Made by a program: the position numbers and the translations under genes. From Rhodamnia argentea (Eukaryota; Streptophyta; Magnoliopsida; Myrtales; Myrtaceae), in the NCBI RefSeq assembly GCF_020921035.1, contig NC_063158.1:23794178-23858177 (forward strand): a DNA stretch of 64,000 bases, written 5' to 3'. Shown in pieces: positions 1 through 64,000 of this stretch. The stretch's first letter is position 1. The number at the start of each line of letters is the position of its first letter. The notes below the pieces were generated by a model, which was not told the DNA's origin, made no database searches, and saw nothing but the letters and a program-made list of their open reading frames with translations.

Positions 1-180
1 AAATTGTTCTCGGGAACAGGAATTTTATGTAGCTACCAAATGCATTTTTGTCCCGGGGAACAAGAATTTCGTGCAGTAACCAAACATGTTCTGATTTTCT
101 AAAACTCGTTCGGGGAATAGAATCAGAAAAAATCAATTTTGATTTGTTGCATCAGAATCGTTGCCAAATGTACCCTTACT
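1..180. repeat. Degenerate repeat edge (possible MITE end)
   Basis: The first 180 bases carry repeated phrases of the type 'cgggaacaagaattt' and 'ggggaatagaatcag', ending in 'gttgccaaatgtaccc'. This resembles one arm of a dispersed foldback element whose other arm lies outside the window. No target duplication can be tested. Confidence 0.3.
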
Positions 181-2558
181 GCTATTACTTTTTTTAAGCT
201 TATTTTTTAATTAAATTTAAATAAAAGTATGTTAAAAATCAAATTTGGACCAAAACGACGTCATGTTAATCACGTCATTACCACATAGGAGAGAGAAAGT
301 ATTAATAAAGTCAAGTTAGCCTTTTTCGATAGCCAAATTGGAGGAGTTAATACCAATTTGACAATTTTTAAGACTTGATTGCACCTTTTGCAAGTTTCAG
401 GAATTAGTTATACTGTTTTAGGACTTCAGTGAACGCATCCCCCTGTTGAAGAAAGCAAATACGAAGAAGACGACCCAGGAGACCGTTGTCCAATGACCCT
501 GGCGTGAGTATAATAGAACAAGCACTAAATGAAGAAGATGCGCGAGATTGGTTAAAGCCCAGAGAGACTTTGAGAGAGATCCGTGAGAGTTGCTGTATTT
601 TTCCTTTTTCGGTCTCAGCTGCAACAAGCTTTCAGGTTCTCATTTCTCTTCCCTCTTTCTTTGTTTAGTTGCAGAAATCTTTGTTCATTTGGCTGAACGG
701 ATTTTCTTTGTTTCGTTTTCATCTTTTGGCGATAATTGAGTTCTGACGGTAGTGTTTCTTGAGTGTATGATTGATCAGTAGCGAAGTACTGCATCCGACT
801 GATCTGGTGGCATTGGGACGATGTATGCGGAAGTTGAGAGTCCGAGATTGTAGAATAAAATAGTATGAAATTGGACCTGACAAGTTAAAAGGTAGAAAAG
901 ATGCTGGACATTTTGAAATATTCAATTCTGACCCGACCAAATCCGAACGAATGAAAAACTGGTTCTGGATTATCAGAAAGCCACAGAGAACTTGCTGAAT
1001 GGTTCCCGACTCGGGTCCAAGGAAAGTGTCATACGAGATGATTCAGGAGCCGAGAAGGCAGAACGTGAACCGACCTGAAACTATATGAATACGAAACAGA
1101 CCCGACCTGCCCATTTTCAACCTGTAGTTGCAACTTATAATCTGTCTTTCCCTCTTCCTTTCGTGGGGAAAATTCAGTAGATTGATGTCTTTCCTGTACT
1201 GACTTGCTTTTTACAGCACCTTTGGGCATTCACAACATGCACTGGCTTGTCTCACGTTCTCGATCTTGAAGCATATGACTTGTGATGAACATATACTTGC
1301 AGTCGTCAGAATAGCTTGTTTGACACCAGTTTCTGCCATTAATTGTTGGACTTTAAGCCGAAACCTTAAAAGTTTTTGCAGTCCCACTTTCGGAGATTTA
1401 CTGTTTATTGGCGGGATTGGCACACTTGCAATCTTTTGGCAGTCAGACTTCAGTAATTGTGGACAAGTCTTTAGCCATGACCTTCACTTGGGGGAGTTAA
1501 GTGAGGCAAAACAAACTTCTGGGATAGAGCGAGACAAGGGGAAAGCTTTAGATAAAAGCATGATTTTTGCACTTCTTTTTTTGTCATTGTCAAATGAAAA
1601 AATGTTTACTTTTCCTTGTGTATGTGTGGTCAGCTGCAGGACTATAGGGAAAATCTATTGTAGCCAACTCAACTTATTTTCTATGTTCAAGTGCTACAGT
1701 ACAATTTAAATCTTCATGATAAATGCAGATGTAAAGTTTTCCAAATTTGAACTTCTTTTTGCAACTAATATTCTTGGGAACAACTATTGTAACGAAAGAT
1801 CTCGGTAGCATAGAGTTCTTTGTAAGTCCTATTAAACACAAAGTGGGTTACTCATACAATGGTTGCATCCAAGTAAAAGCCTTGAATTTTGATATTGGCA
1901 GACGATTAAAGCTGACAAACTTTACCTAATACTTGCAATGAACTCGTTGGAAGAACTTCTTGTCTGCCGTAGGACAGCTATGCAGTCCTATTCTTTTATC
2001 TTGGCAGATTGATCAGAACTCAACTGAATGTGGAAGTTATACTTCAAACCCCTGCATGCTGATTTTTCTGATGACATGGTGCAGTACGGTGCTTATTTTA
2101 GTTCTCAATTGTTTGTATATCGAATTTGTTAGGATGTCTGCCAGAATTTGAAAACCGCATGGTTGGGCTATAACAATCTTATTTCATTTGGAAAATATCG
2201 GGCACATTGGTCATAAGTAACGGAATCATGGTTCTTGTACCTTGGACTCCTAGAGGCTCCAAGTAATAATATGCGACATTCGCGTTTGATGAGGCATAAA
2301 CATTTTATATCGCCTAGTTTCCAGACTGGAGAAATTAAAATTTCTTCCTGAAGGTCCTTTTCCCCCTTTTGGAGCCTTTGTTGTTAAGATTTGACAGTCA
2401 TGCTTGTATTAAAGCACTATATTGTACGGTGTATGTGGAACAGTTGTATTAGATTTGTGATCGATGGTTACCTTAGAAGGATCGCTCAGCAGAAAAGGAA
2501 AAAAGAAAAAAATATATCCTTAACCGATGTCCTATTTGTACAGCTGCATTTGCCAACG
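181..2558 (+). other. 5' region and probable leader of the NLR gene
   Basis: There is no convincing protein-coding gene here; the short open frames have no recognisable family. The stretch precedes the NLR gene on the same strand. It contains pyrimidine tracts followed by AG (near 632 and, most relevantly, 'tttgtacag' ending just before 2541), so it may hold promoter, 5' untranslated exons and leader introns. This is inferred from position and splice-like sites only. Confidence 0.35.
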
Positions 2559-5500
2559 ATGGCCAACCATGCCGGTTTCCTGGAAACTCAGAAAAAAGAG
2601 ATCTTAGAGTGTTTCAGGGATGATAACGTGAAAACGGTTGTCCTTTTCGGAGAAGCTGGAGTGGGTAAAACATGGATGGCAAAAGAGATAAGTAATTCTG
2701 CGAGCGTCCAGGGCGCCTCCTATGGAACTATTTGGGTGGTCCCAGGATACAATTCTGAAGGCATATCTCTTGTTGAATATGTTGCCATTCAACTGTCTGT
2801 AATTCCTTCTAGTGAGGAGTGGGATGAGTATGACAATGCTGAGACAGAGCATCAGGAGCGAGAAAAGAATCTGAAACAGGAAATATGGAAAAAGCTTGAC
2901 CAGATGAAAGATGCATTACCTGGAAAAAATCCATATCTTCTTGTAGTTCTGGATGATATTAATGACCAAAAGGAAATTCTTGCTAATTTAAATGGCCTCC
3001 TTTCTCAACATGCGCACCTTCTTAAGTTTTTAATCACAACAAGAGACAATGATATCGGTATCGGCAGTGAGGGCAATGGGGATACAATTCGGACAGACTA
3101 TAGCAGGGCATTTGAAATCAATTTCCTGTCTGATGTCGACTCATCGAATTTACTGCAGAATAGGGTCAAGGGGGAGGTTACCAGGGCAACCCGGTTTGAA
3201 AGACTCTGTGCAGCTATTGGGAAATGTAGCTCTGGTCATCCTGGGGCAATTATTATGATAGCAGAAGCCTTGAATCAAGTTGGGGACTTTGAATTGGAGA
3301 ATGCAGTTGAAGAAGTGGCCTGTATAATTGAGTCTGCTGATATAAATACATTGCTTCAGCATGTGTATGAAATGTTGCCAAGCACCCTCAATAAGTGCTG
3401 TTGGCACTGCAGATACTTGTTTCTCCGTCATGATAGTAGCATCCACTACAATGAGTTGATAACTCACTGGCTACTGGAAGGGTATTTTGATCACCTTGAT
3501 CATATTGAGAAGGCCTACGAGGAAGCACATTGTACGCTGATCAAGCTCAAATCTCGCGGATTTCTGAGAGGAAAAGAGAATGGCTATGTTTGTATGGATA
3601 GTGATGCACTGAGAGTCACTGATCGCCGACGCGAAGGACTTAGCGGGTCTGCATGTGTTGGCATGGCTAGTGTGCTGAATGACCAAACTTCGGCTGGTCT
3701 TGGAAGGGTTATACAGATTGATGGGATGATCAAGACATGTAGTAGGGAAAGGAGTGAGATGTCCACGCTACTAATAGATGGTGCTCGTTATTGCAGGGAA
3801 TTCCCTGATATGGTGTTCCGACAACTTAAAGTCCTGGTCATCATAAACCCGATGTTCAAAGAGCTGCCCTCGCCACTTTCAGAACTGAAGGAGCTTCAAG
3901 TATTTGTTCTGAGGGGCTGTCGAATATTGGAGAGCGTAGGTGTGATCCATGAACTTACAAACTTACTGGTTCTTGAGATATCTGGGGCTCGTAAGGTGGA
4001 GGAAATCCATGATAATCTTTTTGAGCTTATGAAAGATCTTAGATCTCTGAACTTATCTGAAGTCGGCATTAAGTGGCTTCCTCGTTCTCTCCTAAATCGG
4101 AGCAAACTCCGTTGGCTCATTCTTAGGAACTGTCCAAATTTGGAACAATTGTGTGATGCTCGTTTATTGAATGGAAAGCTAGAGGCGGAAGTGCTTTCTT
4201 TGGTAGAGCTGGAAGTGCTTGATCTCTCTGGTTCAGACTCTTTCCAAAGCATCCAGGTCGAGACCCTCTCTCCGTTCAAGAAACTTCAAACTCTCAATCT
4301 TTCTAAAACGAAGGTTGAGCACTTGCCCCGCATTCGCGGTCTGGAAAAGCTCACTCGACTCCTCTTAAGTGACTGTCCATCCCTATCGAAACTTCCCACC
4401 TTAAAACCACTACTTGAACTTGAGATTTTCGATCTTTCGAGGACAGCTCTGAAGAGAACACTACAACTTCCCGGACTCAGCAGGTCTTCTGACCCTTCCC
4501 GCCCAAAATTCAGCGACTTATCTCATCTTCTTTTGAGCGGTTGTGTTGATCTTTACAAATTGCCGTCTACGCTATGCCTCAATGGCCTTGAGGAGCTAAA
4601 CCTTTCAGATGCCTCTATATTGGAAGAATTCGAAGATGACTCATTCGAGCATCTTCGTTCCCTTCAACGACTCCTCCTCTCGAATACTAAAATCACGGCT
4701 CTGCCATCACTTCCTAGGTCTTCTGAACTTCGTTTGCTCTCTCTAAAGAACTGTAAGTCCCTTACTAAGTTGCAAGACTTGAGCATACTTCAGAAGCTGG
4801 AAGTTCTTGATCTCTCGGGATGCTCTGAGTTGGAGATAGCAAGCACAGACTCCTTCCGGGGCATGTCTCACCTTAAGACGATCAATCTCTCAGAGACTAA
4901 AATCAAAAGCCTTCCACAAGATTGCTTTCCTAGCAGCCTCCGTCACCTGATAATCAGGTATTGCCCCAACTGGAATAAGGATAACTTTCCTTCCTTGGAA
5001 GATCTGTCCAACCTAGAGGTACTCGACCTCTGTGGTGCAAATTCTCTGACCGGTATAAACCTTGAATTTCTTCGCCATATGAGCAAACTAAGGATTCTCA
5101 ACCTCTCTGAAATAGAATTTGAACAGCTGCCATCTCTGTCCCACCTCACTAACCTTAGGGAGCTCTCTCTGAGAGGTTGTTCCTGTAGTGTGTCGGAGCT
5201 GGATGCCCTGAAGGAGCTTGAGTTGCTGGATCTGTCAGGGACCAACGTTCGGTCTTTACCTACCCTTGACACTTTTACTAACCTCCAACAACTGCTGCTA
5301 AGAGACTGTGCTAAGTTGAAAAGTTTGGAAAAGTTGGAGTCTCTTACCGAATTGGAGGTTCTAGATATTTCAGGGACGAAAATAGAAGGATTTCCCTATG
5401 AAGTCTTGGATCTGGCTAGTCTAAGGAAGCTCAATCTGCAGGATATGGAGCATATTAAAGAGATCGACTGGAAGAGGATAAAGTATGTTCCAGAGGAGTT

Positions 5501-6674
5501 CAACTTGGGAGGTTGTGGATCACCAAGTCCTGAGAATGCTGCATGTCTTTCCATATCGATATGTGGTACCGGATTTTTCCAGTTCATTGAGAAAAATTCG
5601 ACGTTGTGGGATACGTGCTTCCGAAAATTCCACTTTTCTGTTTGGCTTCCCAAAAAATTGGATGGAAGGATATACGACCTCGGAGACAGGGGCCTACTGA
5701 GGGATATCGAATCTCAAGGAAGAATTCCTCATCATGAAGAACCAGGGCAGTATCTGGAGATCCATGGATCCTATTGCAATTCCAGTCTACCTGAACGGGT
5801 CCTCGAGGATGCGGTTCACATATCGCTAATGGATGATAGCTCTTTTCGTCAATTGTCTCAACTTGTTAAAGAGAGTCTGAGATCAATAAAGAGCTGTTGG
5901 CTTGACAGGTGCCCGGATATCGAAAGTATAGTGCATAGTGAAAAAGATGCCAGAGTTTCAGGAAAGCTTGAGTTTCTTAATCTGTGTAATCTCCCTTCCT
6001 TGACATGCATATGTGCTGATAAAGTGCAGTCCGAGGTCTTTGCGGATCTGAAGAGCTTGTATGTAGATTGTTGCCCGAAGCTGGCCAAAATTTTCCCATT
6101 TTCCAAGCTGCCAAAGAAGCTCGAAACCCTCCAAGTCAAATTTTGCGATGAAATGACAAAGCTATTCAACAACGAAGTGCCCGCAGGATGTAACTTGCAG
6201 AACTTGGATCTCCTGGAATTACCAGAGCTTAAGAGAATCGGGGTTATGATGGGCTCCCTGCAAGTACTGAAAGTGAGACAGTGTCCGAATCTGGAGAGTT
6301 TAGAGGAAGTGCTTGGAGAAGCTGAAAATCTACGGACTCTCCATATATCACACGCTGCTGGGCTGGAGTCCATATGCAGTCAGGAAGTGAAGCTGGGGCG
6401 CTTCAAAAGTCTAAACCAGCTTAAAATAGAATCTTGTCCCCGGCTCAAAAATGTTTTCTCCTCATCCGAATTGCCGCCTAACCTGAAGATTCTTGAGATA
6501 AACTCATGTGAAAGCTTGGAAACTATATTCACGGGCAGCTCAGCAAGTTCTTCATTGGAAAGATTGCGATTGTGCAGCTTGCCTAGTCTAAGCAGCGCTG
6601 TGCTCAAAGTACCGCGTCGATGTGAAATACCACGCGACTTCAACTGCCCAAAACTGAAAATACGATCTGTTTAA
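2559..6674 (+). CDS. NB-LRR protein without TIR/CC domain (At4g19050/At5g45510 type)
   Basis: Intronless 1,371-residue reading frame from the ATG at 2559. The frame is open further upstream, but an acceptor-like 'gtacag' lies just before this ATG and the protein then begins like its family, so I chose it. The P-loop GEAGVGKT is at residues 31-38, the kinase-2/Walker B motif LLVVLDD near 127-133, and the RNBS-B motif FLITTRD at 157-163. The GLPL position is degenerate (GHPGAII), a winged-helix segment follows, and the MHD position reads MDSDALRV. More than 20 leucine-rich repeats then run from about residue 430 to near the C-terminus. There is no TIR, coiled-coil or RPW8 domain. Predicted role: intracellular immune receptor or regulator. 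A good 5' splice site (gtaagt, 6682) and an acceptor at 6834 suggest an intron in the 3' UTR. Confidence 0.9.
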   Translation: MANHAGFLETQKKEILECFRDDNVKTVVLFGEAGVGKTWMAKEISNSASVQGASYGTIWVVPGYNSEGISLVEYVAIQLSVIPSSEEWDEYDNAETEHQEREKNLKQEIWKKLDQMKDALPGKNPYLLVVLDDINDQKEILANLNGLLSQHAHLLKFLITTRDNDIGIGSEGNGDTIRTDYSRAFEINFLSDVDSSNLLQNRVKGEVTRATRFERLCAAIGKCSSGHPGAIIMIAEALNQVGDFELENAVEEVACIIESADINTLLQHVYEMLPSTLNKCCWHCRYLFLRHDSSIHYNELITHWLLEGYFDHLDHIEKAYEEAHCTLIKLKSRGFLRGKENGYVCMDSDALRVTDRRREGLSGSACVGMASVLNDQTSAGLGRVIQIDGMIKTCSRERSEMSTLLIDGARYCREFPDMVFRQLKVLVIINPMFKELPSPLSELKELQVFVLRGCRILESVGVIHELTNLLVLEISGARKVEEIHDNLFELMKDLRSLNLSEVGIKWLPRSLLNRSKLRWLILRNCPNLEQLCDARLLNGKLEAEVLSLVELEVLDLSGSDSFQSIQVETLSPFKKLQTLNLSKTKVEHLPRIRGLEKLTRLLLSDCPSLSKLPTLKPLLELEIFDLSRTALKRTLQLPGLSRSSDPSRPKFSDLSHLLLSGCVDLYKLPSTLCLNGLEELNLSDASILEEFEDDSFEHLRSLQRLLLSNTKITALPSLPRSSELRLLSLKNCKSLTKLQDLSILQKLEVLDLSGCSELEIASTDSFRGMSHLKTINLSETKIKSLPQDCFPSSLRHLIIRYCPNWNKDNFPSLEDLSNLEVLDLCGANSLTGINLEFLRHMSKLRILNLSEIEFEQLPSLSHLTNLRELSLRGCSCSVSELDALKELELLDLSGTNVRSLPTLDTFTNLQQLLLRDCAKLKSLEKLESLTELEVLDISGTKIEGFPYEVLDLASLRKLNLQDMEHIKEIDWKRIKYVPEEFNLGGCGSPSPENAACLSISICGTGFFQFIEKNSTLWDTCFRKFHFSVWLPKKLDGRIYDLGDRGLLRDIESQGRIPHHEEPGQYLEIHGSYCNSSLPERVLEDAVHISLMDDSSFRQLSQLVKESLRSIKSCWLDRCPDIESIVHSEKDARVSGKLEFLNLCNLPSLTCICADKVQSEVFADLKSLYVDCCPKLAKIFPFSKLPKKLETLQVKFCDEMTKLFNNEVPAGCNLQNLDLLELPELKRIGVMMGSLQVLKVRQCPNLESLEEVLGEAENLRTLHISHAAGLESICSQEVKLGRFKSLNQLKIESCPRLKNVFSSSELPPNLKILEINSCESLETIFTGSSASSSLERLRLCSLPSLSSAVLKVPRRCEIPRDFNCPKLKIRSV

Positions 6675-7380
6675 GTGAGAGGTAAGTTGATACATAGGTA
6701 GAAATTGATTGATGTGAAGCTAACTGGTCAAGGCATTTAGAACCTCATTCAGTTTGCAATTCCCAGAACTCATCATGGATTTTTGTGTTGCCATCTCATC
6801 ACTGTGTAATCCCAGAACTCACCCATATTTGCAGGCATTTCTCGGGTCAAGAATCTGTCAAGATCCCATTGAACGCAACGGAAATTTGACCTGAAATCTG
6901 GCAGCTTTGTTCTTCTGTAATATATTAACCTTCACGGTCAACGTCAATGCTCAAAGGAAAGCAAAAACATTGGAGGCTTACCGGCTTGCAATTTCCGTGT
7001 GCGCTTGCTCCAACTTACGATGCACATGTTTCCTTGAGGGATGTGTGATGCAGCATAGAATTAGATACTGCATGTCAAGCGTGACAATTGTACATATAAA
7101 GTAAGTCTGTGAAGCCTAAACTGTTCTTTCGAGTTTGGTATCAGGTTCCTCGTTTTGTAAGGAAACTTCCACATTTCTACTGGTTCAAATAGCTAAGTTG
7201 AGACCTTTGCAGTGGAAGTGGTGTTACCTATTGAGCCTCTTATTTACATTTCTTGAACTGGATTCAGGTTCCAATTGGCAATCCTTAATCTCCCTTCAAG
7301 CTGAGATTATAGCCGGTTTTCTTAATAAATACTGGCTTTGGCATTACTTTTATGAGCTGCATAAATTGTTGTATTAGAAT
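6675..7380 (+). other. 3' UTR of the NLR gene with probable intron
   Basis: Eight bases after the stop codon a consensus donor 'ggtaagt' occurs (GT at 6682), and 'atatttgcag' ends at 6834. A 153-bp intron in the 3' untranslated region is plausible. The rest to about 7380 has no recognisable coding sequence. An intron this close to the stop would be compatible with normal mRNA stability. Confidence 0.4.
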
Positions 7381-7914
7381 CAAGGATGTGCGTACCTTAG
7401 ACTTTAAGAAAGAACGTATTATCGATGAAGTATCACTTGAGAAAATCATATCCTGAAGTATTGAAAATATGCAATAATCTCCATTTTTTTGTTAACTTTA
7501 TCAGAGTCTTATTCGTGAGAACTGCAGTTTTCCTCCCTAAAATGTTTCTATCATGATATTATGGAGAAGCTCCCGAGAGGGAGAGCGTAAGTCAATATCA
7601 TCTCGTCACAAAGAAATATGTCTATCACCATGTATTAAAATAGCGTCCGTCTTTGAACTCGCATATTTCTCTACAACGATAATCAACATGAAGTCGTCTC
7701 TATTTACTTGTTGGATAATTCAGAAAAAGTTGCCTCGAGTGACGAACAAGTTTGTTAATGAGAAATATTTAACTCGTCAAAAGAATTAATGTAATTTCAT
7801 GCATGGTAATATTGTCATAACTGAGTGGAATTTTAACTATTATTGTAGGGTATTTTGTGCAAGAATGGCTCTTACTTGTGTTAATTAAGGCCCAATGAGA
7901 CTTTCTCTTTTTTT
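7381..7914. other. Intergenic, nothing recognised
   Basis: AT-rich spacer between the NLR 3' region and the first foldback array. The short open frames show no family resemblance. Confidence 0.5.
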
Positions 7915-8435
7915 GGGTTATTACAACGAAAAACCCTAAACTAGTACACTCGTGATCAATTTACCCAAAACTATTTTTTTTATCACAAAAAACTCTAAAC
8001 TGGTACATTTACGACAAATTTATCCCAAACTGGTATACTTGTGATAAATTTACCCTATGTTAGTTTTCGTTAAATCTAACTATCAAATTCTTGAGTTTGA
8101 TGATACATAGCAGTTCATGAGTGTACAAGTTTGGGATTTTTACCCTATGTTTACCACAGGTGTATTAATTGAGAATTTTTTTATGTATTAACCCAATTTA
8201 ACGAAGGGTAAATTTATTACGGATGTACCACTTTGGGATTTTTCATGTAAAAAAAAATTATTTTATGGTAAATTTATCACAAATGTCTCCGTTTAGGATT
8301 TTTTATGATAAAAAAAAATAGTTTGGGGAAGATTTATCACAAGTGTGCCAGGTTGAGGTTTTTTGTAGTAAAAAAAATAGTTTGGGGTAAATTTGTTACT
8401 GATGTACTGGTTTGAGATTTTTCGTAATATTAACC
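7915..8435. repeat. Foldback array, family T copy 1
   Basis: About 60-bp units of the form 'accctaaactggtacactngtgacaaatttacc' are tandemly repeated in the left half. Their reverse complements fill the right half, and the ends read gggttatta and taatattaacc. The whole 520 bp could fold into a long imperfect hairpin. Related copies are at 8763, 11688, 59020 and 62001. It has no coding capacity, so it is probably a non-autonomous DNA element. Confidence 0.75.
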
Positions 8436-8762
8436 TTTTTTTTTTTGGAATTAGACCCTTCTCCTATAGTACACAAATTGCTGCTGAAACTTGGGCAGAA
8501 CGTGAGGCTTGTGGCACATGTTTTTGTTTTCTTTTCATATTCCAATGCTTTTTTTTTGGGAATAAGGTTGTAGGTTTCTAAAATTAAACATGGCCCATTT
8601 TGTGCTTTTTCCTGAACTTTTCACATTTCAGCTAAATTGAAAGATGGAGGTTGAAAATCTAGCGACACATTCTTAACTTTCAGACTCACATCAGATAATT
8701 TCAAAGGAAGGTTTTAAGCATATTTTTGAAGTTTTGATGTATTTGTTATGAGATTGAATTAA
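8436..8762. other. Spacer between two foldback arrays
   Basis: About 330 bp of AT-rich sequence with poly-T tracts. No gene or site recognised. Confidence 0.5.
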
Positions 8763-9285
8763 GGGTTAATACCATGAAAAATTCCAAACCGACATACTTG
8801 TGACAAATTTACCTCAAACTATTTTTTTTAACCACAAAAAACCTCAATATGGTACAATCGTGACAAATTTACCCTAAATTATTTTTTTGACCACCAAAAA
8901 CCCCGAACTTGTACATCCGTGACAGATTTACCCTAAACTAATATTTTTTACCACGAAAAAATCTCAAACTGGTGTACTTATGACAAATTTACCTTCTGAT
9001 AAATTGGGATAATACCACGAAAAATTTCAAACTGTTACACATGTGACAAACAGAGGATAAAAATCCCAAGCTAGTACACCTGTCAATTGCCACGTGTCAT
9101 ACAATTTAGCACTTTAAAAATTAGATTTAACGAAAACTAACGGAGGATAAATTTGTCATAGATATATCGGTTTGGGGTAAAATTGTCACAAGTGTACCGG
9201 TTTGGAGTTTTTTGTAGTTAAAAGAATAGTTTTGAGTAAATTTGTTACGGGTGTACCAGTTTAAAGTTTTTTGTGGTATTAACCC
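8763..9285. repeat. Foldback array, family T copy 2
   Basis: This is the clearest member of the family. The ends gggttaataccatg and gtggtattaaccc are inverted, and TTAA abuts both sides (8759-8762 and 9286-9289). Inside, the phrase tgacaaattt recurs at 8801, 8861 and 8920 (about 60-bp period) on the left, with reverse complements on the right. The TTAA may be a target duplication or simply the palindromic end of the element. Confidence 0.8.
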
Positions 9286-9638
9286 TTAAATTTATAATCG
9301 ATATGAATAACTTTCTCCATAGTAGAATTCTCTTCTCTTCTCCTTTGTGCCTTATCTTTTGCTCCTTTATGGTCTAAATGTACACATGTTTAATGGTTGA
9401 TCGTGCTTCTAACAAATTAACCTATAAATATCTTGATCATTTTTTTTCCCATTTTTGATCAAGATCGACCAGATAATTAGTCTGAAATTTAATTTTCAAC
9501 TTTGCAATATTTTTCCCTCATACTATCTAATAAAAATAAGCAATTAATTGTGCATTCGTATGCCATCAAAACGAAAAATTTCTGATTTTCTGCATTGCAT
9601 TGATTAAATATATGATACCATAACTTAAAATTTACTAC
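9286..9638. other. Intergenic, nothing recognised
   Basis: AT-rich spacer with no gene recognised. Confidence 0.5.
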
Positions 9639-9930
9639 ATTCTCTAAGTAACGTGATAGTATGATGCAATTAAGAAATCAATGAGAGAAATAACATAAAT
9701 AAAGCCAGTTTTGTTGGTTAGTCCGATGACAACGTATACAATAAATTGAAAAGATATATATATATATATATATACACACACGCGCGCGCGCGCACACACA
9801 CATTCTCTAAGTAACGTGATAGTATGATGCAATTAAGAAATCGATGGGAGAAATAACATAAATAAAGTCATTTTTGTTGGTTAGTCTGATGAAAAAGTAT
9901 ACAATAAATTGAAAAGATATATATGCATTT
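9639..9930. repeat. 163-bp tandem duplication
   Basis: The segment starting attctctaagtaacgtgatag at 9639 recurs at 9802 and is nearly identical through 'gaaaagatatata'. The first copy ends in a long alternating microsatellite; in the second the equivalent tract is only a short run of TA before 'tgcattt'. This is a recent tandem duplication followed by expansion of the dinucleotide tract in one copy. Confidence 0.85.
9754..9803. repeat. (TA)n(CA)n(CG)n(CA)n alternating purine-pyrimidine tract
   Basis: Fifty uninterrupted bases of alternating purine and pyrimidine: TA repeats, then CA, then CG, then CA. The CG/CA core is a classic Z-DNA-prone composition, and the flanking TA run is easily melted. 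Confidence 0.9.
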
Positions 9931-10310
9931 CGGTCAGTTAACTGAAAAGATGAGTGTTTTAGCTAAAATAAATGTGCAAATAGCATCTCCCTTTCCAAAA
10001 AATGTGAGGAAAAAAATCATAACGTGCATTCGGTGCACATGCACACTCGATGCACGGTTCAATGATGACTTTGTGTGCAACCGAGGCATTAAATAATGGT
10101 TCATGCCTAAAGGTGATGTTGCAATTGATGATTTAGCATATGCAATGCCTATTGCGCGTTGAACCAAAGGCAAGTACGCACGTACATATTTTCGTAGCCA
10201 ACCGCATGATACTTCGAGAGCGACTAATAGTGCTGTTGTAAATTTTAGAATTTACAGTAGTCCACAGGTGCGACATCAGTTTCTTCCACGTCTCCCAATA
10301 GATTACGTTG

Positions 10311-10560
10311 AGGGGAAAATTATCTAAAATGCTCAAATATATTGCACTTTTGTCAATTCGGTCCTAAACCTTTCAATTTTTCCACTCAAATCCCAACCCT
10401 CTTCGTGTTTTGCCAATTGAATCTATCAAACATATTTTGACTGGAAATCGCTAATTTGGATGTCAACCCTCTTACTTGGCATGGCCGTTGTTGACGTGGA
10501 TAATTTTTGATATTATCGTAATTTTTTTTGTACGTTTTAATAATTTTTATTTTTTTCCTT
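10311..10560. repeat. Family P repeat, left arm only
   Basis: Phrases such as 'gtcaattcggtcctaaacctttcaattttt' followed by 'gctaatttggatgtcaaccctcttacttggcatggcc' match the arm of a dispersed foldback family seen at 14365, 29462, 51727, 56938, 59242 and 62720. The matching right arm is not evident. A GC-rich core with 'gggggccctctcgtggccgctg' follows to about 10790. Confidence 0.65.
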
Positions 10561-10790
10561 TGTTATTTCTTTTCTTTTCTTTTCTTTTCATAGCCGGGGG
10601 GCCCTCTCGTGGCCGCTGAAAAAAAAAAAGTACAAAAAATACCAAGTAGTTGCGAGTGAAAAATGACGAAAGTCCATCAAGGGTCCTCGCTGGCCGGTGA
10701 GAAAAATAAAGTTTTGAAAATTGTAAGTAGTTGTGTTGTGAAGAATGACCAAAGCCCATCAAGGTCGTGGCCCATAAAGAGGACATGGAT

Positions 10791-11687
10791 AAAGTTTAGT
10801 TGAAGCCCAACACTAGTTGGGTTCACGAATCATAACGAGAAAACGCGACCAAAAAGTATCTAGGTTTGGCTTGCCACCGAAAAATATCTAGGTTTTTGTT
10901 TTATGGTATAAAAAAAATAAAAAGCATCGAGGTTATTCATAACTACTTTAGGGTAGATACTATCTAGATAAAAAATTGTTGCAATAACTTTGTGCTACTA
11001 ATGAGCATTGAAATTAGGATATCTTTACATTTAGAATGAGAACAAAGTTTCTAAAGTAAAACGTGCTAGAATTGTATTCACTTGGTAAACTTATAATAAC
11101 ATGTGGAACTTGCTAATAGAAAAGCACATTAAACTTCATGCGGGAAAAGGATATTATTGTATTCAAGAAATTGAGATAATAACTACAGACGACATTTCAA
11201 ATGAAAAAAAAAAAAGAATTTTTATCTTCGAAAAACACTAAGTTTATTCTTTTAAGTTACTAAGAAAGTGGGGAGTTAATTATCGCAAATATACTTTAGT
11301 TTTGCTCGAGATGCAAGGCCATTTCTCGTGTTCATGACGAGAATTGGGAACGACAACAAGTTTATTTATTTGAAGAAGCATAAATCCTGAATAAGAGGCA
11401 AAATGCTCTTCAAATGCAAGTCGGCACATGATCCCGGCTAGACAAAAGCTTCGTCACGTAATCCAAAACATGGACAGGTTTGGCGTGGCCAAGACGTGTA
11501 TAGACCATAGTATAATAAAATCGAATATAACTGAAATGTCAAAATTAAAAAAATTGTTAACTAATATCATATTTAATTACTTTTCAAAACTGAACTCATA
11601 TCTCTCATCTCACAACTTTTCAAATATCTTTTCCTAAACGATTCTCATCTTTTGATAACTTGTCTTTCTCTTCACACTTATTTGAAA
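10791..11687. repeat. Duplicated block X copy 1
   Basis: Segments at about 10980-11480 ('attaaacttcatgcgggaaaaggatattattgtattcaagaaatt', 'agacgacatttcaaatg', 'tttgctcgag', 'ccaaaacatggacagg') are similar to 24765-25000 and 34730-35830. The latter two copies lie next to the 3' ends of the two winged-helix/LRR genes, so this copy may mark the site of a lost third gene. No coding region is visible here now. Confidence 0.5.
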
Positions 11688-12145
11688 GGGCTAATACCAC
11701 GAAAAACTCCAAATTGGTAATCCCGTGATAAATTTATCTAAACAAATTTTTTTACCATAAAAAAATCTCAAACCGATACACCTATGATAAATTTACCATA
11801 TGTTAGTTTTCGTCAAATTTTACCATCAAATTGTTGAGTTAAATAACAAGTGACAGTTGATAGGTGTACCAATTTATGATCTCTCGCTATTATCCCAATT
11901 TTACAGAAATTAACTGGGCAAATTTATCGCAAGTGCATCGGTGTAGAGCTTTTTGTGATCCAAAAAATAGCTTGGCATAGCTTTGTCAAAGGGGTACCAG
12001 TTGGAGGTTATTTGTGGCCAAAAAATTGGTTTAGGGTAAATTTGTCACATGTGTACCGGTTTGAGATTTTTTGCAATCAAAAAATTAGTTTAGGATAAAT
12101 TTGTTACATGCGTATCAATGTAGGGCTTTTCATGGGATTAACCCC
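11688..12145. repeat. Foldback array, family T copy 3
   Basis: Begins gggctaataccacgaaaaactcc and ends catgggattaacccc. About 60-bp units on the left are mirrored by reverse complements on the right, as in copies 1 and 2. The flanks are AT-rich, with no perfect target duplication. Confidence 0.7.
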
Positions 12146-12355
12146 ATTTAAATCCTTTTTTAAACCGGTTATGATTAGGGTTCGATAATTAAGTAAAGAT
12201 TAGGTCGGTTGCAAGACTTTTAAAAACAAGTCTACGAGATTCTGCATCAACCCACATGTACATCTCTTTTAAATGGTCGAAAGTATACAGTATCTTCAAG
12301 AGTTTACTAGGAAACCAGCATGTGCTATTTATTTCATATTTAACAACATAACTAC

Positions 12356-13792
12356 TGTCGCGACCTTCAAAAAATAAACAGGTTAATTTTCGGGCTAATG
12401 GATTATCAGGTTAATTAATTAACTAACCTAACTCGGACTCTCCCAAGTCCATACCAAATCGCAACTTAAGGTTCAAATAATTAACATGCAATGTGATTTG
12501 AATTTGGAGTCGCCACTAATCATTTTCGGTAGGTTGATTAGAAACCTAAATAAAATAGCGGGAGAAAACTATCTTATTTCCGCGAACCGGAGATTTTGAA
12601 TTCGGGGATTTGGTTACGCTAGATTACTCTAACGCCCTTTCGGTACCATTTTCATGAAAAAATATTTGATTTGGCAATTTTGATGGATTTTACTTGAAAT
12701 TCAAAGATGCAATTTTTTTGATTTTTTCTTCTTTTTTATGGGGGTGTAAAACATTGAACTTTGTACGATATACACCATGGGTGATTTAGAAAGAAAGAAA
12801 ACGCAGCCAGTCACGAGTATTTATAAAAATAAATTAACATGTAATAATGCTAAAATTTGGAACACGTGGCATGTCTAAAATAAACAAACAAATGTTCAAA
12901 CCAAACGATTACATTTTTGTAGATCGAGATGGAAAGGATTACCTTCTATTACACAAAATCTTACTCACATACACGTTATAGTTCCCTTCAAGATCTCGGA
13001 GCGGGAAGAATGCGGCTGTCGTCGAAAATGGCAAGCAATGGCGTTGTTGGGTGGCGAGAGGCGAAATATGTGTCGGGACTCGTCGAAGATGATGCTCGAC
13101 TAAAACTCTTTTCTTCACTCTCGAATTTTCTCTTCTAATTTTTCTCAAGAACTCTCTTTTTCCTCTCTAAAAATTCTTCTCAAAAACTCTCTCTAAACTC
13201 TCTCAATTCTCTTCCACTCCCCCCCTCTTAAAACTCTTCTCAAGAGCTCTCTACCTTCTCTATCACCAAAATTCTCCTCCTCAATTCTCAAGAACTCTCC
13301 CTCTTTTATAGCCAAATTTCTCCACCCTTCATTCTTCATCTTCATTTCTTCACCTTCCATTTTCATCTTCTCTTCTTCATCTTCATTTCTTCACCTTCCA
13401 TTTTCATCTTCCCTTCTTCATCTTCATTTCTTCACCTTCCATTTTCATCTTCCCTTCATCACCTTCCCTTCATCATCTTCCCTTCTTCATCTTCCCTTCT
13501 TCATCTTCTTTTGGTATTTGCAATACAGTCCCCGAAGTTCCAAGTATTTGCAATGCAGTCCCCGAAATTTTAAGTATTTGCAATACAGTCCCTGAAGTTT
13601 CAAATCTTCTTGGTGTATTTTTCCATCCCATGCCTAGTCTAGAAGCATGCTAAATTAAGTGTTCTGCTTGCCCAATTATATGCCAATGCAATGTACGCTA
13701 AAAATAAATATGTGAGATGATTTTTATTTAGAACTAAAATTAGTTCTAATTTTTATGCAAAAAATAGATTAGTCAAAATTTAGGCATCAACA
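12356..13792 (+). mobile_element. Solo LTR with 5-bp target duplication ACTAC
   Basis: The element begins TGTCGCGACC and ends GGCATCAACA (TG...CA). It is flanked by ACTAC at 12351-12355 and again at 13793-13797, the 5-bp duplication expected of LTR-element integration. The 1,437 bp has no gag or pol. The phrases 'ggagtcgccactaat' and 'ttcggggatttggttacgct' are ones I associate with a widespread plant Ty3/gypsy-type LTR group (memory, not searched). A pyrimidine-rich minisatellite and a short tandem repeat lie in the second half. The best reading is a solo LTR left after LTR-LTR recombination. Confidence 0.9.
13320..13515. repeat. Pyrimidine-rich minisatellite inside the solo LTR
   Basis: The unit ttcttcatcttcatttcttcaccttccattttcatcttc is repeated about three times and then decays into shorter cttccttc units. 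One strand is almost purely C and T. It is followed at 13513-13605 by a separate 'gtatttgcaatacagtccccgaagtt' unit repeated three times. Confidence 0.85.
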
Positions 13793-13799
13793 ACTACCA

Positions 13800-14340
13800 A
13801 TAGCTTGTCGCGGCTCACTTATTCTAATCTAGGTCAAGGTATGAAGTAATTGCCCAAACCATAAGAAAATCAATTTGCAAGTTGATTAGTGCTTGTTCAG
13901 AGATAAATAGGAGAAAAATGCAATTTTGAATACCAACCTCATGTAAGTATTGTAATGGTTTGGTATATCTGCACCAAAAGTCCGGTCTTCACATTTTAGA
14001 AAGACCTCTAGTAATCTATTCACGAGAATGTACATTTTCTGCCCAAGTCAAAGTCGTCACGAGTCTTCCAAAGTTTTGTCTTGGAAAAAGCTTCATGAAT
14101 AACAATAATGTGATGAATGATCATGAAGTATTTAAACATAAGGATTCGCATTCATGCACCATTTTAGGAGACTTTGCATTTCCAATAAGCTCTCCAAATG
14201 ATTAGTAGGTAAGTTTGCATATAGAACGTAGTTATTAATAAACGTAATATATATTGTAGAAATAGTACAGATAAGTACACTATTAACGTTTGGATCAACT
14301 AACGAGTGCAGAACTAAATTCATGAATATGTTATAAGAGA
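13800..14340. repeat. Duplicated block Y copy 1
   Basis: Phrases such as 'ttcacattttagaaagacctc', 'gagtcttccaaagttttgtctt' and 'cattcatgcaccattttaggag' recur at 30420-31370 in the same order. The second copy is interrupted by another foldback element. No protein coding is convincing in either copy; it marks segmental duplication. Confidence 0.65.
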
Positions 14341-14364
14341 AAGAAAACGTCTCTAGCACAGGGA

Positions 14365-15178
14365 AAATTACCAAATCAGTCCTACACTTATCATACGGAC
14401 GTCAATTTTATCTAAAACTTCTGCGTGAAATTCCAATATAGTCCTTCCGACATATTTTTTTGCCGGAAATCACCGACCTACAGATATGGGAGAAATATCT
14501 AAAACTTCCGACAATTTTATCCAATATAGTCCAGTCATCGTCGATTGTCCTACGGATATCAATTTAGTCTTAAACTTTTTAGTTTGGCTACTTCAGTTGT
14601 AAACCTTTCTATAGTTTTCCAATTTAGTCATCCCATGAAGTTGCTTATGTGGGAGATTTTTGCATTTTAAAAAAATCTGAATTATATATATTCATCTTTG
14701 TTATTTCTCTTTAGTTTTTCTCACTATGGTGGGTGAGGGTCGCAAGCCCCAGCCCTCATCTAGATCTGGGCAAGGGTGGCCTCTCTAGCGGCTTGCAAGG
14801 CAAGGCCTTGCCTTCAGTAGGCATGGATAGCCTTGCCCGCCCTCGCTAGTGGTTTACAAGGGGGAGGCAGCCCTCGCCAATGGCCAACGAGGGTCACAAG
14901 GCCTTGCAAGTAACGATTCTCACCGACCTAGGAGAGGCGACCCTCACTAGCGCCCCATCTCAACGGAAAAAGAGAAAAGAAAAATAAAAAAAATTAACAA
15001 AATTGCACATTAGCGTTGACCGTCTTACGTGTCGTGGTCGGCATCTACATCAGTGATTTTCGGCTAAAATTGGTCAGAATGACTAAATTAAGAAATTTTT
15101 AAAAGATTTAGAAATAAATTGGCAAAATTGAACCATTTAGGAATGAATTTGCATCCGTAGAATAGATTTACAACTTTT
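14365..15178. repeat. Family P foldback element with GC-rich core
   Basis: The left arm ('gggaaaattaccaaatcagtcctacacttatcatacgg') and the right arm ('attgaaccatttaggaatgaatttgcatccgtagaatag') are inverted relatives. Between them sits a GC-rich core (about 14720-14960) with repeated 'cctcgcc/ggcgaggg' phrases and long A/T tracts. No open frame in it resembles a protein. This is one of about seven copies in the window. Confidence 0.75.
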
Positions 15179-15437
15179 TTCTTTTAATGTGCAGCATTTC
15201 CGACGCATCCTTGCAAAAGAGATCTAAAGTAGTTATACCAGACATGTTAGTGTTTTAATCATCCAATTACAACAAACCAAATATTACGCCTAATTTCGAA
15301 TCTAATAGAATGCTAGTAACTTTGAGGGGGATAGGGCCGACATTCACCATTCCTGAGACATCTCCGGTTGGGGTGAGCACAGGCTAAGCCTCGATGCGGT
15401 CTTGTGGACGCCCGATTCTGTAATTCAAGAATTGGCG
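15179..15437. other. Spacer, nothing recognised
   Basis: No feature found. It borders the GDSL pseudogene fragment. Confidence 0.4.
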
Positions 15438-15453
15438 TAAATTACACCTTGGA

Positions 15454-15723
15454 TTTGCAATGCATCTGTATCGGCATGGGACGACGACTTTCTGGATACA
15501 CAACACCGGCCTCATCCATCGCTTGCCGATAACGCTGCTCTACCTCCACAATCCGATGCCAGGATACCTCGACGAGATCGGGTGTGCGAAGGATCAGAAC
15601 GAAATGGCCGCGGATCGACAACTGAAAGAAAGAGTGACGCAATTGAGGGATGAACTGCCGGAAGCTGCACTAACTTATGAGGACGTCTAGGTGGCAAAGT
15701 ACGGCCTCATTGCCAACTCCCAC
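15454..15723 (+). pseudogene. GDSL esterase/lipase pseudogene fragment
   Basis: The frame beginning near 15454 reads LYRHGTTTFWIHNTG..., followed by PGYLDEIGC and QNEMAADRQLKERV. These match the conserved region around block III-V of plant GDSL esterases/lipases (families contain FWIHNTGP, PGYLDE.GC and QNEMA). A TAG at 15688-15690 interrupts it where the family normally has a tyrosine codon (TYxDVY.AKYGL), and similarity (AKYGLIAN) resumes in frame directly after. The N-terminal catalytic block with the GDS serine and the C-terminal Asp-His block are both absent. It is a partial, dead gene copy. Confidence 0.75.
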
Positions 15724-16030
15724 GAGAGAAAGTAATCATCTTCAGGAACCTCGAACATACGAAATGCCCCCGACTTTTGGTTTCTAGAGAGAGAGTGTCC
15801 TATGCCCGCTATAAAAGGTTTCAGCTAGTCTGTGTCGGCCTAATTCAGATAATAGATTGTAGCAGCAAATGGTGTAATTTGGACCGAGAACCGATTAAGT
15901 AGACTCAGCTGAATTGGTTTGACCTAGATGAATCCAAACATCCGGTTATAACAAAAATGAGTATCATCTGAAATTGGGAACTCCAAGGTGGAATTTAATT
16001 TTGTAGTTCATCCCTTTTCATTTTCTCTTC
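15724..16030. other. Spacer, nothing recognised
   Basis: About 300 bp without a recognised gene; it includes a TATAAA-like 'ctataaaagg' at about 15810 with no obvious downstream gene. Confidence 0.4.
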
Positions 16031-16170
16031 GGCTCCGTTTGTTAATGTTTTTCAGACTTTCCGGCGTTTGGTTCGTGGAAAACAAGCGAGACATGGAAAA
16101 TATTTTCCACTCATGAAAAAAAAATCCTTCGAAAATGAGGAAAATGTTTTCCCCAAACAAACGGAGCCTT
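16031..16170. mobile_element. 140-bp MITE with GGCTCCGTTTGTT ends
   Basis: Starts ggctccgtttgtt and ends aacaaacggagcc, perfect 13-base inverted ends, with a hairpin-prone interior (ggaaaatattttcc...). Flanks read cttc and ttca, so a 3-bp TTC duplication is possible. The same ends bound the roughly 1-kb element at 21632. It sits immediately upstream of the surviving promoter remnant before DUF4220 gene A. Confidence 0.85.
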
Positions 16171-16515
16171 CAGGTCAACTTGTCTTCTGAAAGCATGGAG
16201 GGAGTTACCAAGTTTTTTCACCCGATAAAATAGTACTTCTTCACCTGCTCATTTTCTTAGAGGTCATGTGAGGCTTGCGTGACAAAAGAGCTAGGAAAGT
16301 CAGTGTTTATTCATTGCTTTAGCTTCAGCTCAGGCATAGATCTTTAGTGTTTGTTCTCATCTACCAAATTTATACTATAGGCAAAGCAGGCATTTAAACA
16401 GGATGAACTGGATCTTTCCTATATTTCTCAGATACAATTTGATGGCCTTCTTCTGCCTCTGAGCTTTGGCAAAACCTAATCCTTGGAAGAAGGAGAGAGA
16501 GAGAGAGGGGAAGGT
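16171..16515 (+). promoter_or_regulatory. Promoter of DUF4220 gene A, remnant of a shared bidirectional promoter
   Basis: ggtcaact at 16173-16180 contains a W-box core (TTGACC on the minus strand). It is followed by phrases shared with the regions upstream of both winged-helix/LRR genes (28089 and 40701). From about 16300 the sequence matches 41100-41310 upstream of DUF4220 gene B ('gccttcttctgcctctgagctttggcaaaacctaatcc'). A GA-rich tract lies just before the ATG. Confidence 0.55.
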
Positions 16516-18707
16516 ATGACAGTCGGTTCGATTCTAGGGAGCTTGCAAACAGTGTGGGAGACGTGGAATATCCGAGGCTTAGTCATGCTAAGCCTCTCGC
16601 TGCAGGTACTCCTTATTCTTTTTGCACCCTTGAGGAAGATAACCGCCAACGGGTGTCTCATTTTCCTCATCTGGTCGGCTTACTTGCTTGCCGATTGGGC
16701 AGCTGCATTTGCTGTCGGAAACATTGCCAGAAGGCAAAGTGATGGCAAGTCTGCTAATGAAGATCTCATAGCATTTTGGACCCCTTTTCTTCTGGTACAT
16801 CTCGGAGGACCCGACACGATCACTGCCTTCGCTATGGAAGATAATGCCCTCTGGCTCCGGCACTTGCTTAACCTCATCTTTCAAGTTTCTGCCGCCATTT
16901 ATGTCTTCTATCAAACACTCCCCCATAATGAGCTACTAATCCCGACAGTTCTGATGTTTATTGCTGGAGTGGCGAAGTATGGGGAGAGGACGCGAGCGCT
17001 GTATCTTGCCAGCCTGAAACGTTTCAGGGAGTCCATGCTCCTAGAGGCCGACCCCGGTCCGAACTATGCGAAGTTCATGGATGTGTATTCTTCCTTGAAG
17101 AAAGCCAGGCTTCCAGCAAAAATAAAGATCATTCCACCAACCAACAAGTCCCAAATGGCAATTTACGAGGCTGAAGATGGCAAACTTGACGAGGCTAGCA
17201 TACTGAAACATGGTTACCACTTCTTCGAGATCTTCAAGGGTCTTATTGTCGACCTCATATACACCTTCCAGGACCGACAAATTAGCCGGGAATTTTTCCA
17301 CAAAAGAACAGCTGCAGATGCATTCCAGGTTATACAAGTCGAACTTAACTTCATCTACGAAGTCCTCTTCACGAAGATGTTGGTAAAAAGTACTCCGTGG
17401 GGCTATGTCGTCCGCTTCTTAACCTCAGGAATTTTCGTGGTAGCTCTTGTTCTGTTCACCAGCTTAAAGAAGCATGCATTCAACAGATTTGATGTTTGGC
17501 TCACCTATTGCTTACTATATGGAGCAATTGCCCTCGATGCAATAGCTCATTTCATGTTCATATTCTCTGATTGGAGTGTTGCTACTATCCAAAACTCTGT
17601 CATCCTCAACAAGCTCCTTAACAAATACGTCTCCTTCATGACTCGCATGGACAAACCAACTACACATCAGATAGAGCCCGATTTTGTATATGAGGTGTTC
17701 AATACACCTATATTGTCTTGTCGGTGGTCTGAAACCATTTGCTCTTATAGCTTTCTATCTGTTTGTCTGAAAGAGCGTCCGATAAAAATCCAGAAGCAGA
17801 AGGGTTGTAGCGGCTTTCTGTTATATCTCCTCAGACAAATAGCGTTTTATCTCGGTCTACCTTTTTGGGGAATCCTCAGATCAAGTTCTTTATTCATCAA
17901 TGCCATCTCCCTTGGTTTGCAGAAGATCTCTGATTGTTTGTCAAATAAATTGGGTCTGACTGTAGTTCTTGAGGGACTGAAATTCAGGGCTATTTTATCC
18001 TATGTTTTTGCAAAGCATCCAGATACTGACCGCAATCCAGATGGTCATTGCAGTATGATCATTGGTAAACTCTGTGTCATTCCCTTGTATATCCTTGGAT
18101 TGAAGATATCTTGCTTCAAATGCATTGTCCGGGCGATTAATGATGGTTTTTATTTAGCACTTATCGCCCGCGCATTGATATCGGCCGTTACTTTAGCTGC
18201 AGAAAGTGTTGGTCTTGAAGAAGTTCTCGATTCGCTGAAATATGTGTCGAGGAACCCCTTTCCTAAGAAGTTGTGGGAGTTCATATTTGATGAGCTCCAA
18301 GTTAAATCAATGATCGCAGAAGACGTAAGAATGGCGAGGAAGATATCCAAGGCTAAAGGTGAGTGGGTTCTCCAGCATAGTGAGTGGAGTAGCGATTGCA
18401 TGGCGATAATGGAATGTATTGAAGGTGCCGAGTTCGATCGGAGCCTTCTAATATGGCACATTGCTACAGAACTGTGCTACAACACAGACGAGAGCCAGAA
18501 CGATCCCAATTTATACAGGAAGTTCAGCAAGATCCTGTCGGATTACATGTTGTATCTTCTAATCAAGCAACCTACGATAATGTCCAATGTGGGGGGCATC
18601 GGCCAGATAAGATTCCGAGACACATGCATGGAGGCGAAGAAGTTCTTTGCGAGGAGGGGAACACAGAAAGTCGGGAAACTGAAGGATGCCTGCTATGAAA
18701 TCATTGC

Positions 18708-20670
18708 TGTAATATTTGGCCTTATTTTGACCAAGTCAACCAAGGTGGTGGGACCCACTAGTATTAAAAAAGAAAAAAAAAAGAAGCAGCTGGTGTCTCT
18801 TAGAGGAATCGGGAGTCTTCTATCACGCATAAGGAGAAGAAAAAGAGAACAGAAAGGGGAAAGGAAGAAAAGGAGAGAAAGAAGAGAAGAAAGAAGGAGA
18901 GAGGAGGAGAGGAAAAAAATCTCGTGTGCGCGCCACCCGCCCCGAGCGCCTCGCAGTATTCATTTCACTACGTGTCGCAACGCTAGGTAAGGGCTCGCAC
19001 CTCTTTCCCTCTCTATTGAAGTGATTTTTTTTGGATTTAGGACAAAATTCGGATCTTGAGGGAAACTGAGTTGCTGTGTCCTATCTCATGGGCGATTGGC
19101 CATGTTTTTGATTAGGAATGAAACTTTAGGATGTTATGAAGCCGTAGGATTCGACGGATCACGATTTCGTGTTACGGTTTGCCCGGACCGAGCAATTCAA
19201 ATCTGGTGCGCAGATTTACCGCGCGAACAGTGGACTTTGAGGGCTGTTTTCTTTAGTTTCTGTTTGTCGGTTGAGGTTGATCCTATTGAGACTTTTGTAG
19301 TACGTTGAACAAGCTTCGCGTGGACAGTAAGATGGCTTGAAACGGAGTTCGGTGGAGGAAGTTATGGCCTTAACGGTTTTGGCACGCAAGCTGTCCTTAG
19401 CAGACAGCATTAAATTTTCTGTTAGGGATAAGTTTCTGTTGGTGCGTAGTCGTCGTTTTGTCACTAAATAGGTATAGTTTAGCTAAGTCGTACGTTAGGA
19501 TGACTTGTTACTCGATTTGATCCATTTTTTCTATATATTTGATAGGATTTCGAACGTGTCGATCCGAGTAAGCTTTATATTTTGCTCCTGGCATTGTCGG
19601 GTGAGTGATACCATTTCTTCTTTGTATTTGTAAACTCATATTTCAAAAATGATAATACTAAGTATGTTATGATTGGAGAAATTAGCATTATTCGTTGCAT
19701 AAAACAGGATCGAACAATTCTTGTTGTTTTGTTCTAATTGATACGGTTTGTGAATAATTTGTGCTATTGGTTTTGAGTTGATTCTGCTATATTCGGGTGA
19801 TGAGGAGAATGTTGTTGTTTGATTTGGTGGTGCTCAAGATAGCCGTGAACCCGGCTGAAGGGTTTGTGAGTATGCGCATACTAGTTAGGATATCCTTGTG
19901 GGCCGAGCCACCGGCATTATAGGTGGAGACCTTGCCAAGGGGGAAATCTTGGTCGTCTTTTGTCACGAGCGTTATACGTGACCATGGTTAGAATCTTGAG
20001 CATGAGATTGGCAAATGATTTGATGAGATTGGCCAATGGATAGACCATTGGCATATGATTTGATGAGATTGGCCAATGGATAGACCATTGACATATGATT
20101 TGATGAGATTAGTCAATGGAAAGACCATTGATATATGCTTCGATGTTATTATCTGATACGGCTATCGTTGAAATGAATATATTATGCTAAGATAATATAT
20201 AACTCGTTTTCATTATAAAGGTTTGATATGTTTTGAGCTTGATGTAAATACCTTACATTTTGAATAGTAAGTGTGCATAGTGATTGTTCGATCCGCTTCG
20301 AAGAAATGTATTACTCATCGAGCCGTGTTAGCTCACTCCTTCCATTTCATTGGTTTTCGGGTTCGGCGAGTCGCCAGCAAGACGTGAGAATAACGTTAAT
20401 CGAAGGATTTTTGGGTAGGGGAATTTGTGCTACGAAGTGTACGTAAGTGTGTTGAGCTTTGGAGATAGCTCTTTTGATGGATGTATGTATAGGTTTGTTT
20501 GAGGAATTTAGAAAGCTCTATCACTGGAACCGCACAATCTTTATATCATATATATGTGAATGTATATATGTTGATATCAGGTTGAGTAGTGTTATATTTT
20601 GAGGCTGCATCCTTTATGACAAAGGATGGCCGTGTCATTGCCCTGTTCTTGTAGGAACTGGGATGTGACA
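18708..20670 (+). mobile_element. Solo LTR (Ty3/gypsy-like) inside DUF4220 gene A
   Basis: Begins TGTAATATTT and ends GGGATGTGACA. It is flanked by ATTGC at 18703-18707 and 20671-20675, a perfect 5-bp target duplication. There is no gag-pol inside, so it is a solo LTR. The terminal 'gggatgtgaca' is typical of plant Ty3/gypsy LTR ends, which suggests plus-strand orientation. It contains a 40-bp unit repeated three times (20017-20137) and a long A/G-rich segment at 18770-18920. A diverged relative occupies about 22990-24310. Confidence 0.93.
20017..20137. repeat. 40-bp tandem repeat, three units, within the LTR
   Basis: 'gatttgatgagattggccaatggatagacc' recurs at 20017, 20057 and 20097 with a 40-bp period and slight divergence in the third unit. 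Confidence 0.9.
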
Positions 20671-20973
20671 ATTGCTGTGGACACAAGCGCGGAGCCGATC
20701 CTCGTGAAGGGAGATTCAAGCAAATCGGTCTTGTTCGATGGATGCATCTTGGCCAAATTACTGAGAGAGCGAACGCAAGAGAAGTGGGAGATCATGTCTA
20801 GAGTGTGGGTGGAGTTGTTGTCCTATGCAGCAAGTCATTGCAGAGCAGAGGCACACGCCCAGGTACTTAGTAAAGGTGGTGAGCTCGTGACTTTCGTTTG
20901 GCTCTTGATGGCTCAATTAGGCATTGGAGAGCAGTTCAGCCCTGCTTGTGCAAAGCTCACAGTGGGTGGTTAG

Positions 20974-21434
20974 CTCGTCTCATTTTATATCCATCAACTC
21001 CTTCTCTTGTTCATTGTGTAGGACTGTACTGTTCTTGAGAGCGTGTTTGATTACATCTGATTCACAGATTTCTATTCTTGATCTGGAAATTTATGTCATT
21101 GGAGTTTGGACTGTTGAATATTTTGGTGTCAACAACAAATGTTTGTCCTCTATTCTGGAGCGAGGCCTTCAATATCTGAGCTTACCAGGCTAATCGTTTC
21201 CCGCATCTGAACTTCTACACACTATCACGCTATGTTCAGTGAAAACTACCAGCTGTACACTAACCAATGCGTCCGGATTTCGACGTCGGGCACACGCACA
21301 CCGCCTAATCATACCTTGCCAACACTTTGTACGCGGAATTTGGTGGAACGTTTTAGTATTCGACGCCAAATCACTGATAAAGCACAACGGGGACTTGGCC
21401 CGTATGTTTTCTGTTGCATTGCTTAAAACTAGAC
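20974..21434 (+). other. 3' flank of DUF4220 gene A, duplicated downstream of gene B
   Basis: 21190-21430 is clearly similar to 44090-44340 ('atgttcagtgaaaactaccagctgt', 'gataaagcacaacggggacttggc'). The relation continues at 22835-22960 versus 44620-44700 ('gagaaatttagtccagcagaagca'). The segmental duplication therefore extends past the gene, and the A copy is interrupted by later repeat insertions. Confidence 0.7.
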
Positions 21435-22815
21435 TTGCCAAACAAGTGGGTCATGTCATAATTAGTCTGATCCAAAAAAACTCATTTAACCCGTTTATTG
21501 CAATGCAAACCTTTAAATCCATAACTGACCCGAACCGTCCCATATTCTAAAACAATTTTAAAAAACTCATACTCAAACCGAGGTAAGATTATAAAGTGAG
21601 TGAGCACGAGAGAGTCATAAAAATAGATTAGGCTCCGTTTGTTTCGCGAAAAATGAAGCGTTTTTGAAAAATGTTTTTCAAGAAGTTATTTTCTAGGAAA
21701 ATAATTTTATTTTTCAGTGTTTGACTTAAATCTAAAAACAAATTGAAAAACATTTTTCGTCGTTTGGTAAGAAAAATATTTTTCGCAGTACATAATTTTT
21801 TTGATTATTTTTTATTTTTTCATTTCTAACTTTTTAAAATTTGAAATTTTTTCTTTTTAAAATTTAAAATTTCTTTTCTTTTTTTATTTTCTATTTCTTC
21901 CTCCTCCATATTTCTTCCTTCCTACGCCGCCGCTCCTTCCTCCGCTACTGCTCCTCCGCCGCCGTTTCTTTTTCCGAGAGGCCAAACGCCAACCAGAAAA
22001 AGCAAAAGGCAAGCATCAAACTTCGTCGCCTTCGTTGGAACATCTTTCACGGGACAGCCACTGACCATGGCGACCGGCAGCCGAGCCTCGCTACCAATCG
22101 GCGAGATCGACACCGTCGGCGAGCTCGTGGCTCGCCTCGTCGCCTCGAGCTCGCCATCAAAGAGGCCGCGAGGCAAACTGTGGCCTTACGAGGAGATCCG
22201 AGCCTCGCGACTGGCGAGGTGAATCGTGGCCTCATGAGGAGATTTGGCAAACTTGTGGCTCGCCTCGCCGCCTTGAGCTCGCCGTCAAGGCGATTCCAAG
22301 ATTGCAACTCCGTCTGGAATCGAGCGTGGAAGAGAAAACCAGCCGTGAGGAGAGAGAACGAGAAGGAGAAGAGGGGAGAGAAAGGGGCACTTTTGAGAGA
22401 GAGTGGGGATTTTCGAGAGAGAGTAGAAGGAGCAAAAAACGTGGGAAGGGATTTCAGTATTCACGGAGGCCATGAGATAGGAAAATGATTTTCGGTTTTT
22501 TGAAAACGGAAATCATTTTCCTCAACTTTAGAAGGTTTTTTTCCATTGACCGAAAGATATCTTCTGTTGACTATCCATTTTCCGCCTCCCAAAAGCCGAA
22601 AATTAGGAAAATTATTTTTCAAAAAAATATTTTTCGTGAAACAAACGGAGCCTAAATAAGTTGTAAATCCCTTTAGGATTCATTTAATAGTTATATAATG
22701 TTTAAATTCAATTTTTGAATATTACTAATCCATATAACAACTCGGTTCCACCGTATATGGGTTAATAAATGGGTTTATAACTCATTTTAACGGGTCTACT
22801 ACAAACTCGAAAAAT
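21435..22815. repeat. Family S foldback element, interrupted by a MITE
   Basis: 21435-21631 and 22652-22810 together match, in opposite orientation, the element at 52379-52812 (shared 'gacccgaacc..atattc', 'aaaaaactcatactcaaa..gaggtaag', 'gtgagcacgagagagtcat'). The GGCTCC element lies between the two parts, so S was present first. Confidence 0.65.
21632..22651. mobile_element. About 1-kb foldback element with GGCTCCGTTTGTT ends
   Basis: Ends are ggctccgtttgtttcgcgaaaaat and atttttcgtgaaacaaacggagcc, inverted repeats of about 24 bases, with longer subterminal similarity (gaaaaacatttttc). The centre (21900-22440) is GC-rich with no recognisable protein. It is nested inside the family S copy. 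The flanks (..atta / taaa..) give no unambiguous target duplication. Confidence 0.8.
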
Positions 22816-22989
22816 TACAATTAAAAAAAAAAAGATTGCGTCCACTAGAAGTCAAAAATCATAGTAGGGACGAGAAATTTAGTCCAGCAGAAGCAACAAT
22901 CCAATTGTCGATACCTTCATCTAGAGAGATCAAGATTGCAAAGAAGGAGCCCAAGTTCGAACTGTTCAATATATGCAATTGGACCTATT

Positions 22990-24310
22990 TTGTAATAAAT
23001 GAGCCACAAATTAAATAAGTGAGCCCATTGTCCTTTAACCTGACCCCAGCCCAACCCCAAATTTCTCCTTCTTTAGCAGAGACCATCGACGTTAACGAGG
23101 GAGCTCGACACAGAGAGGGAAAGAGCGAGAACCCTGGCGCCCTCATGATCCGAACGCCACAACAAGCCAAATCAACGTCCTCTTGCTGCACCGGGTAAGA
23201 ATCGAAGCCTTTATTCGTCTAAATAGAGAAAAATTTTGGATTTAAGGCACCATTTTAGATTTGTGTAGAGTCTGAATTTATGTGTCCGATAGCATGGTCG
23301 TCTGATTGTGTTTTTGCATAAGAAATGAACTTTAGGTTGTTGTGAAGCAATAGGACTTGACGAATGTTGAATTGAAGCTACGGTTTGCCCAGAATGAGAT
23401 TTTGAAGTTCGGTGTGTTGCTGTATACTATGAGTTCATCAATTGATTTGTTTCTTCGAAAAAATAAAAGTAAAAGCGATGTTTAGAGCATATTTGATGCA
23501 TAAAAATGGATTGAGCATTTACTAGCATTTGTCATTGGAAAAGGCATAGTAGCTTTTGAACATAGCTTGGGTTGATTTGTATGAATAATTTAGCAAACAC
23601 TTCAGAAAATGTGTTGCAAAGGTACATATGTATCCATACGTTAACATGTGAACCTGGATTATAAAATGACTTTGCAGTAGTTGAAAGGATGGTATGTGAA
23701 TTTTTTCGGCTAAAGGCTTTATGAAAGTAATTGTCAAAAACTATATGTATTGGTTTATGAAACGCGTTTTTATTGACAAATGGAATTGTGAAAAGTCATG
23801 TGACTTGGTTTATAAAACCAGTTTATGGGAGGATGCTAATATGAGTTGTGTGGTGCTCAAGATTGCTATGAACCCGTTTGAGGGGCTTGTGGGAATGGGG
23901 TTTGTGAGTATGAGCATACTAGTTTAGGAAATCCTTGTAGGACAAACCACCGGTATTATAAGTGGAGACCTTGCCAAGTGAGGAACCTCGATCGCCTTTT
24001 ACCCATAGTTAGATTCTTGAGCACGAGATTGATTTATCAATGGGTTAGACTATTGATATTTGTTTTGAGATTGTGGTCTGAAACGAATACTTTTGCTATG
24101 AATCTATGATGTTCATTTTGGTCGTAAAGGTTTGATATGTTCCAAGTTTAGTGTAAATGAGTTATATTTTATGTATTAAATGTGCATAGTGATATTATGT
24201 TCAAGTAATATATAATTCATTTTGGTTGCAAAGGTTTGATATGTATTTTGAGTTTGGTGCAAATGAGTTCTATTTTGTCTTTCGGGTTCAGTGAGCTGTA
24301 TTCCGAGTTT
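22990..24310 (+). repeat. Degenerate LTR related to the one inside DUF4220 gene A
   Basis: Shared blocks in the same order include 'gaatgaactttaggttgttgtgaagcaatagga', 'acggtttgcccagaa', 'gtgctcaagattgctatgaacccg' and 'ccaccggtattataagtggagaccttgccaag'. It is much more diverged and shortened than 18708-20670. Termini and target duplication are not resolved, so the coordinates are approximate. Confidence 0.7.
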
Positions 24311-25246
24311 GGTGTAAATGATCATTAGTGATCGAGAGGGCAAGCCCCAAGTAGGAGGTTCAACGAGCTCTATGTACATATTTGATAGCTGGTCATGGCA
24401 CTTGTTATAGTGGTTTTGGGCCAACATACCTTCACTCAAAAGTTTAAGCCAATGAGTTATGAACCAATTTGTATATATTAACTGTTCCATACCACATTAA
24501 TTCTTCAATATGAGAGTTCTCTAACACAACACACACGTATATCCGAACGCCTCGCGCCTAAACTAGATTCTCCATCACGGACGTAGCTCCTTCTTAGCAA
24601 TTACATAAACTGAATCTCACCTCCTTACCATAAGCAGCCAGTTGGACTCCTATCGAAGAAAGGATGCTTCGATCAACTTAGGGAAGGATTCTATTTTAAT
24701 TTTGATTTCGGTATTTTTAATAGAACAACGACATGGTGAAATTGTTTTAATTTTGATTGCGGTCAAAGTGATTGTGATAGTGACTATAGACGACATTCAA
24801 ATGGAAAAAAAAAAAACCGTCTTTAAAAAGACATCAAATTTATTCTCTTAAGTTGCTAGAAAACTATATATTTGTGACTTAGTTATAAGTGTTTAAAAAA
24901 AAACCGTCTTTAAAAAGACATCAAAGTTATAAGTGTGTTTTATTTTTGCTCGAAGCGCAGCGCAAAACCGTGTTCTCTAATGGAAGAAGAATAAACGCGA
25001 AATAAGAGGCAACAAAGCAAAGACTCTTTCTAACTCGCTCCCGCACACGCAGGGAGTGGGGAGACAGAGGGAGAGAGAGATGGTCTGCTCCTAGAATTCT
25101 GTCTGATGAACAAACATGATAAACATACACAGAATGACCAGTTTCAGTGCAGAAGATATAATGTTGCGACCACATTGCGTTTTCCTGATACTGCAATTGA
25201 GAACCTGAGGCACAATTCAGATAAAGGTACATGCTAAGAGCAAGAA
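24311..25246. repeat. Block X copy 2 and 3' flank of winged-helix/LRR gene A
   Basis: 24765-25000 matches block X at 10980-11480 and 34730-35160 ('gtgactatagacgacattcaaatgg', 'tttgctcgaagc'). It includes an internal 30-bp duplication of 'aaccgtctttaaaaagacatcaaa' (about 24814 and 24901). From 25105 the sequence matches the 3' flank of gene B at about 37955. No separate gene is seen. Confidence 0.55.
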
Positions 25247-27798
25247 CTATATGCATTGCAAAGTAGATCTACGTCTTCGGAACGACCATGTCAAGCCCAG
25301 GTCTACCATTTCCGACTCACTCTCTTGCTTCAGCCAGACTCCATTCTCATCGCAGGGGAAAAATGTGAGCCTGGGACATTTTGCCTTCTCCAAGTAAATC
25401 AGCCCTGGAAATGACTTTTGCACCTCACCCCAATCCCCCTTGAGTTCTTTCAAGGACCGCAGGCGCAGTACCTGCACTGTCCATGTTATGTCCTTGCCCT
25501 GTTCCACGCAGAGACTCTGGAGATTCCCTGCAGTGATATATAGCTTCTTTTCTGGCTTCAGTTTGCCTTCTGTCAGCCAAGCATTCAGTCTGGTCCCTGG
25601 GAAACACTGGAGTTCCAATTTCTGCAGGTTTGTCTTATTTTCTCCAGGATCTGGGGAAGCTGCCATAGCAGCCGTGCCGTCCGTTGAACTTGATTTTTTA
25701 CTGGGTTGTGGGACAAGTGCTGGCTGCCCTGCTGACTGGGCTGATGGTAGAGGTTGTGCCGGACTATCTTCTTGCTTTGCTCTATTTCCACATATGCATC
25801 TTCTAAAAGCCCTCTCATACCGTGAGTTTAATGAAGCCCTCTCTGGCCTAGAACTCTCACGAGTCTGTTCTCTCGACGGCATAAGTAGCCATATTATCGT
25901 CAGCTTCTCAAGAAGCTCAAAGCCCTGCAGAACCTGTACCTCTTTCTTCCTCGGGAAATCTTTCCTTGATGTATTGATGCTCAATTTTCTCAGATACTTC
26001 AATGCTGCCAAAGCTTCGAGCCCACAAGATTCTTTACTTGTTGACTGACCGATATAAAAGCCCTTGAGGACTCGGAGTTGTGAGAGCGAGGCAAGGCCTT
26101 CCGGAATGTGATCGAGCAGGTAACACTGGGAAATGTCCAAGTGAGTGAGGTTCTCGAGCGCGTCTATGTTCTTAGGGAGTGCCTCTAAATTGTGACAGGC
26201 TCTGAGGTCCAAAATCAGCAAGTTCTTGAGCTTGCATATGGAATCTGGGAGCTTGGTTATTCTTGAAATACCTTGAAGACTAACAAACTTGAGATATTTC
26301 ATATTCTCCAGCGCATCCAAAACTTTAGTGGTCTCTATTTCGATATGTTGGCCAGCCGAACCCTGCCAACCACCGAGGCGTAGCACATTGAGATTTTTCA
26401 GCTTTGAGAACCAGGCCTTTGTAAAATCTGGATGAGGATCATTGACATTGAACAGGGCATGCAGTTTCTCTTGATGTTGTCCACTTGTCAATTGCGTCCG
26501 AGACGATTCATTACCCCTGACCACCAAACAAGCTCGGTGAGACCAGCTGATATCGTTTGCAGGAACTCCCATCGTATCGAAGCTGAGGAATCTACATTCC
26601 TCTGCAATTCTTACAACCACAAGGCGAACCAAAGGATCCATCTTGAAGCCAACCAGTCTTCGATTCTCGAGGTCGGGTTCAATGAATCCTTCGGCTACTA
26701 TATTCCGCAAAATATTTGTAGTGTCGGAATGAGAGTTGACAAAGCCCTCTCCAATCCACCATTGCACCAGAACCCTCTTCTTCACAACAGCTTTTTCTGG
26801 AAATACAGAGAAACACAGCAAACATAACTTCGTCTTGCGTTCGAGATCGTGGAAGACCTCCAGAAATTCGTGGTAAAAATCAAGGAAAGCAGAGCTCCCC
26901 TGAATCTTCTTCTTCATGTCTTCACTTTGCTTCTCACCAACCAAATAGTATGCATCAAACGTCGTGCCCACAGTTCCACCAGCCTCACCGCCGTGGTATT
27001 CATCTTTTCCTTGTTGCACGGCATTAATATGGTGTCTCAGGTCTGTTAACATTGCCTCGAGTGAGGATACCTTGTCGCAAACTTCCTTGGTGGGAACAAC
27101 ATCGGCTTCACATTCAAACTTAGGTAAAATGTTCCACACGTTTTGGAGGTTACCAAGATGTTGCTCAAGAGCCTGGTGGGCACTGACATTTTGCTCCATG
27201 CCCTTCAGAATGATATGTGCACGTTCCGCGTACTTGATATCCCTTTCCAACTTCTTAAACCGATCATATAGTTCAAGCTTGTTTGGAATCGGATCAGCAG
27301 GACTAGGACTAGAGTTAGGTTGAGCCTGGTTGGTATTCCAACAGCAAAGAACTGTTAGGATTCGGCTCTCAATCACAACGAAGTAAAGTATAAAAAAAGA
27401 GAAAGGGAAATCGAGACACAAGGCTTTATCCTGATTCATTCTTAAACAAGAGCTACGTCTAATATAAAATTTCACTATAATTAGCACCTCACACATTTCA
27501 TTACATCCCTCAATCACAAGAAAAAGAGCAATAGCTATTCAGGGCCCCAACTCAAATTATCAATGAAAAAATATGGGCTCAAACTATAAAAGCTCTCTAG
27601 AACTCTGTGCTTTCCTATCGAGGGGAATATGAACCATACGCCAATAAGAACACCATTAGAGTCGGTAGCACTACGGGCATTCTTGGGTTCAGATTTGGGA
27701 ATGGAATTTCTTACCTTGGAAAGAAAGGATTCACGAAGCTTGTCGATTATCCTTTGCACGGGCAAGGGTGCGGCAGCAGAAGAAGATGATGATGGCAT
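25247..27798 (-). pseudogene. Winged-helix/LRR (P-loop-less NLR-like) gene A, interrupted
   Basis: Close paralogue of gene B (38044-40335). The expected start MPSSSSSAAAP is at 27798 and runs 50 residues. A 294-bp insertion (27353-27646) with a target duplication then shifts the frame and adds stops. The rest (from LCCWNTNQAQ to the stop at 25247) is one open frame. After the break come a helical N-terminal region, a winged-helix segment (FSVFPEKAVVKKRVLVQWW) and an MHD-like KMDPLVR. LRRs follow (LPDSICKLKNLLILDLRAC), then a Ser/Pro/Gln-rich linker and final LRR-like repeats. It has no P-loop or kinase-2 motif. It is related to RPP13-like-4/At5g45520-like proteins. It may be a pseudogene, or may survive if the insertion is spliced out or an internal ATG is used. 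Confidence 0.85.
27353..27646 (-). mobile_element. 294-bp LTR-like insertion within gene A
   Basis: Comparison with gene B shows that these bases are extra. They start tgttaggattcgg and are flanked by AGAAC (27348-27352 and 27647-27651; one more A also matches). A relative starts at 63148 (tgttaggattcagc..., 'ttcattcttaaac.ag..ctac.tcta', 'cacatttcattacat'). The size suits a solo LTR of a small or TRIM-like copia element. The end ccaata lacks the canonical CA, so the class is uncertain and the strand assignment is nominal. Confidence 0.8.
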
Positions 27799-28441
27799 GG
27801 CTACCGGAGAGAGTGAGGAAAATTTCTGTGATATATCATGAGATTGAAAGGTGCTATAAATGCAAACCTCGCGTTGCAACTGGCGATGCAAAAGGGAAAG
27901 GAGATAAAAGAAAGGCTAATATTGACTCTTAACGGTACCAAGGACGGGGTAACAGAGTCTTCCTCAACTCTTATGCAGTCAACTTTTTTAAGCTCTCGGT
28001 GAGCTGGAAATACAGCTCACTATGACAAACCCACGTGGCATTTAATATATTTTCTTTTATAAGTTCCCTCATTTTTATTCTCTCTTGAGGTCAACTGGAT
28101 CATGTCTTCCGAAAGCGTGGACGGGGTTACAAAGTCTTCCTCAACTCTTATGCAGTTTGAAAAGCTTTTCTGCATTGGGCCCTTGCCTTTACAATATGGG
28201 CACAAGCACTCCACACCTTCCGATTGTGACCCAATAAGCAATGACTTAGCGCGTTACGTGGTCATCCCAGATATGAGAAAGGACGAATGATGCCAAAAAT
28301 TTAGCAACGTGGTGTGCGCATCATCACTAAAGTGATCTTTTTTTCTTCGATTTGACACTTAAGTAATAAAAAAAATCAGCATCGAAATGAGTGCCGTATA
28401 CAAATACTAATAGTCCAAGTGTCCTTTTGTCCAATTTAAAT
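27799..28441 (-). promoter_or_regulatory. Upstream region of winged-helix/LRR gene A
   Basis: 27900-28310 matches 40440-40905 upstream of gene B ('gacaaacccacgtgg', 'acaaagtcttcctcaactctta', 'gagaaaggacgaatgatgcca'). It holds the same ggtcaact W-box (28089-28096). The phrase 'cttcctcaactcttatgcag' occurs twice (about 27960 and 28137). In contrast to gene B, no DUF4220 gene follows on the other side; a Mutator-like foldback element does. Confidence 0.6.
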
Positions 28442-29300
28442 GGGAAAATTTCAAAAAAGGGTCCCAAGTCCCTTCATTTTTTAAAATAAGGGCCTCAAGT
28501 GCCTTCATTATCTCAAACAAGGGCCTAAAGTGGGCATTATTTCAAATAATGGCCTGAAATAGCCATACCAGTCTCAAAAAAGGACTCGACTCATTATTGA
28601 TTAGAGGCATTTTCTTGTACTTTTCTTTTTTCTATTTTTCCAAAAAATAAAATAAAATAAAGCAAGAAAGAAGCATAGGCGGGAGGGGGTTGCTCTCTCG
28701 CTTGTGGCCACCGCCCCAACACTAATGGGGCGGCGGCGATAGCCAGCGGGGTTGTCGGTGCCTCGACGAGGGCCACCAACCCCGCCGACTAGAGCGAGGA
28801 CCTCATGGCCCGGGTTCGAGGGTGGGCCGTGGCCTCCACCGGACCTAGACACCTGTCGCCGACCCTCTGCGACGGTCGCCGAGGACCAACGGAGGCCGTG
28901 GCCCACCCCCAAACCCGGGCAAGGGTTGGCGACCTTGCCTAGATCTAGGGGAGGGTTGCGGCCCCTCTCTCGTCAATGGCAAGGGCTACCGGGCCCTCGC
29001 CTTTGGTTGGTAGTAACCACATGTGGGAGGGCAAGGTCTTGCCGCATGTGGCTTCCTCTTCTTTTTTTTTTTTTTTTTATACTTTTACATTTTTTTTAAT
29101 TTAGTTTAACTAAAAATTAAGTTAAAATTATATTTTGACGGAAATACCCTTGATTGGCCGAAATTTTTGGCTAGCCGGTGAGGTTAGACCCTTATTTGAG
29201 ACAAAGAAGGGATTGCAAGCCCTTATCCGAAATGATGACCACTTCAGGACCCTTATTTGAGAAAATGAAAGGATTTGGAGCCCTTATTTGAAATTTTCCC
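28442..29300. mobile_element. Mutator-type foldback element with 9-bp target duplication
   Basis: Inverted ends of about 40 bp begin gggaaaatttcaaa. AATTTAAAT is present at 28433-28441 and again at 29301-29309, a perfect 9-bp duplication as left by Mutator-like elements. The arms carry repeated 'aagggcctnaagtg' units. The core (28680-29060) is very GC-rich. The open frames in the core are compositional and there is no transposase, so it is non-autonomous. Confidence 0.9.
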
Positions 29301-29461
29301 AATTTAAATTGTCCCCTTAACCCATTTTTCATAGTGTTTTCTCCAAACTCATTCTTTTAACTGGAATTTTCAATTCAATAATTTCTTTTTTCGATGTTGA
29401 AGTTCAAATGTTAGTAATCCTACCCTCAACTTTAAAGTATGACCATGCAAATTTGTTATAT

Positions 29462-30340
29462 TTACAATTTTGGTCTAGTGACCTACCAACGAGAAAAGTA
29501 TCAAAAAAATCATAAACTTATTATATTTGTATAAATTTAGTCATCAATTTTTCAGTTGAATCAATTTAGTCCTAAATATTTTTGCTTAGGTACCAATTTA
29601 ATGCATTCAACCAATTTGATGAAAAATCATTGACATGGACGAAGGTCGTGCTACGTATGATTGGCACTGTCATGGATATTTTTAATACACACGCGCGCGC
29701 ACATACACACATATTTCTTCCCCTTTTCTTTTTGCCAATGGTAGGTCACTGTCCACAAGCCATGGTTGAGGGTCGGCCTCACTTAGGTGAGGGCAAGCGT
29801 CGGTGAGGGTCCCCTCATCATATTTGACGAGGCCCTCACCCAAGCTAGGGCGGCCTCTTCTAGCGTTGCTAGAGCGAGGGCAAGGGCAAGGGCAGATATT
29901 TTGTTGTCGAACCTCACCTAGGCTACGCTCGTAGGGCCTCACCCTCACCCAGGTAAAGCTTGACGAGGCTAGATCTGACGAGGGGGGCCTCGCCGATGTA
30001 ATCCAGCAAGACCGACACTCTCGTGTGGGCGACGAGGCAACATCACCTAGGTGATGCTAGCCCTCACCGACCACCGGCAAAAAGAAAAGGGGAAGAAAGA
30101 AAAAAGAAAAGAAAAAATAGAAAAATAAAGTTCGAAAATGTTTTAAAATGTCCATGTCAACACCGACCTTGCAACGTAAGACGGCTAGCAACCACATCAA
30201 TAATTTTCAGCCTAAATTAGCCTAGTGAACTAAATTGGTACCAAAGTGAAAGGTAAGACTAAATTGGTCCAATTGAAAGGTTTAGTCATTTACAACTGAA
30301 TTTGTATCAATGCAATAAGTTTAAAACTTTTCTTATATTT
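29462..30340. repeat. Family P foldback element with GC-rich core
   Basis: The left arm 'aatttagtcatcaatttttcagttgaatcaatttagtcc' and the right arm 'aaattggtccaattgaaaggtttagtcatttac' are inverted. The core (29740-30060) is rich in 'ctcaccnaggtgaggg' palindromes. A short CG/CA run lies at 29690-29708. No coding. Confidence 0.7.
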
Positions 30341-30419
30341 TTTTTCCATACCTAAAAGTGAGTACCAAGAAATAAAAAGGGAAAAAGATAAATCTGGATG
30401 CACCTTTATCCACCAGAAA

Positions 30420-31370
30420 TTTCAGTGCTCCCACTATTTTATAGCTGCTGATCCGTGCAAGCACATGCTAGTTATGGGGCGGCTAATAAATGCATTTTTA
30501 AAAAATCAATTTGGAAGATTAGTACTTGTTTAGAGAAATAGGAGAAGCTGACAATTTTGAATAGCAACCTTATGCATGCTTAATTTTTACCATAAGATTC
30601 TAGATGAGGTGCTTCGGTCTGTCTAACTGTCGGTTAACTTTACACATAATGGGGTTAATTAATGAAGCGAAAAAACAAAACATAATTAGCTGCTACTTGC
30701 TAGCATTACTAAAGTCATAAAAATAATGTAATGGTTTTGGAATATGTGCAGCAAAAGTCCTGTGTTTACATTTTAGAAAGACCTCCTGTCGTTATTAGTC
30801 TTTGTTTTGCTCAAGTCGAAGTCGCCTCTCGAGTCTTCCAAAGTTTTGTCTTAGAAAATAAGGAAAGTGACATTAATAGTCCCTGAAATTGGGCCCAATA
30901 TGCAATATTATTCCTGAATTTTTAACTTATTTCATGTGATCCCTAAACTTTAGACCAATGTGCAATATGACTCTTGAATTTTTAATTCGTTCGATGTGGT
31001 TTTTGAATTTTTAGTACATGTTCAGTTTAGTCCCTCAACTATATGAGAATGTCCCATATTTTCCCTGAATTTGAATTAACGAAATGATAATATTGGACAT
31101 TTTCGGATGGTTCGGGGACTCTATTGAACATTTACTAAAAGTTCAAGGACTATATCGGACAAATTAAAAGTTCAAAATAACATTGCACATTGGTTCAAAG
31201 ATCATAAATTATTTGTGTAATTATCCCTAGTAAATACAATGAGGTGATTTGTAAATGAATGTTCGAACGGAAGGATCACATTCATGCACCAGTTTAGGAG
31301 CCATTGTATCTCTAGGAAGCTATCCGCATGATCAGTAGGTAATTTTCCATGGGGAAAGTAGTTACGAATG
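30420..31370. repeat. Duplicated block Y copy 2
   Basis: Matches 13800-14340 in order (from 'gattagtacttgtttagagaaataggag' to 'gcatgatcagtaggtaattttccat'). It is split by the 30866-31232 foldback. It lies downstream of the NB-only gene. Confidence 0.65.
30866..31232. repeat. Foldback element of 'stress-phrase' type (family R)
   Basis: The left half has 'ccctgaaattgggcccaatatgcaatattattcctgaattttt' units. The right half has their reverse complements ('ggggactctattgaacat..aaaagttcaaggactatatcggac'). It interrupts block Y copy 2, so it is younger than the duplication. Confidence 0.7.
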
Positions 31371-31876
31371 AAGTCATCATATCTAGAGGTAAGCCAGGGC
31401 TTTGCGCAGACAATATGGCTCTCTCATGTGTTTAACATCGACCTTGCAATCTTCCATGTCAAAGAACTATAGGTTCTCTTAATATGATTGATGAGAACGC
31501 AGAGTAAAAACTCACTCTAGTCATGCCAAATTCTTGAAAGAGTAGAACCACAATAATTTTTAACTACTTATTGTTTGTTTTTTGTGGCCCAAGATAGACG
31601 GTTAGTCTTATAGTCATCCAAAGACTAATACATAATCAATTCTACCGTGACGTGTTATGCATGTTTACAAGATTAGGCATGCTGGATACAAAGCTATCAG
31701 CTATTGTTTCTTGCATAGCTACCGAATGAACCAGGCATGAAGAAAGATCCGGGTTCCAAAAATCAAATACCAGTTTCTGGAAACACAGATTTATTCAAAA
31801 TCAAAAGACAAGTCTTTCTCATGATACTAAATCAAACAGATGTGCGAATGAACAACCTTAGAAAGCCACACCATTC
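31371..31876. other. Spacer and 3' flank of NB-only gene
   Basis: No gene recognised; probably contains the 3' UTR of the minus-strand NB gene. Confidence 0.4.
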
Positions 31877-33241
31877 TTATTGCGGATTCGCACCTTTTGC
31901 AGATTCCTCTTGAAGTTGTTTGTTGACAATCTGACCCATCACCTTGGCAGCTAATGGAATGCCGGCACATTTCCGGCAGACCTCCGCTTTCAATTGCCCC
32001 TCATTTGGGAAATCGAATTGACTGAGACCTTCCTGAGCTGAACCTCGAAATACTGACCAGCAAACTTCATCGTATGAAGCTGGCATCATCCTATGCAGAT
32101 TCTCCTCGCCAACCATTCTCATAGCCAGTTCCTCGTTCCTGCTCGTGACGATGACCGCGCCTCCGTATCCTTTTGGGAATCCATAGGCAAGGCGGTCGCC
32201 CCAGTTTTTGCCGGGGACCAAGCAGGAACCCAGATCATAGTACCACTTTTCGTTCCCGCGGACACTATCCAAAATAATCAGGTACTTCTTCCCCCAAAGT
32301 TGCTGATGAAGCAAACTGACCATTCCATTCAGATCAGGAGCAGAAGATGGAGATTCAAGGGTTTCCTCTTCAACACCTAGATTTCTTAGAATACTCTTCA
32401 TTACTGCCTCCTTTTGGTTTTTATCCTCATCAGGCAGCCTCGGCATGTCCACCCAAATTCTAGGACAATACTTCAGATCTTTGCTAGACGGCAGCATCTT
32501 CTGAGTCGAATCTTCCTTGTCCTGTTTCTGGGTTCCTTCTTCCTCGTTGGGTTTGTTCACTTTTTCTTCCTTGTTCAGTTTCTGCGTCGATTCTTCCTTG
32601 TTCAGCTTCTGGGTCTCTTCCCCCTTGTGCGGTTTCTTGGTCTTTTCTTCCTTGTGCGGTTTCTGCACCATTTTTGCCGTGTCTGGATTTCGGGTCTCTT
32701 TCTTTGCTTGCTTCTTGAAAAACTGTCGGCATAGTGCCGTTTTACCAATCCCGCCACTCCCCACCACAGCAATCGCCCTGAATTGCTCAGCACTTTCTTT
32801 CTGGACTAAAGATTCCAGCAACGAAATTTCGTTCTCGTACTCTTTGAAATCCTGCTTATCTCGTTGGGACTGATCCGGAACGTGAAGGAAGCTGTTTTTG
32901 CCATCGGACGAGCTTCCTTCGGTGTCACCCTGGGGAATGCTATTACTCCCACCTGTGTTCTCCAATTCGTCCTTGATACTTTTGAGTTTATTCCCAATCA
33001 GAATATTGGCATAGATCTGATTCTTGGATACCGTCTGGCACTCGGTCAGGACATTGTTGAGGGAGTAAAGTTTGTCCCTGATTAATTTATCATCCGCTGT
33101 GGACGATTTCAGTTTCCCGTCGATCAGAGTCTCCAACTCTCCAAGGCGACCCGAGTAGGCGATCTTGGAGCCCTTCCCCACTTTACGCTCCAGCCCCTTG
33201 CTCAACTTCTCCAGTAAAAATTTCTCCATCTCCTGAGCCAT
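31877..33241 (-). CDS. NB-ARC-only protein (At5g45490-like), truncated after GLPL
   Basis: Intronless 454-residue frame from the ATG at 33241. Residues 1-150 are helical, possibly a diverged Rx-like N-terminus. The P-loop GSGGIGKT is at 161-168. An Arg/Lys/Glu/Gln-rich stretch of near-repeats (TQKLNKEE, TQKQDKED, KKPHKGEE) occupies about 190-250. RNBS-A-like RIWVDMP follows at 261-267, Walker B LIILD at 321-325 and RNBS-B GAVIVTSRNEE at 361-371. GLPL-type CAGIPLAAKV is at 425-434, and the protein stops 20 residues later. ARC2/winged-helix, MHD and LRR are absent. Those missing parts are what the neighbouring same-strand genes encode. It is likely cytoplasmic and nucleotide-binding. It is either a partner of an LRR protein in trans or a regulator. 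All core NB motifs are intact, so it is not a decayed NLR. Confidence 0.9.
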   Translation of the reverse strand: MAQEMEKFLLEKLSKGLERKVGKGSKIAYSGRLGELETLIDGKLKSSTADDKLIRDKLYSLNNVLTECQTVSKNQIYANILIGNKLKSIKDELENTGGSNSIPQGDTEGSSSDGKNSFLHVPDQSQRDKQDFKEYENEISLLESLVQKESAEQFRAIAVVGSGGIGKTALCRQFFKKQAKKETRNPDTAKMVQKPHKEEKTKKPHKGEETQKLNKEESTQKLNKEEKVNKPNEEEGTQKQDKEDSTQKMLPSSKDLKYCPRIWVDMPRLPDEDKNQKEAVMKSILRNLGVEEETLESPSSAPDLNGMVSLLHQQLWGKKYLIILDSVRGNEKWYYDLGSCLVPGKNWGDRLAYGFPKGYGGAVIVTSRNEELAMRMVGEENLHRMMPASYDEVCWSVFRGSAQEGLSQFDFPNEGQLKAEVCRKCAGIPLAAKVMGQIVNKQLQEESAKGANPQ

Positions 33242-33760
33242 GTCAACTCCTTAAAATGCTTCCCAAAAGATCTTCTTGACAAAGTAAACTCTTGGTCGGA
33301 CAATTGCAGGTAAACTTCTGTCAGACAAACGAAGGTTTCTTGCTCTGTTTCTGCGGATTTCTGCACAGAAGAGAGAGACCAAAGCTCACTCAACAAGACT
33401 TTTCGAGAAAAGTTGGATTTTGCACATGGAAAGCTTCCTTTTCTGAGATTTTCAATGTCCTTAACAGGAGGCGTGCCATAATGTACTCACATCACAATCA
33501 AAACGACACCATATTTTTGTATGTCTTCTGCCAGATTGGAAAAGGTGCATGAGCATGTGCATCTGCATATGTGTATAATTATAATTCTGCAAGATAAACA
33601 CATTAGATTTTTGTTTCATTGATCAAAATATTAGTCTTTTTGTTTTTTTTTTTGGCTAAAAAAATGTTGGCTTTTTTTTTGTTTAAAAGGTAAAAATTTT
33701 GAAATGACTCATGGGTTGACTTTGACTTGGGCAGCACCATTCTCAAGGTTATTAACACTA
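33242..33760 (-). promoter_or_regulatory. Upstream region of the NB-only gene with W-box motifs
   Basis: ttgactttgact at about 33717-33728 gives two adjacent TTGAC cores, and gtcaac abuts the start codon (33242-33247). Clustered W-boxes are known WRKY targets in plant defence promoters. Function here is inferred from sequence only. Confidence 0.45.
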
Positions 33761-35164
33761 TTCATTGCAGTATAGCGAAACCTAAATTGATAGGAAGTCC
33801 TTGTCATGCTGGCCACTGACAACGTCTTGTCTTCTTCTGCAATTGAAAATTCCATTGGAATCATAAGAAAAATGTGTTAAACTGCACAATTAACTTTTTA
33901 GATTTACAGGAGCGCATGAGCCAAAGTCTAATTTAGAGAGAGGAACTTGGGAGAAAGTAGTTGAGCCAAAATCCAATTTATAGGGAGAAATTTAGGAGAA
34001 AGTAGTTATACTTATTAGCATTTTGGCGTGCGTTTAGTTGCAGTAATGACTATTACATTACAAATTTATTACAAATTGACTGCCCATTACACCGTTTCCC
34101 TGTTTTTCTCTTTTTCTTTTTTTGTTAGTTACACTACCAATAGTAGATTATTAATGTATATTATCAATAATTTTATTCATATTACTCATTACAATTATTT
34201 TGACAAACCACATATGATATGATTAATAAATAAATTATTACATGAAAAATAAAAAAATTAATGAACTAGTAGTCATATTATCTTGCAAATACATAGTTAT
34301 ACACCATATTAAAAAATATCATAATCATCATAATACTATATGGTCACTATTAGGTATTATCTAAATTTTAATATATATATTGTGTTATTCATGATATAAT
34401 TTGTATCCTAATTGGTGATTATATTAGTCAATGCTAAAAATATTATGTATTATCTTTCCGATTCTACTATTAATTTTGTGCTAAATTACATATATTCTAA
34501 AATTTATGAGTAATTTAATATCAATCTTAAATTAATCATTAAAAAAGATGTAAAAATTGTATATATTAAACTGTAGCCTCTCGATAATTTATATGGGGTA
34601 TCACACTCATAACTAGCTACAAAAATGATTATTATAGTGTGATATTTTTATAACATAATCACACGTTCTTAACTTGATACATATCAGTTCTATATTTATT
34701 TGATAAATTAATAAAAACCAGCCGAACTTGCCAATAAAAAACACATTGAACTTCATGGATGAAAAGAATATTATCGTATCCAAGAAATTTCATGTAACGG
34801 GACAATTATTTTGCAATCACATTAAACAAAAAAAATATTGATTAAACACATTGAGGAATCATTAATTTACCATGTATCTTATGTAAAATTACGAAAACAA
34901 GACGCTGAAATAGAAAAAAAAAATTTCATAGCACAAAATTTTATTTTGGACTAATTTTTCCACCACTGATTTCATATTGTTCTTAGAGATTGCAATATAT
35001 ATATATTGCGATAGTAACTATAGACGGCATTTCACATGAAGTAAAACTTTTTATCTGTAAAAAGTACTGGCCTTGTTAATCTAACTTTCTAAACAAATAT
35101 AATAATGTAATTATTCTAACTGTAATCTGTTCTTGCTCGAAGCATGAGGCGGTTTTTAGTGTTT
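33761..35164. repeat. AT-rich spacer with block X copy 3 (first part)
   Basis: 34020-34700 is extremely AT-rich with no gene. 34730-35160 matches block X ('acacattgaacttcatggatgaaaagaatattatcgtatccaagaaattt', 'gtaactatagacggcatttcacatg', 'ttgctcgaagcatgagg'). Confidence 0.5.
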
Positions 35165-35172
35165 ATGACAAG

Positions 35173-35748
35173 TAGGGGTGTGCAACCGGACCGGGTTTAC
35201 CGGGAACCCGGATCGGCCCACTCGAAAAATAAGGTCGGGAATCGGTTCCTGCTCAAATCGGTCGGGGAATCGGTTCCAATTTTTGGGAACCGGTTGAAAT
35301 CAGTCCGGTTTCCGGTTCTAGGTGTAAACTCATCCGGACCGATTTTAGAATCGGTTTTTAGTTACTTTTTTAAAATTAAAATAAAAAAGAAAACCTAGTG
35401 TTCAGTCCAACATCGTTTGCCCTTTGGTTGCCTCACGACCCTCACCTCCTCTCAATCCTATGTTTATTCCCATCTCGTCGTATTATTTATTATTATATTT
35501 TAGATTGTTGCTTTTGGTGGATTGTAATTTTTATTATTTATTTCATCGATTCTTATATTATTTTGATTAAAAAAAAATAGGTTCTCGGATGGACCCTAGA
35601 ACCGGACCGAAAAATAGGATCGGTTCCAAAAACAGGTTCCAAGATAAATAGGATCAATTCTCGATTCTAAAAATTAAAAATCAATTATAACAGGATCAGT
35701 TTTAAGGTTTAGATTTAGATCCGGCTCACCCGACCATGCTCACCTCTA
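35173..35748. mobile_element. hAT-type MITE with 8-bp target duplication ATGACAAG
   Basis: Ends taggggtg and cacctcta are imperfect 8-base inverted repeats fitting the hAT TAGNG pattern. ATGACAAG occurs at 35165-35172 and 35749-35756, a perfect 8-bp duplication. Subterminal regions are rich in 'ccgg' and 'ggttcc' phrases in inverted order (aaccggaccggg.../...aaccggaccg). No transposase is present. It interrupts block X copy 3. Confidence 0.93.
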
Positions 35749-35756
35749 ATGACAAG

Positions 35757-37180
35757 CACCAGAAACTAAAGACTGTTCTTTAGTTGAAGGCGTATAATCC
35801 AAAACATGGACAGGCGAGGCGTTGGCTTTTGTATGATCGCAACTTGAACTTAAAACAAAAACAGTAGTGAGAAACACGAGAAAATATTCAGTGGCTTGGA
35901 ACCACATGTCATCAGCCTATGTGGTGTGACAAGCCTACTAAACTCCATTTAAAGGGCGACACGTGTCCTTGGACATGAAATAAAAAATTAGAATCGAAAC
36001 TCTCTTTTCTCTCTCCAGTAGGCTGAAAAAGACTGAGCACATGCAACAATAAATGCTGTCATTGATTGTCTTCTTCTCACTCTCTCTCTCTCAATGCTCT
36101 CTTTTCTCCATGGGTGGGCCGTGAGCCTACCCCAGTCAAAAGTGTTAAATTGTTGTCCCACGACGCTTGATAATGAATTTTATATATTCTTTATATTTAC
36201 ATAACTTTCTTTTATTTATTATCTTAAGTTTTTTAGTTAAATTTTCTAACATGGTATCATAGCGAGTGTTGTCATTTTGTGAATGTGTATCTAACTCTCA
36301 TTAATCAAATTTCACGTGCTCTTTTTATTCAACATCGTACCTAATTATAGTTTATCGTGAAAAAAAAAACAGCTCTCCATTTTCTAAAATGCTCGAATGT
36401 GCTATTTATTCATATTTAATATAACAAGTAACTTATTTGCATGACAAGCCACGCAAAAAAAAAAACAAACAAACAAACAAATAAATTCTGCATTCAAATA
36501 AATGAGACTTGTGGTCATGAAAACAGTCCGACAGATACTACTGACCCCTTCTTGATTAGGTATATATATAATAATAACAACTTGAACAAATAATGAATGC
36601 AAGCATTACCGGATACAACAAATTAGGGTACATTTTCTTTAATAAATTCCCAACTTGCACTATCTAAATTAATGTTTTTCTAATGCATATTGTCAATTTT
36701 TTTTTGGGGGGAAGGGGGGGAGGGGGGGAGGCGGCTGCAATGCATCTTTAAGATCGCATAAAGAGGTGGACTATATGAGGTGCCCGAAAGTTAGACCCTG
36801 ACACTGAACTAACCTGCTATTTTCAAAACAGATAATAAATGTTTTGATCTGTGATTAAAGCCTCGAAAAAACAAACCCCTTAAGATCGAAAAAAACTCGA
36901 GGCATCCACTTGCAAAGTGAGAGTTTATTCAAATGTGAAAATGAATATCACATTTAAATGACGAATCGAATTAGGTAACAAAGTAGCGTAATCATATGAG
37001 CGATTGAGGGCTATGATCAAACAAAGAACTGAGCCGATAAAACAAACAAATTTTGGTGATACTTTGTACGGTATCACCACCGATAATCGTATTGGAAGTT
37101 AGAAGATAAAAGATAACAATTTGATCTAAATGGAAGTTGAACAAAAACAAATTGGAAAAAAATCTCCACAAGATCAGCCC
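35757..37180. other. Spacer: end of block X, AT-rich sequence and a G-rich tract
   Basis: Block X continues to about 35830 ('aatccaaaacatggacaggcg', shared with 11450). No gene is recognised from there to 37180. Confidence 0.45.
36706..36735 (+). other. G-run tract, possible G-quadruplex
   Basis: GGGGGG, GGGGGGG and GGGGGGG runs separated by one or two A, then further GG, directly after a poly-T run. The spacing satisfies common quadruplex patterns. Confidence 0.6.
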
Positions 37181-37182
37181 AT

Positions 37183-37955
37183 GGATGCTTTGCTTGATGT
37201 GCTATCTCCGCACCGTTTCGCAGAAGATTTTACGTTATAATTACTGATTATGATTATTTTGATTTGTAACTCGATACTTCCCTTCAAAATAGTTAATGGG
37301 GAGATCGAATTTGGTTCATAAACTGACAATGGTTTTGATGAAAATATCAACAACTTGTGACGAAGAAAATACATAGCGAGGGACAATGGAGCCATGAACA
37401 ACCTTTTCTCGAACAAAATAATAATCAATATCAATATGCTTTTTCCAAGCATGAAAAGCCGGATTAACTGTGATTTGCAATGCCGACATGTTGTATGAGA
37501 GAAGTAATGAAGCTGGAGGTTTGTAGGTTCCAATGTCACGCGGTATGTATGAAATCCAAGTGAATTTAGCTGCCGTTGAAGCAAGAGCCTGTACTCAGCT
37601 TCAGTTATGGAGTTGACCAGATTGAGTTGTTTCTTGGCACACCATGAAAGGCAACATGAGCCGAGAAAATTACAATAACCAGAGATAGATAGAACGTCGG
37701 GCAAATTTGCATCCAGTTCAGTCTGCATCAGCAAAGGCCAATAAGTGGAGAGAACTATGAGACAAAAGGCGAAAGGCCAAGGTGTAAACTACCACGAACA
37801 TGTCTTAGAATACGTTTTACTATATGATACTGAGCAACAGTCGAGACATGCACATATTGGCAAACGATGTTGGCAGCAAGCAAACGAGAGATCCGGACGT
37901 GTGAGGGTAAGGTACTGAAGAGCAATTACAGTGATTCCAAAATGAGACAAATTAG
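37183..37955 (-). pseudogene. Decayed Ty1/copia pol fragment (RT end and RNase H)
   Basis: On the minus strand, 'GALQYLTLTRPDLSF'-like residues (near 37900) and, further on, SGYCNFLG..LSWCAKKQ..STEAEYR-like residues (near 37600-37700) match the end of copia reverse transcriptase and RNase H, in the right order. They lie in shifting frames with stops. It sits in the 3' flank of winged-helix/LRR gene B and is absent from the corresponding place beside gene A. Confidence 0.8.
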
Positions 37956-38043
37956 ATAAACGTACACAGAATGACCAGCATTTTTTGTGCAACATTGACA
38001 ACCAAGTCACAACGCAGGTAAAGATACACACTAGGAGTAAGAA

Positions 38044-40335
38044 CTACGTGCATTTTAATGGAGTCCTACGTCTTCTGAACGACCATGTCAAGCCCAGGTC
38101 CGCCATTTCCGACTCGCTCTCTTGCTTCAGCCAGACTCCATTCTCATCGCAGGGGAAAAATGAGAGCCTGGGACATTTTGCCTTCTCCAGGTAAACCAGC
38201 CCTGGGAATAACTTTTGCACCTCGCCCCAATCCCCCTTGAGATCTCTCAAGAACCGCAGGCGCAGCACCTGCACTGTCCATGTTATGTCCTTGCCCGGTT
38301 CCGCACGGAGGCTCTGGAGCTTTCCTCCGCTGATATATAGCTTCTTTTCCGGCTTCAGTTTGCCTTCCGTCAGCCAACCAGGTGGGGTGGTCTCTGGGAA
38401 ACACTGGAGTTCCAATTTCTGCAGGTTTGTCTTATTTTCTCCAGGATCTGGGGAAGCTCCCGTAGCAGCCGTGCCGTCCATTGAAGTTGATTTTTTACTG
38501 GGTTGTGGGACAAGCGCTGGCTGCCCTGCTGACTGAGGTGATGTCGGATGTTGTGCCGAACTATCTTCTTGCTTTGCACAATTTCCATCTATGAATGTCC
38601 TCTTAACAGCCCTTTCATACCGCGAGTTCAGTGAAGCCCTCTCTGGCCTAGAACTCTTGCCACTTTGTGTTTTTGATGGTTTCCCTCGCCATGTTATTTT
38701 CAGCTTCTCGAGATGCTCAAGACTCCGCAGAACTTTTACCTCTTCCGGCCTAGGGAAGTCTTCCCTGGCTGTATTGATGCTCAATTTTCTCAGCTCCTTC
38801 AATTTTCCCAAAGCTTCGAGGCCACAAGATTTTTTACTTGTTGACTGACCGATGAGAAAGCCCTTGAGGACTTGGAGTTGGGTGAGCGAGGCAAGGACTT
38901 CCGGAATGTGATCGAGCAGGTAACACTCAGAGACGTCGAAGTGGGTGAGGTTCTTGAGCGCGTCTATGTTCTTAGGGAGCGCCTCCAAATTGTGACAGGC
39001 TCTGAGATCCAAAACCAGCAAGTTCTTGAGCTTGCATATGGAATCTGGGAGCTTGGTTATTCTTGAAGTACCTTGAAGACTTAAAAACCTGAGATATTCC
39101 ATATTCTCCAGGGCATCCAAGAATTCGGTGTCCTCTATTTCGACATGTTGACCAGCCGAACCCTGCCAACCACCGAGGCATAGCACATTGAGATTTTTCA
39201 GCTTTGAGAACCACTCCTCTTTAAAATCTGGATAAGGATCATTGACATTGAACAGGGTATGCAGTTTCGCTTGATGCACTCCCCTTGTCAGTCGAGCCCG
39301 AGACGATTCTTTTCCCCTGACCACCAAACAAGCCCGGTGAGACCAGCTGATGTCGTCTGCAGGAACTCCCAAGGGATCGAAGCTGAGGAATCTACATTCC
39401 TCCGCAATTCTTACTACAACAAGGCGAACCAAAGGATCCATCTTGAAGCCAGCCAGTCTTCGATTCTCGAGGTCGGGTTCAATGAATCCTTTGGCTACTA
39501 TATTCCACAGAATACTCGTAGCATCGGAACGGTCGTCGACGAAGCCCTCGCCAATCCACCATTGCACCAGAATCCTCTTCTTCACAACAGCTTTTTCTGG
39601 AAATACAGAAAAACACAGCAAACATAACTTCGTCTTGGGTTCGAGATAATTGAAGACCTCCAGAAAATCTTCATAAAAATCAAGGAAAGCAGAGCTCCCC
39701 TGAATCTTCTTCTTCATGTCTTCACTTTGCTTCTCACCAACCAAATAGTATGCATCAAACGTTGTGCCCACAGTTCCACCACCGTCGCCGCCGTGGTATT
39801 CATCTTTTTTCTTTCGCAGAGCATTTTTAATCTGATGTCTCAGGTCTCTCAACATTTCCTCGAGTAAGGATACCTTGTCGTAAACTTCCTTGGTGGGAAT
39901 ATCATCTTCCCATTTATACTTAGGAAAACTGTTCCAATTCTTTCGGAGGTTACCGAAATGTTGCTCAGGAGTCTGGTAGGCACTGAAATTTTGCTCCAAG
40001 TCCTTCAGCTTGGTATGTGCACTTTTTTGCTCCAAGTCCTTCAGCTTGGTATATGCACATTCTGCGTACTTGATATCTCTTTCTAACTTCTTAAACCGAT
40101 CATATAGTTCAAGCTTGTTTGGAATCGGATCAGCAGGAACAGGAGTAGAGTTAGGTTGAGCCTGGTTGGCACTCCAACAGCAAAGAACACCATTGGAGTC
40201 GGTAGCACTATGGGTATTTTTGGGTACAGATTTAGGAAAGGAATTTTTCCCCTTGGAAAGAAAGGATTCAGAAAGTTTATCGATTATCCCCTTAACGGGC
40301 AAGGGAGCATCAGCAGAATGTGATGATGATGGCAT
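38044..40335 (-). CDS. Winged-helix/LRR (P-loop-less NLR-like) protein B
   Basis: Intact intronless frame. I chose the ATG at 40335 (MPSSSHSADAP, shared with gene A), giving 763 residues. There is a helical N-terminal region (70-215) with an 11-residue tandem duplication (TKLKDLEQ at 96-103 and 108-115) absent from gene A. A winged-helix segment spans about 228-285 (LCFSVFPEKAVVKKRILVQWW), with MHD-like KMDPLVR at 298-304. LRRs run from about 375 to 550, a Ser/Pro/Gln-rich linker from 551 to 635, and a second LRR-like block to about 725. No P-loop, kinase-2 or GLPL motif exists. The protein is therefore the C-terminal half of an NLR with a different N-terminus. It is head-to-head with DUF4220 gene B, about 1 kb apart. 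Family resemblance: RPP13-like-4/At5g45520-like (memory). Confidence 0.9.
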   Translation of the reverse strand: MPSSSHSADAPLPVKGIIDKLSESFLSKGKNSFPKSVPKNTHSATDSNGVLCCWSANQAQPNSTPVPADPIPNKLELYDRFKKLERDIKYAECAYTKLKDLEQKSAHTKLKDLEQNFSAYQTPEQHFGNLRKNWNSFPKYKWEDDIPTKEVYDKVSLLEEMLRDLRHQIKNALRKKKDEYHGGDGGGTVGTTFDAYYLVGEKQSEDMKKKIQGSSAFLDFYEDFLEVFNYLEPKTKLCLLCFSVFPEKAVVKKRILVQWWIGEGFVDDRSDATSILWNIVAKGFIEPDLENRRLAGFKMDPLVRLVVVRIAEECRFLSFDPLGVPADDISWSHRACLVVRGKESSRARLTRGVHQAKLHTLFNVNDPYPDFKEEWFSKLKNLNVLCLGGWQGSAGQHVEIEDTEFLDALENMEYLRFLSLQGTSRITKLPDSICKLKNLLVLDLRACHNLEALPKNIDALKNLTHFDVSECYLLDHIPEVLASLTQLQVLKGFLIGQSTSKKSCGLEALGKLKELRKLSINTAREDFPRPEEVKVLRSLEHLEKLKITWRGKPSKTQSGKSSRPERASLNSRYERAVKRTFIDGNCAKQEDSSAQHPTSPQSAGQPALVPQPSKKSTSMDGTAATGASPDPGENKTNLQKLELQCFPETTPPGWLTEGKLKPEKKLYISGGKLQSLRAEPGKDITWTVQVLRLRFLRDLKGDWGEVQKLFPGLVYLEKAKCPRLSFFPCDENGVWLKQESESEMADLGLTWSFRRRRTPLKCT

Positions 40336-41331
40336 GGCTATCTGAGAGAGCAAGGAAAGTTTCTGTGATAGATCATAAGATGGAAAGGGGATATAAATGC
40401 AAACCTCGTGTTGCAACTGGCAATGCAAAAGGAAAAGAAGATAAAAATAGGCTAATATTGACTCTTACTGGTACTGAGGAAGGAAGTAGCTTATGCATGA
40501 AAGGTGCTGTAATGAAAAACTGACGTGTAGGCTACTTATACTGCTCAATGTGTGCCAGTATCGATCACACCTTCCCAGGGAGAGATGGTTTCAGGAATTC
40601 AACCTTCTTAAGTTCTAGGTGACCTGGAAATACAGCACACGATGACAAACCCATGTGGATTTTTATTTATTTTATTTCCCTCCTTTCCGTTTTCTCTTTA
40701 GGTCAACTGCTTCTTGCCTTCTGGTCAGGGTTACAAAGTCTTCCTCAACTCTTAAATTGTTTAAAAAGCTTCCTGCATTGGGTCCTTGCCTTTATAATAT
40801 GAGCATGAGCACCCACACCTACCAACTATGACCCAATAAACAATGACTTGCGCATTTGCCAGTCATCGGACTATGAGAAAGGACGAATGATGCCAAGGAT
40901 TTAGTAGTTTAGCTTTCAGCGCGAAGGCGGCCATATGTTTGTTTGTACATATGAAGAGCATGTGCTGGATCTCTGATTCACATTGCCCTTCCTCAGTGGA
41001 GCCTGTTGAACTATGAAAAAGCCTGTAGATTAGTCCTTCATCCCCTGTTCAACTTATTAGCGGTATGGGAAGGCTTGCTTTGGTTACAAGAAAGTTAGGT
41101 AAGTGAGTGTTTATTTGTTATGTTAGCTTCAGTTCAAAAATAGAATTTCAGTGTTTGCTCTCATCGACCATATTTATATTATAGACAATCCAGGCATTCA
41201 GACAGGATGAACTAGATCTCTCCCATATTACTCAGACCACTGGATGGCCTTCTTCTGCCTCTAAGCTTTGGCAAAACCTAATCCTAACATCCTGTGACTG
41301 GAAGTTGACAAAAAAGAGAGAGAGAGAAGAT
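40336..41331. promoter_or_regulatory. Bidirectional promoter between LRR gene B and DUF4220 gene B
   Basis: 996 bp separates two divergent start codons. It contains ggtcaact (40701-40708; W-box core), conserved at 16173 and 28089. The LRR-proximal half matches 27810-28310, and the DUF4220-proximal half matches 16300-16515. A GA-rich tract abuts the DUF4220 ATG. Shared regulation of the pair is inferred. Confidence 0.6.
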
Positions 41332-43848
41332 ATGACAGCCGGTTCGATCCTAGAGAGCTTGAAGACGGTATGGGAGACGTGGAACATCCGTTGCCTGGTC
41401 ATTTTAAGCCTCTCATTGCAGGCATTCCTCATTCTTGTTGCACCTTTCAGGAAGAGAAGCGCTAACGCGTGTCTCATTTTCCTTGTCTGGTCGGCTTATT
41501 TGCTCGCCGATTGGGCAGCTGCATTTGCTGTCGGACATATTTCCAGCAGGCAAAGTGATGACAAGTCCGGTGGAGCTGCCAATGAAAATCTCGTAGCATT
41601 CTGGGCTCCATTTCTTCTGGTACATCTCGGAGGACCGGACACAATCACTGCCTTCGCTTTGGAAGATAATGCCCTCTGGCTCCGGCACATGCTTAACCTC
41701 GTCTTTCAAGTTTCAGCTGCCATTTATGTCTTCTATCAAACACTCCCCAAAAACAAGCTACTGATCCCGACAGTTCTGATGTTTGTTGCTGGAGTGGTGA
41801 AGTATGGAGAGAGGACACGAGCGCTGTATCTTGCCAGCTTGAAACGTTTCAAGAAGTCCATGCTCCAAAAGCCTGACCCAGGTCCTAACTATGCGAAGCT
41901 CATGGATGAATATTCTTCCTTGAAGGAAGCCATGCTTCCAGCTCACATAGAGATCATTCCGGAACCCAACAAAGAATCAAAAATGGCGATTTACGAGGCT
42001 GAAGATGGCAAACTTGATGAGGCTAGCGTGGTGAAGCACGGTTACCACTTCTTCGACATCTTCAAGGGTCTAATCGTCGACCTCATCTTCACCTTCCATG
42101 AGCGGCGAATGAGCCGGGAATTTTTCCACAAAAGAACCGCTGAAGATGCATTCAAGGTGATACAAGTCGAACTTAACTTCATCTACGAGGTCCTCTACAC
42201 GAAGGTGGTGGTGGTACATTCTAAGTTGGGCTATTTCTTCCGCTTCTTAGCCTCAGGTATTGTCATAGGAGCTCTTGTTCTGTTCACCCGCTTAAAGAAG
42301 AATGGATTCCACAGATTCGATGTTTGGGTGACCTATGGTTTGCTATATGGAGCCATTGGCCTTGATGCAATTGCTCTGTTCATGCTCCTATTCTCTGATT
42401 GGACTGTCGCTACCATCAAAAACTCTGTCATCCTTAATAAGCTCTTTGGTAAGAACTACGTTGCCTTCATCACTCGCATGAACAAACCAACCTTTACGAA
42501 GTGTCAGACACAGCCTGAGTATGAGGTGTTGGATACACCTGTATTGTTTCGTCGGTGGTCTGAAACCATCTACTCTTACAACCTTCTATCTGTTTGTCTT
42601 GATGAGCATCCGAAAAAAATCCAGAAGTCAAAGGGTTGCTGTGGCGATAATTGTGGAAAGATCTTTGGCATCTTGCTAGATATACTCGGGAAAATAGTGT
42701 TTTATCTCGGTCTACCTTTTTGGGCAATCCTCAGATTAATTGCATCATTCATCAGGGCCATCTCCCATGGTTTGCAGAAGATCTTTGATTGTTTCTCAAA
42801 TAAATTGGGTCTGACTGAAGTTCTTAATGGAAACGCCATTCTACACTATGTTTTCGATGGCCAATGCAGTAAGATCATTGGTAAACTCTGCATCTTTCCC
42901 TTGTATATCCTTGGTTTGGAGATATCTTGCCTCAACTGGATTGTTCGGGCACTGGATAATGATTTTTATTTAGTAGATACCGCCCATAGATTTTCCCGTG
43001 CCTTGATACTGACCTTCAATTTAGCTGCTGAAAGTGTTGGTCTAGACGAAGTTCTCGATTCGTTGAAATATGTGTCGAGGAACCCCTTTCCTAAGAAGTT
43101 GTGGGAGTTCATATTTGATGAGCTCCAAGTTAAGTCAATGTTTGCAGAGGACACGGAAATGGCGAAGGAGATATACGAGGCTAGAGGCCAGTGGGTTCTC
43201 CAGGATAGCGAGTGGAAAAAAGATTGCAAGGAGATAATGAAATATGTTGAAGGCGTTGAGTACGATCGGAGCATTCTTTTATGGCACGTTGCTACAGAAC
43301 TCTGCTACAACACAGAAAATGGCACGGAAGATTTGAATAGGGAGTTCAGCAAGATCCTGTCGGAATACATGTTGTACCTTCTGATCAAGCAACCCACAAT
43401 GATGTCCAATGTGGCCGGCATCGGCGAGATAAGATTCCGGGACACATGCGCCGAGGCAAAGAAGTTCTTCGAGAGGAGGGGAATCGAGAAAGAAAACAAA
43501 CTGAATGACGCCTGCGAGAAAATCCTCAACGTGATGACGAAGGCCAAGGGCGCCGAGCCGATCCACGTGAAGGGAGATAGGAGCAAATCGGTCTTGTTTG
43601 ACGGATGCATCTTGGCCAAAGAGTTGAGAGAGCGAGGGCAAGAAAAGTGGAAGATCATGTGTAGAGTATGGGCGGAGTTGTTGTCCTATGCAGCAAGTCA
43701 TTGCAGAGCAGAGACACATGCCCAAGTACTTAGTAAAGGAGGCGAGCTTGTGACTTTCGTTTGGCTCTTGATGGCTCATTTAGGCATTGGACAGCAGTTC
43801 CAAATCAATGAAGGCCATGCTAGAGCAAAGCTTAGTGTGGGTGGTTAG
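41332..43848 (+). CDS. DUF4220/DUF594 multi-pass membrane protein B
   Basis: Intact, intronless, 838 residues from the ATG at 41332 (the open frame starts nine codons earlier at a TTG). Several hydrophobic segments are visible at about 19-38, 45-65, 85-105, 112-130 and 135-150. Further ones lie in the middle (FFRFLASGIVIGALVLF; GLLYGAIGLDAIALFMLLF) and at LGLPFWAILRLIASF. The N-terminal half is the DUF4220 region (VHLGGPDTITAF, KYGERTRALYLASL). The C-terminal DUF594 region has FSKILSEYMLYLLI and GIGEIRFRDT, and the tail ends KLSVGG. The molecular function of the family is unknown. It is divergent from winged-helix/LRR gene B. In Arabidopsis, DUF594 genes lie among NB and LRR genes at At5g45440-45540 (memory). 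It is likely an integral membrane protein. Confidence 0.9.
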   Translation: MTAGSILESLKTVWETWNIRCLVILSLSLQAFLILVAPFRKRSANACLIFLVWSAYLLADWAAAFAVGHISSRQSDDKSGGAANENLVAFWAPFLLVHLGGPDTITAFALEDNALWLRHMLNLVFQVSAAIYVFYQTLPKNKLLIPTVLMFVAGVVKYGERTRALYLASLKRFKKSMLQKPDPGPNYAKLMDEYSSLKEAMLPAHIEIIPEPNKESKMAIYEAEDGKLDEASVVKHGYHFFDIFKGLIVDLIFTFHERRMSREFFHKRTAEDAFKVIQVELNFIYEVLYTKVVVVHSKLGYFFRFLASGIVIGALVLFTRLKKNGFHRFDVWVTYGLLYGAIGLDAIALFMLLFSDWTVATIKNSVILNKLFGKNYVAFITRMNKPTFTKCQTQPEYEVLDTPVLFRRWSETIYSYNLLSVCLDEHPKKIQKSKGCCGDNCGKIFGILLDILGKIVFYLGLPFWAILRLIASFIRAISHGLQKIFDCFSNKLGLTEVLNGNAILHYVFDGQCSKIIGKLCIFPLYILGLEISCLNWIVRALDNDFYLVDTAHRFSRALILTFNLAAESVGLDEVLDSLKYVSRNPFPKKLWEFIFDELQVKSMFAEDTEMAKEIYEARGQWVLQDSEWKKDCKEIMKYVEGVEYDRSILLWHVATELCYNTENGTEDLNREFSKILSEYMLYLLIKQPTMMSNVAGIGEIRFRDTCAEAKKFFERRGIEKENKLNDACEKILNVMTKAKGAEPIHVKGDRSKSVLFDGCILAKELRERGQEKWKIMCRVWAELLSYAASHCRAETHAQVLSKGGELVTFVWLLMAHLGIGQQFQINEGHARAKLSVGG

Positions 43849-44807
43849 ATTGTACCAGCCTATGACATTCATCTGTATCCTTGTTCCATTCTGTTTCGTC
43901 GGAATAGTTGGTGTCAATTAGGTGGTCTGTGGACTTTCTTTTCATATTGTTCGATTGTATTCCTACTGTGATGTGTTTGATAATTCACAGTTTGTATTGG
44001 GGTGATTCACGGTGGAGTTGGATCCTGAAATACTTTGGTTTGGATGAGAAATGTCGCTCCTTTCTTTTGAAAATGCTCTGCCTTATCTAAGCTTTACCAG
44101 GCCACTTATGTCCTGCATATGAACTTCAACAGAAATAATATGTTCAATGAAAATTACCAGTTGTCTACTAGGCGATGCTTCTGGATTTCAATGTTGGGCA
44201 CATGCACATGCGTTATCGGACCTTACCACAAACACCTTGCACCGCAGAATTTGGTGAAACATGGTATTGCATACCAAACCCGTGACTGGTGCCGTATGAT
44301 AAAGCACAATGGGGGCTTGGCACCTATGTTTCAAGCGGGGTCATTGCAAATGGTGTCGGAACATGAATCCTCGTGACGTGAGGATTGAGCAGCAAGTGCA
44401 GTGTGTTGGTCTTGATAGAGCTGCAGATCGAGTTAGTGAATTTTTATTTATTTTTTCCTTTGTGATAGGTAAATTTTCTGATGTATTGCTCCAAACCCAA
44501 AAGATGTGGAAGGCTACTTCCACTGCAGGCTTAATCTCAGCTTTAACTGCACAATTTTACATCTATGAATGTACAGTACAACCCACTTACCCATGTTGCT
44601 CACACCAAATACCAGGTGAAAAAATTGCAGTAGGAACGAGATATTTAGTCCAGCAGAAGCAGCAAACTCACTTATTGCAACAACAATCAGTCCTTTCTAA
44701 ACCAAATTTTCCATTTGGCAACATGTGTGACATCGCTGGATTAACTCACTTGAGACATATTTTTCTGTACAGACGGACTTTTCCTTGAGGTCATCCATCC
44801 TGGTAGT
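43849..44807 (+). other. 3' flank of DUF4220 gene B
   Basis: 44090-44340 and 44620-44700 match the flank of gene A (21190-21430, 22835-22960). No gene is convincing. Ends at the copia insertion site. Confidence 0.6.
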
Positions 44808-44812
44808 GTTGT

Positions 44813-45591
44813 TGTTGGAAAAATAATGGAATGTAGTAACAATGTGGTCGGACTTTGAGGCGTGTAATCACTCTCTTTTAGGATCAATTTGCCCCACGAA
44901 GTTGCTATAGGTTTCTGGCAAATTCCCTTCAGGATACAACAAAGTCGCGATGAGATTCTTGGATAGCAATTCCAGTAATTCTCCAAAACTCTCTACGAAA
45001 CAATGAAGATTGGCTGTCTCTCTTTTGAAGGAAAACGAAAGAAATAAAAGTTGTCTCAGAAATTGAACAAAATTGTCCTATATATAATACTAATGGAACA
45101 CACCTCTTGGTGTCCAAACCGCCTATGTACGAACGCACCTTTTCATGTCCGAAACATCGCACCAATTCATGTCCGAAACATTACCATTTGGACATGACTG
45201 TTTGTGAGTGATAACAATCATTCGAACACAACCGTTCGTAAGAGACAACCGCCATTCGGACGCAACTGTTCATGTCCGAACAGTCATGATTAATAATAAA
45301 TAATATAAAAATAAAATAAATTGATTTCGAAAAAGAAAATAATAATTAAGGTTTATTTCCGTCCGCGGCGCGCAAGCGTGCAAAGTGCTAAGTGCGTCTA
45401 ATAATCGCGTCAAAATCGCGCAATCACACGCGCACCCGCACGCGGGTATAGTGGGGTCTAGCCCACTTGCCCATTTCTTTATTCTGAAAGACTATTGTGG
45501 CCTTCTAACTAATAAAGAGACTTGCACCCTTCTTTCTATCCTATGTGGGATTGAAAAGGCAGCTTTTTGTTTTAACAAACAAACTTCAACA
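44813..45591 (-). repeat. 3' LTR of the copia element (779 bp)
   Basis: Nearly identical to 50231-50813 apart from an extra 196 bp (about 45190-45390) containing 'tgtccgaacagtcatg' and 'ttcggacgcaactgttc' phrases. Ends TG...CA. Confidence 0.95.
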
Positions 45592-46182
45592 ATCCCCCAC
45601 TTTGTTTGTAAAACAAATAATAATTTTTTTTTTTTAAATAATATGTATTTTTAAAAGTGATACAGCCAAAATTTCATGAGATCGGTATACATACATGAAG
45701 GTCTCTTTCGAGTTAAACCTTCATTTAGTGCAAGTATCTCAAAGTTCTATCAAAGTCACAAGTAGCTGCTGGCGTTAAACTTGTTACTTTTAGTAATATT
45801 ACCGGAAATACTGCACATATATTAACCTCTTGTTTCAACGAGAAGTTTATAATATACTTAGCATCGTTATGGCCTTGTGCTTGTACCTTTTCATGAGCTC
45901 TCTAGAAAGCAACCATAACTTTCGTAAGAAGCGGCACCACTTCTAAGCTCATATAGGTGAAGTATCAATCACGTGTTTCTGTTACTAATGAACACGATAC
46001 ATTAATGTATTATACTTCATTAAGAATATAATTCAGCCTCTAAAACGTAATGGACAATACTGATTTCTCATGTCGGGGCTTATATCGGTATTATACAATC
46101 ACTTTCGGTAACTTGTTTTTACCCATTAAACCATATTACTAGTGATGTGCTAGTATTTGGTCGGGTTACCATTATCGATGAT

Positions 46183-49100
46183 TTAATTAAATGGTTTCAA
46201 CCCCATTTCTTTTGAGCTCATTATTACTACCTCTCTTGGTAGTGCCTTCGTGAAAGGGTCAGCCAAATTCTTGCTTGACCTTACATAGACAATTGTTATG
46301 GTACCATCTTTAATCAATTGTCTTACATACTCATGTCTTAGACTAATATGCCTAGACTTACCATTATAGGTGCTACTATATGCTCTTGCCAAAGTAGCTT
46401 GACTATCACAATGGATAGAAATAGGAGGCATTGGACTAAGCCACAATTTGATATCTAACAACAAATTTCTAATCCATTCAGCCTCTTTCCCAATTCCTGC
46501 TAAAGCTATAAATTCTGATTCCATCGTTGAATGAGATATACAAGTCTGTTTCTTGCTTGCCCAAGATATAGCACATCCTCCTAATGTGAAAATCCATCCA
46601 GAGGTAGAATGTTTATCTCCTACGCTTGTAATCCAACTAGCATCGGTGTATCCTTCTAGTACAGCCGGATAATTATTATAGAACAATCCCAAATTTTTGG
46701 TTCTCTTAAGATAGCCAAAAATTCTTGTAACAACATTCCAATGTTCTATACTTGGATTACTAGTGTATCTACTCAATTTACACACAGAAAATGCGATGTC
46801 GGGTCTAGTACAATGCATCGCATACATTAAAGATCCTATAGCACTCGCATATTCAAGTTGTGCTACTGCCCTACCGGAATTATAATTTAACTTCACATTG
46901 GGATCAAATGGAGTACTCGCCACTTTGTAACCAAGATGCTGAAATTTATTTAACATTTTTTCAATGTAATCTCCTTGACTCAACGAGTAACCCCCACTAT
47001 GCTTTTTTACTTTGATACCCAATATAGTATCTACTTCACCCAAATCTTTCATTTTAAAGTTCGAAGTTAGATACTTTTTAGTCTCATTTACTCCAGTCAT
47101 ATTGGTTCCAAAAATAAGCATATCATCAACGTATAAGCAAACCAAGACTCCATAGTCTTTAGTGAACTTAGAGTAAATACACTTATCAGCACTATTATGT
47201 TTGAAACCATTAGACAATATGACTGAATCAAATTTCTCATGCCACTGCTTTGGAGCTTGCTTAAGTCCATAAAGAGATTTAATCAACTTACACACTTTCT
47301 TTTCGTTCCCAGGAAGTATAAAACCTTCTGGTTGTTCCATGTAAATTTCTTCATTTAAATCTCCATTTAAGAAAGCAGTTTTGACATCCATTTGATGAAC
47401 ACAAAGATCATAAATGGATGCAAGAGCAAAAAGAATCCGAATAGATGTTATACGTGCTACGGGGGCATAAGTATCAAAATAATCTATTCCTTCTTTTTGT
47501 CTATATCCTTTGGCCACCAACCTAGCCTTAAAAGTTTGGACTGTACCATCAGAGTTATATTTTCTCCCGAAAACCCATTTACACCCAATAGGTTTAGATC
47601 CTTTTGGCAAATCTGCTAATACCCAAGTATTATTAGACATAATTGAGTCCATTTCATCATCTATAGCTTCTTTCCAAAAAGAAGCATCTCTAGAAGACAT
47701 AGCATCACTAAAACATTTAGGATCGTCTTCTAAATTAAATACTAAAGGGTATTTATTTACCACATTATTATCTCTGTCTCCTTCAACAAGAAAAATATGA
47801 GTAATAAAGTCAGGACCTAAATCTTTCAATTTTCTTGGTCTTGTACTTCTCCTTGGTTCAGTCATAATTTTCGAATCCTTTATTTCCTTTTCATGAGAAT
47901 CTACTTGTATTTCTATAGGCTTTGAATTATTATTCCCACTAATTTCAAAGTCCGTAGAATACTTATTCTCAAAAAACTCAACATCTCTTGATTCCACTAT
48001 GACATTTGATTCTAAATCAAGAAGCCTATAAGCTTTACTATTTTCAGCATATCCAAGGAAAACACTTTTAATTGCTCTAGGACCAAGCTTTGTTCTCTTA
48101 GGGTCTGGTACTCTATAATAAGCCAAGCACCCCCACACTTTAAAATATGACAAGTTTGGCTTTCTACCTTTCCACAATTCATATGGACTTACGTTAGTCT
48201 TCTTAGATGGTATTCTGTTATGAATATGACATGCGGTAAGTAATGCTTCACCCCATAAATTAATTGGTAGCTTTGAGTTAGAAAGCATACAATTAATCAT
48301 TTCTCCAAGAGATCTATTTTTCCTTTCAGCCAAACCATTCTGCTGTGGAGTGTATGGTGCTGAAGTTTGATGAATAATACCATGTTCTTCACAAAATGAT
48401 GAAAATTCATTCAAGAAATATTCACCACCTCTATCCGAACGTAGAACTTTAATTTTCTTTTCCAATTGATTTTCTACTTCAGCCTTATATTTCTTAAACA
48501 TGGTAAATGCTTCATCCTTAGATCTTAAGAGATAAACGTACAAATACCTACTGCGGTCATCCACAAAGGTAATAAAATACCTTTTACCACCACGAGTTAA
48601 CATTCCATTGAATTCGCATATATCGCTATGCACCAAATCTAACAAATTCGAATTCCTACTTGTACTCGGAAAAGGTCTCTTCGTTAATTTAGACTCAGCA
48701 CAAATTTCACATTTATCTAATTCTCCATTAAAATTGATCAAGTCTAATTTTTTCATATTCTTTAAATATCGAAAATTTAAATGCGCTAATCTACTATGCC
48801 ATAAAATTGAAGAGTCAACAGTATAAACAGAAGATTCAATCTTATTATTGATACTTAGTTGATACATGCCATCATTGGCATAACCCTTTCCCACAAATAT
48901 TCCATTCTTCGACAAGATAACCTTGTCGGATTCAAACAGTACCCGAAATCCCCTTTTACATAACAAATCAACAGAAATTAAATTCTTCCTAATCTCGGGT
49001 GCATACAATACATTCGGAAGGGTAACTTTCTTTCCCGAAGTGAAGTCTAACTCCACGGAGCCTTGGCCTTCGATTTTTGCAACACTGGTGTTTGCCATTT

Positions 49101-49743
49101 GGACCTCTCGATAGTTAATGTCAACAACCTCTTGAAAGTTCTTGATCATGGACTTATCCTTGCACACGTGGATTGTTGCTCCGGAATCCAACCACCAACC
49201 CGATTGAACAGAAGTACCGTTGATTTCAGTAATCGTGGCCACAATACCATCAAGTTTCTCAGAAATTTCCAAGTTTGAAAACTTATGTGTAACCATGGCC
49301 ACATAGTTTTCTTCAACAGCATTGGTATCCGCCTTCACAATTGGCATTGGTGTATTCTTCTCCTTGGAAGTATTGTTCTTGCGATGCCTACAGTCCCTTG
49401 CAAAATGGCCCACTTTGCCGCAAACGAAACAGCCCCCTTTCTTTTTCTTTTGTGCCTTCTTAAAATTCTGCTCTCTCTTGCGTTTCAAATTTGGGTTAAT
49501 TTTGGACTGAAATCCATCACCCGTCGGGACATTCACTTTAGTTTCGTATAGTCCAGAATTTTCACGCAAGCGTGACTCTTCTTCAATGCGAAGATGTTTC
49601 TGGAGTTGAACCAAAGTTATGTCCTCTGTCCCGTGCATAAGCCTTTTCCCATAGTCCTTCCAACTTGAAGGCAATTTGGCAATGATTGCTCCAACTTGAA
49701 ATGCTTCTGGTATGTCAATTTTGAGAGCACGAATTTTGTTCAC
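46183..49743 (-). CDS. Copia gag C-terminus and pol polyprotein
   Basis: A single 1,186-codon frame. CCHC zinc knuckle [14 protein letters not shown] at 105-118; aspartic protease LDSGAT at 185-190; pre-integrase LWHSRLAHL near 314-322. Integrase has HSD (D373), SDRGGEY (D437) and AERKN (E473), consistent with D,D-35-E. Reverse transcriptase carries YVDDM; RNase H has YTDASW and later [13 protein letters not shown]. The frame itself shows no internal stop, so pol is intact. It lacks a proper start because the gag beginning is in another frame. Confidence 0.95.
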
Positions 49744-50204
49744 TAGAACTTGTAGTTCGTGGACTTGCTCCGAAGGGGTTTAGCATCAATGAATTTGAAA
49801 TCGAAATATTTAGCAATCGGATATTTGTTAGTACCTTGTTCCTCCGCTCCGTACTTGAATTCGAGTGCATTCCAGATTTCCCTAGCCGACTTCATTTCTG
49901 TGAACAAGTCATACGGTCGGTCGGACAGCGTATTGAGAATGTGCCCGCGACAAAGTAGTTCGTCTTCATCACGTTTCTTCTTTGCCTTATTCACCCTCTC
50001 AATTTCTTCAGCATTTGGTTCTTGCCCTTCAGTGGTAGGAATAGGATCTTCAATAGGCGCCAAATTCGGGTCCAGAATATATGATATCTTCAAAGCCCTA
50101 AGCAGAAACATCACTTTGTCCTTCCAACGTGAGAAGTTGTTGCCGTCGAACCGATCTAACTTGACCATATCCCGATTCATCACTTTGATGGTTTCCGACT
50201 CCAT
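49743..50204 (-). CDS. Copia gag N-terminal part, frameshifted
   Basis: Starts ATG at 50204, only 26 bases inside the 5' LTR. Gag-like residues [13 protein letters not shown] and [11 protein letters not shown] are visible. Just before the stop the frame runs out of register near 49771-49778, beside a GGGG run. The sequence continues as gag (EQVHELQ...) in the frame of the pol ORF. This could be a real one-base lesion or, less likely, programmed frameshifting. Confidence 0.85.
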
Positions 50205-50230
50205 TGTTGCGCGAAATTGATCCTAAAAAT

Positions 50231-50813
50231 TGTTGGAAAAATAATGGAATGTAGTAACAATGTGGTCGGACTTTGAGGCGTGTAATCACTCTCTTTTAGG
50301 ATCAATTTGCCCCACGAAGTTGCTATAGGTTTTCGGCAAATTCCCTTCAGGATACAACAAAGTCGCGATGAGATTCTTGGATAGCAATTCCAGTAATTCT
50401 CCAAAACTCTCTACGAAACAATGAAGATTGGCTGTCTCTCTTTTGAAGGAAAACGAAAGAAATAAAAGTTGTCTCGGAAATTGAACAAAATTGTCCTATA
50501 TATAATACTAATGGAACACACCTCTTGGTGTCCAAACCGCCCATGTACGAACGCACCTTTTCATGTCCGAAACATCGCACCAATTCATGTCCGAAACATT
50601 ACCATTTGGGTAAGTGCGTCTAATAATCGCGTCAAAATCGCGCAATCACACGCGCACCCGCACGCGGGTATAGTGGGGTCTAGCCCACTTGCCCATTTCT
50701 TTATTCTGAAAGACTATTGTGGCCTTCTAACTAATAAAGAGACTTGCACCCTTCTTTCTATCCTATGTGGGATTGAAAAGGCAGCTTTTTGTTTTAACAA
50801 ACAAACTTCAACA
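50231..50813 (-). repeat. 5' LTR of the copia element (583 bp, internally deleted)
   Basis: Joins '..cattaccatttgg' directly to 'gtaagtgcgtctaataatcg', lacking the 196-bp segment present in the other LTR. The lost segment lies upstream of the probable TATA ('tatatataa' on the plus strand near 50500). Confidence 0.95.
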
Positions 50814-50818
50814 GTTGT

Positions 50819-51113
50819 AGCCTGAGCGCGCTTAATCTTGGATTTCAAAGCAAAGCTTACCGTTACGTCAAAAAGCACCTCGAGGTAATTCTAGTTTTCA
50901 CATATGTATCCCAGAATCGCTCCCCTCCTGTTCGGTCTACAATTCGGTTTATTCCTACCCCTTTCACCATTCTAGAAGCCGGTCGGGAGCCGCTCCTTGT
51001 CCAGACCCTCATTGCCCTAGCGATCACTTCTTGCACTCATCGACCGAGCCGTTGCTTCACGATTCCTTCTCAACAATAGAGAAACTCGACCTCATCTCCA
51101 TTAATATAAGCAG
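50819..51113. other. Continuation of the copia target sequence
   Basis: Short spacer; around 51060-51140 'ctcatctccattaatataagcagc' resembles 24620-24650, suggesting it is still part of the duplicated unit. No gene is assigned. Confidence 0.35.
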
Positions 51114-51345
51114 CTACTTGATCAACTTACTCAAAGGACGAGCATGCAAGACATAGTTTCTTTCCTTCCAAATGCAGTAAATGGCCCCGTTACAAGCCAA
51201 CTTCAGAGTTCTTTTATACATAGAATTGCCCTCCAAGAATTCCACAGCCCAAATGAATTCATAATTCCTGTCCCCAGTAGCCTTTCGCACACCACAAAGG
51301 TCACTCAGTGAAGACCACACAGCCTTAAGAGGAGTCAATGAATCT
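51114..51345 (-). pseudogene. LINE (L1-type) 3' fragment, zf-RVT region
   Basis: The frame reads LCGVRKATGDRNYEFIWAVE, then ACNGAIYCIWKERN. This matches the zinc-binding region after the reverse transcriptase of plant non-LTR elements, where 'AAxVYxIWKERN' is typical. Only a short C-terminal scrap is left, with no RT domain nearby. Confidence 0.7.
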
Positions 51346-51726
51346 CCTTGTCCACAAAGTTAAACATAAGAGAGAGTTTCTTTGACGGCATCCGAACAGA
51401 TTGATAGATCTCACGAGTTGAAATGCAATAGTAGGTGACCCTTTTGTGAGCTTGGCCTCATAGTTTAATTCCAGTTCGGAGCATAATTGTTTAAACTTTC
51501 TTGAGAGGAAAAACATGGTCGACGTCAGGGGAGGGCTGTAGTTAGGTCATGGATATAACGTCGTGCATGTGCTTTTCTTTGTTATTATATGTTCCAAATG
51601 ACTAACATTGACTTCAAAAACCAGTGACGTAACAGCTGCCCTGGAAGAGGGAAGAAGAAAGCCGAGACGCAGTTCCGTTAGGATGACACTACTATGAATA
51701 CAACCATCGAATGGTTTCGGGAGAAA
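51346..51726. other. Spacer, nothing recognised
   Basis: No gene or clear repeat recognised. Confidence 0.4.
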
Positions 51727-52050
51727 TTATCCGATCAGTTAGTCCTAAACATATTGGATGAATGTCGATTTAATCTTAAAAGCTTTTAAACTTTGGCAAA
51801 ATAGTCCTAAACTTTTGTGTGAAACTTCAACGTAATCCTTCTACCCAATTTTTGTTAAAAATCGCTAATGTGATAGTGTGACACTTAGGATGGTCAGCAA
51901 TGACTAGACCGCCATGTTAACTATTCCCGATGAAAATTGGCTGAAAGAATCACATGAGAAACTCATGCAAAGGTTTAGGATTAAATTAACAAAAATTTAA
52001 GATAAAATTGATATTCATATAATAAGTTTAAGATTGGTTAGGCAACTTCC
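51727..52050. repeat. Family P foldback element, short form
   Basis: Left arm 'agttagtcctaaacatattggatgaatgtcgatttaatc' and right arm 'attgatattcatataataagtttaagattggttagg' are inverted. The GC-rich core found in longer copies is missing. Confidence 0.75.
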
Positions 52051-52378
52051 CCATGGATTGGAAAGCAATCATGCTCGGAACAATGCTGGTAAAAAATAAT
52101 TGCTTTTGATGTCAGGGAATGCAAAGGCAGTTGACTAATTAATTGGATCCAAGTGCACACCATGTGCCTCCGCTTGATGAGAGAGCTACGAGGGCGTCTA
52201 CACATAGCAAAACAACAAACGCATGGAGGTTGGGCTTTAGTTTTCCACTATTTTTTTTTTTTTGGTCAGATAGTTTTCCACTTTGAACAACTGAATTTTT
52301 GCAGGTTTATCTTCAATGTCAACTCCAATGGTCAATTGGCAAAAACAAAACCCCAATTACTTGTGATTTCGTCAAAAG
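52051..52378. other. Spacer, nothing recognised
   Basis: No gene recognised. Confidence 0.4.
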
Positions 52379-52812
52379 GTAGGCCTGTCAAAATGAATCA
52401 TAAACTATTTCAATATTATATGGACTAATTATATTTAATAAATAGGTCATAAATAAGTTTAAATATAATACAAGTATTATATAGGTTATAAATTTGTCGT
52501 AAATGGCTTGTTTACAATTTACTTAGGCCAACACACCCCTATGACTCTTTCATTCTCTCTCGGCCTCACTTGATCTCGTGCTCGTTCACTCCAAACTCTT
52601 ACCTCAATTTGGGTATGAGTTTTTCTAAATTGAATTATATATGCAATTGTGGTAGGAATATGGTTCGGATTGGGTCGAATATATGTTGGGTATTGATTAC
52701 TAGATTGTGCAATGTAATAAATGGATTATAAACAAATTAAATTGATCTATTTCTGTTGAACTATTTATGACATAATTCAAATTCAATTCGATCTACTCAT
52801 TTGACAAGTGTA
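52379..52812. repeat. Family S foldback element
   Basis: Ends 'ggcctgtcaaaatgaatcataaac' and 'gatctactcatttgacaagt' are imperfect inverted repeats. The middle matches 21480-21620 in reverse orientation. It is an uninterrupted counterpart of the copy carrying the nested MITE. Confidence 0.7.
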
Positions 52813-53221
52813 ATAAGAGATTTGGAATTGGGGAGTGGAGTTTTCGAATTTGATTTGGAAAATTCTCTAGAGATAAGTGAGATGACAGTTGTCTTTGCAT
52901 CAAGTGGCACATCATTTGCCACATTGGCAAGCTGTAGGATTTAAGGGAACATTTTGGGTAATTTAGAACCTAGCATCTTTGAAAAGCCTCAATTAGGTAT
53001 AGATGTGGCCGTTGGTGAAATTTGAGAACGCACTTTAGGAAAATCTGGAACGCTTCGGATTAAAAAATTCATTTGATGGGTACATTTACATCGCCATTCT
53101 ACACAAAAGGACATACAGAGCACAACTGGATATCTTAATTAAGCAAAATTCGAAATTAGCCACCCCCATTTTCCTCTAACAAAATAAACATGTTGGCTGA
53201 GACACAACTAAAAATTAAGAT
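52813..53221. other. Spacer and 3' flank of the NOSIP-like gene
   Basis: No separate gene is seen; it probably holds the 3' UTR of the minus-strand gene. Confidence 0.4.
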
Positions 53222-55727
53222 TCAGGTCTTCATTGCAGGTCTCACCAGCCCTAAACCTGAACCACTCCCCAAATGTTTGAACTCGGTCGCTTGGAGATGA
53301 TCCCCATGCCCAGCGAAACCTGTCCCGCCCTTTTCCAACTTCACTAAGTTCCGCTCTTTACATGGCTTATCGCAAACAAGACAAACCTTATCGACGACAA
53401 TAAACTTCTCTGCGCATTTCTTGCAGAAGACATGCCCACAGGAGCTAAGCGCAGCTAGTGACACAGTGTTGGTCAATGTGACCTTGCAGCTAGGGCATAT
53501 ATATGTCTTGTCCAGGGAGTTAGGTTTCTTCTTCTCACTGGTGTCTTCTACGAAGCAAATAGGAAAAAGGGTCTTCAGCTTTAGTTTCTCCTTGCCTTCT
53601 GGGCAGACTGTGCCGGTGGATGGTGCCTCTACCTTAAGAGGAGCTTCTGGAGTAGCTGAGGGTAGCCAAAATGCCTTCATGGTTCGAAGTGCTTCCTCCT
53701 CGTAAGAAGTAACCTTGACACTGTTCGCACCATGGAAACCATTCTTGTCTTGGCTGTGATTTTTATCAGTGTATTGAGGTACTGCACCGTGGTTTTGCTG
53801 ATCGAATGCATCAAGTTCCCTAGCTTTCTGCAGCATTAGCCTCTCTTCTTCCTCTTCTTTCTCATGCTTCTCCTGAGCATCATGAGCAGCTATTTTTCTG
53901 CCAGTTCATGAAGACTTTTAGCACGGCACCAGCAATAGGGAGGAAATGGTAACTAGAAAATGATGGATGTCAGATGTTCTCTCCAGTTATTTTCCCACTT
54001 TTTGTAAGATCAAATCACTCAGATAGATTTAAATCCAAATAGTATGGTTGGCTATAGAAAACACCCACTTTCGTTTTTTAAGTCTCAATCAAGCATCTTT
54101 TGTTGCACATAATTCTTTTCCAAAGAGGCACATGAACTTAAAGCTCCTACCTCATCAAACCAACGATCGGAAAACTTCTAGACTAGCAGAGATTCAAACA
54201 AGAATTACATATTACAGAAAGCTTTCACATGTTACTGAATTGTCTTTTCACGAGGGGACAGCTCAGATGTCAGCGTACATGAAAGTGTCAACCCCTACCG
54301 CCAACCAAGTACACAGAAAAATAAGTCATCTTACTCTCTGAACCAGCCAAAGGAATTTTAAATTACTTCTGGGTCAACAGAAGAACCTATATCCCAGCAA
54401 AAGCCACCACAATCCCTCTCCCTCCACACTACAAACTGCTTTCTCACATGAAAGCCCATGCACACACAGTGGCACAGATGCACAAAGATGGAAAAAAGGC
54501 TATGCTCTTTCAAAATTATGACTTGCCCAACTCAACAACCTTCCACAAGCCAAGAAATGCCCATGGCCAAAGGCTTAGATAACCAGCAGTTCAGGACTCT
54601 GGCCGCTAGGACAATTTACCTCCTACCTGAGGAAGAACTACCATGGGGACCGATAACCTCTAGCTACAATTTCAGTTATCCAGTACTGTCAAACACTGCC
54701 TAGCAAAAGAGCAACCTTTGTTACTCTCTGTCTTTTCAGGTTATCTTCCAAAAAGTTACATCTTTAAACATGGAGCTGCTGGTCCCAGTTAGAAGAGTTA
54801 AGTTGTAAAAGTAGTAGCACCGACCCATTAGATCGAAAAGGGGAAAAAAAAAGTATTACTGACCAGCTTAAAGAGACACAAAACAGCCTCCATTGCTAGA
54901 CGTTTCAACTGGACTGAGATATGGTTCAATATCTCGATCAACTTTCTTGAAGCATCAACCAAGCTTCAATTCTTATGCCCAAAGCGTTCAAATACAATCT
55001 ATGCCAAGAAAAGAATCCTACTGCACAGAGAGTATGGATTCAAGAAATCTGACAGTATCTGTTTGGAATTAAACTTTGACCAGTCAGAACGCCAAGCAGG
55101 AAATGAACGAGCAAAATTTCAATTTCGGACATCTGAATACCCTTAAGGACACTAACTGCCCAAAATCCAAATACCCTGACGAAAATCAACCATAATTTGA
55201 CGAAAATCAACACAATCCCCTGACGCCCTCAGAGCCAAGCAGGAATCGAACGAGCTGATTTTCAATTTCGGACATCCGAATACACTCAAGGACACTAAAA
55301 TGCCCAAAATCCAAAGATAGTTCCACTTTAATCCCTAATTTGTACAAAAAGACGAAGCACATGCCACCACGAAATCGGACAAATCCACACAAACGCCCTA
55401 ACACAAGCGAAATTGATCAGCTCAGCACATCGGAATTCACCTCGAATCACATCAACAGATTACACACGAACCAAAATCAGAGCCGCACCTTTGGATGTCC
55501 TTCTTCTGGGCCAAGAGGCACTCGAGGATGCACTCCTTGCAGAACACGTGTCCCTTCTGGCAACACAGGGGGTCTATGAAGGGCTTGAGGCAGAGGCAGC
55601 AAGCGTCGAAGGGCTTGATCGAGTCCCTGCCGAGCCTCTCCTTCTGGGTGCCGTACCCGAGCTTCCGCTTCTCGTCGTAGGTGAAGAACGCGAGGTCATT
55701 GTTGTTCTTCGAGTGTCTCTGAGGCAT
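53222..55727 (-). CDS. CSU1: NOSIP/CSU1-type RING E3 ubiquitin ligase, two exons
   Basis: Exon 1 is 55489-55727 (ATG at 55727, MPQRHSKNNND) with donor AAAG|gtgcgg. Exon 2 is 53222-53897 with acceptor ggcag|AAAAATAGC. The junction splits an arginine codon and keeps frame. The product is 304 residues, the usual size. The N-terminal NOSIP-type zinc finger/U-box has FDACCLCLKPFIDPLCCQKG and HVFCKECILECLL. An acidic coiled stretch (EKEEEEERLMLQKA) follows. The C-terminal RING has CPSC, SSCGHVFCKKC and CLVCDKPC. The single intron is 1,591 bp. The family counterpart is Arabidopsis COP1 SUPPRESSOR 1 (At1g61620), a nuclear E3 acting on COP1 in light signalling (established knowledge; orthology inferred). 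A GA-repeat lies in the 5' UTR at about 55755-55778. Confidence 0.93.
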
Positions 55728-56937
55728 TGTCAAGCTTCTGAACTAGATCGAATCAGAGAGAGAGAGAGAGAGAGAGAGGAATCGATGAAGAAGGTTGCAG
55801 AGTGAAATTTGGGGACGAAAGTAGGGGTAATCGCTGCCCTAGAATTGAATCCCGAACCGTCTTATAAATTTGCTTTCCCTTTTTACCCCCCGCTTTCATG
55901 AAAATTTTCAATCAAGGGCAACTCTAGAATTGTTATGCTGTGGCATCGGTGCGTTTGAGAATTATTGGGTGGAAACCAATTGAGCTAGTCCCACAAGCTA
56001 GATTAAGACAATTTAAAAGTTCAAGAATATACTGACACTGTACAAGTTGAATAATTTACTTGCTGAGCATTAGTCGTACAAGAATTGATTTGCTAAGTGA
56101 TGCAATTTCGAGCGATCTTGAAATATAACTCGCTTGTTTAAGCGTTCACTTATTTTGTACATCTAATGATGAGTTTGTTTCACAGAAAACTCAAGATTTG
56201 ACAAACATTTTTCGAAAATGCAAGGTTATATCTCTTTTAAAAATTAGTCAATGGAAATTATTCTAATTGCCAATACCAGTTTATGCTTAACTATTTTCGT
56301 GGGTTCATGAAAATATTTTCAATTGGTTCATTTTTGTAAGTAATATAAGTGATTATTTTTTTGAAAAACGCGTTTCAAATTTTAAGTTTTTCTTGAAACA
56401 AACGCACCCAAAAACTACTCTTTACTAACAATTCCACTTCGAAAGGAACATACAAGCGGATATTCGAAATCTCTGTGCGCTTGTCATAAATTACAAGTTA
56501 TTTAATCCTAATACTAAAGTCATTAGTTGATACATTTCACATCTAGCAGTATATTAATCGCATGAAGAAGTTACTGATTACATCAAATTCTATGGTATTT
56601 TATCAAAATTACTAATCATGTTGAAAAACAACTGGTCATCGGAAAAAAAGAGCTGGCAATATAAGTAGGAGCGAGGGTGAGGGCACATTCTTCACGTGGA
56701 GTAAGTTTACATTACCTCATCCTAAATTCCATCCGACGTGGATCCACGCCTCTTAAAATTTCTATTATCTTCTTAAAGTTTAAAAAGTAATAAGAATATG
56801 TTTCTACTTGGATAAAGCCTTGCACAAAGCTCATTAAACGAGCCACTTTCCTTATAGCTTCCTCAAAGTGGGGGAAAAAAAGAAGAAGCAACAAACAAAA
56901 TATCTCACGTAAATTAAGATAGGCTAAACCAGGTTAA
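55728..56937. other. Promoter side of the NOSIP-like gene and spacer
   Basis: 55755-55778 is a (GA)n tract in the likely 5' UTR. The remainder to 56937 is AT-rich with no recognised gene or clear repeat. Confidence 0.45.
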
Positions 56938-57512
56938 ATTACCAAGAAAATTCTCAATCCGTTGCACTTGAGCCAATTCAATCATACACATTTCAATTTG
57001 GCTAATTGAGTCGTTAACCTTTTGACGATTTGCCAATATAGTCTATCCGACTAATTTTGGCCGAATTTGCTGATGTAGACGTCGGTTGTTATACGTGGCA
57101 CGACCGGAGTTAACGGGCACAATTTTTATAATTTTTCTTTTTTTTTTTCCTTTCTTTTTCTTTCCCTTCTCTTTCGCTCTACGTGGCGGGATTGACACTT
57201 GTGCAAATTCAGCCCTAAACTTCTTCGCCGGATCCCTAGCCTAGGCGAGGGCAACTCTTGTGAAGCCAACCCTACCGGCCACCGGCAGAAAGAAAAGGGA
57301 AAGAAAAAGGAGTATTAAAAATTATAAAAATTGTCCACGTCGGCGTCGGCCATGCCATATAAGACGACCGACATTCATATCAACGATTTCCATCCAAAAT
57401 TAGTCGGATGGACTATATTGACAAATTGTAAAAATATTTAAGACTCACTTGTCAAATTGAAATATTTTGAATTGAATTGGTACGAGTGCAATATATTCGT
57501 GATTTTATTGAT
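56938..57512. repeat. Family P foldback element
   Basis: The left arm has 'attgagtcgttaaccttttgacgatttgccaatatagtc' and 'gctgatgtagacgtcggttgttatacgtggca'. The right arm has 'gccatataagacgaccgacattcatatcaacgatttcc' and 'attagtcggatggactatattgacaaattgt'. These are clear inverted repeats around a GC-rich core with pyrimidine/purine tracts. Confidence 0.8.
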
Positions 57513-58046
57513 AATTTCCATGGCTAGACCGATACATGGCTCAGAAAGTCAAATTTTGAATATCTAGACGGTCTCACGTTCCGTGAAAATGGTTATATAC
57601 AGAATTCCACTGTGCTGGATCAATATTCCAACTTAACCGAACTTTCATTTAGCAGAATTATATGCGATTCCCTCCTCCTGCATAAGCATGGCCTCCTCCA
57701 AGACTCCAATAGCCGACTCAATTTATGAGAAGAGACCCATCCAATAATTTAAACATCAAGACCTTGGAATGTTGTTCGATTGTCACAAATCTTCCTATAT
57801 TAATAAGTAAATAAAGTCGGATTATCCTTCTAATTAGCTTTCGACGAATCATCTCAAGAATTAGTCGGATGATTCGAGATTGAGAAACGTTTCATAAGTG
57901 AAAGTGTCGTGACTTTATGAGATAAAGAGTCGCATAAAGAAGTACAATAAAGCGCTATCGGGACACACTATCCCCAAATTGTATAAAAAGGAGGAAAGAG
58001 TAGACCGGTAGTAACAAGGCAATCAAAAGCGAAGAGCTCGGGAAAG
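57513..58046 (-). other. 3' flank of EF-hand gene 1, start of the tandem duplication
   Basis: 57760-58040 matches 60740-61028 ('attgttgga/ttgttcgattg.cacaaat', 'gttatccttctaattag', 'gtgttgtgat/gtcgtgactttatgagataaa', 'ggaggaaagggtaga'). Confidence 0.7.
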
Positions 58047-58388
58047 TCAAGAATCAATGGCCTCCTCCTCTAACATTTCCTTGGAACCCTTCATCAAGCC
58101 AGGGCTCAATCTGAACATGAGCACGCAGAACTCCCTCTCGGTCAAACTCCCATCCCCGTCCAGATGACCTTCCCTCAGCATCGACCTCACGTCCTCGTCG
58201 CTCATGCCCCTCAACCCCAGCATGCACGCGTTCCTCCTCAAGCTCTCCAGAGTGATCACCCCTTTCTCCTTGTCCATCAAGAGGCGGAACCCTTTGCTCA
58301 GCTCCTCCATGAACCCCCGCGCCCCAAGCCTCGCCACCATCACCGGGAAGAAGTCCTCGAACGCCACAGCCCCATCTCGCGTCGCCAT
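58047..58388 (-). CDS. Single-EF-hand protein, PBP1/KIC-like, copy 1
   Basis: 113 residues from the ATG at 58388, equal in length to copy 2. The frame is open further 5', but that part covers the TATA box and has no family resemblance. The family pattern is present: FEDFFPVMVARLG, then GFRLLMDKEKGVITLESLRRN, then the EF-hand, then EFCVLMFRLSP. PBP1/KIC/CMI1-type proteins are small one-EF-hand Ca2+ sensors that bind partners such as PINOID or a kinesin-like protein (established for Arabidopsis). The EF loop reads HLDGDGSLTERE: position 1 is His instead of the Asp in copy 2, so Ca2+ binding may be weakened. Neighbour copy 2 lies 2,985 bp away. Confidence 0.88.
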   Translation of the reverse strand: MATRDGAVAFEDFFPVMVARLGARGFMEELSKGFRLLMDKEKGVITLESLRRNACMLGLRGMSDEDVRSMLREGHLDGDGSLTEREFCVLMFRLSPGLMKGSKEMLEEEAIDS

Positions 58389-59015
58389 CGGCCCGCCGTT
58401 TGATGCCGCGAAACCGACAGCTACGCAGTATGTACGCACCTGGCGTGATTTGGCTATTGGTAGGGGGAAATGGTTATTATATATAGGGACGTGGGCTGCG
58501 CGTGAGGCCATGGGAAAGGGTCTTAGAGAGAGGAACTGAGGGAAGAAGGAAGGAAGGAAAGAAGGAAGGTGGGGGAAGAATGAAAGTTGAAGTTGGGCAT
58601 CAGACGAAGACAGCGAAGGTACAGATAAAGAGACAGAGATCATGTGAAAGATGGTTGCCGCCACTAGATGCTCGTAAAGGGTTTCATGGGGTGTTTCTTC
58701 TCTGTCTTGGTGAGAGAGAGTCCAAGCTTCGCCGAAGCTGCATGGGAAGGTGTGTTTCAGGCTTTCCATGGCAGACGAAAAGTTTCTTTTCTTCTTTTAT
58801 GGCTGGTTGTTGGGTTGGAGGGAAATTCACGATAACGCCATTGCCAGGAATAACACGAGAGAGAGAGAGAGAGATGGTCAATATCTTAACATCGCAACTT
58901 TGCTTAGGTCGTAGCCCGTCCATTCACCCAAAACGTGTCGGTGGGATCGCCAGACGTTTCTGGTATCCTAAGTCGGTTTTGGTGACGTGTAAGTTTGAAT
59001 AAAAATCGATAAATT
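58389..59015 (-). promoter_or_regulatory. Promoter and 5' UTR of EF-hand gene 1
   Basis: The TATA-like CTATATATAA (minus strand) is at about 58476-58486, some 90 bases before the ATG, with an ACGT-core CCCACGTCC at 58488-58496. A purine-rich tract lies at 58540-58580 and (GA)n at 58857-58874. All are duplicated upstream of copy 2. Confidence 0.65.
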
Positions 59016-59019
59016 ATTG

Positions 59020-59140
59020 AGTTAATATCATGAAAATATCAAATTAAATAATATCACGAAAATATCAAATTGATACAACTGTGATAATTTAATCTTAAAT
59101 TAATTTTTGGATCAACAAAAACTCTAAACTGGTAATATAT
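59020..59140. repeat. Family T fragment
   Basis: 'gttaatatcatgaaaatatcaaat' twice, then 'tgtgataatttaatcttaaattaatttttgg.tcaacaaaaactctaaactggta'. A degenerate left arm without a mirrored right arm. Confidence 0.55.
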
Positions 59141-59241
59141 TTAAAAAAACTCTTGTTATATGTGATACTTTGGCAAACACAAGATAGGTATAAGCAATCC
59201 AAAGGATTTCCAATCCCGTCCTTCTTGACTCGTGATACATT

Positions 59242-59900
59242 TGGAAAAATTACCGAAAATGTCCTAAACTCGTTGTACGACATTTAAGTTAGTTGTAAAT
59301 CTTTTAATTATACCAATATAGTCATAAATCTCTTGACGATTTACCAATCTAGTAATTTCGACCAAATTTAACCAGAAATCACCGATATGAACATGGGGAC
59401 CTACATGGCATGGTCGGCTAATGGCCGGTACTAACGCAGATAATTATTTTAATTTTTTTGTTAAGTTATTATTTTTTTTCTTTTCTTTCTTTTTCTCAAA
59501 GGCGGCAAGGGCGAGCGACCCTCACCCGGTCTAGGTGAAGTCCGCCAGCTCCTCGCTTGTGGCCGTTGGCCAATGAGGACTGAGACCCTTGCCTGCTAGA
59601 GTAGGCAAGGGTCATTGGCTAGCAATCACACCCAAAGTAAAATAGAAAAAAAAAACACAAAAGAAAAATAAAAAAAATCAAAAAATTAAAAGGAATTATA
59701 AAAATTGTCCATATTAGGATCTGCCGTGCCACGTAGGACATTTGGTGTCCACGTTAGAGATTTTCAACCAAAATTGGCCTAAAGAATTAGATTGGCAAAT
59801 TGTGAAAAGGTTTAGAATTGAATTAACAAAAGTAAAAAAATTAAAGACTGAATTGACTTATACACATAAATTTAGGACTTTTTTAGTAATTTTTCTTACA
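59242..59900. repeat. Family P foldback element
   Basis: Left arm 'accgaaaatgtcctaaactcgttgtac' with 'aatctcttgacgatttaccaatctagtaatttcgaccaaatt'; right arm mirrored ('gattttcaaccaaaattggcctaaagaattagattggcaaattg'). The core carries 'gggcgagcgaccctcacccgg' and 'gggtcattggcta'. Confidence 0.8.
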
Positions 59901-60735
59901 ACCTTTTATCCTGATGACCAATTACAGTCAAACTTTTTAGATACAACCTAGTAAGTATTAATATAGGGGTCCGAAGAGCCTAATTGGCTCCGAGGATGAC
60001 CATGTAATCAACGTTTTTTTCAAGACCAACGAGTATCTTGGAAAACTGTCGAATATTTTTCGGCCGTCATTCATGACGAATTTATTAATTCGAGGTCTCA
60101 TCTATCTTTCTTCCCAACTTACTTTTGGCAAACCTTTTTGACTAATTCCAAATTCCAATCGGTTGGTTCCACAATCATATTTGCGCCGTACTGAATTTGC
60201 CGCTAGGGAACCTCAACAACATGACTATTAACATATAAATCCACGAGACAACTTCACTTTCTTTTCGACAATCAGAAATACCTGTAGATTATAGCTAGCA
60301 GGATCAGGAGGTGAATAAGTGATTTTAAACAAACTTGATAAATAAGTGCAAAATTGGACTAATCAAGCTCAATATGAACATGACCAATTAAAACAGAGTG
60401 TGAATATGATCATAGTTGTGATGATATCTAGCAATGCATAAGTGTCTATCAAAATGCAAGTATGAGCAAAGAGACAGAAGACTTTGCACTTGTAATCTCA
60501 TAGTGGTTAGGCTTAGAGTAAGCTTACTCACTCTGCTACACCGACGGCCTATTGGCTGGATTCCACTAGTTAATCGTTGAGAAATTACAGTGGTGAGTGC
60601 TGCTAATACTTAAACACTTCTTCTCAAAGTAGGTGATACTTATACAAAAGTTGATAGGACTCGCTATCTCACACTTAAGCACAACCTATTACTCTATCAA
60701 CACTTCTCAAAAGACTACAATTGTATTAACATATG
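59901..60735. repeat. End of tandem-duplication unit 1 and a retroelement remnant
   Basis: 59930-60270 matches 62330-62655. 60270-60480 ('agctagcaggatca', 'ggactaatcaagctcaatatgaacatg') matches 63430-63570. It is probably a copia-like remnant caught at the duplication junction. Confidence 0.6.
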
Positions 60736-61031
60736 TGTAAGTCAAACCATCGAATATTGTTGGATTGCCACAAATTCTCCTAATTTAGGGGTTAAATAAA
60801 CTCGGGTTATCCTTCTAATTAGTCCACGATGCAACGTCTTGAAATTTAATCAGGCTGTTCGCGATTGGAAAACGTTTCGTAAGTAACAGTGTTGTGATTT
60901 TATGAGATAAACGAGTTGGGTAGAAAAAGAGAATAAAGCGCTGTCGAGATATACTATCCTCAAATCGTATACAAAGGAGGAAAGGGTAGATAAGTAATAA
61001 CAAGTAAATTGAAAACGAGATCCCGCGAAAG
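60736..61031 (-). other. 3' flank of EF-hand gene 2
   Basis: Second copy of 57760-58040, moderately diverged. Confidence 0.6.
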
Positions 61032-61373
61032 TCAAGAATCAGTGGATTCTTCCTCTAACATTTCCTTGGAACCCTTCATCAAGCCAGGGCTCAATCTGAA
61101 CATGAGCACGCAAAACTCCCTCTCGCTCAAACTCCCATCCCCGTCCAGATCGCCTTCCCTCAGCATCGATCTCACGTCCTCGTCGCTCATGCCCCTCAAC
61201 CCCAGCATGCCCGCGTTCCTCCTCAAGCTCTCCAGAGTGATCACCCCTTTCTCCTTGTCCATCAAGAGGCGGAACCCTTTGCTCAGCTCCTCCATGAAAC
61301 CCCGCGCCCCCAGCCTCGCCACCATCACCGGGAAGAAATCCTCGAACACCACGGCCCCGTCTCGCGTTGCCAT
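61032..61373 (-). CDS. Single-EF-hand protein, PBP1/KIC-like, copy 2
   Basis: 113 residues from the ATG at 61373 (MATRDGAVVFEDFF). Nearly identical to copy 1 over the full length. The EF loop is DLDGDGSLSERE, with Asp at 1, 3 and 5 and Glu at 12, so it looks canonical. Conserved flanks are GVITLESLRRN and EFCVLMFRLSP. As in the Arabidopsis PBP1/KIC/CMI1 group, only one EF-hand is present. It is expected to be a cytosolic or nuclear Ca2+ sensor. Promoter elements (TATA, ACGT core, GA tract) are duplicated from copy 1. Confidence 0.92.
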   Translation of the reverse strand: MATRDGAVVFEDFFPVMVARLGARGFMEELSKGFRLLMDKEKGVITLESLRRNAGMLGLRGMSDEDVRSMLREGDLDGDGSLSEREFCVLMFRLSPGLMKGSKEMLEEESTDS

Positions 61374-61801
61374 CTCTCAGTCGTTTGATACCGGCAAAAC
61401 AGACAGCTACGCAGTATGTACGCACCTGGTGTAATTTGGCTTTTGGACGGGGGGGAATGCTTATTATATATAGGGACGTGGGTTGCGCGTGTGGCCATGG
61501 GAAAGGGTCTTAGAGAGAGGAACTGAGGGAAGAAGGAAGGAAGGTGGGCGACGAATGAAAGTTGAAGTTGGGTATCAGATTCAGATGACAGCGAAGTTCC
61601 AGATAAGAGAAAGATCATGTGAAAAGATGGTTACAGATAAGGGTTTCTTCTCTCTTGATGAGAAAGAGTCCAAGCTTCGTCGAAGTTGCAAGGGAAGATG
61701 CGCTTCAGATTCGTCCATGGCAGACGAAAAAGCTTCTTTTCCCTTTTTTATGGCTGGTTGGCTTGGAGGGCAACTCACGATATCGCCATTTCAAGGAATA
61801 A

Positions 61802-61847
<46 letters not shown>

Positions 61848-62000
61848 ATGGTCAATATCTTAACGACGCAACTTTGCTTAGGTAGGACCGTAGCCTGTCT
61901 ATTCACCCAAACATGTCGGTAGGATTACCGGATGTTTCTGGTATCCCACGGCGATTTCGGTCACGTGGAAGTTTGAACAAAAACCTTGATAACTTATTGT
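61374..62000 (-). promoter_or_regulatory. Promoter and 5' UTR of EF-hand gene 2
   Basis: TATA-like CTATATATAA (minus) at about 61463-61473 with CCCACGTCC at 61475-61483. A (GA)n tract at 61805-61843 is about twice as long as that of copy 1. Confidence 0.65.
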
Positions 62001-62270
62001 ATTAATAATACGAAATACCCCAAATCAGTACATATATGATAAATTTATCCTGAATTAATTTTTGAGTCAGCAAAACCCTAAACTGGTACGATCGTGACAT
62101 ATTCACTCTCCCTCAACTTCCATTAAATTGTATTATGAAATTGCTGAGCGGGATGACGGACATGTCAAGTCGTAAATTTGTTATGTATGTACGGATTTCT
62201 GGTTACCCAAAAATTAATTTGGGATAGATTTATTATAAGTGTACTAATTTAAAATAGAACTGAATTGATT
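62001..62270. repeat. Family T foldback copy 5, short
   Basis: Left 'cgaaataccccaaatcagtacatatatgataaatttatcctgaatta' and right 'ggttacccaaaaattaatttgggatagatttattataagtgtactaattt' are inverted relatives. Confidence 0.6.
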
Positions 62271-62719
62271 ACCGGATAATAAGTTTGGTGTTTTTTAGTA
62301 ATTTTCCCTAATCACGTTTTATACGGATGACCAATTGAAGTCAAACTTTTATAGATACAACCTAGTAATATAGCGGTCCAACGTTATTTTCAAGACCAAC
62401 GCGTATCTTGGAAAATTTTCGAATATTCTTCGGGCAAAAGACATGACGAATTTTTTAATTTGAGGTCTCCTCCACCTTTCTCCCTAACTCACTTTAGGCA
62501 CATCTTTTTGACTAGTTCCAAATCTCAATCCGTTGGGTCCACAACCATATTTGCGCTGCATGAATTGCCGCCAGGGAACGTCGACCAAATGACTATTAAG
62601 TATTAACATAGAAGTCCACGAGACAACTTCGCTTTCTTTTCGACAATGGAAAATACTCATGGATTTTGTGTGACTTAAATTTTGTTTGATTTTATCCGTG
62701 AAGAAAAATTTATCCAATC
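62271..62719. repeat. End of tandem-duplication unit 2
   Basis: 62330-62655 matches 59930-60270 ('ttttcaagaccaacgcgtatcttggaaaa', 'catatttgcgctgcatgaattgccgccagggaac'). No gene recognised. Confidence 0.7.
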
Positions 62720-62955
62720 AATCCTACATCTATTATACGGAAATCGCTAATGTGGCAGTCCATTGTTTGCTTGTCGGCCAATTGTATGTGGCGCAAAGCC
62801 ACGTCAACAATTTTCGGTAAAAATTGGCACGAATGACTTCATTTAAATTTCGCACTAAGATTTAGGACAAAATTAACAAAATTAAAAAATTCAATGCTAA
62901 ATCAACATCCGTACAATATGTTTAGGACTAGTTAGATAATTTTCCTTGTTTGTCT
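62720..62955. repeat. Family P element, short or truncated
   Basis: 'atttatccaatcaatcctacatctattatacgg' and, mirrored, 'atccgtacaatatgtttaggactagttagataattttcc' around 'cggaaatcgctaatgtggcag'. The GC-rich core is missing. Confidence 0.7.
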
Positions 62956-64000
62956 CATGGAGGGTAATTTGTGGAGACTTTCAAATGTGATTTCTACATA
63001 ACTAACGCAAATTTCCCTTCTTGATCACATTTTGGGGCACACTTATTACATTTCCCTTCTCCATTTTTGTGAATTGATACAGATATGTAAATAACATTTA
63101 AGAAAAATGTGAAGTTTACTATTTCAAATAATTTGTCAAGAATAGAATGTTAGGATTCAGCGCACAATCAAATCGAAATAAAACGCAAAGCAAGAAAGAG
63201 AACGTGAGACGAGATTTTTATCATGGTTCATTCTTAAACTAGGACTACATCTAGCAGAGGATTCCACTATAATTAACACATCACACATCTCATTACATAA
63301 CTTAATCACAAGTAAAAAAGAGTATATATAGCTGTAACTATTCATGAGCGGGACGCACGTACTTTCCTATTGTAGGGGAGTATAAACCAAGTTCTGTTGA
63401 GAATTAACATTAGCCAGAACTCTGGTTGATATTAGCTAGCAGGATCACTTAGAGGATGGTGAATACAATAGTGGGAATTGGACTAATCAAGTTAAATATG
63501 AACATGTCCAACGAAAACATAGTATGAATATGATCAAAGTTGTGATGATATTCAGCAATGCATGTAACGTTCCAAGGCGTCGGCCGTACTTACTACTAAT
63601 CACGCTATGCTTAATATGATAATATATAGAGTATACTTGGCACACACAGAAGCCTAATAACTAATCAAGCGACCATACAACACAATTGCATGAAAACAAA
63701 CAGCAGACACGCTTAATAGGGTATGGTTTCACAGAGTTCACTAACCTGTACACGATAGACAATGGATACACTGCACATAACGCAAAACATCTGATTTCAT
63801 ATGATATAGATGTATATATATAACTTAACTAGATTAGGTATTACATCCATTTTTAGACAAACAGGCCAAATAACTTGGAGGACTCAAAAACTAATATCTA
63901 CTTCCGAGTACTAGTAACTACCACCACTACCATCGTCATCCATTGCTCCTCGTAGGATCTACCTCTAGGGGCTACAACCAAAGAGTGATGATCTTGGTTC
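62956..64000. repeat. LTR-like remnant and window end
   Basis: From 63148 'tgttaggattcagc...' matches the 294-bp insertion at 27353, and from 63430 the sequence matches 60270-60480. This may be a larger copia-like element running off or ending near the window edge. No conserved protein motif was recognised up to 64000. Confidence 0.5.

Follow-up and report, generated by a model that had tools for sequence, protein, structure and literature searches.

Linked NLR pairs, such as RXL/Pm5e, RPS4/RRS1, and RGA4/RGA5, are adjacent immune genes that are thought to act together. Each partner in such a pair is generally a more or less complete NLR. The cluster described here, from the genome of Rhodamnia argentea, resembles these pairs in the adjacency of its genes, but differs in that each half has what the other half lacks. 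By sequence profile, the nearest solved relative of both halves is ZAR1 (RPP13-like protein 4; PDB 6j5t/6j5u/6j6i), which is one polypeptide, whereas here two genes are involved. The CC, NB-ARC, and LRR parts of potato Rx are described as complementing one another when present as separate polypeptides (PMC3510248), and the LRR and CC-NB-ARC of maize Rp1-D21 are reported not to restore cell death in trans (PMC4342346). No description of a naturally split or bipartite NLR was found in the literature searched, which covers a minority of subscription journals.

Individual members of the two families have been recorded before: NLR surveys list some as CN or NB-only proteins, and At5g45510 was noted as a possible misannotation. 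At5g45510 is described as a divergent NL that contains an LRR without NB-ARC, and was suggested to be incorrectly annotated because it lacks the latter (PMC5093994). Its gene number lies near that of At5g45490. From this description, we infer that it is a member of the WH-LRR family defined below. The CN or NB-only proteins At5g45440, At5g45490, and At4g19060 are named in the database names of relatives of the other half, the CC-NB family, and are likened to it by name. An earlier study cited in PMC6312357 placed all three in CNL Group C; in that paper's own tree, they fall with Group A.

We analyzed a 64-kb stretch of contig C9 (C9:23794178-23858177; assembly 346.7 Mb), hereafter the window, which is a plant NLR neighborhood. 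Positions without a contig label are those of the window. Three genes on the minus strand are central to this study: gene A (25247-27798), gene B (31877-33241), and gene C (38044-40335). A profile search of the window revealed no additional copy of either family.

Gene B encodes a protein of 454 residues that was characterized through its Pfam match, a profile comparison with ZAR1, and a predicted model. Its NB-ARC domain was matched at 73.9 bits (E 1.5e-20). The motifs, all on the minus strand, occur in the order P-loop (GSGGIGKT, 32738-32761), RNBS-A-like (PRIWVDM, 32444-32464), Walker B (32267-32290), RNBS-B (AVIVTSR, 32138-32158), and GLPL-type (AGIPLAAK, 31943-31966), the last being at the start of the final predicted helix (residues 429-450). 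A first-pass annotation of this DNA had reported these five motifs in a 454-residue protein, which our analysis bears out, and had placed the end of the protein 20 residues after GLPL; the motif is in fact GIPL and the C-terminal end is 24 residues past it. The same annotation had labeled the protein NB-ARC-only. In contrast, the model (mean pLDDT 75.3) contains four helices (residues 2-17, 30-45, 51-70, and 76-94) in a predicted CC-like N-terminal domain (residues 2-94; 32960-33238, minus strand), and the alignment between the family profile and ZAR1 begins at residue 9 of the latter. For these reasons we refer to gene B as CC-NB. With a CC-like N-terminus and an NB domain but no LRR, it shares the traits of CN or truncated NLRs.

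Between the P-loop helix and RNBS-A, gene B contains a Lys/Glu-rich insert (32480-32656, minus strand) that corresponds to the low-confidence residues 196-254 of the model and is encoded by a tandem repeat of 27/81-nt units (32499-32666, minus strand). A shorter version of this insert is present in the Corymbia protein P0123. When solved structures were ranked against the gene B model with VIA-align, ZAR1 was tied with NRC4, Sr35, and NRC3. We also considered the ZAR1-type channel residue: of 38 alignable rows, 30 have E or D at position 11 of the first helix, but this helix is strongly charged in gene B and the residue was thus not taken as evidence.

Genes A and C encode WH-LRR proteins without NB-ARC. 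Gene C is one ORF of 763 aa, whereas gene A, which had been read as a single ORF over its whole length, has an intron of 389 nt (27714-27326) implied by the public model P0003. Gene C is uninterrupted at this site; a by-eye reading of the intron region in gene A finds about 290 additional nt bounded by two copies of GTTCTT, suggestive of an insertion. The two genes are 80% identical over 700 codons. No NB-ARC was found in either by Pfam and no P-loop pattern in their proteins (P0003 and P0002, respectively), in agreement with the first-pass annotation. The winged helix that it had assigned to both genes scores 22.1 and 20.0 bits in A and C, under the Pfam curated cut-off of 27, but is clear when the WH-LRR family profile is matched to ZAR1. 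The LRRs, likewise claimed, are confirmed by Pfam matches that exceed the cut-off. The N-terminus is helical in both proteins. The MHD-equivalent KMDPLVR, in which H is replaced by D and D by P, was located as described in gene A (26624-26644, minus strand) and gene C (39424-39444, minus strand). In the predicted model of gene C, the lead-in helices and winged helix occupy residues 201-313 (39397-39735, minus strand), inside the stretch that superposes on ZAR1, and they are followed by an LRR region at about residues 334-738 (38122-39336, minus strand) supported by Pfam, the model, and the ZAR1 superposition.

The two families meet at nearly the same point of ZAR1. This protein is the best solved structure for both family profiles by a wide margin, a ranking made among the few CNLs that have been solved. 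The CC-NB profile covers ZAR1 residues 9-368 and the WH-LRR profile covers three stretches between residues 385 and 847, such that only about residues 369-384 (~16 residues) at the junction are covered by neither. The complementary breakpoints proposed for genes A, B, and C therefore hold family-wide. Unlike the separation of potato Rx, which is a laboratory construct, this division is natural, and it falls inside the ARC1 domain.

Homology searches show that neither half is peculiar to this locus. The search with gene B retrieved 55 proteins at E <= 0.001, including gene B itself and one full-length CNL (P0175) that scored 39 bits, compared to 126 bits for the weakest CC-NB row; the relatives other than P0175 are NB-ARC proteins with no LRR listed. 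A search with an alignment (A1) gave 26 rows, compared to the 55 from the single sequence. With gene C, 398 proteins were retrieved at E <= 0.001, gene C included. Among the 120 of these that were listed are two monocots, Phoenix and Ensete, and none of the 120 contains PF00931 (NB-ARC). Homology on this scale excludes a chance origin of the anatomy of A, B, and C.

Multiple sequence alignments show that the motifs and the endpoint of gene B are conserved. Of the 53 CC-NB relatives of gene B, 48 were aligned with it; P0125, P0129, P0134, P0137, and P0147 were left out. All but one of the 49 rows have the P-loop lysine, the exception being a gap; the RNBS-B arginine occurs in 48 and the GLPL proline in all 49. 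The C-terminal end is at most 60 residues from the GLPL glycine in 45/49 proteins. When two homology searches were combined, the P-loop pattern was found in 58 of 64 CC-NB proteins and was absent from six. For the WH-LRR family, we aligned a hand-picked 69 of the 120 listed proteins. None has the MHD aspartate, whose position is occupied by proline in 57, and the histidine is retained in 35; ZAR1, by comparison, has the MHD-type motif KIHDMVRD in the profile alignment.

Compared with canonical CNLs, none of A, B, or C combines NB-ARC and LRR in one polypeptide, the nucleotide-binding motifs are confined to gene B and its relatives, and the winged helix of the aligned WH-LRR proteins is without a canonical MHD. 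Two kinds of exception were sought and discarded. A bare P-loop pattern occurs in five of the 120 listed WH-LRR proteins, none with an NB-ARC match, and lies toward the N-terminus, within the LRRs, or beyond them. As for fusion proteins joining both halves, none of four long WH-LRR proteins scanned (1079-1276 aa) contains NB-ARC. The anatomy of the two halves is thus real, and CC-NB and WH-LRR are separate, widespread families of flowering plants rather than local wrecks.

We used profile searches to survey 294 kb around the locus, i.e., the window plus 130 kb to its left and 100 kb to its right, with a DUF4220 profile built from the window's two DUF4220 genes. The cluster spans C9:23698714 to 23838022. 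Within it lie four WH-LRR genes and three CC-NB genes, one of the latter cut short before GLPL, along with four DUF4220 genes, a DUF4220 fragment, and a single CC-less NB-LRR gene; no CC-NB, WH-LRR, or DUF4220 match was found in the rest of the 294 kb. The CC-less gene (2400-6674, plus strand) encodes an NB-ARC-LRR protein of 1424 aa, has a relative on contig C3, and is a possible alternative partner of gene B. Within the window, a DUF4220 gene (16516-18990, plus strand; Pfam), a DUF4220 fragment (20683-20970, plus strand), and a DUF4220-DUF594 gene (41332-43848, plus strand; Pfam) are interleaved with the NLR-half genes; DUF594 genes are presumably also neighbors of At5g45490 in Arabidopsis. 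Further to the right are a 1151-aa ORF of a Copia-type retrotransposon (46183-49638, minus strand), which has matches to zinc-knuckle, integrase, and reverse transcriptase, and, toward the right end of the window, a small RING-finger gene (53222-53836, minus strand) and an EF-hand gene (58047-58769, minus strand).

Across the genome, CC-NB genes are found at the three places of the C9 cluster, at C3:30.20 Mb (open; P0159, on a contig other than C9), and at C3:30.64 Mb (broken); the best of the weaker profile matches, at no more than 77 bits, are in long open frames of CNL size. WH-LRR genes are found at the four cluster places, at three places around C9:4.44 Mb, and as a fragment on C8. The C9:4.44 Mb group forms a second cluster (C9:4439196-4452662) of two open genes and one with stops, and the genome-wide profile search found no CC-NB gene near it. 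Conversely, the 40 kb examined at C3:30.20 Mb contains a CC-NB gene but no WH-LRR gene; the weak WH-LRR profile matches there, of 17.0 and 14.9 bits, lie inside an NB-LRR gene. The two families thus tend to cluster in the same places without always being neighbors. On either side of the C3 CC-NB gene are a DUF4220 gene and that NB-LRR gene, the relative of the 2400-6674 gene. It matches the 2400-6674 gene from residue 61 only, which suggests that proteins of this family begin directly with the NB domain and have no CC. The CC-NB, DUF4220, and CC-less NB-LRR gene types recur together on C3.

The two families also tend to be linked in other species. Among the matches listed, both are on the same chromosome-scale contig in seven of nine scorable species (Rhodamnia, Tripterygium, Dovyalis, Rubroshorea, Liquidambar, Corylus, and Alnus) and on different contigs in Vaccinium darrowii and Prunus speciosa; contigs were considered the same when their sizes were identical to the base, with species rows picked by eye from the 120 of 398 WH-LRR proteins listed. 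Eucalyptus grandis did not enter this count because the contig carrying its WH-LRR row measures 8,230 bp. Without Rhodamnia, linkage in six of eight species has P = 1.8e-4 if every chance is set at 1/7, or P = 9.2e-6 with assumed chromosome numbers. Like linked NLR pairs, the two families are therefore linked in several species. Actual adjacency was seen only in the Rhodamnia window and, judging by locus tags, in Rubroshorea leprosula, where SLE2022_013900 and SLE2022_013910 are apparently neighbors in a series counting by tens; the tags of the Liquidambar CC-NB and WH-LRR genes are 487 apart. A Brassica oleracea table gives Bo2g127270 and Bo2g127290 (At5g45490) together with Bo2g127320 (At5g45510) (PMC7795555).

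The two-half system is probably immune. A plausible, if tentative, reading is that the halves make up a CNL-type immune switch of two polypeptides. Both families might derive from one ZAR1-like CNL, either through fission of the gene or through a duplication followed by complementary losses. In such a switch, the gene B family would contribute the CC together with the nucleotide-binding domain, including the first helix of ARC1, and the A/C family the remainder, from the winged-helix lead-in helices through the LRR. The winged helix of A or C would dock on the nucleotide-binding domain of B and keep it inactive; when a pathogen is perceived, whether by the LRR or by a bound guardee, gene B would be released and its CC would signal. 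Without the MHD aspartate, any ADP lock would have to differ from that of canonical NLRs. Among the structural objections to a simple reading, this absence, as judged from the aligned sequences, is the strongest. It also argues against an obligatory pair, as do the unaccompanied WH-LRR and CC-NB genes at C9:4.44 Mb and C3:30.2 Mb, and the occurrence of CC-NB genes beside CC-less NLR and DUF4220 genes.

The unaccompanied WH-LRR and CC-NB genes would also suit another reading, in which the two families are separate truncated NLR derivatives that each work alone. WH-LRR proteins would then act as adaptors, decoys, or scaffolds that need no NB, and CC-NB proteins as small helpers or in signaling, like other truncated NLRs of the CN/TN kind, and the linkage would be a relic of ancient tandem duplication in a region rich in NLRs. 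A recognized class of truncated NLRs is described as acting without LRRs (PMC8306327), and loss of the MHD aspartate throughout the aligned WH-LRR proteins also favors this reading. We nonetheless regard this reading as rather unlikely, since it leaves unexplained why nearly all aligned CC-NB proteins stop near the starting point of the other family and why linkage extends to species of several plant orders. Functionless decay is highly improbable: broken or truncated copies are known in each family (CC-NB, C9:23716052-23716726 and C3:30642962-30643521; WH-LRR, C9:4443360-4444634), but the frames of A, B, and C are open and their motifs are conserved in relatives across many plant families, while the dN/dS between A and C (0.51 by NG86, 0.76 by YN00; 700 codons) indicates constraint, albeit only moderate.

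It is also conceivable, though distinctly unlikely, that CC-NB proteins partner CC-less NB-LRR proteins, here that of 2400-6674, or lend their CC-NB to several LRR proteins including WH-LRR, and that DUF4220 proteins may belong to the module. The surroundings of P0159 on C3 and the apparent lack of a CC in the NB-LRR family fit such a partnership, and the Brassica rapa genes Bra013372 and Bra013373 are matched to At4g19050 and At4g19060 (PMC4008172). Every CC-NB gene of the C9 cluster, as well as that at C3:30.20 Mb, has a DUF4220 gene less than 15 kb away, but the 20 kb surrounding the broken copy at C3:30.64 Mb gave no DUF4220 match. Moreover, the CC-less protein has its own NB domain and no need of gene B's. 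A wider form of the two-polypeptide switch may also be entertained, although we consider it somewhat doubtful: an ancient CC-NB executor family would be gated in trans by LRR sensors lacking a CC or NB of their own, the sensors being mainly WH-LRR and perhaps CC-less NB-LRR proteins, and the module would also include DUF4220 proteins. Receptor and executor would then be separate gene products, and one executor could serve several sensors.

The anatomy and linkage of the two families are solid, and the mechanism is offered as a hypothesis. Even if the halves do not assemble, their common breakpoint and linkage call for another explanation, and NLR-finding pipelines keyed to NB-ARC overlook the WH-LRR half. 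If they do assemble, plants would possess a long-standing two-protein version of the resistosome switch, in which the NB-WH hinge is able to work between molecules. Orphan, badly named CN proteins and 'RPP13-like protein 4' proteins without NB-ARC would then be parts of one system, a natural design that separates recognition from signaling.
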